From Thiohalorhabdus denitrificans (GTDB lineage: Bacteria > Pseudomonadota > Gammaproteobacteria > Thiohalorhabdales > Thiohalorhabdaceae), in the NCBI RefSeq assembly GCF_001399755.1, contig NZ_LJCP01000010.1, forward strand, positions 434,001 through 498,000: DNA of 64,000 nucleotides, read 5' to 3'. The notes under the pieces were generated by a model. That model saw only the letters and a list, made by a program, of their open reading frames with translations, did not search any database and was not told the origin of the DNA. Of the stretch, positions 1 to 64,000 are shown piece after piece. Positions within the stretch are counted from its first letter, which is position 1. Each line of letters begins with the position of its first letter. A program made the translations under genes and the position numbers.

Positions 1-179
1 GCCCGTTCCGCTTGGGCCTCCTCCCGGGCCTCGCCCTGCATCTCCACCAGGTAGACCGCGCCGCCCAGAACCACCCCCACCAGGGCCGCCAGCACCAGGC
101 CGGCCTGGGCCATGCGGCGGGCCGCAAAGGGGACGGGGCGGGGCCAGAGCTCGGCCTTGTTGAGGTTGATCTGCCGCAT
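1..179 (-). CDS. PilN-like pilus assembly protein, partial (3' end outside window)
   Basis: Only the first 59 or so codons are present; the rest runs off the left edge. The N-terminus begins MRQINL, a short cytoplasmic start, followed by one hydrophobic segment (about residues 27-48) and then charged residues. This is the layout of PilN / MshI2-type inner-membrane proteins, whose N-terminal tail docks into a PilM-like actin-fold protein. Its ATG overlaps the TGA of the upstream PilM/MshI-like gene (ATGA), so the two are translationally coupled, as pilM-pilN usually are. The partner in front is the main support for the call; the ferredoxin-like periplasmic domain cannot be seen. Confidence 0.75.
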   Translation of the reverse strand, partial: MRQINLNKAELWPRPVPFAARRMAQAGLVLAALVGVVLGGAVYLVEMQGEAREEAQAER

Positions 180-1252
180 CAGGGCGCCTCCGTACCCTGT
201 AGCCGCAAGGCGGCCCCGAGGGCGTAGATGGCCTCCTGGGCCCGCACCTCCCCGGGGTCGGATTCCGGCTCGGAATCCATGGAGATGTCCATAAGGTCCC
301 GGGGATCGAGGAAGCGGAAGCCGCGTCCCAGCACTTCCTCAAGGCGCTCCACCAGCCCCTCCACCAGGGCCCCCTCCCCGGCCAGGTGGATCCGTTGCAC
401 CCCGGCCTCCCGGAAGCGGGAATCGTAGTAGTCCAGGGAGCGCTGGATCTCGAGGGCCAGACGCTCGGCGTAGCCGGTCAAGGCCTCCTGGCGGCTTTCT
501 CGCTCCCCTTCCGAAGGCCCCTCCTCGAAATGCAGGCCCCCGTCCCCCTCGGCTTCCGTGGCTTCCTCACCGGCCAGGGACAGGGCGCCCAGCTCCTCCC
601 GTACGTCCACGCCCAGGAGACGGCTGAAGATCAGCTCGCCGTCCCGGCTGATGGTGATGAGCGGGCTTTCGGGGTTGAGGATTACCAGGCAAGTTCCCGG
701 GGATTCCTCCCGGGGCAGGAGCAGGGCCAGATTGCGATGGGCCATGTCGGGGATGTCCACATCCCGCAGCTCCAGCCCTGCCTCCCGACAGGCGGTCACC
801 CGGGACCGTACGGTTTCCTGGCGCGCGGCCACCACGAACACCGGCGCCCCTTCCCCGGGGAGCTCCCGAACCGGAATGGGCAAGACATCCACCACGGCTT
901 CGTCCGCCGGGAAGTCGAGCAGATCCCGTACCCGCCACCTCATGGCCGCGGGCAGGTCCGCCTCCTCCACGCGGTCGGGGGCGTCGGTCAGGATGAGGTG
1001 GAACTGGGGACGGTAAAGCAGGGAAACGGCAGGGCAGCCCCGAAGCCCGAGGCGCTCCACGAACGGGGCCAGCAGTTGGGTCAGTCGCTCCGGGCCGGGC
1101 CTCCCGGTACCTTGCAGTGGGATACGGGACAGGGAAGCCGAGAGGGGGACGGATCCGCCGCCCCGCAGGGCTGCCAGGAGCAGAGCGTCCTGGCGCACAT
1201 CCACCGCAACGCTGAGGCCTTCGCAGCGGCGCTTCTTCTTGAAGATGGGCAA
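179..1252 (-). CDS. mshI: MSHA biogenesis protein MshI (PilM-like)
   Basis: A 357-residue soluble protein with the PilM/MshI layout: an N-terminal LSVAVDV strand typical of the actin-like fold, a central region similar to EpsL/PilM cytoplasmic domains, and no membrane segment. Proteins of this family sit on the cytoplasmic face of the pilus inner-membrane platform and bind the N-terminus of a PilN-type partner, which is the next gene. The acidic insert around residues 225-255 is low complexity. The 165 bases upstream, back to mshQ, are relatively AT-rich and hold a palindrome (TCCTATAGGA, 1379-1388) and a TAATCC/GGATTA inverted repeat (1376-1381, 1408-1413), so this gene may have its own promoter. 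In Vibrio mshI comes at the start of the locus; here it follows mshQ. Confidence 0.8.
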   Translation of the reverse strand: MPIFKKKRRCEGLSVAVDVRQDALLLAALRGGGSVPLSASLSRIPLQGTGRPGPERLTQLLAPFVERLGLRGCPAVSLLYRPQFHLILTDAPDRVEEADLPAAMRWRVRDLLDFPADEAVVDVLPIPVRELPGEGAPVFVVAARQETVRSRVTACREAGLELRDVDIPDMAHRNLALLLPREESPGTCLVILNPESPLITISRDGELIFSRLLGVDVREELGALSLAGEEATEAEGDGGLHFEEGPSEGERESRQEALTGYAERLALEIQRSLDYYDSRFREAGVQRIHLAGEGALVEGLVERLEEVLGRGFRFLDPRDLMDISMDSEPESDPGEVRAQEAIYALGAALRLQGTEAP

Positions 1253-1417
1253 TTGCAGAGCCGGAGTCCTGGTGGTTGGCCGGATATCCCCGAAAAATGT
1301 TCCGGATGCCTTCCTGCCTCCCCCCAGAGCCCGGAAAGATCCGTTGCTGGAATCCCCCCCGGCACAGATCTACCCTAATCCTATAGGAAAACTTCCACCC
1401 GGTCTAAGGATTAACCC

Positions 1418-4195
1418 CTAAGGGAAAACCTCCTGCCAGTACAGGATCCGGTCATCCCCCCGGTAGCGGCCGAAGGTGGCGCGCACCTGCGGGTACTCCG
1501 TAAAGGAGCCGTCGCCGTCGCGGTCCACCTCCAGCCAGGGCAGCTCCACCAGGTCGGCGCGAACGTCCACATATCCCGTGCTCCCCTCGCCCGGCGCCGC
1601 CAGGGTCAGGGTACCGTACCCACCGGCCAGGCCGGTTGTCGCCGTGCCCTGGGTGGTCCCTCCGGTGCCCCCCAGCAGGCCCACTTCCCCCTCGGCGGCC
1701 ACCCAGGAACCCCCATCGTCCAGCTGCAGCCGGACGGCATCGGCGGCCCCGCTCATGCTGATGGGGGTGCAATCGTCCTCGCGGTTGGCCACGAAACGCT
1801 CGCCGTCGTAGTACTCGGCGCGGGCCGGGACGTTCAGGTCCGTGAGCTCCGAGCCGTGGGCGTTCTCCAGGGCCAGGCGCCCGAACCGGACCGGGCCGGC
1901 TCCCCGGATGGGGGAGATCTCGTAGGTGGGCGGGCTGGCCCCGCCCTCGTAACGGATGCCGTCCCCATCCTCCACGTCGAAGCGCAGCTTGACCCACTGG
2001 TCCCCCGCCCCGATGGGGGCCGCGGGTGCGGAGGGACGGTCGTAGACCAGGGTGCCCTGGTAGGGGATGGTCGCCTGGCCGGCGGTTTCGGCGGTGTCCG
2101 GGAGCTGATGGGTGGCGCCGGAAGCATCCAGCGCGTGGTCGTCGCCGTCGTCGGCGGCCTCCTCGGTCCCCGAGTCGTCCTCGTAGCGGTCGGCGAAGTC
2201 CGGTAGGCGCCAGAAGGGGTCCTCGTAGTTGCGCGTGGTGGAACCGTCGCCCGCCACCGCCGTAACCACCACCTCGGGCGCACCCGCCCAGCCGAAGGGC
2301 TCGCCGAAGTAGGTGGAGCCCCCGGCGCAGGCCGGCTCGAAGGCGAACCCGGAATGGGCCAGCTCGAAGCGGTCGGGAACGAAACGGCCGGCCGTGGCCG
2401 GCGCCTCGGTGGCGGCCTGGCAGCCGAAGCGGCCCTCTCCGGCCGGGTCCGCGCTCGGGTCATTGCTGCTCGATCCGGTGACGCAATGGTCGTCGGAGCG
2501 GTCCCCGCTGCGGGCGGCGAAGTTGCCCTGGTCGGTCAGGGTCAGCTCCAGGACCCCCACCTCCTCGTAGCTCGCGCTGTCGGTCCGGTAGCCGGTGCTG
2601 TCCCCGGCGAAGGTCACCTGGGAGGGGCTGCGGGTACCCAGGGTGTCGCCGCCATCGTGGGGCGGCTCCATAAGGCCCCAGTTCATGGAGGTCGCTTGGT
2701 CGAAGCCGCTGACGGCGGTACCGCCGGCGGTGAAGGCCGCCCCTTCCAGGGTGAAGGCCCGCCCGGCCTTGTGGCAGGGCTCGGAGCCGCCGGCGGCCTG
2801 GCATGCAGCGTCGTTGGTTCCGTCCAGACGGCGTCCGGTGCCGGCCGTCTCCCAGTCCGCGTCCCGGGCTTCAACGGTCAGGTGGTGGGGACGGACGGTG
2901 AAGGAATCCTGACTGCAGCCCTGGGCGGGGGCGGAATTCCCTCCCGGATTGGCCTCGGTGACGCGGATCCGGGCGGCCCCGATGGCATTGCCGTAGGTGA
3001 GCCCGGAAACGGTGGTCCGGCTCTCGTTGTTGAAGGTGGCCGTGCCTAAGGAGGCCACCGCCGTCAGGTCGGCGCAGTCGGAGGCGCTGGTGGCGTCCAC
3101 CAGCTCCAGCTCCACATCCCCATTGAAATTCTGGGGGTTTCCGGCGTTGTTCAGGGAAACCAAGTCCACGTCGAAGCTGCCCCCAGAAACCTTGGTGTGG
3201 AGGGGCCCGTCGATGGCGTCGGCACCCGGTTCCAACGCGTTGAACCCCCCCAGCCCTACCGTGCCGGAGGTGGGGCCGGGTGCCTTCAGGATGACGCTGT
3301 CCCAGGAAAAATCCTCGGACGCGGCGATCTCGAGCGTATAGTCGCCCGCCTCCAGGGTCGTATCGATGGGGAAGGCGGCCGGCGTGTCCTGCAGGTCGGG
3401 GCTGTCCCCGGTAATGGTGTCGCTCCATACCTCGGTCCCGCCCCGACGCAGCGTCAGCTCGCCGCCTGACCCAGTCACCTCACGAAGCCGGAACATCCAG
3501 AGCGCATTGAAATAGGTATCCGCCCCCAACGAGAAGCCCACGGTGATGGGACCTCCCTCCCCCGAATCCGGGTAGAAAAACGGCTCCTGACCGGAATTGC
3601 CCAGGTCTTCGTAGTCGTCGTCTTGAAGATCCTGGCCGTCCCCGGCATGCCGCCGGCGGACCCAATGCATGCTTTGGGTGGCCGCCCCGGACTGGGTCAC
3701 CAGGGTCATTTCCGAGAAGCTCAGGTCGTTCTCGGTCCGGCTGACCCCCGTGCAGTTTCCGATACCGCCATTACTTTTGATGCAGTCGCTGGTGACGGCC
3801 AGAGTGTGCAGGCCGGGGGCAAGGGTCGGGGCGGGGTCCAGAGCCAGGGTGTCGTTCCCGGCATCCCAGTTGCCGCTGTAGTCGGTGCCGTCGATGGTCA
3901 CGTAGGGCCGGCCATTGTCGTTCTCCATGACCAGTCCCTCGAAGCGGACCTCGGTAACGGTCACCTCCTCGGTAAGGTGGAAATGGGTGGGATAAACCCC
4001 CATCCGGTCGAACAGCACCGGGTCCAACGGCACGAAGGTTCCGCCCAGCTCGTCGTCGCCGATGTGCTGCTCGCCCGGCAGGGAGACATCCGCGCCGGCC
4101 GGCCCGGCGGCCAAGAGGAGGACAACCGCCGCCAGCGCCGCCACCCGGCCCGTCGCGCTTGGGAAGCGGGACTTGTATCCGGTCATGGGCTTCAT
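1418..4195 (-). CDS. mshQ: MSHA biogenesis protein MshQ (DUF6701 family), secreted
   Basis: A large secreted protein of 925 residues. The chosen ATG gives MKPMTGYKSRF followed by a hydrophobic core and an AGPAGA-type signal cleavage site near residue 34, and it overlaps the mshP stop by four bases (ATGA). The frame stays open further upstream, but only by running through mshP. After a lectin-like or beta-sandwich N-terminal half, the C-terminal 450 or so residues match the DUF6701 type: Cys-containing segments, many Asp/Gly/Thr residues, and an RFVPDRFEL motif that I associate with MshQ. It is the last gene of the mshC-D-O-P-Q run and probably forms an outer or tip component of the pilus. Its exact role is not established. 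Confidence 0.8.
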   Translation of the reverse strand: MKPMTGYKSRFPSATGRVAALAAVVLLLAAGPAGADVSLPGEQHIGDDELGGTFVPLDPVLFDRMGVYPTHFHLTEEVTVTEVRFEGLVMENDNGRPYVTIDGTDYSGNWDAGNDTLALDPAPTLAPGLHTLAVTSDCIKSNGGIGNCTGVSRTENDLSFSEMTLVTQSGAATQSMHWVRRRHAGDGQDLQDDDYEDLGNSGQEPFFYPDSGEGGPITVGFSLGADTYFNALWMFRLREVTGSGGELTLRRGGTEVWSDTITGDSPDLQDTPAAFPIDTTLEAGDYTLEIAASEDFSWDSVILKAPGPTSGTVGLGGFNALEPGADAIDGPLHTKVSGGSFDVDLVSLNNAGNPQNFNGDVELELVDATSASDCADLTAVASLGTATFNNESRTTVSGLTYGNAIGAARIRVTEANPGGNSAPAQGCSQDSFTVRPHHLTVEARDADWETAGTGRRLDGTNDAACQAAGGSEPCHKAGRAFTLEGAAFTAGGTAVSGFDQATSMNWGLMEPPHDGGDTLGTRSPSQVTFAGDSTGYRTDSASYEEVGVLELTLTDQGNFAARSGDRSDDHCVTGSSSNDPSADPAGEGRFGCQAATEAPATAGRFVPDRFELAHSGFAFEPACAGGSTYFGEPFGWAGAPEVVVTAVAGDGSTTRNYEDPFWRLPDFADRYEDDSGTEEAADDGDDHALDASGATHQLPDTAETAGQATIPYQGTLVYDRPSAPAAPIGAGDQWVKLRFDVEDGDGIRYEGGASPPTYEISPIRGAGPVRFGRLALENAHGSELTDLNVPARAEYYDGERFVANREDDCTPISMSGAADAVRLQLDDGGSWVAAEGEVGLLGGTGGTTQGTATTGLAGGYGTLTLAAPGEGSTGYVDVRADLVELPWLEVDRDGDGSFTEYPQVRATFGRYRGDDRILYWQEVFP

Positions 4196-4632
4196 TCTTG
4201 GAAGCGCACCTCCAGCCGCCGCCGAGTCAGCATGTCGGCATCCCCCGGATGGCATTCGCCCACCACCTCCATGCGAAAGAGCGCCACCTCGCCACCCGGC
4301 GCGGTTACCGTCCCGAAGCGCTCCAGCCCATTGGGATCGTTGCCGCCGATGCGCGTGGGGCCACAGGGGGACAGGCCGCCCGCGGCCCCGGCCAGCAGGT
4401 CGCCCTCGGGGCCAAGGTCCGACCGGCCCCGGGCCAGGGCCTGATACAGCCCCCACTGCCCCGCCGATTCCGCCGCGTGCAGGGCCTGGATGGAGGCCAT
4501 CTCCCGGGACACGGCCCGCTGCTCGGTGGTCACCAGACGCAGCAGGGCCGTGCCCAGCATGGCCAGCACCACGATGACGAAGATGGCGGCGATCAGGCCC
4601 ACTCCTCGCTCGTTTCGGCAGTCAGGGCGCAT
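4192..4632 (-). CDS. mshP: MSHA minor pilin-like protein MshP
   Basis: A 146-residue protein starting MRPDCRNERGVGLIAAIFVIVVL: a short basic leader, Gly, then a hydrophobic helix. It lacks the usual FTLxE start and has no Glu at position +5, which is typical of MshP/PilX-like minor pseudopilins. An HAAESAGQWGLY segment (about residues 51-62) fits the PilX/MshP pattern just after the helix. It overlaps mshO by 11 bases upstream and mshQ by four downstream, so it belongs to one transcription unit of minor pilins. The position between mshO and mshQ is as in Vibrio and Shewanella. Confidence 0.78.
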   Translation of the reverse strand: MRPDCRNERGVGLIAAIFVIVVLAMLGTALLRLVTTEQRAVSREMASIQALHAAESAGQWGLYQALARGRSDLGPEGDLLAGAAGGLSPCGPTRIGGNDPNGLERFGTVTAPGGEVALFRMEVVGECHPGDADMLTRRRLEVRFQE

Positions 4633-5467
4633 TGCGGACCTGCACCTCCTGGAGGAAATCCAGCGTCTCCCCGGAGCCGGGATGCTCCAGGGCCAGATAG
4701 AGGCGCACCAGGGCGCTGCGGGTCGGGGTGGCCGGCTTGTGGGTGAAGCGGCACTCGGCCACCCCCTCGGCGAGCACCACGCCGTGGGCGGCGCAATGGT
4801 CGGTGGGGGAGTCCAGCCCGTCCATCCCTCCCAGGGGTCCGGACACCGCCAGCCGCAGCTCCCCCTCCGCGGGGGCGCAGCACAGGGTGACCTGCCGGTC
4901 CACGGCGTAGACCCGGCGGGCGGGCGAATGGCGCGGGAAGGAATCGGAGCCGTCCAGGGTGAGGCGATGCTCGATGGTCTCGCCGGAGGAGCGGTCGTCC
5001 ACCGCAGCGATCCGGGAGCGGGGTCCCTGCCCCGCCCCGGTGTGGAGATCGTCGCCGTCCAAGGGGTACACCACCAACTGCCAGTCCGGCCCCAGGCCCT
5101 CCAGGCCGAAGGCCGTGAAGGTGTCGCCGTCCCGGCGGACCTGCAGCCGGGAGGCGGCGGGTCCGGTGGCCACGTAGCGCCCCCCCGCGCTGGCGGCCAG
5201 GAAGCTCATGCGCGCCGCCCCGTCGCAGGCGCCGTCGTCGCAGCGGTAAGAGCCCGGAACCCCCCGACGCAGCTCGCGGACCGCACGCTCCACGGCCACC
5301 CGCCCGCTTCCCGCCAGATCCTGGCGAGCCTCGGCGTCCGTATAGCCCCGCACCATGCCGCCGAGGAGGCTGGCCCCCACGTAGCCCAGGATCCCCACCA
5401 GCACCACGACCACCACCAGCTCCACCAGGGTGAAGCCGCGGGAGTCGGTATGGCGCGCGGGGAGCAT
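4622..5467 (-). CDS. mshO: MSHA minor pilin MshO (prepilin-type)
   Basis: 281 residues from the ATG at 5467, giving MLPARHTDSRG then FTLVELVVVVVLVGIL: a type III prepilin leader with Gly at -1, Phe at +1 and Glu at +5. The frame continues upstream for 70 codons, but those codons overlap mshD and come before the leader, so the later start is preferred. It lies two bases after the mshD stop. The C-terminal domain is Cys-rich (for example YRCDDGACDG near residue 75), suggesting disulfides in the exported head. MshO is thought to be part of the minor-pilin tip complex that primes pilus assembly. Confidence 0.82.
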   Translation of the reverse strand: MLPARHTDSRGFTLVELVVVVVLVGILGYVGASLLGGMVRGYTDAEARQDLAGSGRVAVERAVRELRRGVPGSYRCDDGACDGAARMSFLAASAGGRYVATGPAASRLQVRRDGDTFTAFGLEGLGPDWQLVVYPLDGDDLHTGAGQGPRSRIAAVDDRSSGETIEHRLTLDGSDSFPRHSPARRVYAVDRQVTLCCAPAEGELRLAVSGPLGGMDGLDSPTDHCAAHGVVLAEGVAECRFTHKPATPTRSALVRLYLALEHPGSGETLDFLQEVQVRNAP

Positions 5468-5469
5468 GG

Positions 5470-6039
5470 CTAGAAGTTCAGGCGGTAGGTGGAGAAGGTG
5501 GTGGAAAGGCCGCGCGGGTCGGTGACGGTCACGTCGATGCGCTTGGCGTCGTCGGGCCGGACGTCCGGCAGCTCCGAACCTACCCCCACGGCCACAGCGA
5601 TCTCCACGCAATAGCCGGCGTAGCGGCCGGGGCGCTCGTTCCCGGAGGCGTCGCGCAGCGGCGCGGCGTGGCCACACGCCGTCCCTTCTGCGAGGCCGTG
5701 GAAATCGTCCACGTCGTTCTCCGTGCCGCGGTCCTCCCCGCCGTCGCGGCCGCAGGAACCGGGACAGACCGCCGCCGGGCCGCCGGAGCAGGCGGTGTCG
5801 CCGGCGTCCACGCAGCCTCCGCCGGGGGGCGTGGCCTCGTCCCAGGCCTTGGTAAAGGCCTCCTCCATGTAGGACTGCCCCAGCTCCACGGCCTTGATGC
5901 GCAGCTGGGGATCGGGGCTGGAGCGGAAGCCCTGGCCGAGCAGCAGAAGGACGGCGGTGGCGCCCACGGCGATGACCACCATGGCCACCACCAGCTCCAC
6001 CAGCGTCAGCCCCGCCTCCGGCCTAGCCATCCCGGACAT
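5470..6039 (-). CDS. mshD: MSHA minor pilin MshD (prepilin-type)
   Basis: 189 residues. The start at 6039 gives MSGMARPEAG then LTLVELVVAMVVIAV; the Gly before LTLVE is the prepilin peptidase site and Glu is at +5. An alternative ATG at 6030 also keeps the leader. The head has several Cys residues (positions roughly 65-115), probably paired as disulfides. The gene overlaps the mshC stop by 17 bases and is followed two bases later by mshO. Gene order C-D-O-P-Q is the standard MSHA minor-pilin order. Confidence 0.8.
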   Translation of the reverse strand: MSGMARPEAGLTLVELVVAMVVIAVGATAVLLLLGQGFRSSPDPQLRIKAVELGQSYMEEAFTKAWDEATPPGGGCVDAGDTACSGGPAAVCPGSCGRDGGEDRGTENDVDDFHGLAEGTACGHAAPLRDASGNERPGRYAGYCVEIAVAVGVGSELPDVRPDDAKRIDVTVTDPRGLSTTFSTYRLNF

Positions 6040-6529
6040 GGCCGGTCTCGCCGAGGACCGTGACCGACACCCGGCCCCCGCCCGCCGACAGCCCCCGGTC
6101 GACCACCGCGCCATCACCGTCCACGCTGCGGCCCAGGGGGTCGAAGTACACCGTGTCCGCGGCGCCGAAGGCCAAGCCCGGGCCCAGGGTCCAATGCGCG
6201 CCGTTTCCGCCGGGGGGCGGCAGCGGCTCCCAGGCGCAGTCGGCGGGCCGCTGCGCCCCGCTCGCGCACCGCCCTATACGGAAGGCCCCCGACCCGGGGT
6301 CCCCGGGCGAGACCCGGACGTAGCGGGCACGGGACATGGCCTGCTGCTGGGCGTAGCGCAGGCCGGACACCAGCCGGTCACCACCGGCCCGCACCTGGAA
6401 GCCCCCTACCCCCGGCATCCGCGGCAGCAGAACCGCCGCCAGCACGCCGAGGACCACCAGGACGGCCGCCATCTCCACCAGGGTGAAGCCGCGTTGGTTT
6501 CGGGGGATCATGCCCGGGATATGGCCCAT
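6023..6529 (-). CDS. mshC: MSHA minor pilin MshC (GspH/FimT-like)
   Basis: 168 residues with a prepilin leader: NQRG followed by FTLVEMAAVLVVLGVL, with Glu at +5. Two starts are possible, ATG 6529 and ATG 6511; neither has a strong ribosome site, and the shorter form gives the more usual leader length. The head has a GspH-like pattern (AQQQAMSRARYVRVS near residue 65) and a Cys pair (about residues 89 and 99). It is the first gene of the minor-pilin run and is separated from mshA by 206 bases containing a terminator-like hairpin, so it may be less expressed than mshA. Confidence 0.8.
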   Translation of the reverse strand: MGHIPGMIPRNQRGFTLVEMAAVLVVLGVLAAVLLPRMPGVGGFQVRAGGDRLVSGLRYAQQQAMSRARYVRVSPGDPGSGAFRIGRCASGAQRPADCAWEPLPPPGGNGAHWTLGPGLAFGAADTVYFDPLGRSVDGDGAVVDRGLSAGGGRVSVTVLGETGHVRDG

Positions 6530-6671
6530 TTTCAGTCAAGTCAAAAGATAGAAGAAGACCGCCCAGGCGCCTTCTACCAGGGGGCCGATGGAATCCCTAC
6601 CCGCCAACCAAGGCTGCTCATATTCCAGGAAAAAGGTTGGCAAGGATCCCCATAGCAGGAAATCCATTCCA

Positions 6672-6703
6672 CAAACGAAATAGGGGGAGCCGAAACTCCC
6701 CCC
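6672..6703 (-). terminator. Terminator-like hairpin after mshA
   Basis: On the minus strand the sequence forms a 7-bp stem GGGGGAG/CTCCCCC (6696-6702 with 6683-6689) around a 6-base loop, followed by a weak T-run (TATTTCGTTTG). It lies 33 bases past the mshA stop. The imperfect T-run suggests partial termination, which would give more mshA than mshC-Q transcript. Confidence 0.6.
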
Positions 6704-6735
6704 ACCGTCACAGGCAAGATTACAGCTCCATCAAT

Positions 6736-7155
6736 TCAGTCAGAACTGATAGTTCCGGCCGTGGCGTTGTAGTAGATCGAGCTACTACCCGGGCTGAAAT
6801 CCAGGAGTGGATCCCCATCACTCCCCCATCCCGCATCAGTCCAGTTGGAATTGTCCGCAGGGTTGCTCTGAAGGGTGTTTAAAAGGTTGGAACCATCGGT
6901 GGGCCATCCACTACTATTCATGGTAATAGTTTCGGATCCCATGGTCACATCGCCACTTTGCCCCTGGGCCAACCACTTGCTGTGGGCCAAAGACAGGCCT
7001 CCCTGCAGGCTGGATTCCACCCCCTGATAGGCCGCCTGATTGGCCTCGTCGGTGAGGTCCACGAACCGGGGCAGGGCCACGGCGGCCAGAATGCCCAGGA
7101 TCACGATCACCACCACCACCTCGATGAGGGTAAAACCCCCTTGTCCCTTCTGCAT
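6736..7155 (-). CDS. mshA: MSHA major pilin MshA
   Basis: 139 residues from the ATG at 7155, preceded by a good ribosome site (AGGAGCGGAG). The precursor starts MQKGQGG, then FTLIEVVVVIVILGIL, a type IVa pilin leader with Gly at -1 and Glu at +5. The conserved helix continues as AAVALPRFVDL, typical of MshA. The globular head is short, Ser/Thr/Asn-rich and lacks Cys, so it has no disulfide D-region; the C-terminus ends TAGTISSD. The 3' part of the gene and the spacer behind it are visibly lower in GC (about 50-60%) than the surroundings (about 70%), suggesting the head has been exchanged or is under diversifying selection. It has its own promoter and a terminator-like hairpin. Confidence 0.9.
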   Translation of the reverse strand: MQKGQGGFTLIEVVVVIVILGILAAVALPRFVDLTDEANQAAYQGVESSLQGGLSLAHSKWLAQGQSGDVTMGSETITMNSSGWPTDGSNLLNTLQSNPADNSNWTDAGWGSDGDPLLDFSPGSSSIYYNATAGTISSD

Positions 7156-7237
7156 GGGCTCTCCGCTCCTTTTGCGCGTCGCTTTGGAACGGGATCGCCC
7201 CCCCGCCGTCCCGTAGAACACTTCGAATTGCGGACAG

Positions 7238-7266
7238 ATTAAAACGCGTTTGTCAAAAGACGTCAA
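7238..7266 (-). promoter_or_regulatory. Sigma-70-type promoter of mshA
   Basis: On the minus strand, TTGACG (7266-7261), a 17-base spacer and TTTAAT (7243-7238), each one mismatch from consensus. Expected start is near 7231, leaving a leader of about 75 bases that ends in the mshA ribosome site. It is the best promoter in the pilus locus and fits strong pilin expression. Confidence 0.65.
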
Positions 7267-7277
7267 ACCTTGCGGGG

Positions 7278-7655
7278 TTATTCAAGATCCCGGGGCGGGG
7301 CCAGCTCGCCGCTGTCCGGGTCGTAGCGGTAGGGGCGGCCGAAGGGGTCCAGCACCCGGCCCCGGTCGTCCACCAGGGTGTCCCGCCGGGGATCGAGGGC
7401 GCCACCGATGATGTCCCGGGGGTCCTCGCCCAGCACCTCGCGCAGGCTCCCGGGCCACTCCCCGTGCCGGTAGCGGTGAAGCTGGACGCGCAGCTCAAGG
7501 AGGCGGTGCTCGTGCTGGGCCACCGTGGCCAGGCCGCGCTCCTCCAGGGCCTCGTAGCGGTCCAGGACCACGCCGCTCATGATGAGGATAAAGAGCAGCA
7601 CCAGCGCCCATTCCAGGGCCCGGGCGCGGTGGGGCCGGACGTCAAGGCGCTCCAA
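7278..7655 (-). CDS. MshF-like small membrane protein
   Basis: 125 residues from a TTG start at 7655, chosen because GGAGG lies six bases upstream and because it overlaps the previous stop by 14 bases. One N-terminal membrane segment (about residues 14-30, ALVLLFILIMSGVVL) is followed by a helical, Arg-rich periplasmic part and a DPFGRPYRYDPDSG tail. The tail resembles the calcium-loop end of pseudopilins, but there is no prepilin leader. In Vibrio the gene between mshG and the pilins is mshF, a poorly characterised single-pass protein, and position plus topology fit. I do not recognise the family with certainty. Confidence 0.55.
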   Translation of the reverse strand: MERLDVRPHRARALEWALVLLFILIMSGVVLDRYEALEERGLATVAQHEHRLLELRVQLHRYRHGEWPGSLREVLGEDPRDIIGGALDPRRDTLVDDRGRVLDPFGRPYRYDPDSGELAPPRDLE

Positions 7656-9669
7656 GCCCGTCCTCCATGTCCCGGATGCGCGTGCGGAGGGCGGACCGGG
7701 CCTCCCCGGACCCTTCCGGCACCCGCGCCAGGGCCGACCGGGTCAGAGCCAGGGCGCCGGCGGGATCGCCGGTGCGCTCCCGCAGCTCCGCGCTGCGCAG
7801 GAGGAGCTGCGCCCCTTGCGTGCCCGGGTACCGCCACGGCAGCCCCTCCTCCAGCACGGTCCGGGCCGCCTCGAGGCGCCCGGACCGTTGATGGTGGTCC
7901 GCCAGCGCCAGACGGGCCCCGAAGAGCCGCGGGTCCTTGGCCAGCGCGCGTTCCAAGGCGGCCGCGGCCCGCTGCCGGGGCGCGTCCTCCATGGCCTCGG
8001 GGGCCACTTGATAGAGCCGGGCACGAAGCCGGTCCAGCTCCGCCCGGGCCGGGTTGCGCCGTTGGGCGCGATCGAGCAGGTGGTGGGCCTCGCGGTAGAT
8101 GGCCCGGCGCTGGCCGACGTCCAGCCCGCTTTCCGGGGCCCCCAGGGCGGCCACCCGGATCTCGGCACCCAGGGCCCAGGGGGTGTCGCTGTTGGGGATG
8201 ATCGCCCGGGCGTAGCGGAAGTAGCGCAGTGCTTCCCCGGTTTCGCCCGCCTCCACCGCCGCCTTGCCCCAGCGGATCAGCCGATCCCCGGCGGCGGCCG
8301 CGCCCAGGTTCATACCCACGAGGGCCACCCCCCCCGCCAGGATGGCGGCCCAGACCCGCGGATGGGCCCGGCGCGGCAGGGCCACGGCCGCCCGCTCCCG
8401 GCCCAGCGCCGCCTCGCAGCGCAGCTGCCAGGCGGCCAGGACCACGCCGGCGCCGATGAGGATGGGCAGGATGTAGAGGTGGAAGGTCGCGTGGGTGTGC
8501 ACCGCCACCGCCAGCAGGCCGGCGAAGGGGCCGAGGATCCGCAGGCGCCCGGTTGGCCCGACACCCTCGGCACGGACCGCCCGCACCGTCTGCACGAGCA
8601 CCGCGATCAGGAACAGGTAGAACAGCGCAGGTCCGGCGACCCCCACTTCCGTCCAGAGCTGCAGCGGGTCCATGTGGGCGTAGAAGCCGCCCGATCCGCT
8701 GTCCTCCGGCAGGCGGTAGCGGGGGTAGTAGAGGAAGAAGGTGCCCAGCCCGGTGCCCAGCCAGGGCCGGTCGAGGACCATGTGCCAGGTCCCCTCCCAG
8801 ATAGCGAACCGGGTCAGGAGGCTGGTCTGCGCCCCCACCGCCCCCAGGGTCTCCAGACGCTGACCCACCACCCCACCCGCCCAGCCGTTCATGAAGGCGA
8901 AGACCGCTCCGCCGCCCAGGGCCAGGGCCACCAGCCGCGGCCAGGTCGCCCCCGGCGCCCCCCGGGAGACCGCCAGCAGCACCGCCAGCCCCAGGCCGGC
9001 CCCCAGGTAGGCACCCCGGCTCTGGGTGGCGATGACCCCGGCGAGCAGCAGCAACGCCCCGGCCAGCAGCCAGCCGGCGCGGCGGCGCCCGGCCGTGCGC
9101 AGGTAGCCGGCCACCACCGGCAGCAGGGCCAGATTGAACAGCCCGGCCAGGTTGTTGGGGTTGATCAGGGGATGGTGGGCCCGGTAGCCGTAGACCTCGG
9201 GGAGGGCGAAGAACTGGACCAGGGCCCACAGGGCCAGGAGCCCGGCGGCCACGAAGAAACCGCCCAGAGCCGCCCGGGTCCAGACCTCCGGACGCGGCGC
9301 CAGCACCAGAGTAAAGAAGGTCAGCGGCAGGGCGCTCAACCACCAGTAGTAGAGGCTGCTGGTGTAGACCACGGTGGACCACGCCAGGCTGACCGCCAGA
9401 AAGACCCACCACGTCACCAGGCACCCAGCGGCGGGCGAGCGCGGAACCCGCCAGCCGGCGTGGATGCCCGGGCCCAGGGCCAGGGCCAGGCAGAAGGCCA
9501 GCAGGATCCCGGTGGCGGCGAGGAGGGGGATGTGCAGCCCGTTGAAGAACAGGCCGGTGCCGAAGGCGGCGGCCAGCAGGGTTAGGGTCAGGACACCGCG
9601 GCCCTCCAGGCGTCCCGCATCCCTCGCCCTTTCCTCCCCGGCGCCTGCTGCGTACCCGGCTCCCGCCAT
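7642..9669 (-). CDS. O-antigen ligase/Wzy-like membrane protein with C-terminal repeat domain (possible pilin glycosyltransferase)
   Basis: 675 residues, start ATG 9669 immediately after the mshG stop. About a dozen hydrophobic segments fill residues 25-470. The Wzy_C signature is visible: TRFAIWEGTW, DRPWLGTGLGTF, then AHMDPLQLWTEVG, where the His-containing loop before a glutamate-Val-Gly corresponds to the periplasmic loop of WaaL, Wzy and PglL. The C-terminal 200 residues are Ala/Arg-rich helical repeats of TPR type, as in PglL/PilO-type O-oligosaccharyltransferases and in many Wzy_C proteins. WaaL/PglL-family enzymes move a lipid-linked glycan to lipid A or to protein in the periplasm. 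Lying inside the pilus operon, between mshG and mshF, it is a candidate pilin glycosyltransferase; this is inference from context. Confidence 0.75.
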   Translation of the reverse strand: MAGAGYAAGAGEERARDAGRLEGRGVLTLTLLAAAFGTGLFFNGLHIPLLAATGILLAFCLALALGPGIHAGWRVPRSPAAGCLVTWWVFLAVSLAWSTVVYTSSLYYWWLSALPLTFFTLVLAPRPEVWTRAALGGFFVAAGLLALWALVQFFALPEVYGYRAHHPLINPNNLAGLFNLALLPVVAGYLRTAGRRRAGWLLAGALLLLAGVIATQSRGAYLGAGLGLAVLLAVSRGAPGATWPRLVALALGGGAVFAFMNGWAGGVVGQRLETLGAVGAQTSLLTRFAIWEGTWHMVLDRPWLGTGLGTFFLYYPRYRLPEDSGSGGFYAHMDPLQLWTEVGVAGPALFYLFLIAVLVQTVRAVRAEGVGPTGRLRILGPFAGLLAVAVHTHATFHLYILPILIGAGVVLAAWQLRCEAALGRERAAVALPRRAHPRVWAAILAGGVALVGMNLGAAAAGDRLIRWGKAAVEAGETGEALRYFRYARAIIPNSDTPWALGAEIRVAALGAPESGLDVGQRRAIYREAHHLLDRAQRRNPARAELDRLRARLYQVAPEAMEDAPRQRAAAALERALAKDPRLFGARLALADHHQRSGRLEAARTVLEEGLPWRYPGTQGAQLLLRSAELRERTGDPAGALALTRSALARVPEGSGEARSALRTRIRDMEDGLGAP

Positions 9670-9670
9670 G

Positions 9671-10891
9671 CTAGACGGCCCGCGCCATGTCCCACATGGG
9701 CAGGAATACCCCCAGGGCCAGCACCAGGACCATGGCGCCAATGACGGCAATGAGCACCGGCTCGATCAGGCTCGACAGGGTGTCGATGCGCAGGTCCGCC
9801 TCGCGCTCGTGGTAGTCGGCCACCCGGTCCATCATCTCGTCCACGGCCCCGGCCTCCTCCCCCACCTCGATCATCTGCAGCACCGTCAGGGGGAACAGCT
9901 CCTCCCTCCGGGCGGCGCGGTGCAGGGAGTCGCCCCGCTCCACCCCCGCCCGCATGGACGCCACGTGCTCCTCCACGTAGCGGTTGCCCACGGCGCGGCC
10001 GGCGACGGTGAGCCCCTCCACCACCGGCACCCCGGACGCGGCGGTGGTGGCGAAGGTGCGCGTGAAACGGGCCATGGCCAGCTTGTAGAGGATGTCCCCC
10101 ACCACCGGCAGGCGCAGCTTCCAGCGGTCCCAGCGCCGTCGCCCCCCCTCCGTGGCGATGTAGCGGCGGAAGGCGAGGAGGCCGGCGATGGCAAGCAGGG
10201 CCACCAGCCAGCCTTGGCTGCGGGTGAAGTCGGAGAAGCCGATCAATAGCCGGGTGGGCAGGGGCAGCTCGGTGTCCAGGTCGGCGAACAGGCCCACGAA
10301 CTTGGGGATGACCACCACGTTGAGGATCACCATGGCGACCGCGATGGCCACCACCACCATGGCCGGATAGCGCAAAGCCTGCTTGGCGCGGTCGCGGGTG
10401 TCCTTCTCGTGCTCCAGGTAGCCGGCGAGGCGCTCGAAGGCCTCCGCGAGCTCGCCGCTCGCCTCGCCCACCCGGACCATGTGGACGAAGAGCTCGGGGA
10501 AGACGTCGGGATATTGCTCCAGGCCGTCGGCCAGGGTGCGGCCGGCCTCCACGGTCTCACGTACCCCTTGCAGGACCTCGCCCAGGCGCGGATTGGGCAC
10601 CGATTCCACCTGGCCAGCCAGCGCCCGCAGCAGGGGCACCCCAGCCCGGAGCAGGGTGGCCATCTGGCGGCTGAAGAGGATGAGCGCCTCCAGGGGAACC
10701 TTACGGGAAAGCAGACGGTTGCGCAGCGCCGCCCCGTCCGCCCCCTCCCCGCCCCGGGCCTTCACGATCTCCAGGGGCACGGCGTTGTCCGCCGACAGAC
10801 GGTCCGCAGCGTCCCGAGAGGACTCGGCCTCCAGGGTGCCGATGACGGTCTGGCCCTGGGCGTCCTGGGCCCGGTAGCGGAAGGTAGGCAT
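9671..10891 (-). CDS. mshG: MSHA inner-membrane platform protein MshG (GspF/PilC family)
   Basis: 406 residues, the usual length for GspF/PilC. It starts MPTFRYRAQDAQGQ, typical of the family, and contains two T2SSF domains (about residues 70-195 and 270-395), each ending in hydrophobic helices; three membrane segments are clear (about 170-190, 220-240, 375-395). FSRQMATLLRAGVPLLRAL and ARFTRTFATTAASGVPVVEGL are the duplicated helix motifs. It forms the membrane platform that the ATPase turns to extrude pilin. The gene starts directly after the mshE stop (no gap). Confidence 0.9.
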   Translation of the reverse strand: MPTFRYRAQDAQGQTVIGTLEAESSRDAADRLSADNAVPLEIVKARGGEGADGAALRNRLLSRKVPLEALILFSRQMATLLRAGVPLLRALAGQVESVPNPRLGEVLQGVRETVEAGRTLADGLEQYPDVFPELFVHMVRVGEASGELAEAFERLAGYLEHEKDTRDRAKQALRYPAMVVVAIAVAMVILNVVVIPKFVGLFADLDTELPLPTRLLIGFSDFTRSQGWLVALLAIAGLLAFRRYIATEGGRRRWDRWKLRLPVVGDILYKLAMARFTRTFATTAASGVPVVEGLTVAGRAVGNRYVEEHVASMRAGVERGDSLHRAARREELFPLTVLQMIEVGEEAGAVDEMMDRVADYHEREADLRIDTLSSLIEPVLIAVIGAMVLVLALGVFLPMWDMARAV

Positions 10892-12613
10892 TCAGGGCGT
10901 TCCCAGGTGGGCGTATTCCTGGTCCTCGGCGGTGACCCGCAGCACCTCCTCCAGGCTGGTGACGCCGGCTCTGACCTTCGCCAGGCCCGATTCGCGCAGG
11001 GTGCGGTGGGCCTCCTGGCCCTCCAGGGCGCACTCCACCGCCCCGCGATCGTTGCGGCTGATGGCCTCCCGCACCGGCCCGTCCACCTCCATCAGCTCGT
11101 AGATCCCCACCCGACCCCGGAAGCCGGTGTTGTTGCACTCCACGCAGCCCTCCCCGCGGTAGAAAATGGTGCCCTCGGCCTCCCGTGGATCCAGGCCCAA
11201 CCCCTGGAGGACGGCCGCGGAGGGCCGGTCCTCCACCCGGCAGCTGGGGCAGATGCGGCGCACCAGCCGCTGGGCCACCACACCGCGGAGGCTGGAGGCC
11301 ACCAGGAAGGGCTCCAGGCCCATGTCGATCAGGCGGGTGACGGTGCCGGGTGCGTCGTTGGTGTGGAGCGTGGAGAACACGAGGTGGCCGGTCAGGGCGG
11401 CACGGATGGCGATGCTGCCCGTCTCCTGGTCGCGGATCTCGCCCACCATGACGGTGTCCGGGTCCTGGCGCAGGATGGAGCGCAGGACGCGGGCGAAGGT
11501 AAGGTCGATGCGGGGATTCACCTGCACCTGGCTGACCAGGGGCAGCTGGTACTCCACCGGATCCTCCACCGTGATGATCTTCTGGCCGGTGTCGTTGATC
11601 CGGTTCAGGGCGGCATAGAGGGTGGTGGTCTTGCCGGAGCCGGTGGGCCCGGTCACCAGCACCATGCCGTGGGGAATCCGCACGAGGTGCTCGAACCGCC
11701 GGCGGACCTCTTCCTCCATGCCCAGCTCCTCCAGCCCGATGAGGCCCGCGGACTGGTCAAGGAGGCGCATCACGGCGGCCTCGCCGTTCTGGATGGGCAT
11801 GGTGGACAGCCGCACATCAAGGCGATGCCCACCTACCGTGATCCGAAAGCGCCCGTCCTGGGGGAGGCGGCGCTCGGCGATGTCGAGCTCGGCCATCAGC
11901 TTGAGCCGCGAGACCACCGCCTCGGCCACCTGCCGATCGGTCCGCATCCGCTCCTGCAGCACACCGTCGATCCGGCAGCGGACCAGTAGGGCGTCCTCGT
12001 CGGGCTCTACATGGATGTCGGAGCTGCCCATCTGCACGGCCTGGGTAAACAGGGCATTGATGAGGCGGGCCACCGGGGCGTCCTCGGAGCCCGGCTCCAC
12101 CTCGGGGAGACCGCGCTGGGATTCCTCCCCGAGCTCCGCGCCGATTTCGTCGGCGAGGGAGCTCATCTGGTGGCTCCGGGTGAACACCCGATCCAGCGCC
12201 CGCAGGAGGGCCGACTCCGACGCCACCGCCGGCTCCACCTCCGCACCGAGAAGGTGCTCAAGGCGGTCCACCGCCATGACGTTGGTGGGGTCGGCCATGG
12301 CCACCTGGTAGGTGCCGTTCGGTTTTCGCTTGAGGGGAAGAGCCCGGAACCTGCGGGCCTGGGATTCGGAGAGGGAATGGGCGGCGTCCGGGTCCACCCG
12401 GTACTGGGCGAGGTCGACAAGCTCCACGTCCAGCTGGTCGGCAAGGAACTCGAGCAGCCGCTGCTCGGTGATCAGGCCCCGTTCGACCAGGATTTTGCCG
12501 AGCTTCTTGCCGCTTTCCTGCTGGATACGCAGGGCTTCGCCGAGCTGGGCCTCGGAGATGACCCCGTACTTGACCAGGAGGTCGCCCAGACGGATTTTCT
12601 TGAGCTTCGCCAC
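10892..12613 (-). CDS. mshE: MSHA pilus extension ATPase MshE (GspE/PilB family) with N-terminal MshEN c-di-GMP domain
   Basis: 573 residues with a GTG start. The N-terminus has two 24-residue MshEN motifs separated by exactly five residues: residues 8-31 (R8 L9 G10, G17, L24, L28, Q31) and 37-60 (K37 L38 G39, G46, L53, L57, Q60). In Vibrio MshE this 24-5-24 pattern binds c-di-GMP. The ATPase core has Walker A GPTGSGKT (322-329), an Asp box (around EDPVEY, 350-355), Walker B VMVGEIRD (388-395), a His box (HLVFSTLHT, from 410) and the four-Cys zinc motif (CPSC and CVEC). It powers pilus extension and is the first msh gene here, about 100 bases after DUF2065. No clear promoter was found in that gap. 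Confidence 0.92.
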   Translation of the reverse strand: MAKLKKIRLGDLLVKYGVISEAQLGEALRIQQESGKKLGKILVERGLITEQRLLEFLADQLDVELVDLAQYRVDPDAAHSLSESQARRFRALPLKRKPNGTYQVAMADPTNVMAVDRLEHLLGAEVEPAVASESALLRALDRVFTRSHQMSSLADEIGAELGEESQRGLPEVEPGSEDAPVARLINALFTQAVQMGSSDIHVEPDEDALLVRCRIDGVLQERMRTDRQVAEAVVSRLKLMAELDIAERRLPQDGRFRITVGGHRLDVRLSTMPIQNGEAAVMRLLDQSAGLIGLEELGMEEEVRRRFEHLVRIPHGMVLVTGPTGSGKTTTLYAALNRINDTGQKIITVEDPVEYQLPLVSQVQVNPRIDLTFARVLRSILRQDPDTVMVGEIRDQETGSIAIRAALTGHLVFSTLHTNDAPGTVTRLIDMGLEPFLVASSLRGVVAQRLVRRICPSCRVEDRPSAAVLQGLGLDPREAEGTIFYRGEGCVECNNTGFRGRVGIYELMEVDGPVREAISRNDRGAVECALEGQEAHRTLRESGLAKVRAGVTSLEEVLRVTAEDQEYAHLGTP

Positions 12614-12715
12614 GGGGATGCGCCCTCAAAGCCGGATGGTGGTGCCCATGGAAGCCCCATCGGATCCCCCCGTCCCGAAGGCTAGTGGCTTACGTCGAAG
12701 AATGCGAACGCGCGG

Positions 12716-12910
12716 CTACAGCAACCGGCGCACCAGGAACAGCAGGAGCACGCCGAGGACCATGAAGGTCAGCCCGGCGCTCCGCAGGACGTGGTCCGGC
12801 AGGGTAAAGATCCGGGCCAGCGCCTGGCGCATGGCGGAGGGACTGATGAAGTACGGCAGTCCCTCCAGGATCATCACCAGCGCAATCGCAGACAGCAGCT
12901 CCTGCCACAC
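12716..12910 (-). CDS. DUF2065 small membrane protein (YjeT-like)
   Basis: 64 residues starting MWQELLSAIALVMILEGLPYFISP, with two hydrophobic helices (about 5-22 and 43-60) and a basic C-terminus. This is the DUF2065/YjeT pattern, and yjeT sits after hflC in E. coli as it does here. Function is unknown. In E. coli purA follows; here the pilus locus follows. Confidence 0.85.
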   Translation of the reverse strand: MWQELLSAIALVMILEGLPYFISPSAMRQALARIFTLPDHVLRSAGLTFMVLGVLLLFLVRRLL

Positions 12911-12922
12911 GGTGCGGGCTTC

Positions 12923-13792
12923 TTATTCCGTCGCCTCCGACTTCTGGAAGTAGCGGAAGAACTCCGATTCCGGACTGAGCAGCATCAGCTCGCCACCGTC
13001 GAAGGCCTTCTCGTAGCTCTGCAGGGAACGGTAGAGGGCGAAGAACTCCGGCGACAGGGTGTAGGCGGAGTTGTAGATCTCCGTGGCCTCGGCGTCCGCC
13101 TGACCCTTGACCTCCTCCGCCTTGCGCCGGGCCTCGGCGAGGATCTCCTCGCGCTCCCGGTCCGCCTTGGCCATCACCTCCTCGGCCTGCTCGGCGCCCT
13201 CGGCCCGGTACTCGCGGGCCTCGCGCTCGCGCTCGCTGATCATCCGGTCGTAGACGGCCTGCTCGTTCTCCTCCGGCAGGTCGGTCCGCTTGATGCGGAT
13301 GTCCAGAACCTCGATACCCATCTTTTCCGCCTGTTGGCTCACCACCCTGGTGAGGTTCTCCATCACCTGCCGGCGCTCCCCGGATACCGTCTGCTGGAGG
13401 TTCCGCCGGCCGATCTCCTCGCGCAGCTGGGAGCGGATCAGATCGCCCAGGCGGCTGCGGGCGGTCATCTGGTTCGTCACGCTGATGTAGAACCGCAGCG
13501 GATCCCGAATCCGCCACTTGGCGTAGGAATCGATGATGAGGTTCTTCTTGTCGCTGGTGACGTAGGTCCGCGCCTCGTCGTCAAAGTCCAGCACGCGTGC
13601 GTCGAAGTACTTCACGTTCTGGACGAAGGGCCGCTTGATGTTCAGCCCGGGCTCGGTCACGGAGGCCCGCGGTTCGCCGAACTGCAGCACCACCGCGGAC
13701 TCGGTCTCGTCCACGGTGAAGAGGGAGAAGGCCGCCGTGATGGCCCCGAGTACCAGGACCACGGCGATGGCGATTCCGACTATGCGGTTCAT
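12923..13792 (-). CDS. hflC: Protease modulator HflC
   Basis: 289 residues. An N-terminal membrane anchor (about 4-22) is followed by an SPFH/band-7 domain (FTVDETESAVVLQFGEP onward) and a long charged coiled coil (about 190-235). HflC forms a large periplasmic cage with HflK that encloses FtsH proteases and modulates their action. Its ATG overlaps the hflK stop (ATGA), giving coupled 1:1 synthesis. Length is slightly below E. coli HflC. Confidence 0.95.
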   Translation of the reverse strand: MNRIVGIAIAVVLVLGAITAAFSLFTVDETESAVVLQFGEPRASVTEPGLNIKRPFVQNVKYFDARVLDFDDEARTYVTSDKKNLIIDSYAKWRIRDPLRFYISVTNQMTARSRLGDLIRSQLREEIGRRNLQQTVSGERRQVMENLTRVVSQQAEKMGIEVLDIRIKRTDLPEENEQAVYDRMISEREREAREYRAEGAEQAEEVMAKADREREEILAEARRKAEEVKGQADAEATEIYNSAYTLSPEFFALYRSLQSYEKAFDGGELMLLSPESEFFRYFQKSEATE

Positions 13793-15039
13793 CGGCTCTC
13801 TCCCTCCTGGATACGCTCGAGACGTCGTTCAAACTGCTGCCGGACCCGTTCGGTGCGTCCCGCCTGCCCCTCGTCCTGCCCGGAAGCCTGCTGGTCCTGG
13901 CCGTTCTGGGCCTTGCCGGAGTCGCCCTGGCGCTGCTTCAGCACCTCCTGGATGGGCAGGTAGAGGAGGTTGCCGGATTCGGGGATGTCCACCATCACCT
14001 TCTCGTTACGCTCCAGGACCCGCTCCATGGTCTCCAGGTACAGGCGCTGGCTGGTGACCTCGGGGGCGTTCTGGTACTCCTCGAAGACGTCCCGGAAGCG
14101 GGAGGCGCTGCCCTGGGCGGCGTTCACGATACGGGCCCGGTAGCCCTCGGCCTCCTGGAGAATCCGCTCGGCCTGACCACGGGCCCGAGGGAGGATGTCG
14201 TTGGCGTAGGCCTGAGCCTCGTTCACGGCCCGGGTGCGGTCCTCCCGGGCGCTGATCACGTCACGGAAGGCCGGCCGCACCGGATCAGGCGCCTGGGCGC
14301 TCTGCAGGGCGAGGTCGTCCACCTGCAGGCCGGTGTTGTAGTGGTTGAGGATGGACTGCATCAGCTCCTGGGTCTGCTGGGCGACCTCGGCCCGGGCCTG
14401 GGTCAGGACGTCGTCGATGGGCCGCTGCCCCACCACCTCGCGGATGGCCGTCTCCGCCGCGGAGCGCACAGTGCCGTCGGGGTCGCTGACCTCGAAGAGG
14501 TACTTGGCGGCATCGGAGATGTGGTACTGCACGGCGAACTGCAGGTCCACGATGGCCTCGTCCCCGGTGAGCATCAGGGCTTCCTTGGGAACGTGCATGG
14601 AGTCCTGCCGGCCGGGCCGGTCCCGGAAGCCCACCTCGATGCGGCGAACCTGGGTGACCTTGGGCGTATGGACGGATTCGATGGGCCACGGCAGGTGATA
14701 GTGGAGGCCCGGCTCGGTAGTAATGGTGTGCTTGCCGAACCGCTTCACCACGCCCTGCTCGGCGGGGTTCACAACATAGATGCCGCTGGCCAACCACAAC
14801 AGCAGGGCGATGCCGACCACGATGGCGATGCCACGACCGCTGAAGCCGGGCCCACCGCCGCCGAGGATTCCACCCCCGCCACCTCCGGAGGAGCCGCCGA
14901 ACTTGGCCTTGAGCTTGCGGATAATCTCATCGAGGTCGGGGGGCTGCTGGCCGCCGCCACCGCTGCCGCCCCCGCCCCATTGCCCCCAGGGGTTCTTGTC
15001 GTTTCCCTTGTTGGGGCCGCCGGGCTCATTCCATGCCAC
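13789..15039 (-). CDS. hflK: FtsH protease modulator HflK
   Basis: 416 residues from a GTG at 15039, chosen because it gives MAWNEPGG, matching the usual HflK start, with AGGAGG a few bases upstream; a second GTG at 15045 is in frame. A Gly/Pro-rich cytoplasmic N-terminus precedes one membrane helix (about 70-88), an SPFH domain and a coiled coil. It partners HflC. In most gammaproteobacteria hfq and hflX lie between miaA and hflK; here the miaA stop is only about 90 bases upstream and both genes are absent. Confidence 0.95.
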   Translation of the reverse strand: MAWNEPGGPNKGNDKNPWGQWGGGGSGGGGQQPPDLDEIIRKLKAKFGGSSGGGGGGILGGGGPGFSGRGIAIVVGIALLLWLASGIYVVNPAEQGVVKRFGKHTITTEPGLHYHLPWPIESVHTPKVTQVRRIEVGFRDRPGRQDSMHVPKEALMLTGDEAIVDLQFAVQYHISDAAKYLFEVSDPDGTVRSAAETAIREVVGQRPIDDVLTQARAEVAQQTQELMQSILNHYNTGLQVDDLALQSAQAPDPVRPAFRDVISAREDRTRAVNEAQAYANDILPRARGQAERILQEAEGYRARIVNAAQGSASRFRDVFEEYQNAPEVTSQRLYLETMERVLERNEKVMVDIPESGNLLYLPIQEVLKQRQGDSGKAQNGQDQQASGQDEGQAGRTERVRQQFERRLERIQEGESR

Positions 15040-15128
15040 GTTCACCCTCCTGAAGTGGCCATCAAGTGCATTGCAGTTACCGTAGAATCGGGCAGTTTAG
15101 GGGGGAAAAAGGCACAGGACAAGCCTTC

Positions 15129-16067
15129 TCACCGGCCTGTCCAGCCCAGAGGACGAAGAAACTCCCGCACCCGCTCCAGCACCGCCTCCCGCTCCTCGGG
15201 GCGGTACCATTCCACCCCCGGCTCGCGCCGCAGCCAAGTAAGCTGACGCTTGGCCAGCCGCCGGGTGGCCACCACGCCCGCCTCCAGGAGCTCCTCGCGG
15301 CTCCGCCGCCCCTCCAGGCATTCCCGCACCTGCCGATAGCCCACGGAGCGCAGGGCTGGCGAGTCCGGATCCACACCGGCCTCCACCAGGGCGCGGACCT
15401 CCTCCTCGAGCCCCTGCTCCAGCATGGCACGGAAGCGCGCCTCGATACGCCGCCACAGCTCCTTCCGGGGCAGCCACAGGGCCAGGCGCAGGATAGGGAA
15501 ATCCGCGGGAGGCAGGCCTTCCTCCTGCTGGAGCTCCGAAAGGGGTCTTCCCGTGGCCTCGCAGACCTCCAGGGCGCGCAGGACGCGCTGGCCGTCGCGG
15601 GGATGGATCCGCGCCGCGGCCTGCGGATCCAGGCGCCGCAGGCGCTCGTGCAGGGCGGCCCACCCCTCGCGCTCGGCCTCCCCCCGCAGCCGGTCCCGCA
15701 GCTCCCGGTCCGCGGTTGGCAGCTCCGCCAGCCCTTCGGCGAAGGCGCGGAAGTACAATCCCGTCCCGCCCACGAGCAGCGGCACCCGGCCCCGGGCCAG
15801 GCATGCCTCCGCCTCCCGGCGCGCGGCCCGCGCATAGCCCCCCGCCGAGAAGGGCTCGGCCGGATCGCGGAAATCCATCAGGGCGTGCGGATACCGGGCG
15901 CGCACCTCCGGGGAGGGCTTGGCGGTGCCCACGTCCATGCCCCGATACACCTGGGCGGAGTCGGCATTGATCAGGGCCACCGGGAATTCGTCGGCGATCG
16001 CCAGGGCCAGATCGGTCTTGCCGGTGGCGGTGGGCCCCATGAGGAACAGCGCGCAGCGCTCCCCCAC
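15129..16067 (-). CDS. miaA: tRNA dimethylallyltransferase MiaA
   Basis: 312 residues from a GTG at 16067, three bases after the mutL stop. The P-loop GPTATGKT is at residues 11-18, followed by DSAQVYRGMDVGTAKPS (substrate and Mg binding) and GGTGLYFRAF, all standard for MiaA. It adds dimethylallyl to A37 of tRNAs reading UNN codons; tRNA-Leu(CAA), encoded in this window, is of that class. Typical length. Confidence 0.96.
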   Translation of the reverse strand: MGERCALFLMGPTATGKTDLALAIADEFPVALINADSAQVYRGMDVGTAKPSPEVRARYPHALMDFRDPAEPFSAGGYARAARREAEACLARGRVPLLVGGTGLYFRAFAEGLAELPTADRELRDRLRGEAEREGWAALHERLRRLDPQAAARIHPRDGQRVLRALEVCEATGRPLSELQQEEGLPPADFPILRLALWLPRKELWRRIEARFRAMLEQGLEEEVRALVEAGVDPDSPALRSVGYRQVRECLEGRRSREELLEAGVVATRRLAKRQLTWLRREPGVEWYRPEEREAVLERVREFLRPLGWTGR

Positions 16068-16070
16068 CAG

Positions 16071-17903
16071 CTACTCCCCGCGCAGGAAAAAGCGGTCCAG
16101 GGCCTGCATGGACAGGTGTACGTAGGTGGGCCGGCCATGGTTGCACTGTCCGCCCCGCTCGGTGCGCTCCAGGTCCCGCAGGAGCGCGTCCATCTCCTCC
16201 CGGGTGAGGCGCCGGTTGACCCGCACGGAGCCGTGGCAGCCCATCTCCGCCAGCACCTCGTTGGCCGCCTCGGCCACGGGGGCCCCGGAGCCGTACCGGG
16301 CCAGGGTGTCCAGCGTCCGTTCCAGGAGGAGCCCCAGGTCGGCCTCCGCGAGCATGGCCGGTGCCTCCCGGATCAGGGCGCGGCGCGGTCCGGCGGGGTC
16401 CACCTGGAAGCCAAGGCGCTCCAGGGTCCCGGCCTCCTCCTCCAGGAGGACCATTTGCCGTTCGGCGAGATTGACGGCAACCGGCACCAGCAGCGCCTGG
16501 CGCTCCACCCCTTCCTCCTGGTAGGCCCGCTTCAGGCGCTCGTAGGTGATCCGCTCGTGGGCGGCATGCTGGTCCACCAGCACCACCCCGTCCTCGGTCT
16601 GGGCGAGGATGAAGGCCCCGTGGATCTGGGCCAGCGCGTGGCCGAGGGCCGGGGCACCACCCTCATCCGCGCTCCCGGGGGATTCCGGCCCCTCCCCGGG
16701 CCCGGCCTCCGCTTCCTCGACGGCGGGCGCCAGGGCTGCGGACCCGTAGAGCTCCGCGTAGGCGGCGGAGGCCTCGCGCAGGCCGAGACGCGCCTGGCCC
16801 CCCGCCGGAGGGGAACCCGAGCCATCCGGCCGCCCGCCGGGGCCGCCTGCGGACCCCGGCGCGGGCGCCCTTTCGGCCTGCTCCCGGCGGGCCGCGGGCT
16901 CCCCCGGGCGAACCGCCCCCAGGGCCTCCTCCACCGCGTGGCGGATGAAGGCATGGATCCGCCGGCCGTCGGAGAAGCGCACCTCGTGCTTGGTGGGGTG
17001 GACGTTGACGTCCACTTCCGCGGGATCCACCTCCAGGAACAAGGCGTAGGCGGGGTGGCGGTCCTGGTAGAGCACGTCCCGGTAGGCCTCCGCCACGGCA
17101 TGACCCAACAACCGGTCCCGCACCGGGCGCCGGTTCACGAAGAAGTACTGCTGGTCCCGCTGGCCCCGGGCGGCGGTGGGGAGTATGACCCAGCCCGACA
17201 GTCGCAGGCCGTCGCCACTGTCCTGCACCAGGTGCACCGCGTTCTCGGCGAACTGGTCCCCCAGCAGGCGCCCCACCCGGCGCTCGGCGTCCTCCCAGGT
17301 CTCCACCGCCGGCAGCTGGAAGTGGCTGCGGCCGTTGTGGGACAGGATGAAGGCCGTGTCCATGGTGCCCAGGGCAGCCCGGCGCACCGCCTCCACCACG
17401 TGGCTGAGCTCGGTCTTCTCGGTGCGCAGGAACTTGCGCCGGGCGGGGGTGTTGTGGAACAGGTCCCGGACCTCCACGGTGGTGCCCGGCGGATGGGCCG
17501 AGGGGACCACCTCCAGCCCGTCCGCACCAGGAGCCACCTTCACGCCCTCCTCCCCGCCGGCCTCGCGGGTGGTGAGCGTTAGACGCGACACGGAGGCGAT
17601 GCTCGGCAGCGCCTCCCCCCGGAAGCCGAGGGTGGCGATCCGGCTCAGGTCGGCGACGTCCCGGAGCTTGCTCGTAGCGTGAGGAGCCAGGGCGCGCGGG
17701 GCCTCCTCGGGGTCCATGCCCTGCCCGTTGTCCCGCACCCGGATCAGCTTCCCGCCGCCCTGCTCCACCTCGATGGCGATGCGGTCGGCCCCCGCGTCCA
17801 GGCTGTTCTCCACCAGCTCCTTGACCACGGAGGCGGGGCGCTCCACGACCTCCCCGGCAGCGATCTGATTGGCAAGGTGCTCGGGCAACTGGCGTATGGA
17901 CAT
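16071..17903 (-). CDS. mutL: DNA mismatch repair protein MutL, endonuclease type
   Basis: 610 residues from the ATG at 17903 (MSIRQLP). The GHKL ATPase domain shows NSLDAGA, RDNGQGM and GFRGEALPS. A Pro/Ala-rich linker (about 335-410) leads to the dimerisation domain. That domain carries the metal-binding endonuclease motif DQHA-x2-E-x4-E (residues 444-455) plus ACR/CPHGRP-type motifs (CHGSVR and CNHGRP). This motif is missing in E. coli-type MutL, which works with MutH, so this protein should nick DNA itself. It sits between the amidase and miaA as in E. coli. Confidence 0.95.
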   Translation of the reverse strand: MSIRQLPEHLANQIAAGEVVERPASVVKELVENSLDAGADRIAIEVEQGGGKLIRVRDNGQGMDPEEAPRALAPHATSKLRDVADLSRIATLGFRGEALPSIASVSRLTLTTREAGGEEGVKVAPGADGLEVVPSAHPPGTTVEVRDLFHNTPARRKFLRTEKTELSHVVEAVRRAALGTMDTAFILSHNGRSHFQLPAVETWEDAERRVGRLLGDQFAENAVHLVQDSGDGLRLSGWVILPTAARGQRDQQYFFVNRRPVRDRLLGHAVAEAYRDVLYQDRHPAYALFLEVDPAEVDVNVHPTKHEVRFSDGRRIHAFIRHAVEEALGAVRPGEPAARREQAERAPAPGSAGGPGGRPDGSGSPPAGGQARLGLREASAAYAELYGSAALAPAVEEAEAGPGEGPESPGSADEGGAPALGHALAQIHGAFILAQTEDGVVLVDQHAAHERITYERLKRAYQEEGVERQALLVPVAVNLAERQMVLLEEEAGTLERLGFQVDPAGPRRALIREAPAMLAEADLGLLLERTLDTLARYGSGAPVAEAANEVLAEMGCHGSVRVNRRLTREEMDALLRDLERTERGGQCNHGRPTYVHLSMQALDRFFLRGE

Positions 17904-17981
17904 AACGGGTCGTTCGGGGCAGGGGTCCGGAGACCGTGTGGTTGCGGGGCGGCGCCCCTTCCGGGGCGCCATTCTAACCCC

Positions 17982-19292
17982 TCAGGGAATCTCCAGCACC
18001 TTCCCCACCAGGAGCGTGGAGCCCTGGAGGTCGTTGGCCTTCTTGATGGTGGAAACGCTCGTCTGGTGGCGCTCGGCGATGGACCAGAGGGTGTCCCCCT
18101 CCTGCACGGTGTATTCGATGGCGGAGCCATTCCCGCTGGCGATCATCGGCTGCATGCCCCGTTCCTTCAGGAAGCGGGCGCTGCCGTTGGCGACCGCCCG
18201 GGCGATGCGGTTCTGGTACTGGTCGCTCTGGAGGCGCCGCGCCTCCTCCCGGTTGGAGATGAAGCCAGCCTCGATGAGGATGGACGGGATGTCCGGGGAC
18301 TTCAGGACCCGGAACGGGGCCTGGCTCACCTCATCGCTGTGCAGCCGGGTGAAGCTCTCCAACTGATCAAGGATGCCGCTTCCCAACGCCAGGCTGTCGC
18401 TGATGGTGGCCGTCTGCGACAGGTCGAGGAGTACCGAGGCCACCACCTCGTCCACCTTCCCCAAATCCACCCCCCCAGCCAGGTCCGCCTTGTTCTCGCT
18501 GCGCGCCAGCCAGGCCGCCGCCTCGTCGGTGGCCCCTTTGCGCGACAGGGCGTACACGGAGGCCCCCCGGGCATTGGGGGTGTGGAAGGCGTCCGCGTGG
18601 ACGGACAGGAACAGGTCCGCGTTGGCCTCCCGGGCCATCTTCGTCCGCTCTTCCAGCTCCACGAAATAGTCTCCGTCCCGGATCAGGAAAGTCCGGACAC
18701 CCGGCTTCCTGTCAAGCTCCCGCGCCACCCGCTTGGCGAGCTCGAGCACCACGTCCTTCTCCTGCACCCCACCGGGGCCGATGGCCCCGGGATCCTCGCC
18801 GCCGTGCCCGGCGTCCACGGCCACCAGCACCTCGTCCGCACCGGTGCGCTCGCGGGCCTCGGCCACCGGGCGATCGCCCCCCTCCTCACGGTAGAGGTCG
18901 ATCACCAGACGGTGTCCGTGCCGGCCGTGGGGTTTGAGCTGGAAGGTCTTGGGCTTGACGTCCTGCCGCAGGTCCATCACCACCCGGAAAGTGCCGCTTT
19001 CCGGATAGCCGGTGCGCACGGCTTCCAGGACGGGGTCGGGGAGCTCCAGATCCTCGGGGTCGGCCCGGCTCTCCACCCCTTCCAGGTCCACCACCACCCG
19101 GGCAGGGTCCTTGAGGCGGAAGAGGCGATGGTCCACCTGGCCGTCCAGATCCAGGACCACCCGGGTGTGGTCCGGGGCCGTCCACATCCGGATATCCCTT
19201 ACGGTATTTCCGCTAGCGGCAAGGGACCACGGGAAAAGAATTACCATTATAAGGGCCATCCCCAGGAAACGGCCCGGAATCTTAATCCGCAT
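17982..19292 (-). CDS. N-acetylmuramoyl-L-alanine amidase with AMIN and LysM domains (AmiB/AmiC type)
   Basis: 436 residues from ATG 19292 (an in-frame ATG at 19307 lacks a ribosome site; GGGGAT precedes 19292). A signal peptide (about 1-27, ending SLAAS) is followed by an AMIN domain (about 33-140), the zinc amidase_3 domain (about 163-380; ligands in DAGHGG, VQEKD and SVHAD, catalytic Glu in LIEAGF), and a C-terminal LysM domain (YTVQEGDTLWSIAERH onward). It cleaves peptides from glycan strands at the septum. AMIN targets the Tol-Pal/septal region; the C-terminal LysM is as in AmiB. It overlaps tsaE by 11 bases. Confidence 0.93.
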   Translation of the reverse strand: MRIKIPGRFLGMALIMVILFPWSLAASGNTVRDIRMWTAPDHTRVVLDLDGQVDHRLFRLKDPARVVVDLEGVESRADPEDLELPDPVLEAVRTGYPESGTFRVVMDLRQDVKPKTFQLKPHGRHGHRLVIDLYREEGGDRPVAEARERTGADEVLVAVDAGHGGEDPGAIGPGGVQEKDVVLELAKRVARELDRKPGVRTFLIRDGDYFVELEERTKMAREANADLFLSVHADAFHTPNARGASVYALSRKGATDEAAAWLARSENKADLAGGVDLGKVDEVVASVLLDLSQTATISDSLALGSGILDQLESFTRLHSDEVSQAPFRVLKSPDIPSILIEAGFISNREEARRLQSDQYQNRIARAVANGSARFLKERGMQPMIASGNGSAIEYTVQEGDTLWSIAERHQTSVSTIKKANDLQGSTLLVGKVLEIP

Positions 19293-19767
19293 CGGTATCC
19301 CCGCCATAGCCGGTGAAAGCCTCCACCAGGGAGCGTCCAGCCTCGGATCCCGCCTTCAACCGGATCCTCCGGCCCTCGGCATCCAGGTAGCTGGTTTCAA
19401 TAATTGCGTCCGGAGGGGGCAGGACACCCCCGGCCCGTTCCGCCCATTCCAAAATACAAATGCATCTCGGGCAAAAGTACTCCTCGGCCCCAAAAAATTG
19501 CAACTCTTCAGGGTCGGACAGCCGATACAGATCAAAATGGTAAATGGGTCCGGCATACCCTTTGTACGGTTCCACCAGCGTATAGGTGGGACTCTTGATG
19601 GGGCCCTCGACCCCCAGTCCGCGCAGCAGTCCGCGCACGAGGGTGGTCTTGCCCGCTCCGATCTCCCCGCGCAGGTGGATGACCATGCCCGGGCGCAGGG
19701 AGGCGGCCAGATGCTCCCCCAGCCCCTCCTGGACCCGTTCCCCCTCGATGCGGCGCTCCGCTTCCAA
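19282..19767 (-). CDS. tsaE: tRNA threonylcarbamoyladenosine biosynthesis ATPase TsaE
   Basis: 161 residues with Walker A GEIGAGKTT near residue 35 and the SPTYTLVEPY segment typical of TsaE/YjeE, then YHFDLYRL and LEWAERA. It works with TsaB and TsaD to make t6A37 in ANN-decoding tRNAs. The start lies five bases after the stop of the CBS protein. In E. coli tsaE directly follows nnr; here a CBS gene is inserted between them. Confidence 0.94.
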   Translation of the reverse strand: MEAERRIEGERVQEGLGEHLAASLRPGMVIHLRGEIGAGKTTLVRGLLRGLGVEGPIKSPTYTLVEPYKGYAGPIYHFDLYRLSDPEELQFFGAEEYFCPRCICILEWAERAGGVLPPPDAIIETSYLDAEGRRIRLKAGSEAGRSLVEAFTGYGGDTDAD

Positions 19768-19772
19768 GGACG

Positions 19773-20231
19773 CTATCCCCGCTGGCTGAGCGCCCGGATG
19801 ATGTCGGTGTTGGTGACGATCCCGAGGAGCTTCTGGTCCTCATCGAGTACGGGAACGATGTGGATGTGGTGCTCGGACAACAGGGTGGCTACCTCCGAGA
19901 GATCGGCCTCGGGGGTCACGTAGTCCACGTCCCGGGTGCACAGGTCCCCGGCGGTGGTGGCGGTGGCCTTGCGCAAGTCCTCCTCGTACTGTTTGACCCC
20001 CGAGATGGGGATCAGGGTGTCCAGGATGGTGATCATGGTGGGCAGATGGATGCGCTTGTTGCTGTCCACCAGGTCCGAATCGGTGACCAGGCCCACCAGG
20101 CGGTTGTCTTCATCCACCACCGGGACGCCGTGGTGCTGCGTCTCCAGTAGCAGCTCGGCCACCTCCTGGACTCCGGTGTCCTCGGTAACGGTTACCGGGT
20201 CCGGGGTCATGATCTCGCGTGCTTTGGGCAT
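19773..20231 (-). CDS. CBS domain pair protein
   Basis: 152 residues made of two CBS repeats (about 7-65 and 95-150) and little else. Both repeats are recognisable: MTPDPVTVTEDTGVQEVAELL with GVPVVDEDNRLVGLVTDSDL, then YVTPEADLSEVATLL with HIVPVLDEDQKLLGIVTNTDI. Stand-alone CBS pairs usually bind adenine nucleotides and regulate a partner. The partner is unknown; neighbours are nnr (NADHX/NADPHX repair) and tsaE, with 12 and 5 bases between. It is not part of the usual cluster in other gammaproteobacteria. Confidence 0.9.
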   Translation of the reverse strand: MPKAREIMTPDPVTVTEDTGVQEVAELLLETQHHGVPVVDEDNRLVGLVTDSDLVDSNKRIHLPTMITILDTLIPISGVKQYEEDLRKATATTAGDLCTRDVDYVTPEADLSEVATLLSEHHIHIVPVLDEDQKLLGIVTNTDIIRALSQRG

Positions 20232-20243
20232 GCTTGCTCCGTT

Positions 20244-21770
20244 CTAGTTGTTGGCCGCTGCGCGGGGTGCAGGGACAAGCTCCGCCCAGACCCCGGGCAG
20301 CGCGTCGGCACATTCCGTGGCGGTGTATCCGAAGGGCCCACGCTCCTCGGCAACCCGGTCGGCCGCCCGTCCGTGGGCCCAGACGGCGCGGCAGGACGCC
20401 TGGAAAGCATCGCCCCGGTCCGCAGCCAGGCGGGCCGCCACGATCCCGGTCAAAACGTCCCCCTGGCCGGCCATGGCCATCCCCGGATTGCCGGTGGGAT
20501 TCACCGCGTAGCGGCCATCCGGGGCGCGGACAACGGAACCCGCGCCCTTCAGGCAGCACACGGCATCGTAGCGTTCCGCGATCCGCTGGGCGGCCTCGAA
20601 GCGATCCGCCTGGACGCGGCCGGGCTCCGTCCCGAGGAGCCGCGCGGCCTCCCCGGGGTGGGGGGTGAGCACCGTCGGGGCGTCCCGGCAGGCCGCGGCC
20701 TCGACCAGATGCGGGTGCTCCGCCAGCAGGTTCAGGCCGTCGGCGTCCACGACAACGGGTACGGGTTGGGCCAGGGCGTCTTCCAGCAGGGTGAGGGCCT
20801 GGGCGGAGCGCCCCATCCCCGGCCCCACCGCCAGGACCCCGGACCGCGCGGTGGCCGCCTCGGGCAACCCCGTGTCCGAATCCCACGCCGCGGTCATCAG
20901 CTCGGGGCGACTGGCGGTCGCCTGCGCGGAGGCCTCCCGCGGAAGGCAGCATACCACCCACCCGGCTCCGCCCCGCAGGGCCGACCAGGCGGCCATGACC
21001 GCGGCGCCGGTGGTCCCGGTCGCCCCACCGGCCACCACCACGCGGCCGAAATCGCCCTTGTGGGCGTTCCCGCGCCGCGCCTCGAGCCGTAGGGCCGCGG
21101 CGACCAGGCGACGGCCCGCGGCGGGCCGGGCGGAACGGATCCCCTCGGGAATGCCCAGCCCTTCGAAGCGCACTTCCCCGGCGGTCCCGGGCCCCTCGGC
21201 GGTGAACAGGCCCCGCTTCAGGCCGACGAAGGTAACCGTCAGCTCGGCCGCGGCAGCCACCCCCAGAACCTGCCCGGTATCGGAATGGAGCCCGGAGGGA
21301 ATGTCCACGGCCACCACCGGGGCCGTGTCCGCGTTTGCCGCCTCGATGAGCTCGCGGTAGGGCGGACGGACCTCCCGATCCAGGCCGGTACCCAGCAGAG
21401 CGTCCACCACCAGATCGTACCCTGCCGGGGAGGCGGAGGCCGGCAGTACCTCGCCGCCCTCCTCCCGCCAGCGCCGGGCGGCCTGGGCCGCATCCCCCTG
21501 CAAACGGTCGGGGTCCGAGGCGGCGATCAGGTCCACCCGGCATCCCCGCTCGCGGAGCCGGCGCGCCACCACGTAGCCGTCACCGCCGTTGTTGCCGCCC
21601 CCGGCCAGGACCACCACGCGGAGCTCGCCAATCCGCGGCCAGCGGGTGTCGATGGCGTCCACGACCCCCTCCCCGGCCCGCTCCATGAGCACCAGGCCCG
21701 GGATGCCGGCGTCCATGGCCGCCCGGTCCAGACGGCGGACCTCCTCAGCGGTGTAGAGACGATCTTCCAT
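20244..21770 (-). CDS. nnr: Bifunctional NAD(P)HX epimerase / ADP-dependent NAD(P)HX dehydratase
   Basis: 508 residues from ATG 21770 (MEDRLYTAEEVRRLDRAAMD). The N-terminal epimerase (YjeF_N, about 1-215) has GGGNNGGDGYV; the C-terminal dehydratase (ribokinase-like, about 225-500) has KGDFGRV, LTPHPGEAARL and NPGMAMAGQGDVLTG. It repairs hydrated NADH and NADPH. It is the first gene of the nnr-CBS-tsaE-amidase-mutL-miaA-hflKC run and is divergent from the pterin dehydratase gene. Confidence 0.95.
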   Translation of the reverse strand: MEDRLYTAEEVRRLDRAAMDAGIPGLVLMERAGEGVVDAIDTRWPRIGELRVVVLAGGGNNGGDGYVVARRLRERGCRVDLIAASDPDRLQGDAAQAARRWREEGGEVLPASASPAGYDLVVDALLGTGLDREVRPPYRELIEAANADTAPVVAVDIPSGLHSDTGQVLGVAAAAELTVTFVGLKRGLFTAEGPGTAGEVRFEGLGIPEGIRSARPAAGRRLVAAALRLEARRGNAHKGDFGRVVVAGGATGTTGAAVMAAWSALRGGAGWVVCCLPREASAQATASRPELMTAAWDSDTGLPEAATARSGVLAVGPGMGRSAQALTLLEDALAQPVPVVVDADGLNLLAEHPHLVEAAACRDAPTVLTPHPGEAARLLGTEPGRVQADRFEAAQRIAERYDAVCCLKGAGSVVRAPDGRYAVNPTGNPGMAMAGQGDVLTGIVAARLAADRGDAFQASCRAVWAHGRAADRVAEERGPFGYTATECADALPGVWAELVPAPRAAANN

Positions 21771-21908
21771 GCGCCATACCTCGCCTGCTGGGCACCGGGC
21801 CGGCGAAGGGGCCCGGTTTGACCCGCCTCTGGGCCAATGGTACCTGTTCCAGGATATAACGGATCCCGGCGGTACGCCCGGCCGGCCAACCCCAACGGAG
21901 CCGATCCC

Positions 21909-22262
21909 ATGGAACTGACCGATAAACGCTGCGCCCCTTGCGAGGGCGGCACCCCTCCCCTCTCCGGCGAGGAGGCCCAGTCCCTGCTCCAGGAGCTCAA
22001 CGCCTCTGCCGAGGCCCAGAAGACCCCCTGGACCGTAACCGCGGACGAGCGGCAGCTCAAGAAAGGCTTCAAGCTCAAGAACTTCGTGGAGGCGGTGGAC
22101 TTCGTCAACCGCATCAAGGACGTCGCGGAGGAGGAGAGCCACCACCCGGACCTGGAAGTGGGCTACGGCAAGGTGGTGGTCCGCCTGACCACCCACGCCA
22201 TCGGCGGCCTCTCCGAGAACGACTTCATCCTCGCCGCCAAGATCGACGCCCTGCGCTCCTGA
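21909..22262 (+). CDS. phhB: 4a-hydroxytetrahydrobiopterin dehydratase (pterin-4a-carbinolamine dehydratase)
   Basis: 117 residues from the ATG at 21909; the frame is open earlier without a better start. The family signature is seen: LKKGFKLKNFVEAVDFVNRI, EEESHHPDLEVGYGKVVVRLTTH and GGLSENDF. The paired His residues act in dehydrating 4a-hydroxy-tetrahydropterin. No phenylalanine hydroxylase is in the window, so it may serve recycling for another pterin enzyme or have a moonlighting role. A TATAAC -10-like box lies at 21855-21860. Confidence 0.92.
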   Translation: MELTDKRCAPCEGGTPPLSGEEAQSLLQELNASAEAQKTPWTVTADERQLKKGFKLKNFVEAVDFVNRIKDVAEEESHHPDLEVGYGKVVVRLTTHAIGGLSENDFILAAKIDALRS

Positions 22263-22366
22263 GTCCGGCCCGCTCCCCACGCCCATCCGGCTCCAACCCG
22301 GCCTTGCCAAGCGCCTCCTCCGGCCCCATCTTCGTATTTCCCCACCCTGGCAAGGAGCGGAGCCGG

Positions 22367-22567
22367 ATGTCGCGGATCCTGATCGTCCTCGGTGTCGTCC
22401 TTATCGCCGCGGGCCTGCTCTGGCCCCTGCTCCAGAAGGCGGGGCTGGGCCGCCTTCCGGGGGACATCGTCATCCAGCGGGACAACTTCCACTTCTACTT
22501 CCCCCTCACCACCTCCATCCTCATCAGCCTGCTGGTCAGTCTGGTGATCTGGCTGTTCCGGAAATAG
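22367..22567 (+). CDS. DUF2905 small membrane protein
   Basis: 66 residues, preceded by a clear AAGGAGCGG ribosome site at 22351-22359. Two membrane helices (about 3-20 and 46-63) flank a GRLPGDIVI loop, the hallmark of DUF2905. Function is unknown. It lies 104 bases after the pterin dehydratase and is convergent with secF. Confidence 0.88.
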   Translation: MSRILIVLGVVLIAAGLLWPLLQKAGLGRLPGDIVIQRDNFHFYFPLTTSILISLLVSLVIWLFRK

Positions 22568-22622
22568 AACACCCCAAACACCGGTGGACGGCGGGGGCTG
22601 ACGAGGAATTCCGAGCACGGAG

Positions 22623-22653
22623 TAAAAAAAGGCCGCCCCCGGAGGGACGGCCC
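22623..22653 (-). terminator. Rho-independent terminator of yajC-secD-secF
   Basis: On the minus strand a 9-bp GC-rich stem (GGCCGTCCC with GGGGCGGCC, loop TCCG, one mismatch) is followed by seven Ts. It lies 25 bases past the secF stop. The same hairpin could help end the convergent DUF2905 transcript. Confidence 0.85.
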
Positions 22654-22677
22654 AATAGGACACGGGCGGGGAACGGC

Positions 22678-23631
22678 TCAGGGACCGTGCACCTCTCCGG
22701 CCTCCGGTTCCTCGCTGGGCTTGCGGCTCATCATGTCGCTCCGGGTCACCCCGAGGACCAGCGCGAGCGGGGCGCCGACGAAGACGGAGGAATAGGTGCC
22801 GATCAGCACGCCAGTAATCAGGGCGGTGGCGAAGCCGTGGATCACGGGACCGCCCAGGAAGAACAGACTGAGCAGCACCAGCAGGGTGGTCGAGGAGGTG
22901 ACCACCGTCCGGGCGAGGGTCTGGTTGACGCTGGCGTTCATCACCTCCTCGGTCCCCGCCTTGCGCATCTTGCGCAAGTTCTCGCGGATCCGGTCGAACA
23001 CCACGATGGTGTCATTGAGGCTGTAGCCGATCACCGCCAGCACCGCCGCCACCACGGGCAGATCAAACTCCAGACCGGTGAGGGAGAACACCCCCAGAGT
23101 GATCAGGACATCATGCAGCAGGGCGGCCACGCTGCCCACGGCGAAACGCAGCTCGAAACGCCAGGCCACGTAGATCAGGATGCCGATCAGGGCGTAGAGC
23201 AAGGCCATGAGGCCCTGCTGGGTCAGCTCCTCCCCCACCTGCGGGCCTACGAATTCCACCCGGCGCATTTCCACCGAGACCCCCTCGGGGGCCCCGGTAC
23301 GCAGGGCCTCGAGGACCTCGTTGGAGACCGTGGCCGAATCCCGGCCCTGGGTGGTGGGTACCCGCACCAGGATGTCCTCGGGGGCCCCGAAGGTCTGCAC
23401 GATGACCCGGTCGATCCCGGTCGCGTGCAGGTCCTCGCGCACCTCCGCCACCGAGATCTCCTGGCTGTAGCCCACCTCCACCAGGGTGCCGCCGGTGAAG
23501 TCGATGCCGAAGTTCAGCCCCTTCGTCAGGAGGCTGCCCATAGCCACCAGCAGGAGCAGGATGGAGAAGGCGAAGGCCTTGCGGCGATGCCCAAGGAAGG
23601 GGAAATGGGTGTCCTGGGGTACCAGGTGCAT
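22678..23631 (-). CDS. secF: Protein translocase subunit SecF
   Basis: 317 residues, six membrane segments. Recognisable motifs are FGIDFTGGTLVEV near residue 30 and VIGYSLNDTIVVFDRIREN near 205, which are the SecF signatures. SecD and SecF use the proton gradient to pull exported proteins through SecYEG on the periplasmic side. It starts three bases after the secD stop. Confidence 0.97.
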   Translation of the reverse strand: MHLVPQDTHFPFLGHRRKAFAFSILLLLVAMGSLLTKGLNFGIDFTGGTLVEVGYSQEISVAEVREDLHATGIDRVIVQTFGAPEDILVRVPTTQGRDSATVSNEVLEALRTGAPEGVSVEMRRVEFVGPQVGEELTQQGLMALLYALIGILIYVAWRFELRFAVGSVAALLHDVLITLGVFSLTGLEFDLPVVAAVLAVIGYSLNDTIVVFDRIRENLRKMRKAGTEEVMNASVNQTLARTVVTSSTTLLVLLSLFFLGGPVIHGFATALITGVLIGTYSSVFVGAPLALVLGVTRSDMMSRKPSEEPEAGEVHGP

Positions 23632-23634
23632 GGC

Positions 23635-25446
23635 TCAGCCCTCCCCGATGGATAGCCGCGCGAGCCGACGGCGGCCCACGGAAAGATTGATGATGGCCCG
23701 GGTCACCATGATGGCGGTGAACATGGAGGTGAGGATGCCCACCGACAAAGTAACGGCGAAGCCCTTCACCGGGCCGCTGCCGAACTGGAACAGCACCAGG
23801 GCCGCGATCAGGGTGGTGATGTTGGCGTCAGCGATGGTGGACAGGGCCTTGCCGTAGCCGGCGTTGATGGCGGCGTGGGGGGTGTTGCCCACGCGCACCT
23901 CCTCGCGGATGCGCTCGAAGATCAGGGTATTGGCGTCCACGGCCATGCCAACGGTGAGCACGATACCGGCGATACCGGGCAGGGTCAGGGTGGCCTGGAG
24001 CAGGGACATGACGGCCACGATGAACACCAGGTTGAGGACCAGGGCCACGTTGGCCACCAGGCCAAACAGCCGGTAGTACACGGCCATGAAGGCCACCACC
24101 AGCAGGAAGCCGATGACGATGGAATTGAAGCCCTGCTCGATGGAGTCCTGGCCCAGGGTCGGGCCCACGGTACGCTCCTCCACCACGTGAGCGGGCGCGG
24201 GCAGCGCCCCGGCCCGCAGCATCAGGGCCACGTCGTGGGACTCCTCGGGGTTCTCCATGCCGGTGATCTGGGCCCGGCCGCCCCCGATCCGCTCCTGGAT
24301 CACCGGGGCGGTGATCACCTCCTCGTCCAGGAGGATGGCCATGCGCTGGCCCACGTTGTCCCCGGTGAGGCGGCCGAACAGCCGGGCGCCGCGGGAATCG
24401 AAGCTCACGTGCACCAAGGGCTGGTTGTTCCGCTGGCTGAAGCCGGCCCGGGCGTCGGTGATGAACTCCCCGGACAGGGCGGTGCGCTTCTTCAGCAGGA
24501 AGGGCTGGCCCTCCTGGCGGCCGTAGTAGATGTCGGAACCGGGCGGGGGACCCTCCTCGAGGGCCTTTTCCAGGTTGTGCTCCTCGTCCACCAGCTTGAA
24601 CTCGAGCTGGGCGGTGGAGCCCACCACCTCCTTGGCGCGCGCGGTGTCCTGGATGCCGGGCAGCTGGACCACCACCCGGTCCTCGCCCTGCTGCTGGATC
24701 ACCGGCTCGGAAACGCCGAGCTGGTTCACGCGGGTGCGCATGGTGGTGATGCTCTGCTCCAGCGCCCACTCCTGGAGCCGGTTGCGCTCCTCGGGGGTGA
24801 CCCGCGCCTGCAGGAACTCCCCGCCGCGCTCGCTGGGGGACAGGCTCAGCTCCCGGTACTGATTCTGGACGACATCCTGGGCCTTCTCGGCCTCGGCGGG
24901 GCTGTCGAACTTGAGCCGGAGGTAGGTGTCCTTCGCCGATTCCACCAGCTGTACGTCGCGATAGCGGACCTCCGCCTCGCGGAAGGCCGTGCGCAGGTCA
25001 TCCACATAGCGCTCGTAGGCCCGCTCCACGGCCTTGGCCACCTCCACCTCCATGAGGAGGTGCACCCCGCCGCGCAGGTCCAGGCCGAGGGCCATGGTCT
25101 TGCCGCCGACGGCCTGGAGCCAACCGGGCACCGCGGACAAACGCATGGGCCCCACCGCGTGGTTGTCCAGCTGCGTCTGGAGGATGTCCCGGGCTTCCTC
25201 GCGCGTCTCGCGCTCGTCGAACCGGACCGCCACGCCCCGGTCCCGCCGCATGATGCCGCGGTATTCCACGCCGGAGTCGTCGAGGGCGCTCTTCACCTCC
25301 TCCAGGTCCACATCCCGGGCCTGCCCCTGGGTGGAGCTCACCAGGAGGCCGGGGTCGGTGCCAAAGAAGGTGGGGATGGCATACAGGATCGCCAGCAGGA
25401 TGGCGCCGGCGATTACCGCGTACTTCCAGAGGGGATATCGGTTCAT
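23635..25446 (-). CDS. secD: Protein translocase subunit SecD
   Basis: 603 residues: first membrane helix (about 8-26), MALGLDLRGGVHLLMEV near residue 115, a long periplasmic P1 region, then five helices at the C-terminus including TVGMAVDANTLIFERIREE, the SecD signature. Length matches gammaproteobacterial SecD. Part of yajC-secD-secF; yajC is nine bases upstream. Confidence 0.97.
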   Translation of the reverse strand: MNRYPLWKYAVIAGAILLAILYAIPTFFGTDPGLLVSSTQGQARDVDLEEVKSALDDSGVEYRGIMRRDRGVAVRFDERETREEARDILQTQLDNHAVGPMRLSAVPGWLQAVGGKTMALGLDLRGGVHLLMEVEVAKAVERAYERYVDDLRTAFREAEVRYRDVQLVESAKDTYLRLKFDSPAEAEKAQDVVQNQYRELSLSPSERGGEFLQARVTPEERNRLQEWALEQSITTMRTRVNQLGVSEPVIQQQGEDRVVVQLPGIQDTARAKEVVGSTAQLEFKLVDEEHNLEKALEEGPPPGSDIYYGRQEGQPFLLKKRTALSGEFITDARAGFSQRNNQPLVHVSFDSRGARLFGRLTGDNVGQRMAILLDEEVITAPVIQERIGGGRAQITGMENPEESHDVALMLRAGALPAPAHVVEERTVGPTLGQDSIEQGFNSIVIGFLLVVAFMAVYYRLFGLVANVALVLNLVFIVAVMSLLQATLTLPGIAGIVLTVGMAVDANTLIFERIREEVRVGNTPHAAINAGYGKALSTIADANITTLIAALVLFQFGSGPVKGFAVTLSVGILTSMFTAIMVTRAIINLSVGRRRLARLSIGEG

Positions 25447-25455
25447 GACGGGCGG

Positions 25456-25794
25456 TCAGTCCTTGAGGGTGCCTTTGGGCAGGACGGTCTGGATGCTCTC
25501 CCGCTGGGACTTTACCCGCACCCCTTCGGCGAGCTCCACGGTTACGGCGTCGTCGTTGACCCGCACCACACGGCCGTAGAAGCCGCCGCCGGTGATCACC
25601 TCGTCGCCCTTCTCCAGGTTCTGGACCATCTCCCGGTGCTGCTTCATCCGCTTGCTCTGCGGCCGGATGATCAGCAGGTAGAAGATGACGAAGATGAGGA
25701 TCAGGGGCACCAGGGTGGCCACGAAGCCGGGGCCCTCCGCGGCGCCGCCTGCCTGGGCGTGGGCCGTACCGATCCACTGGAAAGTCTGCGCCAT
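25456..25794 (-). CDS. yajC: Sec translocon accessory protein YajC
   Basis: 112 residues from ATG 25794, preceded by AAGGAG. One membrane helix (about 28-46, LVPLILIFVIFYLLIIRPQSK) and a conserved cytoplasmic part (MVQNLEKGDEVITGGGFYGRV). It joins SecD-SecF in the holotranslocon. In many bacteria tgt precedes yajC; here the gene upstream is tRNA-Leu on the other strand. Confidence 0.95.
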   Translation of the reverse strand: MAQTFQWIGTAHAQAGGAAEGPGFVATLVPLILIFVIFYLLIIRPQSKRMKQHREMVQNLEKGDEVITGGGFYGRVVRVNDDAVTVELAEGVRVKSQRESIQTVLPKGTLKD

Positions 25795-25897
25795 GGACGA
25801 CTCCTTAGCTGGTTCGCTCAAGCGGGCAATGGTAGCGGTCGACGCCCCGGATTCCAAATCCTTCCTGGCGCCCGGCTGGCTCTGGAGGCTGAGGGGG

Positions 25898-25906
25898 TGC
25901 TAGAAT
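25898..25906 (+). promoter_or_regulatory. Extended -10 promoter of tRNA-Leu
   Basis: TGC TAGAAT: an extended TGn motif next to a -10 box one mismatch from consensus, 11 bases before the tRNA 5' end. The -35 region is weak (TGGCTC at 18-base spacing). Confidence 0.5.
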
Positions 25907-25917
25907 GCGGTCCCCAT

Positions 25918-26004
25918 GCCGGGGTGGCGAAATTGGTAGACGCGGCAGACTCAAAATCTGCTGGGCTTCGGCCCGTGCCGGTTCGAGTCCGGCCCCCGGT
26001 ACCA
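25918..26004 (+). tRNA. tRNA-Leu (anticodon CAA)
   Basis: An 87-base class II tRNA: acceptor arm GCCGGGG paired with CCCCGGT (one G-U), anticodon stem GCAGA/TCTGC with loop CTCAAAA giving anticodon CAA, a long variable arm (GGGCTTCGGCCC region), T-arm GCCGG-TTCGAGT-CCGGC, and encoded CCA. Reads UUG. Confidence 0.95.
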
Positions 26005-26103
26005 TCTTCCGAAGCGCCTCCGCCCGGGGCCCCCGGGCGGGTCCTTCTTCGCCTCCCGCGACCGAACTTCCCCGCCGCCCGGGGGACCGACGCGGATTCC
26101 CTG

Positions 26104-27741
26104 CTAGATCGGGCAGACCAGGTCGCCCAGCTGCTCGGTGAGCTTGAGGTTCTCCCGGGCGTCGATGGGTACCTCCATGATCACCGGCCGGTCCTGGTCC
26201 ACGGCCCACTGCAGGGCGGGGCGCAGCTCCTCGCTAGTGGTGACCCGCGCCCCCAGGGCCCCGAAGCTCTCCGCCAGTTTCACCCAGTCCGGATTGCCGA
26301 ACCCCACCTCCGTGGAGTGGCCGTAGCGACGCTGTTGCTTCCACTCGATCAGCCCGTACATGCCGTCGGAGAACACCAGCAGCACGAACGGCGTGCCCAG
26401 CCGCACCGCCGTCTCCAGCTCCTGGATGTTCATCAGGGCGCCCCCGTCCCCGGCCACGGCCACCACCCGGCGCTCCGGGCGGGTCAGCTTGGCGGCGATG
26501 GCGCCCGGCAGGGCGATGCCCATGGAGGCGAAGCCGTTGCTGATGATGCAGGTATTGGGGACCGAGGACGGGAACATGCGCGCCACCCAGACCTTGTGCG
26601 CCCCCACGTCGGAGACCACGATGTCGCGGGGATCGAGCACCCGGTGCAGGTCCCACAGCACCCGCTGGGGCTTGAAGGGCACCGAGGTGTCCTCGTTGTG
26701 GGCGCGCAGCTCCCGCATCACCGGATCGTGGAGCTGGGGGATGATGTTGTCGGCGCGCGGGGCCACCGCCTCCGCCAGGTAGTTCAGGGCGCTCTCCAGA
26801 TCCCCCACCACCTCCACCTCGGTGGTGTAGTGGGAATCCAGCTCCGCCGGCGTCTGGGCGATGTGCAGGATGGGCTTTTCGCGGTTGGGGTTCCAGCTCT
26901 TGGGGGCGTACTCGGTGGCGTCGTAGCCCACGCAGATGATGGCGTCGGCGGCCTCGAAGCCGCACGCCACGTAGTCCCGCGCCTGGATGCCCGCGGTCAT
27001 GATGGCCAGGGGGTCGTTGTAGGGGAACACGCCCTTGGCCATGAAGGTATGCGCCACCGGGATGTTCAGGCTGCGGGCGAAGTAGCGCAGGGCGTCGGAG
27101 GCGCCCGCACGGATCACGCCGTTGCCGGCCAGGATCAGGGCGTTGCGGCTGCGGGACAGGAAATCGGCGGCCTGCTCCAGCTCCTGCATGGGCGGCTCGG
27201 GCCGGGGCAGCGGCTGAGAGGACAGCGGGGTGGCATCGGCGCGCACCGGCGCGTCCGCCACGTCCTCGGGGAGGTCCAGGTGGGTGGCCCCGGGTTTCTC
27301 CAGGGCGGCCTCGCGGAAGGCGTGGCGGACCATCTCCGGCACCACCTCGCCCCGCTTGATCTGGGCGTTCCACTTGGTGATGGGGCGGAACAGGGAGACC
27401 AGGTCCAGGTACTGGTGGGATTCCTTGTGGGTGCGGTCGAGGCTGGCCTGGCCGGTGATGGCCACCAGGGGGGCCCGGTCCAGGTCCGCGTCCGCCACGC
27501 CGGTGATCAGGTTGGTGGCCCCGGGCCCCAGGGTGGAGATGCAGACCCCCGGCTTCCCGGTGAGGCGCCCGTGGACATCCGCCATGAAGGCCGCCCCCTG
27601 CTCGTGCCGGCAGGTGACCACCCGGATGGAACTCTCCCGGAGGGCCTCGTAGAGGGCCAGGGTCTCCTCGCCCGGCAGGCCGAAGACAAAGCGCGTATTT
27701 TCGTTCTCGAGACACGTGACCAGGCATTCGGCGCTGTTCAT
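26104..27741 (-). CDS. Acetolactate synthase large-subunit-like ThDP enzyme (catabolic AlsS type)
   Basis: 545 residues, full length for a ThDP-dependent synthase. Seen: the catalytic Glu in CRHEQGAAFMADV (about residue 47), STLGPGATNLITGVADA, and the ThDP/Mg motif GDGGALMNIQELETA near 435. The sequence looks closest to FAD-independent catabolic ALS proteins. It condenses two pyruvates to acetolactate if the assignment is right. No regulatory subunit gene or alsD is adjacent. It lies 49 bases after panD on the same strand, so it may support synthesis of 2-ketoisovalerate for PanB. Other ThDP enzymes of the same superfamily remain possible. Confidence 0.8.
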   Translation of the reverse strand: MNSAECLVTCLENENTRFVFGLPGEETLALYEALRESSIRVVTCRHEQGAAFMADVHGRLTGKPGVCISTLGPGATNLITGVADADLDRAPLVAITGQASLDRTHKESHQYLDLVSLFRPITKWNAQIKRGEVVPEMVRHAFREAALEKPGATHLDLPEDVADAPVRADATPLSSQPLPRPEPPMQELEQAADFLSRSRNALILAGNGVIRAGASDALRYFARSLNIPVAHTFMAKGVFPYNDPLAIMTAGIQARDYVACGFEAADAIICVGYDATEYAPKSWNPNREKPILHIAQTPAELDSHYTTEVEVVGDLESALNYLAEAVAPRADNIIPQLHDPVMRELRAHNEDTSVPFKPQRVLWDLHRVLDPRDIVVSDVGAHKVWVARMFPSSVPNTCIISNGFASMGIALPGAIAAKLTRPERRVVAVAGDGGALMNIQELETAVRLGTPFVLLVFSDGMYGLIEWKQQRRYGHSTEVGFGNPDWVKLAESFGALGARVTTSEELRPALQWAVDQDRPVIMEVPIDARENLKLTEQLGDLVCPI

Positions 27742-27790
27742 CGGGGCCTATCCATTGTCCGCCGCCGGCCCGGCCGTCGAGGGAGGCGTC

Positions 27791-28168
27791 TCAGGCGGCC
27801 CGCTCGGGAACCCCGGAGGTGCGGCGAATCCGGTTCCGCTCGTCCACCCAGACGATCCGCGGCTGATGCTCCTCGGCCTCTTCCTCCGCCAGCCCGGCGT
27901 ATGCGCAAAGTATCACCAGATCCCCCACGGAGGCCTTGTGGGCCGCGGCGCCGTTCATGGAGATGACGCCCGAGCCCCGCTCCCCGCGGATGGCGTAGGT
28001 GGCGAATCGCTCGCCATTGCTGACATTGTATATCTCCACCCGCTCGTACTCACGCAGGCCGCTGGCCTCCAGCAGGTCGGCGTCAATCGCGCAGCTGCCT
28101 TCGTAGTCGAGGTCGGCGTCGGTTACGGTGGCGCGATGGATCTTGCTCTTCAGCAGGGTCAGCTGCAT
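27791..28168 (-). CDS. panD: Aspartate 1-decarboxylase PanD
   Basis: 125 residues. The self-cleavage site is visible as YEGSC (Gly-Ser at about residues 24-25), where Ser becomes the pyruvoyl cofactor. [15 protein letters not shown] and [16 protein letters not shown] are also typical. It makes beta-alanine for pantothenate, joined by PanC, whose gene ends six bases upstream. Confidence 0.96.
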
Positions 28169-28174
28169 GGTCCC

Positions 28175-29041
28175 CTATTCCTCCAACGTGCCGTCGGACG
28201 GACCGAATTCCAGGTTATCGATCAGACGGGTGCCGCCCAGGTAGGCGGCGGCCAACAAGACCCGGGGCCCGGCCAGGTCCGTGACCTCCGCCAGGTCCTC
28301 CCGCCTCCGGACCTCCACGTACTCCGGCTCCATACCGCACTCCTCGAGCCGGCGCCGGGCCTCCCCCTCCACTTCCCGCGCGTCCATGCTTCGCGCCTCC
28401 ACCGCCCGCACCGCCTCCTGCAGGGCGCGGTACAGGCAAGGCGCGGTCTGGCGCTCGGCGGGACTCAGGTAGCCGTTGCGGGAGCTCAGGGCCAGGCCGT
28501 CCGCCTCGCGGACGATGGGCGCTGCCTCGATAGCCACGTCCAGCAGCAGGTTCCGCGCCAGCCGGCGCACCACCACCCACTGCTGGTAGTCCTTCTTGCC
28601 GAACACGGCGTAATCGGGACGCGCGGCGCACAGCAACTTGGCGACGATGGTTGCCACCCCGCCGAAATGCCCCGGGCGGCCGGCGCCGCACAGGCCCTCC
28701 GTCACCCGGTCCACCGTCACCGCCACCGCCGAGGGCCCGTCGGGATAGACCTCGGCGGTGCTCGGCGCGAACAGGACGTCCACCCCGGCGGCGAGCAGCC
28801 GCTCGCGGTCCGTCTCGAAGGTACGCGGGTAGTCCTCGAAGTCCTCGCCGGGGCCGAACTGGGTGGGATTGACGTAGACGGACACCACCACCCGCTCGGC
28901 CAGCTCCCGCGCGCGCTCCACCAGGGCCATGTGCCCGGCGTGGAGGTTGCCCATGGTGGGCACCAGGGCCACCCGGTCACCCGCGCGGCGGTAGCCCGCC
29001 AGGACCTCCCTCAGCTGTGCAACAGTGTAGGTGGCGTACAT
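28175..29041 (-). CDS. panC: Pantothenate synthetase PanC
   Basis: 288 residues from ATG 29041 (MYATYTVAQLREVL). The nucleotidyl-transfer motifs are PTMGNLHAGHMALV (HIGH-like, near residue 28), FGKKDYQQ and SSRNGYLSP (KMSKS-like). It joins pantoate and beta-alanine using ATP. The frame is open 34 codons further upstream into panB, which is less likely because the family starts near this Met. Confidence 0.96.
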   Translation of the reverse strand: MYATYTVAQLREVLAGYRRAGDRVALVPTMGNLHAGHMALVERARELAERVVVSVYVNPTQFGPGEDFEDYPRTFETDRERLLAAGVDVLFAPSTAEVYPDGPSAVAVTVDRVTEGLCGAGRPGHFGGVATIVAKLLCAARPDYAVFGKKDYQQWVVVRRLARNLLLDVAIEAAPIVREADGLALSSRNGYLSPAERQTAPCLYRALQEAVRAVEARSMDAREVEGEARRRLEECGMEPEYVEVRRREDLAEVTDLAGPRVLLAAAYLGGTRLIDNLEFGPSDGTLEE

Positions 29042-29054
29042 GAACGATCCGGCG

Positions 29055-29855
29055 CTACTCGAAGCTGTGCTCATCGGCGGGGAAGGCGCCGCTGCGCACC
29101 TCGCGGCAGAAGCCGCCCAGGGCGTCGCGCACCGCCCCGGCACCGTCCATGTAGCGCTTGGCGAACCGGGGCTGCAGGCCCTCGAACAGCCCGAGGGCGT
29201 CCTGGAGCACCAGCACCTGGCCGTCGCAATCGGGGCCCGCGCCGATGCCGATGACGGGGATGTCCACCGACTCGGTGACCCGGCGGGCCACCTCGCGGGG
29301 CACCGCCTCCAGCACCAGCGCCCGCGCCCCGGCCCGCTCCAGGTCCATGGCCTCCTCCACGAGGGCGGCGGCCTGATCGGGGCTGCGGCCCTGCACCCGG
29401 TAGCCGCCGAGCTGGTGGACGGACTGGGGGGTCAGCCCCAGATGGCCCATGACGGGGATGTCGCGCTCCTGGAGGAAGGCCACCGTCTCCACCATGGGGC
29501 GGCCGCCCTCCAGCTTGACCATCTCGCAGCCGCCCTCGGCCATGAGCCGGGCGGCGCTGTCCAGGGCCTGGGCGGGGCTGGCCTTGTAGGCCCGGAACGG
29601 CAGGTCGGCCACCACCAGGGCCCGGGAGCGCCCGCGGCTCACGCAGCGCGTGTGGTAGACCATGTGGTCCAGGGTCACCGGCAGCGTGGTGGCCTCCCCC
29701 TGCACCACCATACCCAGGGAATCGCCCACCAGCAGGATGTCCACCCCCGCCTCGTCCGCCAGGCGGGCGAAGGTGTAGTCATAGGCCGTGACGGCCACCA
29801 GGGGCTCCCGGTCGCCGCCGCTCTTGTGCAGCCCGTCAACGGTTAGCGCGCTCAT
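29055..29855 (-). CDS. panB: 3-methyl-2-oxobutanoate hydroxymethyltransferase PanB
   Basis: 266 residues from ATG 29855, which overlaps the folK stop (ATGA). VGDSLGMVVQGEATTLPVTLDHM, KLEGG, GHLGLTPQSVHQLGGYRVQG and VIGIGAGPDCDGQVLV are standard PanB motifs. It converts 2-ketoisovalerate to ketopantoate with methylene-THF. Confidence 0.97.
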   Translation of the reverse strand: MSALTVDGLHKSGGDREPLVAVTAYDYTFARLADEAGVDILLVGDSLGMVVQGEATTLPVTLDHMVYHTRCVSRGRSRALVVADLPFRAYKASPAQALDSAARLMAEGGCEMVKLEGGRPMVETVAFLQERDIPVMGHLGLTPQSVHQLGGYRVQGRSPDQAAALVEEAMDLERAGARALVLEAVPREVARRVTESVDIPVIGIGAGPDCDGQVLVLQDALGLFEGLQPRFAKRYMDGAGAVRDALGGFCREVRSGAFPADEHSFE

Positions 29856-30379
29856 CCTCGGGCATTCTCCGGGCGTTTCCCGGCCCACGCGGGGCCTTCC
29901 ACCGGCTCGACGCGCCCCGCGTCCGCGCAGGCCCGTTCCAGATCGGCGATCCGCTTCCCGTCCGGGAGACGGAAGTCCGGGGCGATCTCGGCCCAGGGGA
30001 CCAGCACGAACCGGCGCTCCCGGAGACGGGGATGGGGAAGGGTCAGCGAGGCGGTCTCCACGGTGCGGGCGCCCACCGCTAGCAGGTCCAGATCCAGGCA
30101 GCGCGGGCCCCAGCGCGGCCCGTCCCGGTGGCGCCCCAGCTCGGCCTCCACGGCCAAAAGCCGCTGCAGCCATCGTTCGGGCAGCGGCTCACCATGGAAC
30201 AGGGCAACGGCGTTGAGAAAATCGGGCTGTTGAGTGTAGCCCACGGGCCCGGTCCGGTAAAGGGAGCTCACCCGGGCCAGATCCCCCGGCACGACGGCCT
30301 CCAGACGGGCCAGGCCCCGGCGCAGCAGCTCCCGGGAATCCCCCTGGTTGCTGCCCACTCCCACGAACACCTCAGCCAT
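29852..30379 (-). CDS. folK: 2-amino-4-hydroxy-6-hydroxymethyldihydropteridine diphosphokinase FolK
   Basis: 175 residues with the family start VFVGVGSNQGD, YRTGPVGYTQQPDFLNAV, and the signature GPRCLDLDLLAVG. It pyrophosphorylates hydroxymethyl-dihydropterin for folate synthesis. The ATG overlaps the end of the nucleotidyltransferase fusion gene by eight bases and its stop overlaps panB. Confidence 0.95.
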   Translation of the reverse strand: MAEVFVGVGSNQGDSRELLRRGLARLEAVVPGDLARVSSLYRTGPVGYTQQPDFLNAVALFHGEPLPERWLQRLLAVEAELGRHRDGPRWGPRCLDLDLLAVGARTVETASLTLPHPRLRERRFVLVPWAEIAPDFRLPDGKRIADLERACADAGRVEPVEGPAWAGKRPENARG

Positions 30380-33020
30380 CGCCGTTCCCTCCCGCGCGCA
30401 CCAAGTCCCGCTCCTCCTCCGCGCTGGCCACCTTCCCCGCCGCCCGGGCCCGCGCCAGGGCGCTCAGCCATCGGCCCACCTCCGGCCCCTTGGGCACGCC
30501 CAGCTCGATCAGATCCACTCCGGTAAGGGCGCTCCGGGTCCCCCGCAGGTGCTGCACATAGCGGCTCACGGCCTCGCGCACCCCGCCGTGGCCGGTGGCC
30601 GCCATCAGGGCCAACAACCCTTCCAGGGAAAGGGCCTCCAAGTGGTCGAAGACCCCCGCGGGATCCTCCGGGGACAGGCGCCCTTCGGCCACGGCGCGCT
30701 CGAAGGCCGCGGCCCGGTCGCGGTCCTCGGCCAGGCGCTCCGCGTCCCGCGCCCGCACCTCGAAGCCCAGCAGCACCGCGCGCAGCGCCTCGGGCTCCAG
30801 CTTCCAGACCAGCAGCAGCGTCATCACCTTCCAGGCCGCCGGCGCCTCCGCCCGGAAGAGAAGCCGGTACCAGTCCAGCACCTCCCGGCCCTCCCCCAGC
30901 CGCCGGACGGCGGCCTCCTGCTCGCCTTCCAGGGAGGGATGGACGAAGCACAGCATGCCCAGCTCCCCCAGGCGCCGCACCCCCTCCACCGCCCGCGGCG
31001 TTTCCAAGAGGTAGCGCAGCTCGCGGAAAAGCCGGTGCCCCGACAGCCGGGCCGGCAGATCCAGGTCCACGGCGTTGCGGATCAGGCGCAGGCTCTGGGC
31101 GTCGATGTGGAAGTCGAGCTCGGCTTCGAAACGCACCGCCCGCAGGATGCGGGTGGGGTCCTCCACGAAGGACAGGCTGTGCAGGACGCGGATGGTGCCC
31201 TGGCGGATGTCCTGCAGGCCGCCGAACAGGTCCAGCAGGCGGCCGAAGCGCGGGCCGTCAAGCTCCACCGCCAGGGCGTTGATGGTGAAATCGCGCCGGA
31301 ACAGATCCGCCTTGATGGAGCCGGTCTCCACCTCCGGCAGGGCGGCCGGATAGGGGTAGTGCTCGATGCGGGAGGAGGCCAGGTCGAGGCGCTGGTCCCC
31401 GGGGCCCACCAGGACGGCGGTGCCGAAGCGCTGGTGGGCGTGCAGGTGCCAGCCCCCCTCGTCGGCGAAGCGTTTGCCGAGGGCGATGGCGTCACCCTCC
31501 ACCACCACGTCCACGTCGGTGTTGGCGCGATGGAGGATGATGTCCCGCACCAGGCCCCCCACCAGGAAGGCGCGCTCCCCCGCCTCGGCGGCCAGCTCCC
31601 CCAGCCGCTCCAGGGCGGCCACGGTCCGGTGGGGCAGCATCTCCCGCAGGCGCCCGGCGAGGTTGCGGCGGCTACCCCCGTGGCCGCCGGAGGCCAGGGG
31701 CTCCGGCAGCTCGGGGCTCTCCTCCCGCCAGCTGCGGATCAGGTCGGAGCGGGTCAGCACCCCGGCCAGCCGCCCCTCCTCCACCACGCCCACCATGGGG
31801 TAGTCCCGATCCAGAACCCAGCCCTCCGCGGCGTGGATGGAATCGTGCGGGCCGAGGGTCGGCAGGGGGGCCGCGTATTCGCGCAGGGACTGCTCGCCCA
31901 GGCCGTGGGCCCGGGCCCGGCCAAGCATGGCCTGATCCACCCAGCCCACGGGCCGGGCCTCCGCGTCCACCACCGGCATCCGGGCCAGGGGGTACCGGCC
32001 CAGGCGCTCGGCGGCAGCGGCCACGGTCTGTTCGGCGGCTAGGCTGTGCACCTGGCGGGTGGCGAGCTCCCCCACGGTTCGCGGATGGCCGTGCAGCCGC
32101 CGCAGCACCTCCACGAGCCGCTCTCGGGCCTCCGCCAGGGGCACTCCCGGAAGCGAGGCGGAAGCGGCGTGGGCGTGGCCGCCCCCGCCCAGCTCCCCCA
32201 GCACCTGCCCCACATCGGGACCGCCGGGGCGGGCGCGGGCGATGACGAATACCCGGCTCCCCTGCTGGATGAGGGCGAAGAAGGCCGCCGCCTCCACGCT
32301 GTCCATGAACCGCTGCACCACGTTGGCGGCGTCCTGAACCTCCTCCTCGTCCCGCACCGCGGAAAGGAGGACGTCGGGGCGCAGGCCGGAGACGGGCTCG
32401 GCGTTTTCCAGCAGCTGGTCGAGGAGATGGATCTGGGCCGGGGCAAGCTCCTGGCGCAGGAGGCGCCCGACAAGGGGCAGGTCCGCCCCCTGCTCCTGGA
32501 GCCAGCGGGCCGCCTCGAAGTCCGCCGCCGTGACCCCGGCGAAGGTGAGCATGCCGGTGTCCTCGTAGACGCCCGCGGCGAGCACCGTGGCCTCGGCGGG
32601 GGTCAGGGTCGCGCCCTCGCGCCGAAGCCGCTCCACCATGCCGGCGGTGTTGGAGCCGGCCTCGATGGCCACCACCTCGGCGTGGTCGGGCAGCTCCCTG
32701 CCCCCGTGGTGGTCATAGACTACCAGTCGGCGGCGGGGATCCTGGGCCACCTCGGCGAAAGGCCCCAGATGGTCCAGGTCGCGGGTGTCCACCACCACCA
32801 GGGTGCGGATGGCCTCCGGGTCCACCTCCCGGGCGTCCAGGACCCGCGGCGCCTCGTCGCCCAGACGGGCCAGGAGCCAGCTCGCGGCGGGCTCGGCGCC
32901 GTGCGCCAGGACGGGAACGGCGCCCTCCTCCAGGTGCGCGGCCGCCACCATGGACCCCACGGCATCGAGGTCGGCGTTGGGGTGGCTGGTGGCCACCGTG
33001 GCGGGGTGCTGGCGGGCCAT
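30372..33020 (-). CDS. DHH phosphoesterase - CBS pair - tRNA nucleotidyltransferase fusion (A-adding/CCA-type)
   Basis: 882 residues with three units. Residues 1-310: DHH-type phosphoesterase, with NADLDAVGS (16-24), DTRDLD (78-83), DHH (103-105) and a DHHA1 glycine motif GGGGHAHAAS (278-287). Residues 314-435: two CBS repeats. Residues 460-880: class II nucleotidyltransferase head, neck and body, with LVGGLVRDIIL (486-496), catalytic Asp502 and Asp504, RRDFTINAL (575-583) and EDPTRILRAVRF (620-631). It has HQRFGTA near 529-535, not the poly(A)-polymerase signature, so CCA- or A-addition is favoured. Fusions of this kind are known from other phyla, where some add the terminal A of CCA. It lies between pcnB and folK, which are adjacent in E. 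coli. Confidence 0.88.
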   Translation of the reverse strand: MARQHPATVATSHPNADLDAVGSMVAAAHLEEGAVPVLAHGAEPAASWLLARLGDEAPRVLDAREVDPEAIRTLVVVDTRDLDHLGPFAEVAQDPRRRLVVYDHHGGRELPDHAEVVAIEAGSNTAGMVERLRREGATLTPAEATVLAAGVYEDTGMLTFAGVTAADFEAARWLQEQGADLPLVGRLLRQELAPAQIHLLDQLLENAEPVSGLRPDVLLSAVRDEEEVQDAANVVQRFMDSVEAAAFFALIQQGSRVFVIARARPGGPDVGQVLGELGGGGHAHAASASLPGVPLAEARERLVEVLRRLHGHPRTVGELATRQVHSLAAEQTVAAAAERLGRYPLARMPVVDAEARPVGWVDQAMLGRARAHGLGEQSLREYAAPLPTLGPHDSIHAAEGWVLDRDYPMVGVVEEGRLAGVLTRSDLIRSWREESPELPEPLASGGHGGSRRNLAGRLREMLPHRTVAALERLGELAAEAGERAFLVGGLVRDIILHRANTDVDVVVEGDAIALGKRFADEGGWHLHAHQRFGTAVLVGPGDQRLDLASSRIEHYPYPAALPEVETGSIKADLFRRDFTINALAVELDGPRFGRLLDLFGGLQDIRQGTIRVLHSLSFVEDPTRILRAVRFEAELDFHIDAQSLRLIRNAVDLDLPARLSGHRLFRELRYLLETPRAVEGVRRLGELGMLCFVHPSLEGEQEAAVRRLGEGREVLDWYRLLFRAEAPAAWKVMTLLLVWKLEPEALRAVLLGFEVRARDAERLAEDRDRAAAFERAVAEGRLSPEDPAGVFDHLEALSLEGLLALMAATGHGGVREAVSRYVQHLRGTRSALTGVDLIELGVPKGPEVGRWLSALARARAAGKVASAEEERDLVRAGGNGDG

Positions 33021-33036
33021 GGGGGGTCCGGCCGAG

Positions 33037-34353
33037 CTAGGCGGACTGCCGGTTGCCGTTGCGGTTCTGTCCGCCCCCCTTGAGGCCCACCATCTTGGGC
33101 CGCTGGGACTCGGGGGCGTCCATCAGGTCCTGCCACCAGCGGACCAGCTCGGGGTCCGCCTCGCCGGAGCGCCCGCGCAGGGCCAGGAAGTCGAAACCGG
33201 CGCGGAAACGGGGGTGGCCGAGCAGGCGGAGGGCACGCTTGCCCCGGCTGCGCTCCATGCGCCCCTGCAGGGCCCAGATCTCCCGCACCCCCTCAGCGAA
33301 CCGCTTGGGCAGGGCCACGTGGCGGGTCTGCCGGCGCAGGATGCGGCCGGCGGCCTTCTGCATGGCGTCCTCCGGGGGATACCCCTCCTCCTCCAGGACG
33401 GCGCGCTCCCGCTGCAGGGGATGCCAGAGCAGGGCGGCGAAGAGGAAGGCCGGGGTCACCGGCAGATCGCCCGCCACCCGGCGGTCCGTATCCTCGAAGA
33501 CGTGGGTGAGGAAGGTGTGGGGGAAGTTGTTCTCCTCCTCCTCGAGCAGGCCCGCCGTCTCGGGGAAGACCCGCTCGAAGAGCCGGAAGCGGCGCAGGAG
33601 CTGATAGGCGCCCACGCTGGTTCCCGACAGGAAGAGCTTGTTCACCTCCTCGAACAGGCGCGCCGCCGGGACGTCCTCCAGCAAGTGGCTCATCCGGGTG
33701 ATAGGCGCCGCGGTGTTCGCCTCGATGAAGAAGCCCAGCTTGGCGGCGAAGCGCACCGCACGCAGCATGCGCACCGGATCCTCGCAGTAGCGGGTCGCCG
33801 GATCGCCGATGAGGCGCAGGCGCCCGGCCCGCAGGTCCTCCAGCCCGCCCACGTAGTCCACCACCGAGAAGTCGTCGATGTTGTAGTACAGGGCGTTCAC
33901 GGTGAAGTCCCGGCGGAAGGCGTCCTCCTCCAGGGTGCCGTAGACGTTGTCCCGGAGGATGAGGCCCTCCTCGGTACGCACCTTCCCTTCCCCTTCGGCG
34001 TCGGAGCCCGAGCCGCGGAAGGTGGCCACCTCCACGATGTCGCCCTTGAAGTGCACGTGGGCGAGGCGGAAGCGGCGCCCGATCAGCCGGCAGTTGCGAA
34101 AGACCTCCCGCACCTCCTCGGGCCGCGCGTCGGTGGCGATGTCGAAGTCCTTGGGCTCGCGGCCCAGGAGGAGATCGCGGACGCTGCCGCCGACCAGATA
34201 GGCGCCGTAGCCTTTGCCGTGCAGACGGTAAAGGACCTTGAGGGCGTTGGGGCAGATCTGCTGGCGGGAGACCTCGTGCTCCGGGCGGGGGATGATGGGG
34301 TCCCGGCCCTCGGCTTCCGCGGTCGGGGGTTGAGCAGCGGAGCTTTGGTTCAT
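33037..34353 (-). CDS. pcnB: Poly(A) polymerase I PcnB
   Basis: 438 residues from ATG 34353 (MNQSSAAQPP); an in-frame ATG at 34404 would add 17 residues, and neither has a strong ribosome site. The head has YLVGGSVRDLLLG and DFDIATDA (catalytic Asp pair), RRDFTVNALYYN and EDPVRMLRAVRFAAKLGF. LIGRRFRLAHV matches the signature that separates bacterial poly(A) polymerases from CCA-adding enzymes. The basic tail (GGGQNRNGNRQ) fits RNA binding. PcnB adds A-tails that promote RNA decay. It heads the pcnB-NTase-folK-panBCD operon. Confidence 0.93.
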   Translation of the reverse strand: MNQSSAAQPPTAEAEGRDPIIPRPEHEVSRQQICPNALKVLYRLHGKGYGAYLVGGSVRDLLLGREPKDFDIATDARPEEVREVFRNCRLIGRRFRLAHVHFKGDIVEVATFRGSGSDAEGEGKVRTEEGLILRDNVYGTLEEDAFRRDFTVNALYYNIDDFSVVDYVGGLEDLRAGRLRLIGDPATRYCEDPVRMLRAVRFAAKLGFFIEANTAAPITRMSHLLEDVPAARLFEEVNKLFLSGTSVGAYQLLRRFRLFERVFPETAGLLEEEENNFPHTFLTHVFEDTDRRVAGDLPVTPAFLFAALLWHPLQRERAVLEEEGYPPEDAMQKAAGRILRRQTRHVALPKRFAEGVREIWALQGRMERSRGKRALRLLGHPRFRAGFDFLALRGRSGEADPELVRWWQDLMDAPESQRPKMVGLKGGGQNRNGNRQSA

Positions 34354-34479
34354 CTCTAACTCGATAGGCGCATCCGGGTTTTCTGGATGGGGCAAATATG
34401 TCATGGTCAAAGGGTAGCCGAGCGAAGGGGAAACGTAAAACCTCGGCGGGAAAAACCGCCCTCCGGATCCCGGCAAGGG

Positions 34480-34508
34480 TTGAACATCCGGATGCATCTC
34501 ATTATACT
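34480..34508 (+). promoter_or_regulatory. Promoter of tRNA-Glu
   Basis: TTGAAC (34480-34485), 17-base spacer, TATACT (34503-34508), ending 17 bases before the tRNA. Close to the sigma-70 consensus and correctly placed. Confidence 0.75.
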
Positions 34509-34525
34509 TCCTCACGCATTGCGAC

Positions 34526-34601
34526 GCTCCCATCGTCTAGCGGTCTAGGACGTCGGCCTCTCACGCCGAAGACAGGGGTTCGAGTCCCCTTGGGAGCGCC
34601 A
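34526..34601 (+). tRNA. tRNA-Glu (anticodon CTC)
   Basis: A 76-base cloverleaf: acceptor GCTCCCA/TGGGAGC, anticodon arm CGGCC-TCTCACG region giving anticodon CTC, T-arm AGGGG-TTCGAGT-CCCCT, discriminator G and encoded CCA. Reads GAG. Confidence 0.95.
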
Positions 34602-34617
34602 TACAAGCGCTGCTTGA

Positions 34618-34644
34618 AGCCCCGGCAACCGCCGGGGCTTTTTT
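34618..34644 (+). terminator. Rho-independent terminator of tRNA-Glu
   Basis: A 9-bp perfect stem AGCCCCGGC/GCCGGGGCT with loop AACC, followed by six Ts. It ends four bases from the stop codon of the convergent xerD. Confidence 0.9.
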
Positions 34645-34648
34645 CGTC

Positions 34649-35560
34649 TCAGCCCCGGGGATGGTGGCTGGCGTGCAGCGACTTGAGCCGTTCCCGCGCC
34701 ACGTGCGTGTAGATCTGCGTGGTGGAGAGGTCGCTGTGCCCCAGCAACATCTGTAGAGACCGCAGATCCATGCCGTGGTTCAACAGGTGGGTGGCGAAGG
34801 AGTGGCGCAGGGTGTGCGGGGACAGGGGCTTGTCGATGCCCAGCTCGCGGGCGTACTTGCGGATCCGGTACCAGACCGCCTGGCGGGTCAGCCCGCCCCC
34901 GCGCCGGGACACGAACACCCGGTCGCTGGCCCGGGTCTCCAGGAGCGCGGGGCGGGCGTGGTCCAGGTACCGGCCCAACCAGCCCAGGGCCTCCTCGCCA
35001 AGGGGCACCAGGCGCTGCTTGCCGCCCTTGCCCGTGACCATCACGTAGCCCGCGTCCTGGCGGAGCCTGCCCAGCGGCAGGCCCACCAGCTCCGACACCC
35101 GCAGGCCCGTGGCGTACATTACCTCCAGCATGGTGCGATCACGCATCCCCAGGGGATCGCCGGGATCGGGGGCGTTGAGCAGGGCCTCTACCTCCGCCTC
35201 GGTAAGGGTATCGGGCAGGCGGGCATCCAGGCGGGGCGGCTCCACCTCCCGGCAGGGATCCTCCCGGAGGCACCCCTCGTCCAGGAGGTGGCGATAGAAG
35301 CGCCGCAGCGTGGAAAGCTGCCGGGCAATGGTGCGCGGCTTGACCCCGGACCGCATCTGCATGGCCATGAAACCGAGCACCTGCTCCCGCCGCACCTGGT
35401 CCAAGGGGGTTCCCTCCCCCAGCCACTCCGCGAAACGGCGCAGGTCCCGGCCATAGGCCGCCAGGGTGTTGTCGGACAGACCGGCCTCAAGCCACAGACG
35501 GTCGAGGAACCGCTCCACCAGCTCCCCGCCGGACTGTCCCCTATGGGGCTCAGACGCCAT
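34649..35560 (-). CDS. xerD: Site-specific tyrosine recombinase XerD
   Basis: 303 residues from ATG 35560. An N-terminal SAM-like DNA-binding domain (about 10-95) is followed by the catalytic domain with all active residues visible: Arg in YATGLRVSELVGL, Lys in VTGKGGKQR, HxxR in SPHTLRHSFATHLLNHG, His in LGHSDLSTTQIY and Tyr in the same run. It resolves chromosome dimers at dif with XerC. It overlaps ogt by 11 bases. Although next to a tRNA gene, it is the housekeeping form and not an island integrase. Confidence 0.95.
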   Translation of the reverse strand: MASEPHRGQSGGELVERFLDRLWLEAGLSDNTLAAYGRDLRRFAEWLGEGTPLDQVRREQVLGFMAMQMRSGVKPRTIARQLSTLRRFYRHLLDEGCLREDPCREVEPPRLDARLPDTLTEAEVEALLNAPDPGDPLGMRDRTMLEVMYATGLRVSELVGLPLGRLRQDAGYVMVTGKGGKQRLVPLGEEALGWLGRYLDHARPALLETRASDRVFVSRRGGGLTRQAVWYRIRKYARELGIDKPLSPHTLRHSFATHLLNHGMDLRSLQMLLGHSDLSTTQIYTHVARERLKSLHASHHPRG

Positions 35561-36059
35561 CGGCCCGCCAACCCTCCTGCTCCAGGAGCCACCGCTTGAT
35601 CCGGGGACCCGCGCCCACCGCCTCCCCGAGGTACCCGCCGGGGCCCGCCCGGCCGACGACGCGGTGGCAAGGCACCAGCAGGGGCCAGGGGTTGGCGGCG
35701 GCGGCGTTGCCCACCGCCCGAGGCGAGCTGCCAAGGTAAGCGGCCAGCTGCCCGTAGGTCAGGGGATGCCCGGGGGAGATGGCCCGCATGTATCGCCAGA
35801 CCCGGCGCTGGAAGCGGGTAGCGGGCACCGGGGCCAGGGGCACGCCGGTGGGAAGGGTACCGGGGTCGCGGAGGTAGGCCTCCAGGGAGGCCCGGGCCCG
35901 GTCCAGGATCAGGGGGGTGCCGGCGGCCGATGGCTTGGCGGTGGGCCCTTCGGGCAACCAGCGGATGCGGGTGATGCCCCGGCCCTCCCCGTGAATGGCG
36001 AGGGACCCCACCGGGGTGGGGAGGATCAACTCCGTTTCAGGGCCGCTCGGAGTCTTCAA
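35550..36059 (-). CDS. ogt: Methylated-DNA-[protein]-cysteine S-methyltransferase (Ogt type)
   Basis: 169 residues with the acceptor motif PCHRV (Cys about residue 130), preceded by FQRRVWRYMRAI, TYGQLAAYLGSSPRAVGNAAAANP (helix-turn-helix Arg finger region). It transfers methyl from O6-methylguanine to its own Cys, a one-use reaction. No AdaA domain is fused. Between xerD and the TPR gene, overlapping both. Confidence 0.93.
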   Translation of the reverse strand: MKTPSGPETELILPTPVGSLAIHGEGRGITRIRWLPEGPTAKPSAAGTPLILDRARASLEAYLRDPGTLPTGVPLAPVPATRFQRRVWRYMRAISPGHPLTYGQLAAYLGSSPRAVGNAAAANPWPLLVPCHRVVGRAGPGGYLGEAVGAGPRIKRWLLEQEGWRADGV

Positions 36060-37764
36060 CCGCCTCTCCCATCAGACGGTTCATGCGCCGCTGGATGGCC
36101 CGGTCCTGGCTAGCGGTGCCGGTGCCCAGCAGGTCCCGAAACAGCCGTCGGGCCTCCTCCGTGCGGCGGGCCTTGGCCAGGGAGCGGGCGGCCTGAAACC
36201 GCGCCGTGCGGCCCCAGCGGTCCGCCACGCTTCCCGGCCGGTGGGCGGCAGAACGCAGGAAGAGGTTGGCGGCCTCCCGGTGCTCACCCAGGCCCGCCCG
36301 GCATTCTCCCATCCAGTAGAGCAGCTCTCGCCGCGCCTTGTCCTTCTCCACGGCCTCGTAGACCCCCCGGAATACCTCGAGGGCGGTGGCATAGCGCTCC
36401 GCCTGCTGGAGATCGAAGGCCACCTGGAGAAATTGCTGGCGGAACTGGGAGTCGCTTAGGCGGCCGGGCTCGTCGAGGATCCGCTCCAGGTCCTCGGCTC
36501 CAGCCGCGTACCGGCCCAGCCGGACGCGCAGGCGGGCACGGGTCAGCCACCAGGGGGCCGCCTTCACCTCCTCGGGCAGTTCCTCGACGCGATCCATCCA
36601 GTACAGGGCGTCCTCGAGCCGCTCTCCCGCCTGGGCGATCCGGCCCAGGTGGACCCGCACCAGCGGGGAGAGCGCCTCTCCTCCCTCGAAGGCCGGCCCC
36701 TTCCGGTAAAGCAGCGAGGCGGTTCCATCCAGGCCGGCCTCCTCCAGCTCCCGGGCCAGGCGGAGCCGGGCGTCCGTGCGGGCCTCCGCGGAGCCCCCGA
36801 GCAGGGCCACGTGGGCCAGCAGGGCCCGCCCTTGGGGACCGCCGAGCTCATCGGCCCGCTCGATCCAGGCGGCGTCCTCCCCCGCCGGAAGCTCCTCCTC
36901 GCTCCCCAGGAGCTCGCCGAGCTGGAGGTAGGCCTCCCAGGTACGCTCCACCACGGCGGCAGGCTGCGGTACGCCCTCCTGCAGGGCCCGTTCCAGGGCC
37001 GCCACGCGCGCGTCCAGGCCCTCTTGCTCGCCGGCAAGGTCCGCCACCAGGCGCCAGGCCCGTCCAGGCTGCGGATTCCCGGATTCCTCGGCCCAGGCCT
37101 GGGCCTCCTCGTAGGCCTCCCCTGTCCGGTCCAGGGAAGCGAGCAGCCGGATGCGGAGGGGTCGGCCTTCCGGATGCCGGGGCTCCTCGCCCAGCAGGGC
37201 TAGGGCATCCTCCTCTTCCCCGGCCCGCATGAGGATGCGGGCCTGTTCGGTGGCCACGGAGGACTCCTCTGGGGGACCGCCCCCTTCCACCTCCCGATGC
37301 CGGCGCAGGGCGGTGGCCGCGTCCTGCCAGCGCCCCTCCGCGGCATAGGCGCGGTAGATCTGCCGCAGCCATTGCGGAGCCTCCGGGGCTCCCGGGTGGG
37401 CGGCTACCAGACGCGCCAAGCGGCGCCGGGCCTGTGCGGGCGAACCGGCCTCCAGCTCCGCCTCGGCAGCCTGCAGCCGCACCCACCGCCGGAGCTCGGC
37501 GCTGGCGGATTCGGGCACGGACTCGGCGAACCGGCCAAGCTCCTCCACCGCCCCTTTCTGCCGCAGGGCCTGGGCGCGCAGACGAGCCCAGCGCTCCCAG
37601 GCAGCTTCCCCGGGCTCCGGCGGCTCCTCGGCCAGGGTCTCCAGGGCGAGACTACCCAGCCCGGAGGCCACCTGGCTGGCCGCGGTATCCAGGTCGGCGG
37701 CCGACGCCCCGCCGGGGCCGCCGAGCCCCGGAAGCAGGCCCATGGCCGCCAGGGTGACGGCCAC
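36037..37764 (-). CDS. Exported TPR-repeat protein, unknown function
   Basis: About 575 residues rich in Ala, Glu, Arg and Leu, with many 34-residue-like helical pairs (for example RLARELEEAGLDGTASLLYRKG and EVFRGVYEAVEKDKARRELLYWMGECRAGLGEHREAANLF). A hydrophobic N-terminus ending GGASA-AD suggests a signal peptide. The start is uncertain: GTG 37764 lies right behind the T-run of the rplS terminator, ATG 37743 is an alternative, and the frame is open to GTG 37863, a start that would give a more basic leader but would include the hairpin. Its stop overlaps ogt by 23 bases. Function is not assigned; the fold may be a scaffold for envelope complexes. Confidence 0.7.
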   Translation of the reverse strand: MAVTLAAMGLLPGLGGPGGASAADLDTAASQVASGLGSLALETLAEEPPEPGEAAWERWARLRAQALRQKGAVEELGRFAESVPESASAELRRWVRLQAAEAELEAGSPAQARRRLARLVAAHPGAPEAPQWLRQIYRAYAAEGRWQDAATALRRHREVEGGGPPEESSVATEQARILMRAGEEEDALALLGEEPRHPEGRPLRIRLLASLDRTGEAYEEAQAWAEESGNPQPGRAWRLVADLAGEQEGLDARVAALERALQEGVPQPAAVVERTWEAYLQLGELLGSEEELPAGEDAAWIERADELGGPQGRALLAHVALLGGSAEARTDARLRLARELEEAGLDGTASLLYRKGPAFEGGEALSPLVRVHLGRIAQAGERLEDALYWMDRVEELPEEVKAAPWWLTRARLRVRLGRYAAGAEDLERILDEPGRLSDSQFRQQFLQVAFDLQQAERYATALEVFRGVYEAVEKDKARRELLYWMGECRAGLGEHREAANLFLRSAAHRPGSVADRWGRTARFQAARSLAKARRTEEARRLFRDLLGTGTASQDRAIQRRMNRLMGEAVEDSERP

Positions 37765-37794
37765 AAAAAAACGCGGAGGGCCACCCTCCGCGTT
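37765..37794 (-). terminator. Rho-independent terminator of rpsP-rimM-trmD-rplS
   Basis: On the minus strand an 11-bp stem AACGCGGAGGG/CCCTCCGCGTT with loop TGG, continuing into a seven-T run. It sits 80 bases after the rplS stop and directly abuts the GTG that could start the TPR gene. Confidence 0.88.
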
Positions 37795-37874
37795 AACCGG
37801 CCGTTCCGTCCCCAGCCTGCGCCAAGCGGGCAGCCGCCCGGTACGGGAGAACCGAACCAGCACGAGCCGTCCGC

Positions 37875-38228
37875 TTACTTGGCCGTCCGCTTCTCGGGGA
37901 TGCGGGCCGCCTTGCCCTCGCGCTCGCGCAGGTAGTACAGCTTGGCCTGCCGGACGCGGCCGCGCCGCTGCACCTCGATCTTCTCGATGCGCGGGGAGTG
38001 CAGGGGAAAGACCCGCTCCACGGGCTCGCCGTAGGAGACCTTGCGGACGGTGATGGCGGAATGCAGGCCGCGTTTGCGGTAGGCCAGGACCACGCCCTCG
38101 AAGGCCTGCACCCGCTCCCGGTTCCCTTCCACCACGCGGGTGTGCACCCGCACGGTGTCCCCCGGACCGAAATCGGGGATATCGGTCTTCATCTGCTCGC
38201 GCTCAAGCTCTTGGATGATGTCGGACAT
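37875..38228 (-). CDS. rplS: 50S ribosomal protein L19
   Basis: 117 residues, normal length. [32 protein letters not shown] and [31 protein letters not shown] are standard L19. Last gene of the rpsP operon. Confidence 0.98.
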
Positions 38229-38288
38229 GGTCCTTGCTCCCTATCTGGATTCGGGCCAAAACATTTCGGACAAGGGGAACCGGGCGCC

Positions 38289-39068
38289 TCACTCCACCCG
38301 GCCTGGAAGCTCCTCCAGGGCAGCGGGGTCGCCGCCGGTTTCCCGTATGTATTCGCTCAGCAGGGCCCGCTCCGGACCCGAGAGGCCGCGCTCCCGCAGG
38401 AGCTCCGGCCGGCGCTCCCAGGTCCGGGCCAGGGCCTGCTGCCGCCGCCACTGCCGGATGCGGCCATGGTCCCCCGACAGCAGCACTTCGGGAACCGCCC
38501 GGCCCTCGAAATCCTGCGGCCGGGTATAGTGCGGACAGTCCAGCAAACCCTCGACGAAGCTGTCCTCCGCCGCCGAGGCGGGCTCGCCCAGCACCTCCGG
38601 CTGCAGCCGGGAAACGGCGTCGATCACCACCAGCGCCGCCAGCTCGCCTCCGGAGAGCACGTAGTCGCCGATGGACAGCTCCCGATCCACCCGGCTCTCC
38701 AGGGCCCGCTCGTCGATACCCTCGTAGCGACCGCAGAGCAGGGTCAGCCCCGGAAGATCGGCCAGCTCGGCCACCTTCTGGTGGTCGAGGGTCTCCCCCT
38801 GCGGGGAGAGGTACACCACCGGCGCTTCCGCCGGCATCCGGGCCCGGGCGTGATCCACGGCCGCCGCCGTCACCTCCGGCCGCATGACCATGCCGGGGCC
38901 GCCTCCGAAGGGCCGGTCATCCACGGTCCGGTGCCGGTCCCGGGAGAAGTCCCGGATGTCGGTGAGCTCGAGCCCCAGATGCCCCTGCTCCACGGCCCGG
39001 CCCAGGACACCGTAGGACAGGACCGACTCGAACAGCCCCGGGAACAGGGTCAGTACATGGAAGCGCAC
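38289..39068 (-). CDS. trmD: tRNA (guanosine(37)-N1)-methyltransferase TrmD
   Basis: 259 residues from a GTG, giving MRFHVLTLFPGLFESVLSYGVLGRA, the standard TrmD start. The SPOUT knot has LLCGRYEGIDERALE and SIGDYVLSGGELAALVVIDAVSRL, the SAM-binding loop. It makes m1G37. It starts 14 bases after rimM. Confidence 0.98.
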   Translation of the reverse strand: MRFHVLTLFPGLFESVLSYGVLGRAVEQGHLGLELTDIRDFSRDRHRTVDDRPFGGGPGMVMRPEVTAAAVDHARARMPAEAPVVYLSPQGETLDHQKVAELADLPGLTLLCGRYEGIDERALESRVDRELSIGDYVLSGGELAALVVIDAVSRLQPEVLGEPASAAEDSFVEGLLDCPHYTRPQDFEGRAVPEVLLSGDHGRIRQWRRQQALARTWERRPELLRERGLSGPERALLSEYIRETGGDPAALEELPGRVE

Positions 39069-39082
39069 CGCGACTCCGGAGG

Positions 39083-39625
39083 TTAGAAATCGGGGTCCCA
39101 GTCCACCCGGATGCGGCCCCGGGCCAAGTCCACCTCAGGGACCGCCTCCTCGGTGAATGGAATCAGGCGCTCCCGGTCGGGCCCCGCCACCACCAGCACG
39201 TCGTTGGCGCCGGTCTCGATGAGGCTGTCCACCTCGCCCAGCGGGACCCCGTCCACCGTCTCGACGCTCAGCCCGAGCAGATCGGCCCAGAGGTACTCCC
39301 CGGACGCGGCAGTGCCGCCCAGTTCCGCGCGGGGCACCTGGAGCAGGGTTCCCAGCAGCGATCGGGCGGCATCCCGTCCGTCCACGCCCTCGATGCGGGC
39401 CACCAGGCGCGGTCCCTTCTCCTCCCGGTCGTGGATCCGCCGCCGCTCCCGCCGCCCCTCCAAGAGGAGCCAGAGGTGGTCGAAGCGCAGCAGGTCGGCC
39501 GGACGGTCCAGGTAGGAGTAGAGCCGCACCCCGCCGTGCACGCCATAGAGGCCGTGGATCCGCCCCACCGTCACCCAGTCGCCGTCGGCGGCGGGATCCC
39601 GCGGGGAAGGCTCGGTCGGGACCAT
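39083..39625 (-). CDS. rimM: Ribosome maturation factor RimM
   Basis: 180 residues. VTVGRIHGLYGVHGGVRLYSY is the RimM N-terminal signature and the C-terminal PRC barrel holds EYLWADLLGLSVE and LIPFTEEAVPEVDLARGRIRVD. It assists 30S assembly. It begins six bases after rpsP. Confidence 0.97.
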   Translation of the reverse strand: MVPTEPSPRDPAADGDWVTVGRIHGLYGVHGGVRLYSYLDRPADLLRFDHLWLLLEGRRERRRIHDREEKGPRLVARIEGVDGRDAARSLLGTLLQVPRAELGGTAASGEYLWADLLGLSVETVDGVPLGEVDSLIETGANDVLVVAGPDRERLIPFTEEAVPEVDLARGRIRVDWDPDF

Positions 39626-39631
39626 GAGCGT

Positions 39632-39877
39632 TCAGGCGGTGGTCAGGCCTTCCTTGCGCAGCAGGCCCTTCACGGAGCCGGAGACCTGGGCGCCGTTCTC
39701 CAGCCACGCCTTGGTCCGCTCCACGTCCAGCTTGTAGTCCTTGGACTTGGAGGTCGGATTGTAGTAGCCGAGGCGCTCGATGAAGTTGCCGTCACGCGCG
39801 CTGGCGTGCTCGGTAACGACGATCTGGTAGAACGGCTTCTTCTTGGCGCCCCCGCGGGCGAAACGGATAGTGACCAT
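39632..39877 (-). CDS. rpsP: 30S ribosomal protein S16
   Basis: 81 residues, [41 protein letters not shown] pattern typical of S16. First gene of rpsP-rimM-trmD-rplS. A TATATT -10-like box is 30 or so bases upstream on the minus strand, with a poor -35. Confidence 0.98.
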
Positions 39878-39942
39878 TGAGCTTCGACTCCTGAGGAACT
39901 GCTTCGGACCGTGTGAAAACGCGGAAATATACCGGATTTGGC

Positions 39943-41304
39943 CTAGAACGGAAAGCCTTGGTCGCCCCCGCCGCCGCCCATCTGGGCCATCATCTTCTTC
40001 ATGCCGCCCTTCTTCTTCATCTGCTTCATGGCCTTCTGCATCTGGGCGAACTGCTTGAGCAGGCGGTTGACCTCCTGCACCGAGGTGCCGCTGCCGCTGG
40101 CGATGCGCCGCTTGCGGCTGGCCTTGATGGCGTCGGAGTGGCGGCGCTCCCAGGGGGTCATGGAGTTGATGATGGCCTCCATGCGGTTGATCTGGGTCTC
40201 GTCCATACCGGCCGCCCCGCCGGCGAGCTTCTCCCCGCCCGGCAGCTTATCCAAGATGCTGGTGAGGCCGCCCATGCGCTTGATCTGTTTGAGCTGGTCC
40301 TGGAAGTCGGCGAGGGTCATGCCCTTGCCCGACTTGAGCTGCTTCTCCAGCTTCTCGGCCTGGTCCTCGTCGGCGGTGCGCTGGGCCTCCTCCACCAGGG
40401 ACAGGACGTCCCCCATACCGAGGATGCGGGAGGCCAGCCGGTCGGGGTGGAAGGGCTCTAGGGCCTCGGTCTTCTCGCCCACGCCGAGGAACTTGATGGG
40501 CTTGCCGGTGACGTGGCGGATGGACAGCGCGGCGCCGCCGCGGGCGTCGCCGTCGGTCTTGGTGAGCACCACGCCGGTGAGGTCGAGGGCGCCGTTGAAG
40601 GCCTCGGCGGTCTGCACGGCGTCCTGGCCGGTCATGGCGTCGGCCACCAGCAGGGTCTCGGCGGGATCCAGGGCCTGCTGCAGGCCCTGGATCTCCTGCA
40701 TGAGGTCCTCGTCGATGTGCAGGCGGCCAGCGGTGTCGACGATGACCACATCGGCACTGCGGATGCGCGCCTGCTCCACCGCCCGCTCGGCGATGGCCTC
40801 GGGGTCCTCGGTGCTCTCGCTGGGAACGAAGGTGGCGCCCACCTCGCCGGCCAGGGTCTCCAGCTGGTCGATGGCGGCGGGCCGGTAGATGTCCGCGCTG
40901 GTGACCACCACCTCCTTTTTCTCCCGCTCGCGCAGGTAGCGGGCCAGCTTGGCCACGGTGGTGGTCTTGCCGGAGCCCTGCAAGCCGGCCATGAGCACCA
41001 CGGCCGGCGGCCGCACCGCCAGGTTCAGGCTGTCGTTCTGGTCACCCAGGAGGTGCTCCAGCTCCTCCTTGACCACGCCCACCACCGCCTGTCCGGGGGT
41101 CAGGCTGTTCAGCACCTCCTGACCGACCGCGCGCTCGCGCACCCGCTCGATGAAGGCCTTGGCCACGGGCAGCGAGACGTCCGCCTCGAGCAGGGCGATG
41201 CGCACCTGCCGCAGGGCATCGGAGATGTTCTTCTCCGTCAGCTTGCCCTGGCCCTTGAGGTCCTTGAAGACGCCCTGCAGTCGGTCGGAAAGATTCTCGA
41301 ACAT
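39943..41304 (-). CDS. ffh: Signal recognition particle protein Ffh
   Basis: 453 residues from ATG 41304 ([13 protein letters not shown]). NG domain: [10 protein letters not shown] (G1), [10 protein letters not shown] (G3), [10 protein letters not shown] (G4), [13 protein letters not shown]. The Met-rich M domain at the C-terminus has [20 protein letters not shown] and a run of Met/Lys/Gly. It binds signal peptides and the SRP RNA; the RNA gene is not in the window. Confidence 0.98.
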
Positions 41305-41348
41305 AGTGTTGGCCGCTTCCGTATTTGAGTTCGCGCCGAAACCGTCGT

Positions 41349-41377
41349 ATTTTACGGTGGATCTACTCAGGAACCAA
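41349..41377 (-). promoter_or_regulatory. Promoter of ffh
   Basis: On the minus strand TTGGTT (41377-41372), 17-base spacer, TAAAAT (41354-41349). It lies 45 bases before the ffh start in the divergent gap with ypjD. Confidence 0.5.
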
Positions 41378-41439
41378 CGGATAGGATCCCCGGCCTGCCA
41401 GGGGCAGGGGTACCACACGATCTCGCGTTACCATATCCC

Positions 41440-42255
41440 ATGAATCCAGCGGTCATCTTCTGGCTGCAGATCCTCGCCGCACTCGGCTACGCCGCCGCCA
41501 CCGCCCAGGGGTGGACGGCCGTCCGCCAGCGCGGCCAGCACAGCCTCACCCCGGCCCTGTGGCTCGGTGCGGCGGGCTTGGTCCTCCACACCGTGGCCGT
41601 GGGCGGCCAGGTAGTCACCGGCGGCGGGGCCCTGAATCTCGGGCTCGCCTACGCCGTGTCGCTGTTCACCTGGCTGGCGGTCCTACAGTTCCTGCTCGCC
41701 GTACCGTTCCTGAAGATCGACCTCTTCGGTCTGGTCTTGTTCCCCCTGGCGGCGGTGGTCATGGTGGTGGAGATCCTCGCGCCCAACGGCCACGCCCTCC
41801 GGATCGACGTGAGCCAGCCCGCCCTGCTCGGCCACCTGACCCTGTCCCTGCTGGCCTACGGCACCCTGACCATCGCCGCCGTGCAAGCCGTCCTGCTCGG
41901 GGCCCAGGAACGCCAGCTCCGCCGTAAGCGTACGGGTCTGATGAGCCGCATCCTGCCGCCCCTGCAGCCCATGGAGCGCCTGCTCTTCCATCTGCTGCGG
42001 ATCGGCTTCGGGCTCCTCACCCTGGTGGTGCTGACGGGAGTGATCTTCTCCGAGCAGATCTTCGACCGGCCCTTCACCTTCGACCACAAGACGGTGCTCA
42101 GTCTCATCGCCTGGGCGGTGTTCGCCCTCCTGCTGTGGGGCCACAGCCACTACGGCTGGCGGGGCCGTACCGCCGTCCGCTGGACGCTTTCCGGCTACGG
42201 CCTGCTCCTGCTCGCCTACTTCGGCGTCCGCTTCATCCTAGAGCTCAAGGCCTAG
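41440..42255 (+). CDS. ypjD: Cytochrome c assembly-like inner membrane protein YpjD
   Basis: 271 residues with eight hydrophobic segments and HLTLSLLAYGTLTIAAVQAVLL and DHKTVLSLIAWAVFALLLWGHSHYGWRGR, typical of the CcsA/CcmC-like YpjD family. It faces ffh as in many gammaproteobacteria. The His residues could bind heme; its substrate is not known. Confidence 0.9.
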   Translation: MNPAVIFWLQILAALGYAAATAQGWTAVRQRGQHSLTPALWLGAAGLVLHTVAVGGQVVTGGGALNLGLAYAVSLFTWLAVLQFLLAVPFLKIDLFGLVLFPLAAVVMVVEILAPNGHALRIDVSQPALLGHLTLSLLAYGTLTIAAVQAVLLGAQERQLRRKRTGLMSRILPPLQPMERLLFHLLRIGFGLLTLVVLTGVIFSEQIFDRPFTFDHKTVLSLIAWAVFALLLWGHSHYGWRGRTAVRWTLSGYGLLLLAYFGVRFILELKA

Positions 42256-42279
42256 ACCGAGAAGGCCCCCACCCCTCCA

Positions 42280-43554
42280 ATGGACACCTCCCTAGGCACC
42301 CTATTCCTCCTGCTGGGCGTCCTGCTGGCCCTCTCGGGGTTCTTCTCCGGCTCCGAGACGGCCATGATGGCCCTCAACAAGTACCGCCTGCGTCACCGCG
42401 CGGAGCAGGGCCACCGGGGCGCCCGGATCGCCGTACGTTTGCTGGAGCGCCCCGACCGGCTCATCGGGGTGATCCTGCTCGGCAACAACTTCGTCAACAT
42501 CGCGGCGGCGAGCGTCTCCTCCATCATCGCCATCCATCTGCTCGGCGAGGCGGGCCTGTTCCTCTCCACCGTGATCCTCACGGTGGTGGTCCTGATCTTC
42601 TCCGAGCTGGCCCCCAAGACCTTGGCGGCCACCTATCCGGAGCGTCTGGCCTTCGTGGCGGCGCCCGTACTCCGGCCCCTCCTCCTCGTTTTCTATCCGC
42701 TGGTGGTGGCCATCAACGCCATCGCTAACACTCTGCTCCGGGCCCTGCGGCTCACCCAGGGACCGGTGCGGACCAGCCTGAGCGAGGAGGAGCTGCGCAC
42801 CGTCATCGTCGAGGAGAGCGCCCTGCTGTCCTCGCGCCGCCAGCGCATGCTGCTCAACGTCTTCGAGCTGTCGCGGGTCATCGTGGAGGACGTCATGGTC
42901 CCCCGCACCGAGATGGCCACCATCAACATCGACGCGGACTGGCAGGATATCCTCGCCCAGTTCCGGGCCTCGCCGCACACGCGCTTCCCCGTCTACCGGC
43001 GGGATCCGGACCACATCGTGGGGGTGATCCACGGCAAGGACCTGCTCCGGCTGAACGACATGGAGGGCGAGCCCTCCCGGGAGACCATCGCCGGCTTGGT
43101 GCGGGAGCCCTACTTCATCCCGGCCACCACGCCGCTCCAGGACCAACTGATCCAGTTCCAGCGGCGCCGCCAGCACTTGGGCCTGGTGGTGGACGAGTAC
43201 GGGGACGTGGTGGGACTGGTCACCCTCGAGGACATCCTCGAGGAGATCGTCGGCGAGATCCAAGACGAGCACGACCTACCCATGCGCGGCATCCGCCCGC
43301 AAAAGGACGGCAGCCTGCTGGTGGACGCCCAGATCGAGGTCCGCTCCCTGAACCGGCAGCTCGGCTGGGACCTGCCCACCGACGGCCCCCGCACCCTGGC
43401 CGGGCTGGTCATCGAGAAGCTGGAGGCCATACCCAACGACAACACCAGTCTCAAGGTGGGCGGCCATCCCATGGAGGTGGTCAAGACCCGCCATCAGACG
43501 GTGACCGTGGTGCGGGTCTATCCGGACGACGTGGAGCGGGGCTGGGTGGACTAG
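42280..43554 (+). CDS. HlyC/CorC family transporter (CorB/YfjD-like; CNNM-CBS)
   Basis: 424 residues: a DUF21/CNNM membrane domain (about 1-185) with SGFFSGSETAMMALNKYRLRH, a CBS pair (about 200-330; VPRTEMATINIDADW, TRFPVYRRDPDHIVGVIHGKDLL, HLGLVVDEYGDVVGLVTLEDILEEIVGEI) and a CorC_HlyC domain at the end. This family moves or senses Mg2+. It starts 24 bases after ypjD and probably shares its transcript. Confidence 0.93.
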   Translation: MDTSLGTLFLLLGVLLALSGFFSGSETAMMALNKYRLRHRAEQGHRGARIAVRLLERPDRLIGVILLGNNFVNIAAASVSSIIAIHLLGEAGLFLSTVILTVVVLIFSELAPKTLAATYPERLAFVAAPVLRPLLLVFYPLVVAINAIANTLLRALRLTQGPVRTSLSEEELRTVIVEESALLSSRRQRMLLNVFELSRVIVEDVMVPRTEMATINIDADWQDILAQFRASPHTRFPVYRRDPDHIVGVIHGKDLLRLNDMEGEPSRETIAGLVREPYFIPATTPLQDQLIQFQRRRQHLGLVVDEYGDVVGLVTLEDILEEIVGEIQDEHDLPMRGIRPQKDGSLLVDAQIEVRSLNRQLGWDLPTDGPRTLAGLVIEKLEAIPNDNTSLKVGGHPMEVVKTRHQTVTVVRVYPDDVERGWVD

Positions 43555-43560
43555 GAGCGG

Positions 43561-44325
43561 TCAGTCCCCCGCCGCCCGGCGGCGGACCGCCTTCAGGTCC
43601 TCCCAGGCCTTGGCCTTGTCGGCAGGGTTCCGCAGCAGATAGGCCGGGTGGTAGGTCACCAGCACCGGGGTCTCGTGGAAGCGGTGCTCCTGTCCGCGCA
43701 GCCGGGCGAGCGGCTGCTGGGAGCCGAGCAGCTGCTGGGCCGCCACCCGGCCCAGGGCCACCAGGACGCGCGGCTGGACCAGCTCGATCTGCCGGCGCAG
43801 ATAGCCCGCGCACTGGGCCACCTCCTCGGGCTTAGGGTCCCGGTTGTTGGGGGGACGGCACTTGAGGACGTTGGCAATGAAGACGCCGCCCTCCTTCCGA
43901 TCCAGGCCCAAGGACGCCAGCATGGCGTCCAGCAGCTGGCCCGCGCGCCCCACGAAGGGCTCGCCCCGGCGGTCCTCCTCCCCGCCCGGGGCCTCCCCCA
44001 CGAACATGACCCTGGCGTGGGGATCGCCCACGCCGAACACCGTCTGGGTGCGGCTCTCGTGGAGGGGGCAGGCCGTGCACCCCGCCACCTCCTCCCGCAG
44101 GGCCGCCAGGGCGCCCTCCCTTCCCTCCGGGGCCAGCGGCCCGTAATCGCCCCCTTCCTCCTCCAGGAGCGGGGGCTGGGACTCCATGGCCGGGGCGGTG
44201 GGATCGTCCGGGGCCGCCTCCCGGCTGCGACGCCGGTAAAGCGGGGTACCCAGGGCGCTCAGATAGATCCGCTGGCTGCGGGCGTCCAAGACATTTTCCT
44301 CGGTCCGAAGGGTTGACCCTGGCAT
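43561..44325 (-). CDS. Uracil-DNA glycosylase, family 4 (iron-sulfur type)
   Basis: 254 residues. A variable N-terminal 75 residues precede the glycosylase core: CTACPLHESRT (two cluster Cys), MFVGEAPGGEEDRRGEPFVGRAGQLLDAML (motif A), NVLKCRPPNNRDP, and YHPAYLLRNP (motif B). Four Cys are positioned for a 4Fe-4S cluster. It removes uracil from DNA. Convergent with the CorB gene, whose stop is six bases away. Confidence 0.93.
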   Translation of the reverse strand: MPGSTLRTEENVLDARSQRIYLSALGTPLYRRRSREAAPDDPTAPAMESQPPLLEEEGGDYGPLAPEGREGALAALREEVAGCTACPLHESRTQTVFGVGDPHARVMFVGEAPGGEEDRRGEPFVGRAGQLLDAMLASLGLDRKEGGVFIANVLKCRPPNNRDPKPEEVAQCAGYLRRQIELVQPRVLVALGRVAAQQLLGSQQPLARLRGQEHRFHETPVLVTYHPAYLLRNPADKAKAWEDLKAVRRRAAGD

Positions 44326-44342
44326 CCTAACACAGGCAGAAT
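44313..44342 (+). promoter_or_regulatory. Possible promoter of tRNA-Val
   Basis: TTGACC (44313-44318), 18-base spacer, CAGAAT (44337-44342), 12 bases before the tRNA. The -35 box overlaps the start codon region of the oppositely oriented glycosylase gene. Confidence 0.4.
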
Positions 44343-44354
44343 ATTGCCTTCTTC

Positions 44355-44429
44355 GGGCGGATAGCTCAGCGGGAGAGCACTGCCTTCACACGGCAGGGGT
44401 CGCTGGTTCGATCCCAGCTCCGCCCACCA
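44355..44429 (+). tRNA. tRNA-Val (anticodon CAC)
   Basis: A 75-base cloverleaf: acceptor GGGCGGA/TCCGCCC, anticodon arm CTGCC-TTCACAC-GGCAG giving CAC, T-arm GCTGG-TTCGATC-CCAGC, discriminator A and encoded CCA. Reads GUG. Confidence 0.95.
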
Positions 44430-44453
44430 TACGAAGCCGCCTTTCGGCGCGAT

Positions 44454-44486
44454 AGCCCCTACCCAATGCGGTAGGGGCTTTTTTTG
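44454..44486 (+). terminator. Rho-independent terminator of tRNA-Val
   Basis: A 10-bp perfect stem AGCCCCTACC/GGTAGGGGCT, loop CAATGC, then seven Ts. Confidence 0.9.
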
Positions 44487-44539
44487 GACATCACCGCACC
44501 CGACTAAAGCGCAACCCGCTGTTTCCCGGGACTTTCTGG

Positions 44540-44559
44540 CCAGAGGACAAAACCTCTGG
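44540..44559. repeat. Perfect inverted repeat upstream of the actP cassette
   Basis: CCAGAGG (44540-44546), six-base spacer, CCTCTGG (44553-44559), no T-run after it. It lies 140 bases before the DUF485 gene and 54 after the tRNA-Val terminator, so it is more likely an operator or a leader hairpin than a terminator. Confidence 0.5.
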
Positions 44560-44698
44560 CGTCAAATGCCGCATTCGTCGTATGGTTACCACGCCCCGGA
44601 GGGTCCCTCCACGGTACTCCGTCCGGGGTCCGCCACCGCCGGAGGGCCCTGCCCCCGGTGTGACGACGTCAAAACCCAAAAGGAGGGAGGTGGGAACC

Positions 44699-45001
44699 GT
44701 GAACCAAGAGACCCTGGAGGCCGTCAAGGCCCACCCCAAGTTTCAGGAGTTGGTGCGCAAGCGTTCCTCCCTGAGCTGGCTGCTCACCGCCGTGATGCTG
44801 GTGGCCTACTACGGCTTCATCCTGGTGCTGGCCTTCAATCCGGAATTCTTCCGGACCCACATCAGCGAGCACACCACCATCGGCTTCCCCATCGGCATCG
44901 CCATCATCCTGCTGGCCTTCGTGCTTACCGGGATCTACGTCCGCCGCTCCAACCGGGAGTTCGATCGCCTCACCGAAGAGATCCGCAAGGAGGTGGAATA
45001 A
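44699..45001 (+). CDS. DUF485 membrane protein (YjcH-like), ActP partner
   Basis: 100 residues from a GTG at 44699 with a strong AGGAGG site just upstream. Two membrane helices (about 28-46 and 62-80), and [16 protein letters not shown] is typical of DUF485. In E. coli yjcH is coupled to actP in the same way. It probably assists or modulates the symporter next to it; the stop is one base before the symporter GTG. Confidence 0.9.
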
Positions 45002-45002
45002 C

Positions 45003-46664
45003 GTGGCCCGCACCCTGATCTACAGCCTGGCCCTCGCCGCCCTGCTGGCCGGGACGGCCGCCTTCGCCGCCGGCGGCGGGATGGAAGGCAGCGCCCGGGA
45101 CAGCGTCAACGTCCCCGCGGTGACCATGTTCCTCATCTTCGTGATGGGCACCCTGGGCATCACCTACTGGGCCGCCAACCGCACCCGCACGGCCAAGGAC
45201 TTTTACACCGCCGGCGGCGGGATCACCGGCCTGCAAAACGGCCTGGCCATCGCCGGTGACTACATGTCCGCGGCCTCCTTCCTGGGCATCACCGCCGCGG
45301 TGTACGCCAACGGCTACGACGGCCTCATCTACGCCATCGGCTTCCTGGTGGGCTGGCCCATCATCATGTTCCTCATGTCCGAGCGGCTGCGGAACCTAGG
45401 CAAGTACACCTTCGCCGACGTGGCCTCCTACCGCTTCCGCCAGACCCCCATGCGGGCCCTGGCCGCCTTCGGCTCCCTTTCGGTGGTGATCCTCTACCTC
45501 ATCGCGCAGATGGTGGGGGCCGGATCGCTCATCGAGACCCTCTTCGGCCTGCGCTACGAGTGGGCGGTGGCCATCGTCGGCGCGCTGATGATCGCCTACG
45601 TTTCCTTTGGCGGTATGCTGGCCACCACCTGGGTGCAGGTTACCAAGGCGGTGCTGCTGCTGGCCGGGACCACCTTCATGGCCATCGCGGTGATGTACAA
45701 GGCGGGCTTCAGCTTCGACAAGCTGTTCGCCATGGCCGTGGAGAAGCACCCCGACGGCATCGAGATGATGTACTCGGGCGGCTTCGTTTCCGACCCGATC
45801 AGCGCCATCTCACTCGGCATCGCCCTGATGTTCGGCACCGCCGGGCTGCCGCACATCCTGATGCGCTTCTTCACCGTGCCGGACTCCCAGGAGGCGCGGA
45901 AGTCGGTGTTCTACGCCACCGGCTTCATCGGCTTCTTCTACATCCTGGCCTTCATCATCGGCGTGGGCGCCGTGGCCTTCGTCCTGGGCAACGGCTCCTA
46001 CTTCGGGGCCGACGGGAACATGATCGGCGGCAGCAACATGCCCGCGGTGCACCTGTCCCACGCCCTGGGCGGTGACCTGTTCCTGGGCTTTATCTCCGCC
46101 GTGGCCTTCGCCACCATCCTGGCGGTGGTGTCCGGGCTGACCCTGGCCGGCGCCTCGGCCATCTCCCACGACATCTACGCCAACGTGGTGAACAAGGGGG
46201 CCAGCGAAGACAAGGAGATGCGGGTGTCCCGCATCGCCACAGCGGTCCTGGGGGTGGTCGCCATCCTGCTCGGCATCGCCTTCCAGAACCAGAACATCGC
46301 CTTCGTGGTGGCCCTGGCCTTCACCATCGCCGCTTCCGCCAACTTCCCGGTGCTGATCATGTCCATGTACTGGAAGGATATGACCACCCGGGGCGCGGTG
46401 ATCGGCGGCTGGCTGGGGCTGGCCTCCGCCGTGGTGATGGTGTTCTTCGGCCCCACGGTGTGGAGCGAGATCATGGGCATGGGCGATCCCCTGGTGCCCT
46501 ACAAGTTCCCGGCCCTGTTCACCGTAGCCATCGCCTTCGCCGGCATCTGGTTCTTCTCCATCACGGACAAGAGCGAGGCCAGCCAGCGCGAGCGGGAGGA
46601 CTTCGAGGCCCAGTTCGTCCGGTCCCAGACCGGCATCGGCGCCGAGGGCGCGTCGGCGCACTAA
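45003..46664 (+). CDS. actP: Sodium:solute symporter, ActP-like (acetate)
   Basis: 553 residues from a GTG. A cleavable-looking N-terminal segment ([13 protein letters not shown]) precedes about 13 membrane helices. [32 protein letters not shown] is the signature of ActP-type SSS symporters and [16 protein letters not shown] is also typical. It takes up acetate or similar short acids with Na+. The substrate is inferred from the family and from the DUF485 partner; an acs gene is not in the window. Confidence 0.88.
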
Positions 46665-46690
46665 GCGGCGCCCTCTCCCGCGACGTTCAA

Positions 46691-46716
46691 GGGCCGCCTC
46701 CGGGCGGCCCTTTTTT
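46691..46716 (+). terminator. Rho-independent terminator after actP
   Basis: 8-bp perfect stem GGGCCGCC/GGCGGCCC with loop TCCG and six Ts, 27 bases after the actP stop. Confidence 0.88.
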
Positions 46717-46829
46717 ATGGGCCCTCCCACCGGTCTCCGCCACCCGCTCCCCGGCCGGGATTGTGGTCCGCCCCGCGAAACCGCATCATTTCCAGGGTCT
46801 AACCTCCTGTCACCCTTGCGGAGGCCCCT

Positions 46830-48668
46830 TTGGAGCCCACCCTACGTTTCCTGGCCGCCATCCCCCCCTTCGACCGCCTGCCGGGAGCGGCCCTCACTGA
46901 GACCGCGCGGGCCATGGACGTGGTCTACGCGGAGGCCGGACAGCGCCTCGCCGGCCCCGGGGATACCCCCGAGGGCCTGTGGGTCCTGCTCAAGGGCCGG
47001 GTGGAGGAGCTCCGGGAGGAGGAGGTGATCCGGGTCTTCGGGCCCGAGGAGCTGTTCGGGGCCCTGGCCCTCCTGCGGGGCGGCTACCGCTCCACCTTCC
47101 GGGTGGCCGAGGAGATGGTGGCCTACCTCCTTCCGGCCGACCGGTTCCGGGCCCTGTGCCGGGAGCATCCCGCCTTCCAGGCCCACTTCCACGACGACCT
47201 GGCCACCAAGCTGGACGGGCTCCTGGCGCGGGAGCGCCAGCAGGACCTGGCCTCGGTGATGCTCGCCCGCATCGACCAAGCCTATCTGCACCCGCCGGTC
47301 TGGGTGGCCCCCGAGGCCACTGCCCAGGAGGCGGGCCAGGCCATGGAGGCGGCGGGGGCCAACGCCGCCCTGGTGGGCAGCCCGGGGGATACGGCGGATC
47401 CGGGCCTGGTCACCGTCTCCAGCCTCTACCGCGCCGTGGTGGTGCGGGGCCGGCCCGCCACCACCCCGGTGGCGGACCTGGCGCGCCATGGCCTGGTGGC
47501 CCTGCCCCGCGACGCCAGCCTGTTCGACGCCATGCTGGCCATGACCCGGCACGGCATCAGCCGCGTGGCTGTGCGCGAGGAAGGCTGGAACGGTGGCGTC
47601 TGCGGCTTCCTGGAGCTGGGGTCGCTGATGAGCTACTACGCCAACCACTCCCACCTGGTGGTCACCGAGATCCGCCGCGCTCGCTCGGTGGAGGACCTGG
47701 CCCGGGCCGGCTGGCGTCTGGTGGACATGGTGGGGGCCCTGTCGGGGCGGGGCGTGAAGCCCCGCCACATCCAGCGCCTGGTAAGCGCGCTGGACCGCCA
47801 GCTCTTCGCCCGCCTGTTCGACCTGACCGTGCCGGATGAGTTAGCCCGGGACTGCTGCCTGGTGGTCCTGGGCAGCGGGGGGCGGGGGGAGCAGATGCTC
47901 AAGACCGATCAGGACAACCTCCTGGTCCTGCGCCCGGGGGCGGACCCGGAGGCCGTGCGGGGGGCCGCCGAGGCCCTGGGGAAGGGCTTCGAGCAATTGG
48001 GCTACCCGCCCTGCCCCGGCGGCTACATGGTCACCAACCCCCGCTGGAGACTCACCCCCGCGGATTTGGAGGAGCGCATCGCCGAAGCCGGACGGCACCC
48101 CGAGGGGCAGGCCCTCATGGACCTGGCCGTGCTCTTGGACGGGACGGCGGTGGCGGGGGACACCGAGCTCTGGGAGGAAGGGCGGACCGCGGGGCTGGGG
48201 CGGCTGACCGGACACCCCAGCCTGCTCTCGGCCTTCGCCCGGCCGGTCCTCGAGTTCGACACCCCCCTGGGGGCCTTCGCCCACCTGCGTACCGGCGCGG
48301 GGAGCGGCGGCGACGCCCTGGACGTGAAGAAGGGCGGCATCTTTCCCATCGTCCACGGCGCCCGCAGCCTGGCCCTGGAGGCCCGCCGGCAGGCCACCGG
48401 GACCGCCGAGCGGCTGCGGGGGGCGGCGGAGGACGGCGTCCTGGACGCGGCCTTCGCCGAGGAGCTCATCGAGGCCCTGGACTTCCTGAGCGGCCTGCGC
48501 CTGCGCGCCCTGCTGGCCGCCCACCGGGCGGGACGGGCCCCGGACGACCTGGTCCGGCCCGCGGAGCTGTCCCGGCTGGAGCGCGATCTGCTCAAGGACG
48601 CCTTCCAGGCGGTGAAGGCCTTCAAGCGGCTTGTGGCCCACCACTTCCACCTCAACCTGGTGACCTGA
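46830..48668 (+). CDS. DUF294-type sensor: cyclic-nucleotide-binding-like, CBS-like and nucleotidyltransferase domains
   Basis: 612 residues from a TTG start (GGAGG a few bases upstream; no nearby ATG). Residues 1-135: cNMP-binding fold (VEELREEEVIRVFGPEELFGALALLRGGYRSTFRVAEEMVAYLLP). Residues 150-275: degenerate CBS pair. Residues 290-450: nucleotidyltransferase with GSGGRGEQMLKTDQDN, as in GlnD-like DUF294 proteins; a helical C-terminal domain follows (DUF294_C). The family is often found beside ActP-type symporters and a DEDDh exonuclease, as here, and is thought to regulate uptake in response to a nucleotide signal. Target protein not known. Confidence 0.87.
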   Translation: MEPTLRFLAAIPPFDRLPGAALTETARAMDVVYAEAGQRLAGPGDTPEGLWVLLKGRVEELREEEVIRVFGPEELFGALALLRGGYRSTFRVAEEMVAYLLPADRFRALCREHPAFQAHFHDDLATKLDGLLARERQQDLASVMLARIDQAYLHPPVWVAPEATAQEAGQAMEAAGANAALVGSPGDTADPGLVTVSSLYRAVVVRGRPATTPVADLARHGLVALPRDASLFDAMLAMTRHGISRVAVREEGWNGGVCGFLELGSLMSYYANHSHLVVTEIRRARSVEDLARAGWRLVDMVGALSGRGVKPRHIQRLVSALDRQLFARLFDLTVPDELARDCCLVVLGSGGRGEQMLKTDQDNLLVLRPGADPEAVRGAAEALGKGFEQLGYPPCPGGYMVTNPRWRLTPADLEERIAEAGRHPEGQALMDLAVLLDGTAVAGDTELWEEGRTAGLGRLTGHPSLLSAFARPVLEFDTPLGAFAHLRTGAGSGGDALDVKKGGIFPIVHGARSLALEARRQATGTAERLRGAAEDGVLDAAFAEELIEALDFLSGLRLRALLAAHRAGRAPDDLVRPAELSRLERDLLKDAFQAVKAFKRLVAHHFHLNLVT

Positions 48669-49288
48669 TGCGCGCCGCCCTGCGCCGCATCCTGGGCCGC
48701 CTCCGCCTGCGCGATCCGGAGCTGGCCTACCTGTTCGACCCGCCGCCCGACGGCCGCGTGGTCTGCCTGGACACCGAAGCCACCGGCCTCGACCCCCGCA
48801 AGGACCAATTGCTGGCCGTCGCCGCCCTGCCGGTGGAGGGGGACCGGGTCCGTACCAGCGAGGCGCTGCACCTCACCGTGCGACCCGACCGCCCCCTGGA
48901 CAAGGAGAACGTGCGCATCCACGGCCTGCGCAACCGGGACCTGGCCCAAGGGATGGACCCCGAGGCGGCGGTGGACCGCCTACTGCGCTTCATCGGCCCC
49001 CGCCCCCTGGTGGGCTACTACCTGACCTTCGACTGCGCCCTCATCGGCCGCATCGCCCGCCCCCGGCTGGGCGGCCCCCTGCCCAACCCCCGCATCGAGG
49101 TGTCCGGCCTCTACCACGACGCCAAGCAGGCCGCCATTCCCCGGGGCTTTGTGGACCTGCGCTTCGAGTCCATGCGCCGCGACCTGGGCATCCCGGACCT
49201 TGGCCGCCACGACGCCTTCAGCGACGCCCTCACCACCGCCCTCATGTACATCAAGCTCCGCCACCGGCCACGGCTGCATCGCGTCTGA
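48668..49288 (+). CDS. DEDDh 3'-5' exonuclease (DnaQ-like)
   Basis: 206 residues; the ATG overlaps the previous stop (TGATG). Exo I LDTEATGLD (near residue 35, Thr-Ala where Glu-Thr-Thr is common, but the acidic pair is kept), HGLRNRDL, YYLTFDCALIGR and HDAFSDALTTALMY (Exo III, DEDDh type His). Related to PolC/epsilon exonucleases but short and without polymerase. It commonly accompanies DUF294/ActP genes; substrate unknown. Confidence 0.9.
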   Translation: MRAALRRILGRLRLRDPELAYLFDPPPDGRVVCLDTEATGLDPRKDQLLAVAALPVEGDRVRTSEALHLTVRPDRPLDKENVRIHGLRNRDLAQGMDPEAAVDRLLRFIGPRPLVGYYLTFDCALIGRIARPRLGGPLPNPRIEVSGLYHDAKQAAIPRGFVDLRFESMRRDLGIPDLGRHDAFSDALTTALMYIKLRHRPRLHRV

Positions 49289-49397
49289 GCCCGGGGCCTC
49301 CTCCGGCCCGCAAAAATCCCCGAGTGGAATAAGGGGTTGCACCGTTTTCCGGGAACGGTACCCTTACGGAACTTTTTCGCAGCCCGGAGGACCAAAC

Positions 49398-50588
49398 ATG
49401 CTTCGACGCGCTCTCCCGGCCGCCGTGGCGGCCACCCTGCCCCTCTCCGCCGCCGCGGACACGGAGGTGGACGTCTCGGGCTTCATCAAGCTCGACGCCA
49501 TGGCCACCCAGTACAGCGCCGGCGCTCCGGGCAACGCCCTGATGGACGAGTTCTTCGTCCCCAGCCTGATCCCCACCGGCGCCGACGACGAGCAGGTCCG
49601 CTACAACAGCCACGCCCGGGAGAGCCGCATCCGCTTCACCACCGACACCGACCTGGACGGCCACCGGCTCGGCACCCACCTGGAGCTGGACTTCATGGTG
49701 ACGGACGTCCCGGGCAGCGACGAGCGCATCAGCAACTCCAACTCCCCGCGCGTCCGGCACGCCTTCTTTACCTTCGACGACTTCCTGTTCGGCCAGACCT
49801 GGTCCACCTTCTACAACGTCTCCAGCCTGCCCGAGCTCAACGACTTCGTCGGTCCAGTGGGCACCCTCTTCAACCGCCAGCCGCAGGTGCGCTACAGCGC
49901 GGATACGAGCTACGGCACCTGGCATGTGGCGGTGGAAAACGCCGAGTCCAGCCTCAACGACAATGGCAATATCAATGTCACCGAGGCTGACCCCACCGCC
50001 CGGGGCTATAATCCGAACGCCCGTTTTGTAGCCAACGCCGGCGGCGCCCCGGACCTGGCCCTGCGCTACGACCTGCGCAGCGACGCCGGCTCCAACGTCT
50101 CCCTGGCCGTGCTGGGCCGCCAGCTCGCCTACGAGGACGCCGATGGCGACCTGGAAACCGCCTACGGCGGCGGCGTGAGCCTGGCCGGCCGGCTGAAGGT
50201 GGGCAGCCGCGACGACTTCCGCTTTATGGCCAACTACGGCCACCTGGGCCGCTACCTGGGCCTCAACGCCTTCGCCGGCGGCTTCGTCGAGGACGACGGC
50301 GACATCAACCCCACCCCGGTCCTGGGCGGACTGGCCGCCTACCGCCACTTCTGGACCGAGGGCCTGCGCTCCACCCTGTCCGTGTCCATGGCCGAGGCCG
50401 ACGTGGAGGCGGCCGACGTGGGCGGCGGCGAGGCCGAGCGCTACGCCAGCGCCCACCTGAACCTCATGTACTCCCCCGTGGACGCCGCCACCTTCGGCAT
50501 CGAGTACAGCCACGCCGAGCGGGTGAACATCGACGACAGCGACGGCACCATGCAGCGCCTCCAGTTCTCCGCCAAGTACGCCTTCTGA
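49398..50588 (+). CDS. DcaP-like outer membrane porin
   Basis: 396 residues from ATG 49398 (GGAGG just before). A signal peptide (1-21, ending SAAA-DT) is followed by VDVSGFIKLDAMATQYS, the DcaP/porin start, alternating beta-strand patterns with FFTFDDFLFGQTWSTFYN, and a terminal Phe (KYAF) for BAM insertion. Such porins admit dicarboxylates and other anions; next to an acetate symporter this fits carboxylate uptake. Confidence 0.85.
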   Translation: MLRRALPAAVAATLPLSAAADTEVDVSGFIKLDAMATQYSAGAPGNALMDEFFVPSLIPTGADDEQVRYNSHARESRIRFTTDTDLDGHRLGTHLELDFMVTDVPGSDERISNSNSPRVRHAFFTFDDFLFGQTWSTFYNVSSLPELNDFVGPVGTLFNRQPQVRYSADTSYGTWHVAVENAESSLNDNGNINVTEADPTARGYNPNARFVANAGGAPDLALRYDLRSDAGSNVSLAVLGRQLAYEDADGDLETAYGGGVSLAGRLKVGSRDDFRFMANYGHLGRYLGLNAFAGGFVEDDGDINPTPVLGGLAAYRHFWTEGLRSTLSVSMAEADVEAADVGGGEAERYASAHLNLMYSPVDAATFGIEYSHAERVNIDDSDGTMQRLQFSAKYAF

Positions 50589-50611
50589 AGCGGAGCAGCG
50601 GCCACGCCCAC

Positions 50612-50641
50612 AACCGCCCCCGGCCTTCCGGGGGCGGTTTG
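50612..50641 (+). terminator. Terminator after the DcaP-like porin
   Basis: 12-bp perfect stem AACCGCCCCCGG/CCGGGGGCGGTT with loop CCTT; only three Ts follow. Confidence 0.7.
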
Positions 50642-50771
50642 CGCTGAGGGACCGAACAGCTTGGGGCGGCCGGGAACCCCCGCAGTTGCGCCCCGCGCGT
50701 TCCGGGCCCTAGGGTGGGAATGATCAGGGATGACTAATATTCCGACACTTCCACTCCACCCGGAGGACACC

Positions 50772-51335
50772 ATGCAGCGCGCACTGACCGTTCCCGCCCT
50801 GGCCCTCGCCGCCGCCCTGCCCCTGCACGCCCAGGCCGACGGCTGGAGCTTCCTGCCGGCCACCCAGGCCGGCTACCAGGCCGATGCCGCCCTGGCGGTC
50901 CTCGGCGGCCTCCAGGATCCGGATGTGGGCAACGTGGACAGCGACACGGCCTACGGCGTGGAGTTCTCCCTGAGCTGCCCGACCCTCACCCCGCCGCGCG
51001 GCGAGATCCGCCAGCAGATCAGCCTGACCCGCTTCGACAACGACGGCCTCGAGCTCACCAGCTTCGAGCTCAACCCCCACTATCTCGTGGACCTGGGCTC
51101 CAACCTATCTTTTGGCGTCGGACCGGGGCTGGGCTACGTGGCCGCCGACGCCGAGGGCGGCGACAGCGACGGGGTGTTCGCCCTCCAGGCGGGCGCCAGC
51201 CTCCACTACCACCGCGGCCCCCTGTTCCTGGGCGCGGAGGCCCGCTACCAGTGGACCCAGGAGGCCGACCTCGGCGCGGCGGAGACGGACGTGGACAACA
51301 GCCGCTTCCTCGCCAAGGCGGGGGTGCGCTTCTAG
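50772..51335 (+). CDS. Small outer-membrane beta-barrel protein, unknown function
   Basis: 187 residues from ATG 50772 behind GGAGG. Signal peptide (1-22, LPLHAQA-DG), then alternating strands and a C-terminal Phe (KAGVRF). The pattern fits an eight-strand OmpA/OmpW-size barrel. Two Cys are absent. No family recognised. Convergent with the next barrel gene. Confidence 0.8.
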   Translation: MQRALTVPALALAAALPLHAQADGWSFLPATQAGYQADAALAVLGGLQDPDVGNVDSDTAYGVEFSLSCPTLTPPRGEIRQQISLTRFDNDGLELTSFELNPHYLVDLGSNLSFGVGPGLGYVAADAEGGDSDGVFALQAGASLHYHRGPLFLGAEARYQWTQEADLGAAETDVDNSRFLAKAGVRF

Positions 51336-51375
51336 GCCGGAACGGCCCCGGGGCTGCCGGGGCGCGGGCGCCCGC

Positions 51376-52149
51376 TCAGAAGGCGGCCCCGGCCCGCAGG
51401 CCGACCACGGTGGTCTCGTTGGCGGGCTCGGACACCGGGTCCGGCAAACCTATGGTGTCGTAGTCGGAGCGGTCGAGGTCCCAGTACTCCGCGTACAGGC
51501 TCAGGTTCCAAGCCGGGCCGTCGGCATCCCGATAGGAAACGGTGACCTCACCATGCAGGCCCAGACCGTTGTTCAGGTCGTTGCGGGCATCCTCCACCCG
51601 GGGATCGGCGTCGCTAAGCTCGGAGACCACCATCCCCCCTAGCAGGTGGCGATACTCGGCGCGGGCCCGCCAGCCCCAGCCCGGCCCCCGCTGGGGACTG
51701 CCCAGACTCAGCCCCACCGGCAGGTAAAAGTAGGTGTGGGACCGGTCGTAGCCGCCGGGACCGTTGAGGGTCTGCCGCCAGTAGCGAACCCCCAGGCCCA
51801 AATAGGGTTCCAACGCCCCGGAGGGCCAGCCGTGGCGGATCCCGCCCCACAGCACCGCATCGTCCGTGTCCGTCTCCACCGGATCCCCACCCCAGGTCAC
51901 GCCGTCGTAGTCGGTGCCGCCGGCCAGAACGCCCCCGCTCACCCGGATGGCCTTGCCCGTGTCGTAGCGGTCCCACCACTCCGCCCGGACCCCGAACAGC
52001 GGGCCGTGCTCCTCCATCTTGGGCTCTTCGTAGCGGAAATCGGCGGCCATGGCCTCCACCGTGACGACGTCCTCGGCGGCCGCCGGAGCGGTCCCCGCCA
52101 GTGCGGCGAGCAGCACGCCGAACCTTCCCCCCGCTTTCGGGTCTACCAT
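51376..52149 (-). CDS. Predicted outer-membrane beta-barrel protein, unknown function
   Basis: 257 residues from ATG 52149, chosen because GGGGAG precedes it; the frame is open further up. Signal peptide (about 1-26, ending AAA-ED), aromatic-rich strands, and a final Phe (LRAGAAF). Not recognised as a named family. Divergent from the PAS-LytTR regulator, which may control it. Confidence 0.78.
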   Translation of the reverse strand: MVDPKAGGRFGVLLAALAGTAPAAAEDVVTVEAMAADFRYEEPKMEEHGPLFGVRAEWWDRYDTGKAIRVSGGVLAGGTDYDGVTWGGDPVETDTDDAVLWGGIRHGWPSGALEPYLGLGVRYWRQTLNGPGGYDRSHTYFYLPVGLSLGSPQRGPGWGWRARAEYRHLLGGMVVSELSDADPRVEDARNDLNNGLGLHGEVTVSYRDADGPAWNLSLYAEYWDLDRSDYDTIGLPDPVSEPANETTVVGLRAGAAF

Positions 52150-52284
52150 GTTCCAGCTCCCCTTTGTGGACACGCCACCATCCTCCAGGGTCTGAACGAG
52201 GATGCAAGCGCCAACCGGGGACGACGAAGGGCCCGGGTTGGGGTACCCTGATCCTGGCCCAAAAGGGAGGGGACCGGGCAAGGT

Positions 52285-52305
52285 CGTCACGGGCCGACCG
52301 TGACG
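52285..52305. repeat. 8-bp inverted repeat in the PAS-LytTR leader
   Basis: CGTCACGG (52285-52292), GCCGA, CCGTGACG (52298-52305): perfect, 20 bases before the start codon of the regulator. Could be an operator for autoregulation or a leader hairpin. Confidence 0.5.
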
Positions 52306-52325
52306 GCACGCAGCGGAGGGGACGC

Positions 52326-53111
52326 ATGAGCGATTCCGGTTGGGAGGATACTCCGCCCGGGTCCGCCTTGGACGAGGCCCTGGGCCAGGAGGTGGCCCGG
52401 TTCCTCGAGCAGGGCGGCCTGCTGGTCGCCCTGGCGGACGCCGAGGGGGCCCTCCAGCACCTCAACCCGGCCCTGCACCGGCGGGTGGCCGCCCTGGATC
52501 CCCCGCCGGAGCATCTCGCCGACCTTTTCTGCCCCTGGTCCCGCGCGCGGATCCGGGAGGAATCCCTCCCGGCGGTCTTGGAGGAGGGGCTCTGGGAAGG
52601 GGGTGTCTCCATGCGCCAGCCGGACCGGGACCTAGTGGTCCGCCTCACACTGGTCACCCGGAGGGCCCCGACCGGGGACCGCTTGCTGGCCCTCATGGTG
52701 CCGCACTTCGGTACCACCGAGGCGGAGGCGGGTACCGCCGAGGACGGCCCGGACCTCTCTTCGCGGCTGGCGGTCCCCCTGTACCAGGAAACCCGCTTCC
52801 TGGATCCCGCGGCCATCGGCTACCTGGAAGCCCATGGCCCCTATACGCAGATCTTCCTGGACAGCGCCCGATTGATGACCAGCACCCCCCTGTCCAGCTT
52901 CCCCTCCGCGCTCCCGGACAGCTTCTTGCGCACCCACCGCAGCTACATCGTCAACATGGACCGGGTTCAGGCTCTGCTGCGCCGCGAAAACCGCCTCCTG
53001 CTGCGCCTGGACACCCCCGACGCACCCGCCATCCCCGTCAGCCGGCGCCGCGAGCCGCGCGTGCGGCGCGTGCTGGACACCGCTCATCGTGTGACACCTC
53101 CCACTCGTTAG
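52326..53111 (+). CDS. PAS-LytTR transcriptional regulator (RcoM-like)
   Basis: 261 residues, preceded by GGAGGGG. Residues 20-130: PAS-like domain (GGLLVALADAEGALQHLNPALHRRV). Residues 149-252: LytTR DNA-binding domain (VPLYQETRFLDPAAIGYLEAHGPYTQIFL, RTHRSYIVNMDRV, IPVSRRR). PAS-LytTR single proteins include RcoM, a heme CO sensor. From memory of RcoM, the Met before the PDR of the PAS domain (Met96 here) is kept, while the His heme ligand seems replaced by Cys69 in a Cys-Pro pair. Heme binding is therefore only a hypothesis. Divergent to a beta-barrel gene, followed by a diguanylate cyclase. Confidence 0.82.
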   Translation: MSDSGWEDTPPGSALDEALGQEVARFLEQGGLLVALADAEGALQHLNPALHRRVAALDPPPEHLADLFCPWSRARIREESLPAVLEEGLWEGGVSMRQPDRDLVVRLTLVTRRAPTGDRLLALMVPHFGTTEAEAGTAEDGPDLSSRLAVPLYQETRFLDPAAIGYLEAHGPYTQIFLDSARLMTSTPLSSFPSALPDSFLRTHRSYIVNMDRVQALLRRENRLLLRLDTPDAPAIPVSRRREPRVRRVLDTAHRVTPPTR

Positions 53112-53135
53112 GCCCCTGCCCCCGCTGGCAAACCA

Positions 53136-53160
53136 GGGCTTTTCCGGGAGCCCCATTTTT
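53136..53160 (+). terminator. Weak terminator after the LytTR gene
   Basis: 5-bp stem GGGCT/AGCCC with an 8-base loop, followed by CATTTTT. It lies 25 bases after the stop. Confidence 0.4.
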
Positions 53161-53219
53161 CCTAGGCTCCGCATCCGGTAAGGGGGGCCGAACGGAAACG
53201 CCACCCGATAGAAGGTCCC

Positions 53220-55049
53220 ATGCCCTCTGCGGATCCCCAGCACGCCGAAGAACCCTCCCTCCCTGCCCGGTTCGAAACCGCCCAGGCCGGGGTAGAGCAG
53301 CCCTCCGGGGCGCACGGCGGGAAGCTACCGATCATCGCGGCGCTGGCCGCCCTTGCCCTGGCCGGCAACGCCCTGCACATCCCGCTGTTTTTCGGGGTGG
53401 ACTACCTGTTCGGGTCCGTGGCGGCGCTGCTGGCCGCGGCCTGGGTCGGCCCCCTGGCCGGCGTCCTGGTCGCCGCTGTGGGCGGCCTGTACACCCTGGA
53501 GCTGTGGGGTCATCCCTGGGCCCTTCTGCTGTTCACCCTGGAGGCCGGTGCGGTGGGCGTGCTGCGCCGGCGTCTACCCAACCTGATCCTGGCGGATCTG
53601 GCCTTCTGGCTGGTGCTCGGCGTGCCCCTGATATTGGCCCTCTATTGGGGCGTGATGGGGATGTCGGTCCCCCAGGCCGGGCTCATCGCCCTCAAGCAGC
53701 CGGTCAACGCTCTGTTCAACGCCGCCCTGGCCAGTGGGACGGCCCTGCTGCTGGCCAGTCGGCGGTGGGCCCCGCCGCTGCGGGAGGTGCTGTTCACCAT
53801 GCTCTTCGGGGGCATGCTGCTTCCGGGCGTGGCCCTGATCGCCTTCCAGGCGGCCCAGATCCGGGCCGAGCAGCATCGCCTCTACGAGCAGTTGCTGGCC
53901 ACCGCCCTTACCGCGGTAACGGAGCGCCTGGGCCCGGTCGGGAACGAGGCCGCACTCGCCCCCGCGCTTCCGGAAACGATCGGCGCGATGGGAGCGGCCC
54001 TGGCCGGAGAGGACGGCACCTGGACCACCCGCTACAACACGCCTCCCTGGCTGGAGCAGGCCGAACATCGCCGGCTTAGACCCGGCCTCCTGGCGCTGTT
54101 GCCGCCGCCGGAAAGCGGGGCCCCGGCCATGGCCCGTTGGGAAGAAGCCTACTTCGCCGTGGAATCGCACCCCCAGGGCGAGCACGGAGAGCGCATCCTC
54201 CTCGTCCATCCCGCCCGCGCGGCGGTCCTGGGACTGGCCCAGGCAAACCTCCGGGGCCATGTTGCCCTGGCCCTTTTGGCCCTGACGGGGCTGCTTGTCG
54301 CCGCCGTCCTGGCGCGGCGCATCTCCGAGCCGTTCGCGGAGCTGCGCCGCGCCACCCGGAACCTGCCGGAGCGGCTCCGGGAAGGGGAACGACCCACCCT
54401 GCCTGCCGGCCCGGTCGCCGAGCTGGACGGTCTCAACCGCTCCTTCACAGCCATGGCCCGCTCCCTGGCCGCAAGCTTCCGGGAGCTGGAAACCGAGCGT
54501 CGCAATCTGGAGGAAAAGGTACGCCAGCGCACCGAGGAGCTGGAGCGCCTGGCCACCCACGACTACCTCACCGGCATCTCGAACCGGGCCAAGCTCTACG
54601 AGCAGCTCGAGGTGGCCTGCGAGGCCTTCCGCCGCTACGGAACGCCCTTCTCCGTGGTCATGTTCGACATCGACCACTTCAAGGCCGTCAACGACCGGTT
54701 CGGCCACCAGAGCGGCGACGCGGTCCTGCGGGAGCTTTCCCTCCGGGTGGGGGATTCGCTGCGCGAGGCGGATGCACTGGGGCGATGGGGCGGCGAGGAA
54801 TTCCTGATCCTCGCCCGTCACACGGACGGATCCGGTGCCCGGCACCTGGCCGAACGGGTGCGGCAAGCGGTGGCGGGGGCGCCCTTCCCCGGCGTCGGGG
54901 CGGTGACCATCAGCCTCGGGGTGGCGGAGATACGCGCGGGTGAGTCCCTGGATCACCTGCTGGAGCGGGCCGACCACGCCCTGTACGCCGCCAAGGAAAA
55001 GGGGCGCAATCGGGTTGTGCTCTGTGGAGGGGTGCCGAGCGCGCCCTGA
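53220..55049 (+). CDS. Membrane diguanylate cyclase (GGDEF)
   Basis: 609 residues. The N-terminus has five or six membrane segments (about 37-195, MASE-like), a short extracytoplasmic stretch and another helix at about 345-365, a HAMP-like segment and coiled coil (about 365-440), then GGDEF (about 445-605). The active site is GGEEF (524-528) with an intact inhibitory RxxD site (515-518) five residues ahead, so it should make c-di-GMP and be product-inhibited. The input signal is unknown. It is the only complete-looking cyclase in the window. Confidence 0.92.
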   Translation: MPSADPQHAEEPSLPARFETAQAGVEQPSGAHGGKLPIIAALAALALAGNALHIPLFFGVDYLFGSVAALLAAAWVGPLAGVLVAAVGGLYTLELWGHPWALLLFTLEAGAVGVLRRRLPNLILADLAFWLVLGVPLILALYWGVMGMSVPQAGLIALKQPVNALFNAALASGTALLLASRRWAPPLREVLFTMLFGGMLLPGVALIAFQAAQIRAEQHRLYEQLLATALTAVTERLGPVGNEAALAPALPETIGAMGAALAGEDGTWTTRYNTPPWLEQAEHRRLRPGLLALLPPPESGAPAMARWEEAYFAVESHPQGEHGERILLVHPARAAVLGLAQANLRGHVALALLALTGLLVAAVLARRISEPFAELRRATRNLPERLREGERPTLPAGPVAELDGLNRSFTAMARSLAASFRELETERRNLEEKVRQRTEELERLATHDYLTGISNRAKLYEQLEVACEAFRRYGTPFSVVMFDIDHFKAVNDRFGHQSGDAVLRELSLRVGDSLREADALGRWGGEEFLILARHTDGSGARHLAERVRQAVAGAPFPGVGAVTISLGVAEIRAGESLDHLLERADHALYAAKEKGRNRVVLCGGVPSAP

Positions 55050-55093
55050 TCGGCCTCGAAGCCCGGCCGGCCCCGGACTCCGTCCGGCGCCCG

Positions 55094-57811
55094 CTACCGG
55101 GAGAGGTTCAGGATTCCCTCCCACCGCTCCGGCGGCAGCGCGGCCCCGTAGAGAAAGCCCTGCGCCTGCTGAACGCCCGTTTCCCGCAGGAATCTAGCCT
55201 GCGCGCAAGTCTCCACCCCTTCCGCCACCACCTCCAGGCCCAGCTCCCGGGCCAGGGTGGCAACGGATTGGGTGATGGCCACATCCTGGCTGTCATCCGG
55301 CAAGCTCTGCACGAAGGAGCGATCCATCTTCAACCGATCCACCGGGAGGACCTTGAGATAGGCGAGGGAGGAGTAGCCGGTCCCGAAATCGTCGATAGCC
55401 ACTTGGATCCCCTGCTCCCGGAACCGGCTCAGCACGCGGGAGGCCCGATCGGGGTCCCGCAGGAACACCTCCTCAGTGACCTCCAGCTCCAGGGCTTCGG
55501 GAGGCAGGTCCGCCTCGGCGAGGCTCTCCCTTAGCTCCTCCTCCAGACCCTCCCCCTCCAGCTGGACCGGGGACAGATTCACTGCCACCCGCTGAAGACC
55601 TTCGCTGCGCCATCGGGAGGCGTGCACGCAGGCAGCGCGAAGCACCTCCCGCCCAAGGGGATGGATCATGCCGGTCCGCTCGGCGACGGGGATGAAATGC
55701 CCCGGGGAAACCCAGCCCCACTCCGGATGGCGCCAGCGCACCAGGGCCTCGGCACCCACCACGTCCCCCGTGGAAAGCTTTACCTGGGGCTGGAAATGCA
55801 CCGCCAGGGTCCTTTCATCCAGGGACCGGCGCAGCTCCGCTTCCACCCGTACCCGCCGGGAGGCGGCCCGGGTCATGTCGGGGGAATAAAAACGGTACCC
55901 GCCCCGTCCCTTCTTCTTTGCCTCGTGCAGGGCGGCCTCGGCGTTCTGGAGCAGGACCTCGGCGGAGCGGCCATGATCGGGAAAGACGCTGATCCCCGCG
56001 GTGGCACGGGTCGCCACGGTGTGGTCCCCCACGGCGAAGGGCTCGGCGAAGCTTTCCAGGAAACGCCGGGCCGCCGCGGCCCCCTCCTGGACGGACTCCA
56101 CGCCCACGGCCAGGCAGGCGAGCTCGTCACCATGCAGCCGGGCCAGCTTCTCGTGCGGGGCGCTGCGGTGATACAGGCGGGCGGCGACCCGCTGCAGGAG
56201 CCAATCGCCGGCGGCGTGACCGAAGCTGTCGTTGATGTCCTTGAAACGGTCCAGGTTGAGGAGGATCAGCGCCACCTTCCCCTCCCCCCCGCTCCGACCG
56301 CCCAGGGTCCGCTCGGCCTGCTCAATCAGGTGGGTCCGATTGGGAAGCCCGGTCAGCTCGTCGTAATAGGCCCGAGCCACAAGGGCCTCCTCGGCCTCCT
56401 TGCGGTCGCGGATGTCGCGGAAGGAGACCACGGCCCCGGCTACTCGCCCTTCCTCCCGCACCGGGGCAGCGTAGAGCTCCACCAGAAAGGCCGTGCCATC
56501 CTTCCGGAAGAAGAATTCCTCGGACCGACGGCGAGGCTTCCCGTCGGCGAGGACGGCCCGGATCGAGAAGTCCTCACCGGATCGGGAACCGCGGTCATTG
56601 GAAGACAAAAGGCGGCTGTCCCGGCCCTCCAGCTCCTCCGGGGCGTAGCCGAGCATCTCCGCCCCGGCGGGGTTGATGAAGGTGAAGGACCCTTCTTCAT
56701 CCACCCCGAAGATTCCCTCGCCGATGCTCTCAAGTAGCTGGCGGGTGTGGGTATGGAGACGCTCCAGCTCCCGGGTGCGCGCCGTGACCTGCCGCTCCAA
56801 CCGTTGGTGGCTACGCTGGATGGCCTCCCGATCCCGTTTCTGGTCGGTGAAATCCCGACCGACGCCCCGTAGCCCCGTGACCTCGCCGTGCCGATCCCGG
56901 GTAGGGGTCGCCGCCAGGAGCAGATGGCGCACCGCGCCTGCGGCGGTCCATGCAGCGACCTCGCACTCCCTCCCGGAGCGGCCCTCCGGCCCTCTCTCCA
57001 GCAGCTGCTCCAGCGCCCCGCGGCTGTCCGGGGTAAGGAGCGCCCGGAAGTCCTCGCCCCGTAGCCGGTTGGCGTCCGTGCCCAGCACCCGCCCCAGATT
57101 CCCCGTGACATAGGTGAGGCGGAAGCCCCTGTCGGTTTCCCAGACGAACTCCCCAGTGGCCTCCACCACCTCGATGAACCGGTTCAGCTCCTCGCGGAGC
57201 CGGGGACGGACCGCCGGGAGCCGGGACCCCAGGGAAGGTTCGCTGTTATCCAGAAGGCGTTGCAGCGCCGCGTCCAGGGTTTCGGGGGAGGCGGCAATGT
57301 CCAGCAGGACATAGGGACCGTCGGCGGTCTGGCCGAGCTCCGCGACCCGGGTCCGACAGTTGGCGGCAAAGGCCCGGGAGAAGAGCCCGGAGAGCTTTCC
57401 GCCGAGGAAGGGGACCGCGTTCTGGCGGTTTTCCGGCCAGAACAGGGAAAGCTCCCAGGGGCGGTCCACCCGCACCCGGGCGCACGCCCCCTCCCGATCC
57501 ATCTCCTCCATCCAAAACACCCCCCAACCCGCACCCGAGGCCGCGCGCCCCCAGTTGGCGAACCCCTCGGCGAGATCCTCACCGCGGTCAGCCATCAGGT
57601 GGTGGAAGTCCTCGTGGGCGCCCTTGCTCGCCTCGTTCGCCACCAGCAGGGCGAATAGGTCCTCGCCCAGGGCCTCGCGAAGGGGCTTCAGGAAGGACAG
57701 CAGGGAGGGATGCTTCCACAGGAGGACCGCATCGAGACCATGGAAAGTGAGCCGGCCTCCCCCGGCGTTCCATTCGATGGGGACCTGGCTTGCCAGGCTC
57801 TCTTGCTCCAA
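55094..57811 (-). CDS. PAS-GGDEF-EAL protein, probable c-di-GMP phosphodiesterase
   Basis: 905 residues from a TTG (no upstream or nearby ATG in frame). Residues 1-180: possible V4R/XylR-N-like sensor (FLGGKLSGLFSRAF). Residues 215-330: PAS; 330-365: coiled coil; 365-480: PAS (GEGIFGVDEEGSFTFINPAGAEMLGY). GGDEF at 485-640 has HGDEL (560-564), which should be inactive as a cyclase. EAL at 660-905 keeps E688-A-L, NLSPVQL, EVTEEVF, DDFGTGYSSL, KMDRSF and EGVET, so phosphodiesterase activity is likely. It is convergent with the cyclase gene. Confidence 0.92.
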   Translation of the reverse strand: MEQESLASQVPIEWNAGGGRLTFHGLDAVLLWKHPSLLSFLKPLREALGEDLFALLVANEASKGAHEDFHHLMADRGEDLAEGFANWGRAASGAGWGVFWMEEMDREGACARVRVDRPWELSLFWPENRQNAVPFLGGKLSGLFSRAFAANCRTRVAELGQTADGPYVLLDIAASPETLDAALQRLLDNSEPSLGSRLPAVRPRLREELNRFIEVVEATGEFVWETDRGFRLTYVTGNLGRVLGTDANRLRGEDFRALLTPDSRGALEQLLERGPEGRSGRECEVAAWTAAGAVRHLLLAATPTRDRHGEVTGLRGVGRDFTDQKRDREAIQRSHQRLERQVTARTRELERLHTHTRQLLESIGEGIFGVDEEGSFTFINPAGAEMLGYAPEELEGRDSRLLSSNDRGSRSGEDFSIRAVLADGKPRRRSEEFFFRKDGTAFLVELYAAPVREEGRVAGAVVSFRDIRDRKEAEEALVARAYYDELTGLPNRTHLIEQAERTLGGRSGGEGKVALILLNLDRFKDINDSFGHAAGDWLLQRVAARLYHRSAPHEKLARLHGDELACLAVGVESVQEGAAAARRFLESFAEPFAVGDHTVATRATAGISVFPDHGRSAEVLLQNAEAALHEAKKKGRGGYRFYSPDMTRAASRRVRVEAELRRSLDERTLAVHFQPQVKLSTGDVVGAEALVRWRHPEWGWVSPGHFIPVAERTGMIHPLGREVLRAACVHASRWRSEGLQRVAVNLSPVQLEGEGLEEELRESLAEADLPPEALELEVTEEVFLRDPDRASRVLSRFREQGIQVAIDDFGTGYSSLAYLKVLPVDRLKMDRSFVQSLPDDSQDVAITQSVATLARELGLEVVAEGVETCAQARFLRETGVQQAQGFLYGAALPPERWEGILNLSR

Positions 57812-58011
57812 TTCGGGCGAGTCTCCCGTGTCCGGCCCCGAATCCTGACAGGGGACAAAGAAAATTATTCATAGAAACAATAGGTAGCACAGGGGGCGGG
57901 AAATATCCAGCCGGCGAAGGTGGGCAAAGGTCCTGGCGGGCAGCGGAATGTCCGTTCCGCACAGCGGTTCCGGCGCACGCCCACCGGGTGCCACGCCGGG
58001 GAGGCGACCGG

Positions 58012-59751
58012 TCACCCGCCCAGATCCGGCAGGTCCTCCAGAGCCTGGAGGCGTTGGGCCACGGTTTCCTCCAGACCCTGCAGTCCGGCGAGGGCCTCCT
58101 CGGCCCCCTGGAGCGCGGGCCGGGCCCGCTTCTCCAGGAGGTTTTGCACCTCGCCCTCCAGCTGCGCCAGACGGTCCTCGACCATCCTTTCCACTTTCTG
58201 ACCGATAACCTCCTGCAGGGAGGATTCCAGGGCCACACGCGGCGATTGCGGGGTGCCGGTGATTCGGCCGGACAGGGTGAACTCCCTCACATTCGCCAGG
58301 GCCTCGGCGAGGGCGCCGGCCAGCTCCCCTTCCCCGGCGGCGGCCAACCGGGCATCGGCGAAGTCGCCTTGCAGGCGGATATCCATCTCCTCGCCGCGCA
58401 GGATCGCCCGCCCTTCCAGGTCGGCCCGGCCCTCCTCCAGGAGCACCTCCAGCGGACCGTCGCCTCCGAAGCGCCAGCCCGCCGCGTCGGCCCCGGTGAT
58501 CCCCAGGTCCAGCCGGTCCTCCGGGCTTTCGGGACGGCGGTGGTCCAGCTCCGCCTCCAGCCGCACCCGGGCCTCCTCCCCCGCCCGGCGTCCTCGGATG
58601 TCCGCGGTGATGGGCTCGGGCCACAGCGAAGGCTGGAAGCTCAGGTCGGCCACCAGGCCCTCCACGCCCAGGCCACCCTCCAGCGGCTCCTCCGGCGTGG
58701 ACAGGCGGATGGTGCGGACCACCGTCTCGGGCTCGGCAGGCTCCTCGGGGAAGCGGATGTCCAGGCCCAGGGCGCGCAGGGGCTTGCTGGCCGTCACCTC
58801 CCCCTCGCCGCCGATCCGCTCCCGCAGCGGCTCCAGGTAGGGGCGCAGGGTGGCGTACCAGTACCAGCCCGACCCCACCCATCGGCCCACCCGCTCGCCG
58901 AACAGGAGGGAGGCCACGTTCCCCAGTCCCTCGGGAGTCGCCTCGTACTTCTCCACCAGCCGTCGGGCATCGCGCCCGGGGGCCTCCTTGAGGCGGGCGA
59001 GGCGCTCGCGGGAACCGCTCACCTCGCCCTCCAGGTCCGCCTGCACCGCCTCGACCCGCTTCAGGTCGGCGCGGATGTCCTTCCGCAGGCGGGCCGCCTC
59101 CTGACCGCCCTTCACCAGCCCGGCGAGTCCGCCGTCGGTGTCCTTGAGGGCGTCCACCCGCTTCTCATAGGCCCTGATGGCCTCCCGGTCCGGCAGGTCC
59201 CGGACGCGCTCCTCAAGGTCCTCCCGGGCCCGGCGGATGTCCCGCTCCAGCCGCTCCGCCTCCTCCACCGTCTGGAGATCGGCCTCGGCCAGCACCTCCT
59301 CGGCGTCGGGGAGCCGGAGCTCCCCCAGACCCTGAGAATCCCCAACCCCGCTCAACTCCTGTTCGGGCTCCGGTGCGGGGGCGTCTTTCAGGGCCCCGCT
59401 GCGCTTCCGGGGGGTCTGGACGGCGGCCCCCTCCACCGCCACCTCGTTGATGCGGGTCCGGCCGAGGACCAGGGAGGACAGGTCCATGTCGAACGCCACC
59501 CGCTCGGCCTGAAAGGCGTTCCGCATGGGGTCCCGGGGGTTGGTTACCTGGAGCCCGTGCAGCCGCACGCGGGCCGGGAACAGGTCCAGCTCGGCCCCGC
59601 GCAGCTCCACCCGGGCACCGACCGCGCGGCTCCCGGCGGACTCCACCGCCCGCTCCAGCCAATAATCGGCGAACAGCCACCAGACCCCACCCGCGAGGAC
59701 CACTAGGCCCAGGAAGACCCCCAAACCCCACCAGCGCACGAACCGGCCCAT
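58012..59751 (-). CDS. TIGR03545 family envelope protein
   Basis: 579 residues: one N-terminal membrane helix (about 8-28), an AsmA-like start (AVGARVELRGAELDLFPARVRLHGLQVTNP), a charged coiled coil (about 150-260) and a C-terminal beta-rich part ending in another coil. The family is always near TIGR03546, as here, where it follows six bases later in the same operon. Function unknown; AsmA-like proteins act in outer-membrane lipid traffic. Confidence 0.85.
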   Translation of the reverse strand: MGRFVRWWGLGVFLGLVVLAGGVWWLFADYWLERAVESAGSRAVGARVELRGAELDLFPARVRLHGLQVTNPRDPMRNAFQAERVAFDMDLSSLVLGRTRINEVAVEGAAVQTPRKRSGALKDAPAPEPEQELSGVGDSQGLGELRLPDAEEVLAEADLQTVEEAERLERDIRRAREDLEERVRDLPDREAIRAYEKRVDALKDTDGGLAGLVKGGQEAARLRKDIRADLKRVEAVQADLEGEVSGSRERLARLKEAPGRDARRLVEKYEATPEGLGNVASLLFGERVGRWVGSGWYWYATLRPYLEPLRERIGGEGEVTASKPLRALGLDIRFPEEPAEPETVVRTIRLSTPEEPLEGGLGVEGLVADLSFQPSLWPEPITADIRGRRAGEEARVRLEAELDHRRPESPEDRLDLGITGADAAGWRFGGDGPLEVLLEEGRADLEGRAILRGEEMDIRLQGDFADARLAAAGEGELAGALAEALANVREFTLSGRITGTPQSPRVALESSLQEVIGQKVERMVEDRLAQLEGEVQNLLEKRARPALQGAEEALAGLQGLEETVAQRLQALEDLPDLGG

Positions 59752-59757
59752 GACGCC

Positions 59758-60264
59758 CTACCCCCGCAGCTCGGCGTAGAGCCGGTACAAGCGATTGGCC
59801 CGCAGGAGGGTCATGATCCGGGAGCGCCTGACCCGGGCCAGGACGTGCTGCCGGTAACGGCGAACAAGCAGAACCGTCACGGGGAAGAGGATCGCGGCCG
59901 CCGCCAAGGAGGCCAAAAGGCTCCCCAGGGTCACGGTGTTGAAGAGGCCGGACAGACGGCCCAGGGCGGTGTTGTACAGGACGGTCCAGAAGCCGCGCAG
60001 CCCCTCGCTGGTGAGCATCGCCAGGCCCAGAGCGTGGAACCACTGGTCGAAGAGGTAGGCCAAGCCGGTGAACAGACCCCAGGCAAGGATGAAGGTGGTC
60101 AGGTTGATGCGCAGTACCAGGGCCAACAGGAAGACCAGCAGATTGGGCGGGGACCACAAGGGCGTCCAACCGGCGACGACGCCCAGAGCCACGGCCCCGG
60201 CGAGCTGCGCGGGGCTGTTCTCCGCGTTCAGCGCCTTCAGGAGGCGGGCCAGGAGCTGGAGCAT
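59758..60264 (-). CDS. TIGR03546 family membrane protein
   Basis: 168 residues from ATG 60264 (AAGG upstream). Three or four membrane helices, with LLARLLKALNAENSPAQLAGAVALGVVAGWTPLWSPPNLL typical of the family (related to DUF2062). First gene of the TIGR03546-TIGR03545 pair. Confidence 0.85.
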   Translation of the reverse strand: MLQLLARLLKALNAENSPAQLAGAVALGVVAGWTPLWSPPNLLVFLLALVLRINLTTFILAWGLFTGLAYLFDQWFHALGLAMLTSEGLRGFWTVLYNTALGRLSGLFNTVTLGSLLASLAAAAILFPVTVLLVRRYRQHVLARVRRSRIMTLLRANRLYRLYAELRG

Positions 60265-60333
60265 GACAGCAGGGACCTTTTGTCTGCAGGGGGTTCCTAC
60301 GACTATAACCCCCTGGAAACCCTCCACAATCCC

Positions 60334-61071
60334 CTATCCCGCAGTCCCGGTCAAATTCAGCCTGCGCCGCAGCCGGCGGGCGTCCCCGGCCATGGCGTCG
60401 TTGTTGAACAGGATCCGCACGGGGGCCGCTCCCTCCACCCGGGCCGCCAGCTCCTCCAGCTCGTCGTCCGCGTAGCGATAGCGGTAGTGGTAGGCGGGCC
60501 GGCCGTGAAGGCGGAAGTACCGGTATCCGGCGGTGGCCGGCGGCCGTAGGAAAGGATCCACCCCGTGCACCAGCCCGGTCTCATCCGCAAGCTCCGCCAG
60601 CAGCCCGTCCGTCCACGCCGGGCCTCGGGGCTCGAAGACCAGGTACCGCCCCCGCCGGTCCGCGCGGGCGAAGAAGGTGCGCAGATTATCCAGGTTCTCG
60701 GCGGAGGGCCGGAAGCTGGCCGGGGTCTGCACGACGATCGCTTCCGCCGCCAGGGCATCGGCGATCCCCTGGGTCCGCTCCCAGGCCATGCGGGTAGTGG
60801 GGTTCCAGCGCAGCCCGCCGGCCTCGGCGCGCCGCTCCGCGTCGAGGGGCTCGGACAGGCGGCGGTAGGTGGGGCTGCCGGCGTGGTGGGTGACGAGCTG
60901 CCAGGCCTTCACCGCGAAGGCGAATCCGGCCCCCGCCCGCTCGCGCCAGCGCCGCGCCGTGGCGACCCGGGGCGGCTGGTAGAAGGTCTTCTGCACCTCG
61001 AGGATGTCCAGGTCCCGGAAGATCCGGTCCTGAGCCTCGGCGAACCCGCAGGTGCCCACCCGAACATCCAT
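60334..61071 (-). CDS. DUF72 family protein
   Basis: 245 residues: VRVGTCGFAEAQ start, EVQKTFYQPPRVATARRWRER, FAVKAWQLVTHHAG, and YFRLHGRP near residue 190, all DUF72 (YecE) marks. TIM-barrel-like, unknown function. 69 bases upstream of the TIGR03546 gene, on the same strand. Confidence 0.9.
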   Translation of the reverse strand: MDVRVGTCGFAEAQDRIFRDLDILEVQKTFYQPPRVATARRWRERAGAGFAFAVKAWQLVTHHAGSPTYRRLSEPLDAERRAEAGGLRWNPTTRMAWERTQGIADALAAEAIVVQTPASFRPSAENLDNLRTFFARADRRGRYLVFEPRGPAWTDGLLAELADETGLVHGVDPFLRPPATAGYRYFRLHGRPAYHYRYRYADDELEELAARVEGAAPVRILFNNDAMAGDARRLRRRLNLTGTAG

Positions 61072-61162
61072 GCCGCCCTCCTGCCTCGAACCCCTGCGCC
61101 CAGGATGGCCGCGAGGGGCCCTGCGGAAAAGTCCCCGGCAATCCCCACCCCGGGAACGCCGG

Positions 61163-61744
61163 TCAGGTCCCGGGCCGGGACTCCAGCACCAGGAGCCGGG
61201 GCGCCGCCCCGCTCTGGTCGGGGGGATCCAGCTCCAGGAGCGCTAGTCCTTCGGGACGCCGGCTCCGGGCCCAGTGCATCACCGCCTCGCATTCCTCGGC
61301 ACCGCCGGGGTGGCCCGGGTAGGCCACCAGGACGATACGCCCTTCCGGGGCCAGCAGGGCCACGGCCGCCTCCAGGGCGGCCAAGGTGGTCTCGGCCCGG
61401 GTGATCACGGCCTTGTCGCCCCCGGGCAGGTAGCCCAGGTTGAACAGGACCGCACCGACCCGGCCCCGGGCCTCGTCGGGCAGGAGCCGCAGGAGGTCCT
61501 CGTGGCCGCCGTGGTGCAGGCGCACCCGCTCCAGGGCTCCGGCCGTCTCCAAGCGCCGGCGGGCGCCAGCCAGGGCCGCCGCCTGGCTGTCCACCCCGTC
61601 CACCCGCCCCTGCGGACCCACCTCCCGGGCCAAGAACAGGGTGTCGTGCCCGTTGCCCACGGTGGCGTCCACCGCCCAGGCCCCCGGGTACAGGCATGCG
61701 GCCGCCGCCCGGTGGGCCCGGCCCACGGCCCCCCGTGCGGCCAT
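61163..61744 (-). CDS. SAM-dependent methyltransferase, YtqB/MnmM-like (possible tRNA wobble modification)
   Basis: 193 residues; ATG overlaps the previous stop by one base (TAATG). Motif I is AVDATVGNGHD (24-34) and the signature NLGYLPGGDKAVIT lies at 102-115, as in B. subtilis YtqB, now MnmM, which methylates nm5s2U34 of tRNA to mnm5s2U34. Its translational coupling to an FAD oxidoreductase suggests a two-step U34 pathway, but it could act on another RNA. Confidence 0.82.
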   Translation of the reverse strand: MAARGAVGRAHRAAAACLYPGAWAVDATVGNGHDTLFLAREVGPQGRVDGVDSQAAALAGARRRLETAGALERVRLHHGGHEDLLRLLPDEARGRVGAVLFNLGYLPGGDKAVITRAETTLAALEAAVALLAPEGRIVLVAYPGHPGGAEECEAVMHWARSRRPEGLALLELDPPDQSGAAPRLLVLESRPGT

Positions 61745-62790
61745 TAGGCGCGGTCCCGGAAGCGGGCGATGTCCGCCTTCGGCGGCAGCGGGGCTTCCTC
61801 CACCAGATGCTCGGCCAGGCGCTCGGCGTAGTAGGGGCCGATCAGGGCCCCCCGCGCCCCCAGGCCGTTGAGCACGCAGGCGCGCGACTCGCGGGGGTGG
61901 CAGCCCAGCAGGGGATGGTGATCGGTGGGGGCGGGGCGGATGCCGGCGCGATGTTCGGTGACCTCCACCTCCGGCCGCTCGCCGAGCAGACCCGGGAGCT
62001 GGTGGAGGAGCTCCGCCCGGCCCGCGGCGGTGGGGACTTCGTCCACATTGTGGCGATCGAAGGTGGAGCCGAGCAGGAACTCCTGATCCCCCCAGGGGAC
62101 CAGGGTCACCTTCCGGTTTACCGGCCGGTCCGGAAGGCCCTCCTCCAGCCGACCGCCCAGAACCTCCCCCTTCACCGGGGTAAGCGGCAGCCAGTGGAAC
62201 CACGGGTTCTCCCGCACCCGGTAGCCCTCGCAGAAGACCACCCGGTCGGCGCGCAGCTCCCCCCAGGCCACACCCTCCGGGCCCACCGTGACGTCCTTCG
62301 GGTCCACCACTCCCCGGCGTAGGGTCCCACTCGCGGCGACGATCTCTGCCGCGGCCTCCAGAAAGGCCTCCGTATCCAGGACCCCGCCCCCGTGCACGGG
62401 ATAGGCCTCCGGCTCCTCCTCGGAGCCCGCCACCGGCGCCCCGAGGTAGGGCCGGAAATCCGGGTCGGCGCGCCGGCGCCGGTAGTGCTCCGCCTCCTCG
62501 GCGCCCCGGCACAGCCGGAGGGTGTCCACCTCCCGCAGCAGGGCGCGCCCGGTCCGCTCCTCCGCGCGCCGATAGGTGCGAATGGCCGCGGGCAGCAGCT
62601 CCTCGAGGGGCCCGGCCCGGGTCAGCCGGCGCCCACCGATGGGCGTGAGCAGGCCGGCGGCGACCCGGGAGGCGGACGCCGCCCGGGGCTGATCCACCAG
62701 GGCCACGCGCCGGCCGCGCTCCAGGAGGGCCAGGGCCAGCAGGCTGCCTGCAAGGCCCCCGCCCACGATCAGGAAGTCATGCTCGTTCAT
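61744..62790 (-). CDS. FAD-dependent oxidoreductase (DAO superfamily)
   Basis: 348 residues from ATG 62790 (MNEHDFLIVGGGLAGSLLALALL; two more Met codons lie just upstream). The dinucleotide fold GGGLAGS is at about residues 10-16, SRVAAGLLTPIGGRR follows, and the C-terminal FAD motif has GIRPAPTDHHPLLG and LNGLGARGALIGPYYAERLAEHL. Related to glycine oxidase/ThiO and to the MnmC(o) domain that removes glyoxylate from cmnm5U34. Paired with the MnmM-like methyltransferase, it may do the oxidation step; an amino-acid oxidase is the alternative. Confidence 0.82.
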   Translation of the reverse strand: MNEHDFLIVGGGLAGSLLALALLERGRRVALVDQPRAASASRVAAGLLTPIGGRRLTRAGPLEELLPAAIRTYRRAEERTGRALLREVDTLRLCRGAEEAEHYRRRRADPDFRPYLGAPVAGSEEEPEAYPVHGGGVLDTEAFLEAAAEIVAASGTLRRGVVDPKDVTVGPEGVAWGELRADRVVFCEGYRVRENPWFHWLPLTPVKGEVLGGRLEEGLPDRPVNRKVTLVPWGDQEFLLGSTFDRHNVDEVPTAAGRAELLHQLPGLLGERPEVEVTEHRAGIRPAPTDHHPLLGCHPRESRACVLNGLGARGALIGPYYAERLAEHLVEEAPLPPKADIARFRDRA

Positions 62791-62845
62791 GTGGTGCATC
62801 ATGCCCAATAGCCACTGCCGATCAACCCCTCGGGAGGGAGCACCC

Positions 62846-63847
62846 TTGTCCAGCCCACCGCCCGGGGAGCCCGCCCCCCTGGACATCCCTCGAGACTGGG
62901 TACGCGCCGCCGAGGCGATGCTGGCGGCCGGCGGGGGCCGGATCGTGGTCGCCGGAGCCGCGGACCGGGGCAAGTCCAGCTTCTGCCGCTACCTGACCGG
63001 CCGCTTCCTGGAGGCCGGCAAGGAGGTGGCCCTACTGGACGCCGACATCGGCCAGAAGGACCTCGGTCCCCCGGCGGCCCTCACCCTGGGGTTCCGCGCC
63101 CCCGGGCGGGAGCCCGAGGACGGGCCGCACGCCTTCTATTTCGTGGGCGCCGTGAGCCCACGCGGTCATTTCCTGCCCGTGGCGGTGGGAGCCGGGCGGC
63201 TTCTGGCCCAGGCCGGAGCCCAGCCGGTCATCGTCAACACCGACGGCCTGGTCCACGGACCCGGCCGGATCCTGCGGCACTATCAGATGGAGGCCCTGGA
63301 CCCCGACCACGTGGTGGCCCTGGAGGCGGAAGGCGAGGCCGGCGCGGTGCCCGCGCCCTTGGGGGCCACGGTGCACCGGCTCCGCCCCGCCCCGTCTGCG
63401 CGGCCCCGGAGCCCCGCTGAGCGCAAGGCGGCCCGGCAGCGGGCCTTCCGGGCCCATTTCCGGAACGCCGGGCGTGCGGTGCTGGACCTGGAGACCTTCC
63501 ACCTGGAGCGCTGCCTGCTGTTCTCGGGCCGGACCGTGGACCCGGGAGGATTCCTACACGCCGAGGAGACCCCGGAAGGCCCTCTGGTGGTAGGCAACCG
63601 GCCTGTCCCCGACGGGACCACCAAACGCCTCCCGGCCGGTTTCGAGCGGGACCTGCTGTGCGGCGTCCTGGACGCCGACGGCCGCTGCCTGGGGCTGGCC
63701 CGCCTGGCGCGCCTCGATTTCCGGACCCGGAGGCTGACCCTGTGGACCCCCGTGCCCCCGACCCGGATCCGGGGCCTGCAGCTGGGCGACCTCTACGTGG
63801 ACGCCGAGGGCCGGGAGCTGGCGCGCAGCCGTCCCCGGCATCTCTAA
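62846..63847 (+). CDS. Clp1/Nol9-like P-loop polynucleotide 5'-kinase
   Basis: 333 residues from a TTG at 62846 with GGGAGGGAG five bases ahead. Walker A GAADRGKSS (near residue 34) and the lid-region DADIGQKDLGPPAALTLG, matching the D-x-D-x-GQ...P-G motif of Clp1/Nol9/Grc3 kinases. These phosphorylate 5'-OH RNA or DNA ends. The C-terminal part is family-like. Bacterial members are little studied; substrate unknown. Confidence 0.82.
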   Translation: MSSPPPGEPAPLDIPRDWVRAAEAMLAAGGGRIVVAGAADRGKSSFCRYLTGRFLEAGKEVALLDADIGQKDLGPPAALTLGFRAPGREPEDGPHAFYFVGAVSPRGHFLPVAVGAGRLLAQAGAQPVIVNTDGLVHGPGRILRHYQMEALDPDHVVALEAEGEAGAVPAPLGATVHRLRPAPSARPRSPAERKAARQRAFRAHFRNAGRAVLDLETFHLERCLLFSGRTVDPGGFLHAEETPEGPLVVGNRPVPDGTTKRLPAGFERDLLCGVLDADGRCLGLARLARLDFRTRRLTLWTPVPPTRIRGLQLGDLYVDAEGRELARSRPRHL

Positions 63848-64000
63848 CCCTCCGGGCAGCCGGCGTACCTCCGGGCCCATTCCAGGGCCCCGCGCACCCG
63901 GTCCCCCAGCAGCTCCCGGCCCTCGGCGGCGGTGACCCAGCGGTATTCGTGGTGCTCGGGGCAACCCAGCTCCGCGCTCACCGGCAGCACCACCTCCGTC
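63844..64000 (-). CDS. NUDIX hydrolase, partial (C-terminal end)
   Basis: Only the last 52 codons are seen, in frame to TAG at 63844-63846. EHHEYRWVTAAEGRELL resembles the C-terminal region of NudB-type and related NUDIX hydrolases. The NUDIX box lies outside the window. Its end overlaps the kinase gene end by three bases. Confidence 0.6.
   Translation of the reverse strand, partial: TEVVLPVSAELGCPEHHEYRWVTAAEGRELLGDRVRGALEWARRYAGCPEG

Follow-up and report, generated by a model that had tools for sequence, protein, structure and literature searches.

What role does a gene for a Wzy_C membrane protein play inside the operon of the MSHA pilus, a structure with which many environmental bacteria start surface attachment? 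The question is raised by a window of 64,000 nucleotides, the whole stretch of DNA analyzed, from Thiohalorhabdus denitrificans (contig NZ_LJCP01000010.1, positions 434,001 to 498,000). The msh operon is located on the minus strand (Table 1) and runs from mshE and mshG through the ligase gene and mshF to the major pilin, the pseudopilins, mshP, mshQ, and mshI, all within the window; genes similar to mshJ, mshK, and mshL follow the mshI-like gene beyond the window end (locus L065). The msh gene names other than mshE and mshG are those that we presume from gene order, weak similarity, and prior knowledge of such operons; the mshF-like gene has no match in Pfam or NCBIfam. The genes hflK and hflC, named by eye, are located upstream of mshE, and the same pair (80–84% identical) precedes mshE in a genome of the same genus.

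The reading frame of the ligase is open throughout its translation. Its ATG at position 9669 is separated by one base from the mshG stop codon, which ends at 9671, and its own end, with the stop codon at 7642–7644, is overlapped over 14 bases by the mshF-like gene, which starts with a TTG at 7655. A GGAGGA motif, recognized by eye, lies 5 bases ahead of this TTG. The initial annotation had described a membrane protein with Wzy_C and a repeat tail between mshG and the pilin genes, adjoining mshG without a gap and overlapping mshF by 14 bases. Domain matches, the structure model, and the operon map agree with this description and the overlap is confirmed, whereas the adjacency to mshG has to be corrected by the single intervening base. 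The gene is more than a chance reading frame, since a same-genus genome carries a homologue in the same place and homologues (E ≤ 1e-10, at most three candidates scored per genome) were detected in 29 of 369 genomes of Gammaproteobacteria, most of them in open frames of approximately 630–710 aa.

Table 1. Features of the msh operon and of the ligase gene in the window (positions of the window; all on the minus strand).
Feature	Position	Strand	Basis
mshE ATPase, MshEN and T2SSE domains	10892..12613	-	domain matches
mshG, T2SSF inner-membrane platform	9671..10891	-	domain match
Wzy_C ligase with TPR tail (675 aa), a candidate O-oligosaccharyltransferase for pilin	7642..9669	-	ORF reading, Pfam, structure model
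Wzy_C region, residues 204-350, with R218, R287, H332, D334	8620..9060	-	calculated from the residue positions
TPR domain at the C terminus, residues 457-675, predicted to be periplasmic	7645..8301	-	Pfam, model
GGAGGA, likely mshF ribosome-binding site within the ligase gene end	7661..7666	-	read by eye
mshF-like gene, TTG start, 14-base overlap with the ligase gene	7278..7655	-	named by position
Major pilin resembling MshA, the proposed acceptor; cysteine-free, C terminus ...TISSD	6736..7155	-	
Minor pseudopilin, mshC-like, GspH domain	6023..6529	-	
Minor pseudopilin, mshD-like; start approximate	5470..6117	-	
Minor pseudopilin, mshO-like; start approximate	4622..5677	-	
mshP-like, weak PilX_N match	4192..4632	-	
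mshQ-like large protein; start approximate	1418..4456	-	named by position
mshI-like (PilM_2)	179..1252	-	

Fold and ligase-site residues

Two Pfam domains were assigned to the ligase, Wzy_C (PF04932; residues 204–350, E = 1.9e-18, 67.1 bits against a cut-off of 31.7) and TPR_19 (residues 566–614, E = 8.8e-9). The NCBIfam scan gave sub-threshold matches only, including one of 29 bits to the exosortase-A-associated O-glycosylation ligase TIGR03097 (cut-off 188.1), and no match to TfpM (NF058641); neither Pfam nor NCBIfam yielded a family specific to the TPR-tailed ligase. In a Foldseek comparison with solved structures, the AlphaFold model (pLDDT 93.2, pTM 0.92; 44 input sequences, from the window and the related-locus search only) matched WaaL 7tpg first (E = 2.0e-6). 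Residues 21–424 superpose on this structure with Z 25.6 and rmsd 4.9 over 357 residues, and the next row, FtsW, is ten units lower (Z 15.8). From approximately residue 457 onward, structural matches are to TPR proteins of many kinds, the pilus protein PilF (Z 12.9) being one among many others. The helices of the model form 13 membrane spans if residues 264–344 are taken as a loop. With the N terminus placed inside, the loops that are then cytoplasmic hold 11 Lys/Arg residues vs. 1 in the other short loops, and the model would put both the catalytic loop and the TPR tail in the periplasm, the latter on the active-site side. The Wzy_C and TPR_19 matches and the WaaL-like model thus bear out the earlier identification of a ligase with a TPR tail inside the msh operon.

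The ligase-site residues are nearly invariant in the 44 homologues: R287 and H332 are conserved in all, R218 in 43, and D334 in at least 43. In the alignment, R218, R287, and H332 match R224, R298, and H349 of PglL, which are described as the equivalents of WaaL R215, R288, and H338 (PMC3643930). The same source lists Q178, N180, G316, G318, H400, E404, and P406 as residues that PglLs conserve and WaaL does not. According to an alignment with two PglL_A proteins found in this analysis, N180 and H400 have equivalents in the ligase, N172 (44/44 homologues) and H391 (43/44), and those two non-pilin Wzy_C proteins of the genome that were aligned (L151 and L152; L154 was left out) lack the counterpart of H400. 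Equivalents of G316 and G318 are present as well, and they do not discriminate, since the non-pilin Wzy_C proteins of this genome also have them. The positions of Q178, E404, and P406 are not kept, being N170, T395, and H397 in the window ligase; across the 44 homologues, Q was found in 2, E in none listed, and P in 1.

Neither PglL_A (PF15864) nor Wzy_C_2 (PF11846) matches the window ligase at E ≤ 1, whereas the same PglL_A scan detects PF15864 in L235 and, with a sub-threshold score, also in L236; Wzy_C_2 gave weak matches in 2 of 16 homologues (best E = 0.0038). Membership in PglL is ruled out by sequence, as both domains and the Q178/E404/P406 residues are missing. A comparison of the profile of the ligase family with the two PglL_A proteins gave a probability of 98.6% over 260 columns. 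PglL_A matches were obtained in only 2 of 143 searched genomes of the class, and both genes (L235:367-2160 and L236:955-2706) adjoin a PilA-type pilin.

The established systems differ from the window ligase in various ways. Pilin-linked PglLs are well documented (21/31 in Schulz et al., 2013; PMC3643930). The ligase resembles these enzymes and the Neisseria PglL in Wzy_C, in the R224/R298/H349, N180, G316, G318, and H400 equivalents, and in a frequent position beside a pilin gene, and it differs in the missing domains and residues named above, in the TPR tail, and in its location inside the msh operon. With the pilin-specific O-oligosaccharyltransferase (O-OTase) classes TfpO/PilO, TfpM, and PglS, reviewed in PMC12645811, it shares the linkage to one pilin and the WaaL-like core. 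WaaL 7tpg is alike in fold and ligase-site residues, but its match includes no TPR, its acceptor is LPS, and its gene belongs to an LPS locus. The absence of such a gene from the Vibrio locus, as claimed originally, needs a qualifier: pglL of V. cholerae precedes the msh operon, and the study that describes it (PMC6901666) raises MSHA components as speculative targets. The V. cholerae enzyme, likened here by description and location and not by sequence, is msh-adjacent, yet it is encoded outside the operon and is described as a general enzyme.

Linkage to pilin genes and history of the family

The genus mate G001 has the order mshE-mshG-ligase-pilin-pilin, with a ligase 45% identical to that of the window; the third genome of the genus (G002) is uninformative on this point, since its contig breaks 2 bases after mshG. 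Within the 369 gammaproteobacterial genomes, mshG was identified at 101 loci (E ≤ 1e-90), and 21 of them, all in genomes already among the 29, carry a ligase homologue. For the 71 mshG loci with at least 8 kb of downstream sequence, the count is 15. Linkage in this genome alone, which the initial annotation had set against its own proposal, is thus not what was observed, as these 21 loci and a second species of the genus carry the homologue. The pilus does not need the ligase, given that 80 of 101 mshG loci show no such gene, in regions many of which end at contig edges and which were screened with a profile of the TPR-tailed family that may miss other ligases.

A broader set of 96 distinct homologues, chosen by similarity and not at random, was pooled from two collections after removal of fragments, low scores, and duplicates; one of the collections comprises the best 80 of 145 matches (79 loci) in a profile search of genome contigs. 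Among the matches listed, 42 of the 96 homologues are in msh-type loci, 12 adjoin a PilA-type pilin, and 4 have a pilin motif at a distance of no more than 6 kb; no such motif accompanies 25, and 13 are undecidable at contig edges. The 41 msh-linked ligases besides that of the window are located after one or more msh pilins (26), upstream of mshE (6), on the strand opposite to mshG (4), between mshG and the pilins (2), or in pilin arrays without mshG in the sequence covered (3). The homologues in Acidithiobacillus have no pilin motif nearby. Two very large prepilin-like ORFs of 432 and 754 aa (L098:13665-14960 and 14942-17203) were observed approximately 2–5 kb from a ligase homologue, and at L056:4820-6518 a gap divides the similarity to MshE in two, which may reflect an insertion or poor conservation of that stretch.

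A control compared the positions of every Wzy_C place (31 in total) and every N_methyl pilin place (108) in the genomes G000, G311, G084, G133, G036, G021, and G125. Wzy_C frames of at least 600 aa are within 10 kb of an N_methyl pilin in 11 of 12 cases vs. 1 of 19 for shorter frames (Fisher p = 1.6e-6). The 11 include the pilA-linked paralogue from the window genome, a protein without a TPR match, and the 12 include a frame of 1136 aa in G125 that has only a partial Wzy_C and is 34 kb from a pilin. Since all seven genomes were already known to contain a homologue when they were picked, the control means that within such genomes pilin linkage marks long, TPR-sized Wzy_C proteins, and not Wzy_C generally.

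The msh-linked ligases do not form one clade, a single origin of all 42 being rejected (AU p = 1.6e-58), and most of them fall elsewhere in the tree than the window ligase. The smallest starred set that includes the latter has 11 rows, namely two genus members, eight alphaproteobacterial-type proteins without a pilin, and one protein that has a pilin-like gene at a distance of 3 kb; L067 and L068 of this set have unrelated neighbours, as read by eye. Among the matches listed, the window ligase and its genus mate group most closely with alphaproteobacterial proteins without a major pilin alongside. Details of the tree, obtained by a quick method with long branches and uneven composition, are unsure. 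The lack of a single clade, together with the varied positions of the ligase genes within msh loci, suggests repeated recruitment into such loci. On our reading, this recruitment favours a function with the pilus, but the family is evidently able to work without a pilin neighbour as well.

Candidate acceptor and other Wzy_C genes of the genome

MshA had been proposed as the acceptor on account of a Ser/Thr-rich head ending in SSD. The SSD end is present, but the Ser/Thr content of 0.25 is inside the range of all loci. Ligase-bearing (21) and ligase-free (62) loci show no difference in the Ser/Thr content (means 0.211 vs. 0.213, p = 0.95), Pro content, length, or C-terminal Ser/Thr (4/21 vs. 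9/62) of MshA. The acceptor residue of TfpO and TfpM is a Ser/Thr at the C terminus of the pilin (PMC12645811), whereas the window MshA ends in Asp. Gly (p = 0.0002), Ala (p = 0.008), and Cys (p = 0.008) differ in eight tests uncorrected for number and kinship, and these differences predict nothing by themselves. MshA thus points to no particular acceptor site. The window MshA is free of cysteine, in contrast to a minimum of two in each of the 82 further MshA-like pilins selected.

The genome codes for four further Wzy_C proteins. One of them (L153:9136-10878, G000:C6) follows a PilA-type pilin (11381-11713) in an apparent pil gene cluster and gave the sole TfpM match of the NCBIfam scan, a weak one (30 of 600 bits). 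Another is a PEP_O_lig_1 equivalog (428.8 bits, cut-off 188.1); the window ligase is similar to this exosortase-A group in Wzy_C and in its weak match, which is far under the cut-off, and the genome has a separate true member. Two Wzy_C genes are located in glycan clusters, one beside glycosyltransferase-like genes and one with a GT4 initiating-type enzyme and a flippase. The glycan cluster L151:8323-13593 (G000:C14), with a GC content at third codon positions of 0.35–0.43 in a GC-rich genome, was probably acquired. The other Wzy_C genes could cover other roles. With a pilA-linked and an msh-linked ligase, the genome may serve PilA and MSHA by separate enzymes; donor-pathway genes are present as well.

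Predicted role and its alternatives

The fold, the conserved ligase-site residues, the operon membership, and the recurrent pilin linkage are computed observations, and on this basis the protein is probably a WaaL-fold ligase of lipid-linked glycans, of the O-oligosaccharyltransferase kind and dedicated to the MSHA pilus. Pilin-linked O-OTases are a known kind; new is the TPR-tailed form inside the msh operon, acting most likely on the MSHA pilin. The originally claimed glycosylation of MshA is retained as pilin-directed O-glycosylation, the most likely predicted role, while the acceptor features of MshA do not speak for it. The R/R/H, N180, and H400 equivalents are shared with PglL, but PglL membership by sequence fails; as to TfpO/PilO and TfpM, MshA has no C-terminal Ser/Thr, and TfpM does not match.

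According to the mechanism that we propose, a glycan linked to undecaprenyl-PP and flipped to the periplasm would be bound in the membrane domain, and the periplasmic TPR tail (residues 457–675) would dock the acceptor. Most likely this acceptor would be the MshA pilin, or perhaps a minor pseudopilin, while still held in the membrane and not yet taken into the pilus at MshG. H332, R218, and R287 would then assist in passing the glycan on to the hydroxyl of a Ser or Thr in the pilin head, and co-translation of the ligase with mshG and mshF would match the enzyme to pilus output.

The protein might instead be a general O-OTase that modifies several periplasmic or outer-membrane proteins, MshA being at most one of them, with an incidental location in the msh operon. 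The nearest alphaproteobacterial relatives are not beside pilins, MshA of ligase-bearing loci has no distinguishing feature, and a broad spectrum is ascribed to the V. cholerae PglL encoded upstream of msh (PMC6901666); yet linkage to a major pilin, of msh or pilA type, recurs in many lineages, and the separate pilA-linked ligase of this genome suggests one enzyme per pilus, so that we regard a general enzyme as unlikely. Somewhat less likely still is that the enzyme, as a Wzy-type polymerase or ligase, serves an exopolysaccharide associated with the pilus and modifies no protein. Wzy_C alone cannot separate WaaL from O-OTases (PMC12645811), TPR proteins are known in polysaccharide systems, and there is a weak match to TIGR02917, but no glycosyltransferase, flippase, or export gene was found among the msh operon genes examined, and the pilin linkage is explained without any polysaccharide. 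A plain Wzy was rejected as the main reading on the msh location and the other Wzy_C genes of the genome.

WaaL was rejected as the main reading on the same two grounds. It is very improbable that the gene encodes the O-antigen ligase of the organism relocated into the msh operon: WaaL is the best fold match (Z 25.6), but the gene lies outside any LPS locus, glycan clusters encode two other Wzy_C proteins, the match to the solved WaaL ends at residue 424 and leaves the TPR tail unpaired, and the domains are common to WaaL and O-OTases (PMC12645811). A scaffold devoid of enzyme activity, whose TPR tail aids pilus assembly, has as little probability, the likeness of the TPR domain to PilF, among many other proteins, being outweighed by the near invariance of the ligase-site residues.

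Beyond the predicted pilin-directed O-OTase of this operon, we tentatively suggest, with slightly less than an even chance, that the family is a distinct, uncatalogued class of pilin-dedicated O-OTases, in which a periplasmic TPR domain replaces the Wzy_C_2 of PglL and captures the acceptor, and which entered MSHA and PilA loci on several occasions; many gammaproteobacterial MSHA pili would then be glycoproteins. A search of the open-licence literature gave no paper on a TPR-tailed ligase within msh loci. The family offers a new O-OTase type with a separate, likely acceptor-binding domain, and since the pilin linkage hands over a candidate acceptor for each enzyme, a direct test is feasible. 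If approximately one-fifth of msh loci code for their own pilin glycosylase, the surface chemistry of the pilus, adhesion, and phage reception in those bacteria would depend on the glycan. Two diverged tandem ligases per msh locus were observed at L046, L082, and L084, possibly one per pilin or per site.

What the first reader, a model, noticed from the sequence alone, without database searches (positions are those of the whole stretch)
61163..62790. A two-gene substitute for MnmC: FAD oxidoreductase overlapping a YtqB/MnmM-like methyltransferase
Seen: the oxidoreductase stop and methyltransferase start share one base (TAATG), and the methyltransferase has NLGYLPGGDK as in YtqB. Known: in E. 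coli MnmC fuses an FAD domain (cmnm5 to nm5) with a methyltransferase (nm5 to mnm5); B. subtilis uses separate MnmL (DAO-type) and MnmM. Inference: this gammaproteobacterium may use an unlinked MnmL-MnmM-type pair in one operon. If so, mnmC should be missing from the genome.
Basis: partly seen in the sequence, partly recalled or inferred. Interest (0 to 1): 0.7.

Follow-up and report, generated by a model that had tools for sequence, protein, structure and literature searches.

The report
Two-gene stand-in for tRNA enzyme MnmC
This bacterium lacks the enzyme MnmC that finishes a chemical mark on transfer RNA, and instead carries an overlapping pair of genes (a flavin oxidase of an unnamed family and the methyltransferase MnmM) that very probably does the same two steps; the same oxidase family is widespread in Bacteroidia, where the first of those two enzymes has been reported missing.

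Summary
In detail: on the minus strand, a DAO-family FAD oxidoreductase (62790-61744) overlaps by one base (TAATG) a methyltransferase (61744-61163) that passes NCBIfam's MnmM cut-off. No MnmC methyltransferase domain was found in this 99.9% complete genome. The analogy to MnmL is wrong: MnmL/YtqA is a radical SAM protein, not a DAO oxidase. Here a glycine-oxidase-like flavoenzyme is combined with MnmM. The oxidase is neither ThiO nor an MnmC1 orthologue but a separate, well-supported clade. It directly precedes MnmM in 18 of 22 MnmM loci of a gammaproteobacterial sample. In Mariprofundaceae it is also fused to MnmM in one protein, in the opposite domain order to MnmC. In Bacteroidia the same family is in 105 of 149 genomes, co-occurs with stand-alone MnmC2, and in three loci forms an MnmC2-oxidase operon. 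Linkage to two different nm5U methyltransferase families makes cmnm5(s2)U34 oxidase (cmnm5 to nm5) the best-supported function. No biochemistry exists; all of this is inference from sequence and genomic context. The closest paper (Jaroch et al. 2024) could not be read, so priority is uncertain.

The parts
61744..62790 (-). FAD-dependent oxidoreductase (DAO/glycine-oxidase superfamily, separate clade), proposed cmnm5(s2)U34 oxidase, 348 aa
61163..61744 (-). MnmM (YtqB family) nm5(s2)U34 methyltransferase, 193 aa
   Evidence: passes NF053511 cut-off; PDB hits to YtqB/MnmM; catalytic and RNA-binding residues kept
61742..61746 (-). TAATG: stop of the oxidase and start of MnmM share one base
   Evidence: TGATG in the same-genus locus L024
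62746..62763 (-). GGGLAG, FAD-binding Rossmann motif (residues 10-15 of the oxidase)
   Evidence: G10 and G12 align to E. coli MnmC G271 and G273
61936..61938 (-). Arg285, invariant in the oxidase family, MnmC1 (E. coli R567) and ThiO; likely carboxylate-side residue of a glycine-type substrate (inference)
61412..61441 (-). NLGYLPGGDK motif of MnmM (N102, Y105, K111 = B. subtilis N101, Y104, K110)

Best explanation
The two genes form a translationally coupled operon that replaces MnmC. The FAD enzyme oxidises the C-alpha-N bond of the glycine-derived side chain of cmnm5(s2)U34 in tRNA; the imine hydrolyses to nm5(s2)U34 and glyoxylate. MnmM then methylates nm5(s2)U34 with SAM to mnm5(s2)U34. 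Shown by sequence: an MnmM with its key residues; absence of MnmC2; an oxidase of glycine-oxidase fold in its own clade; conserved adjacency; fusion; partner exchange with MnmC2 in Bacteroidia. Inferred: the substrate, the reaction and tRNA binding by the oxidase. The oxidase family is then a third route to nm5U34, beside MnmC1 and the radical SAM MnmL, and a candidate for the oxidase reported missing in Bacteroidetes.
For: MnmM identity: (D34, N, Y, K, Y, H positions nearly invariant in 120 rows). No PF05430 in own genome. In 274 gammaproteobacterial genomes 22 have MnmM and 64 PF05430, none both (P=0.003). Oxidase directly upstream of MnmM in 18 of 22 gamma loci, MnmM on the same strand in 57 of 80 named loci plus one fusion, and adjacent in 93 of 106 loci holding both, with 7 fusions. 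Fusions are single ORFs, e.g. L104 551 aa and L101 580 aa. TIGR01212 (MnmL) is over cut-off in only 4 of the 22 MnmM genomes and absent from the 99% complete same-genus genome G121. A separate ThiO is over cut-off in 19 of 22, own genome included. The oxidases form one clade apart from ThiO and MnmC1. In Bacteroidia: oxidase 105/149, PF05430 107/149, both 89, odds ratio 8, P=1.8e-7; MnmC2-oxidase operons in L253, L254, L255, the methyltransferases of L253 and L254 passing the MnmC2 cut-off. FAD residues of MnmC1 kept: S304=S41, R567=R285, G518=G241, G578=G296, G619=G314 (PMC3648344). Predicted fold (pLDDT 94.6) matches glycine oxidase, iminodiacetate oxidase and MnmC.
Against: No biochemistry or tRNA mass spectrometry. 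The oxidase scores far below the MnmC1 cut-off (83.7 vs 174.2 bits) and slightly better with ThiO (113.6 vs 250.8). In Bacteroidia 16 genomes have the oxidase without PF05430, and none of those has MnmM; 18 have PF05430 without the oxidase. G155 and G266 have a divergent MnmM (NLGWLPRSD) and no such oxidase nearby. The own genome also has a YhcC-like TIGR01212 protein. B. subtilis K11 is His here. Co-occurrence tests are not corrected for phylogeny. mnmE, mnmG and mnmA of this genome were not searched for.
Confidence: 0.8

Rival explanations
1. The oxidase acts on a free small molecule (glycine, sarcosine, iminodiacetate or another N-substituted amino acid) and its linkage to MnmM is for expression or metabolism only.
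For: Closest solved folds are glycine oxidase, CmiS2 and iminodiacetate oxidase; no biochemistry on the family.
Against: Recurrent adjacency and fusion to MnmM and the switch of partner to MnmC2 in Bacteroidia are hard to explain unless the substrate is shared with nm5U methyltransferases.
Confidence: 0.1
2. nm5U34 is made here by the TIGR01212 radical SAM protein (C7:365821-366714) or directly by MnmEG with ammonium; the oxidase does another, perhaps accessory, step on U34.
For: TIGR01212 protein over cut-off in own genome; MnmM alone restores mnm5s2U in an E. coli mnmC mutant (PMC9976899).
Against: That protein is 48% identical to E. coli YhcC over 306 aa, which sits beside MnmC in E. coli; the complete same-genus genome and most other pair genomes have no TIGR01212 protein.
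Confidence: 0.07
3. The oxidase is a duplicated or horizontally acquired ThiO or a plain MnmC1 orthologue.
For: Best sub-threshold NCBIfam hits are ThiO and MnmC1.
Against: Own genome has a separate ThiO over cut-off; three-way clade split with full support and SH-aLRT 98-100; family-specific residues such as C187, N195, P196, N308.
Confidence: 0.03

Closest known systems
MnmC (E. coli, bifunctional MnmC2-MnmC1)
   Same: Proposed to do the same two reactions, oxidation of cmnm5U34 then methylation of nm5U34; the oxidase has the same DAO/glycine-oxidase fold and FAD residues
   Different: Here separate genes or a fusion in reverse order (oxidase N-terminal); the methyltransferase is MnmM (PF06962), a different family from MnmC2 (PF05430); the oxidase is a different clade from MnmC1
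MnmL-MnmM (B. subtilis YtqA-YtqB)
   Same: Same methyltransferase family MnmM, paired with an enzyme proposed to form nm5U
   Different: MnmL is a radical SAM protein (TIGR01212); here the partner is a flavin oxidase
Stand-alone MnmC2 of Bacteroidia
   Same: Same oxidase family is present in most of the same genomes and in three loci in one operon
   Different: The methyltransferase there is MnmC2, not MnmM; MnmM was absent from the 34 Bacteroidia genomes tested
ThiO glycine oxidase / iminodiacetate oxidase IdaA
   Same: Fold, FAD motif and the invariant Arg
   Different: Separate clade; true ThiO is present elsewhere in the genome

Membership tests
MnmM (YtqB) | Match over the curated equivalog cut-off NF053511 | tested here: met
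   174.3 bits vs cut-off 135
MnmM (YtqB) | Residues needed for U33/U34 binding and catalysis (B. subtilis K11, D34, N101, Y104, K110, Y141, H144) | tested here: met
   All kept except K11, which is His here and in 103 of 120 aligned rows
MnmM (YtqB) | Methylates nm5(s2)U34 in tRNA | not testable with these tools
   needs an assay
MnmC1 (oxidase domain of MnmC) | Match over the curated TIGR03197 cut-off | tested here: not met
   83.7 bits vs cut-off 174.2; also below for relatives
MnmC1 (oxidase domain of MnmC) | Groups with MnmC1 in a tree | tested here: not met
   separate clades, 100/99 support each; confirmed with 93 rows
MnmC1 (oxidase domain of MnmC) | FAD residues, including Ser-304 of E. 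coli MnmC | tested here: met
   S41, R285, G241, G296, G314
MnmC1 (oxidase domain of MnmC) | Converts cmnm5(s2)U to nm5(s2)U in tRNA | not testable with these tools
   needs an assay
MnmL (YtqA) | Radical SAM protein (TIGR01212) | tested here: not met
   The oxidase is PF01266 DAO with no TIGR01212 hit; MnmL is TIGR01212
ThiO | Match over the TIGR02352 cut-off | tested here: not met
   113.6 bits vs 250.8; the genome's true ThiO scores 282.9
MnmC-dependent pathway | MnmC2 domain (PF05430) present in the genome | tested here: not met
   no match in own genome

The most novel reading that the evidence does not exclude
A so far unnamed clade of glycine-oxidase-like flavoenzymes is the cmnm5(s2)U34 oxidase of most Bacteroidia and of several proteobacterial groups. 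It is a third route to nm5U34 beside MnmC1 and radical SAM MnmL, combined with either of two different methyltransferase families, MnmM or MnmC2, and fused to MnmM in Mariprofundaceae as a convergent counterpart of MnmC.
Probability: 0.68. Interest if true: 0.75.

Novelty: new variant of a known kind. Interest (0 to 1): 0.62.

Why it matters
Cho et al. 2023 (PMC9976899) state that mnmC(o) is absent from Bacteroidetes and that organisms with an orphan mnmC(m) or with mnmM are likely to encode an unknown MnmC(o)-like enzyme. Radical SAM MnmL has since been reported for Gram-positives. The family found here is a concrete candidate for Bacteroidia and for mnmM-bearing Proteobacteria, in cultured organisms (Mariprofundus, Methylobacter, Nitrosomonas communis), so the question becomes testable with one deletion or one in vitro assay. 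It would also show that the MnmC design, an oxidase joined to a methyltransferase, arose more than once from different parts.

Tried and rejected
(1) MnmL identity of the oxidase: rejected, MnmL is radical SAM. (2) ThiO identity: rejected. (3) MnmC1 orthology: rejected at family level, though the reaction is probably the same. (4) Prediction that Bacteroidia with the oxidase but no MnmC2 would carry MnmM: failed, 0 of 16. (6) tblastn of the oxidase in plasmids and a viral-contig scan with MnmM found nothing. (7) Promoter and terminator scan of the region found nothing. (8) Reading Jaroch et al. 2024 (10.1128/jb.00452-23): not held. (10) Looking for MnmG among the weak DAO hits of the own genome: L004 is an L-aspartate oxidase, so mnmG stays untested.

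Full report
OBSERVATION. They share base 61744 in TAATG. The first is PF01266 DAO (8.9e-33), the second PF06962 (7.3e-36). The methyltransferase passes NCBIfam's MnmM equivalog cut-off, 174.3 against 135 bits, and its best solved relatives are YtqB/MnmM structures. Of the residues shown by mutagenesis to matter in B. subtilis MnmM (PMC9976899), D34, N101, Y104, K110, Y141 and H144 are kept; K11 is His in this and most of the 120 aligned rows (103 of 120).

MNMC IS ABSENT. No PF05430 (MnmC2) match exists in the 2.87 Mb genome, 99.89% complete. In a sample of 274 gammaproteobacterial genomes, 20 carry MnmM over cut-off and two more as weaker or broken copies; 64 carry PF05430; none carries both (P=0.003, not corrected for phylogeny). 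A caution: 188 of 274 have neither, so absence of mnmC alone says little.

THE MNML ANALOGY IS WRONG. NCBIfam describes TIGR01212 as tRNA modification radical SAM protein MnmL/YtqA, and a held paper calls ytqA a radical SAM enzyme linked to mnm5s2U (PMC12245174). The window gene is a flavin enzyme. TIGR01212 is over cut-off in 4 of 22 MnmM genomes, including this one, and missing from the 99% complete same-genus genome G121. The copy in this genome is 48% identical to E. coli YhcC over 306 aa, a gene E. coli carries as well as mnmC.

WHICH OXIDASE. It scores below the curated cut-offs for ThiO (113.6 of 250.8 bits) and MnmC1 (83.7 of 174.2). The genome has a true ThiO elsewhere (282.9 bits), as do 19 of the 22 MnmM genomes. 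In a tree of 47 rows the 19 such oxidases, ThiO and MnmC1 are three separate groups, each with support 100/99; a quicker tree of 93 rows agrees. The MnmC1 residues reported as critical or >98% conserved (PMC3648344) align to invariant or nearly invariant positions: S304 to S41, R567 to R285, G518 to G241, G578 to G296, G619 to G314; C187, N195, P196 and N308 are particular to the family. The AlphaFold2 model (pLDDT 94.6) is closest to glycine oxidases, iminodiacetate oxidase, CmiS2 and MnmC, enzymes that mostly oxidise glycine or N-substituted glycines (general knowledge). The side chain of cmnm5U is an N-substituted glycine (established chemistry).

LINKAGE AND FUSION. In 18 of 22 gammaproteobacterial MnmM loci an oxidase of this clade is immediately upstream on the same strand; in G079 it is present but unlinked. 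A named scan gave 80 loci out of at least 553 relatives: Mariprofundaceae, Methylococcales, Cycloclasticus, Nitrosomonas communis and three Bacteroidia MAGs. MnmM is on the same strand in 57 and fused in one; of 18 genomes without linkage, 13 have MnmM elsewhere. Over all loci holding both, 93 are adjacent, mostly overlapping by 4-26 bases, 7 are fusions and 6 lie farther apart (a few loci are counted twice because two searches found the same genome). The fusions are uninterrupted ORFs of about 550-580 aa with the oxidase N-terminal and MnmM C-terminal, the reverse of MnmC. They lie in family f191, which is Mariprofundaceae: an f191 oxidase is identical to that of Mariprofundus sp. KV, and the seventh, L128, is a Mariprofundus MAG.

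PARTNER EXCHANGE IN BACTEROIDIA. In 149 Bacteroidia genomes the oxidase is in 105 and PF05430 in 107, together in 89 (odds ratio 8, P=1.8e-7, not phylogeny-corrected). In three loci the MnmC2 gene and the oxidase form an operon: L253 (2-base gap), L254 (8-base overlap) and L255 (17-base overlap). The methyltransferases of L253 and L254 pass the MnmC2 cut-off, and the oxidases of all three score 261-335 bits with the pair-family profile against 50-62 with MnmC1 and ThiO. Cho et al. 2023 state that mnmC(o) is absent from Bacteroidetes and predict an unknown MnmC(o)-like enzyme there. Against: 16 genomes have the oxidase without PF05430, and none of these has MnmM; 18 have PF05430 without the oxidase.

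MECHANISM. Inferred: the FAD oxidase cleaves the glycine moiety of cmnm5(s2)U34 to give nm5(s2)U34 and glyoxylate, and MnmM methylates the product. Shown: the methyltransferase family and residues, absence of MnmC2, fold class, clade, linkage, fusion, partner exchange. Not shown: substrate, activity, tRNA binding. mnmE, mnmG and mnmA of this genome were not searched for.

NOVELTY. No held paper found describes this oxidase, and NCBIfam 2026 has no model that it passes. Jaroch et al. 2024, which from memory mentions fusion proteins and alternate arrangements, is not held, so part of this may already be noted there. Filed as a new variant of a known kind.

Noticed in passing
window 62789-63847 (+): A CLP1_P (Clp1/Nol9-like polynucleotide kinase) gene, 103 bits over a 26.6 cut-off, is divergent from and abuts the oxidase start; it is also next to the pair in both other genomes of the genus (L024, L029) and in no other pair locus searched.
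   Followed up: partly
L026 and L027 (G155, G266): MnmM-model matches with divergent motif NLGWLPRSD and no oxidase neighbour; possibly a different specificity or another oxidase.
   Followed up: no
L161, L174, L186: Three Bacteroidia MAGs carry an oxidase copy that nests next to Methylobacter in the tree, suggesting horizontal transfer; two of them have MnmC2, none has MnmM.
   Followed up: partly
Bacteroidia genomes such as G588, G612, G644: 16 Bacteroidia genomes have the oxidase but neither MnmC2 nor MnmM found; nm5U may be the end product, or a third methyltransferase exists.
   Followed up: no
window 58012-60327 (-): TIGR03545 and TIGR03546 family genes lie side by side, both over their curated cut-offs and of unknown function.
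   Followed up: no
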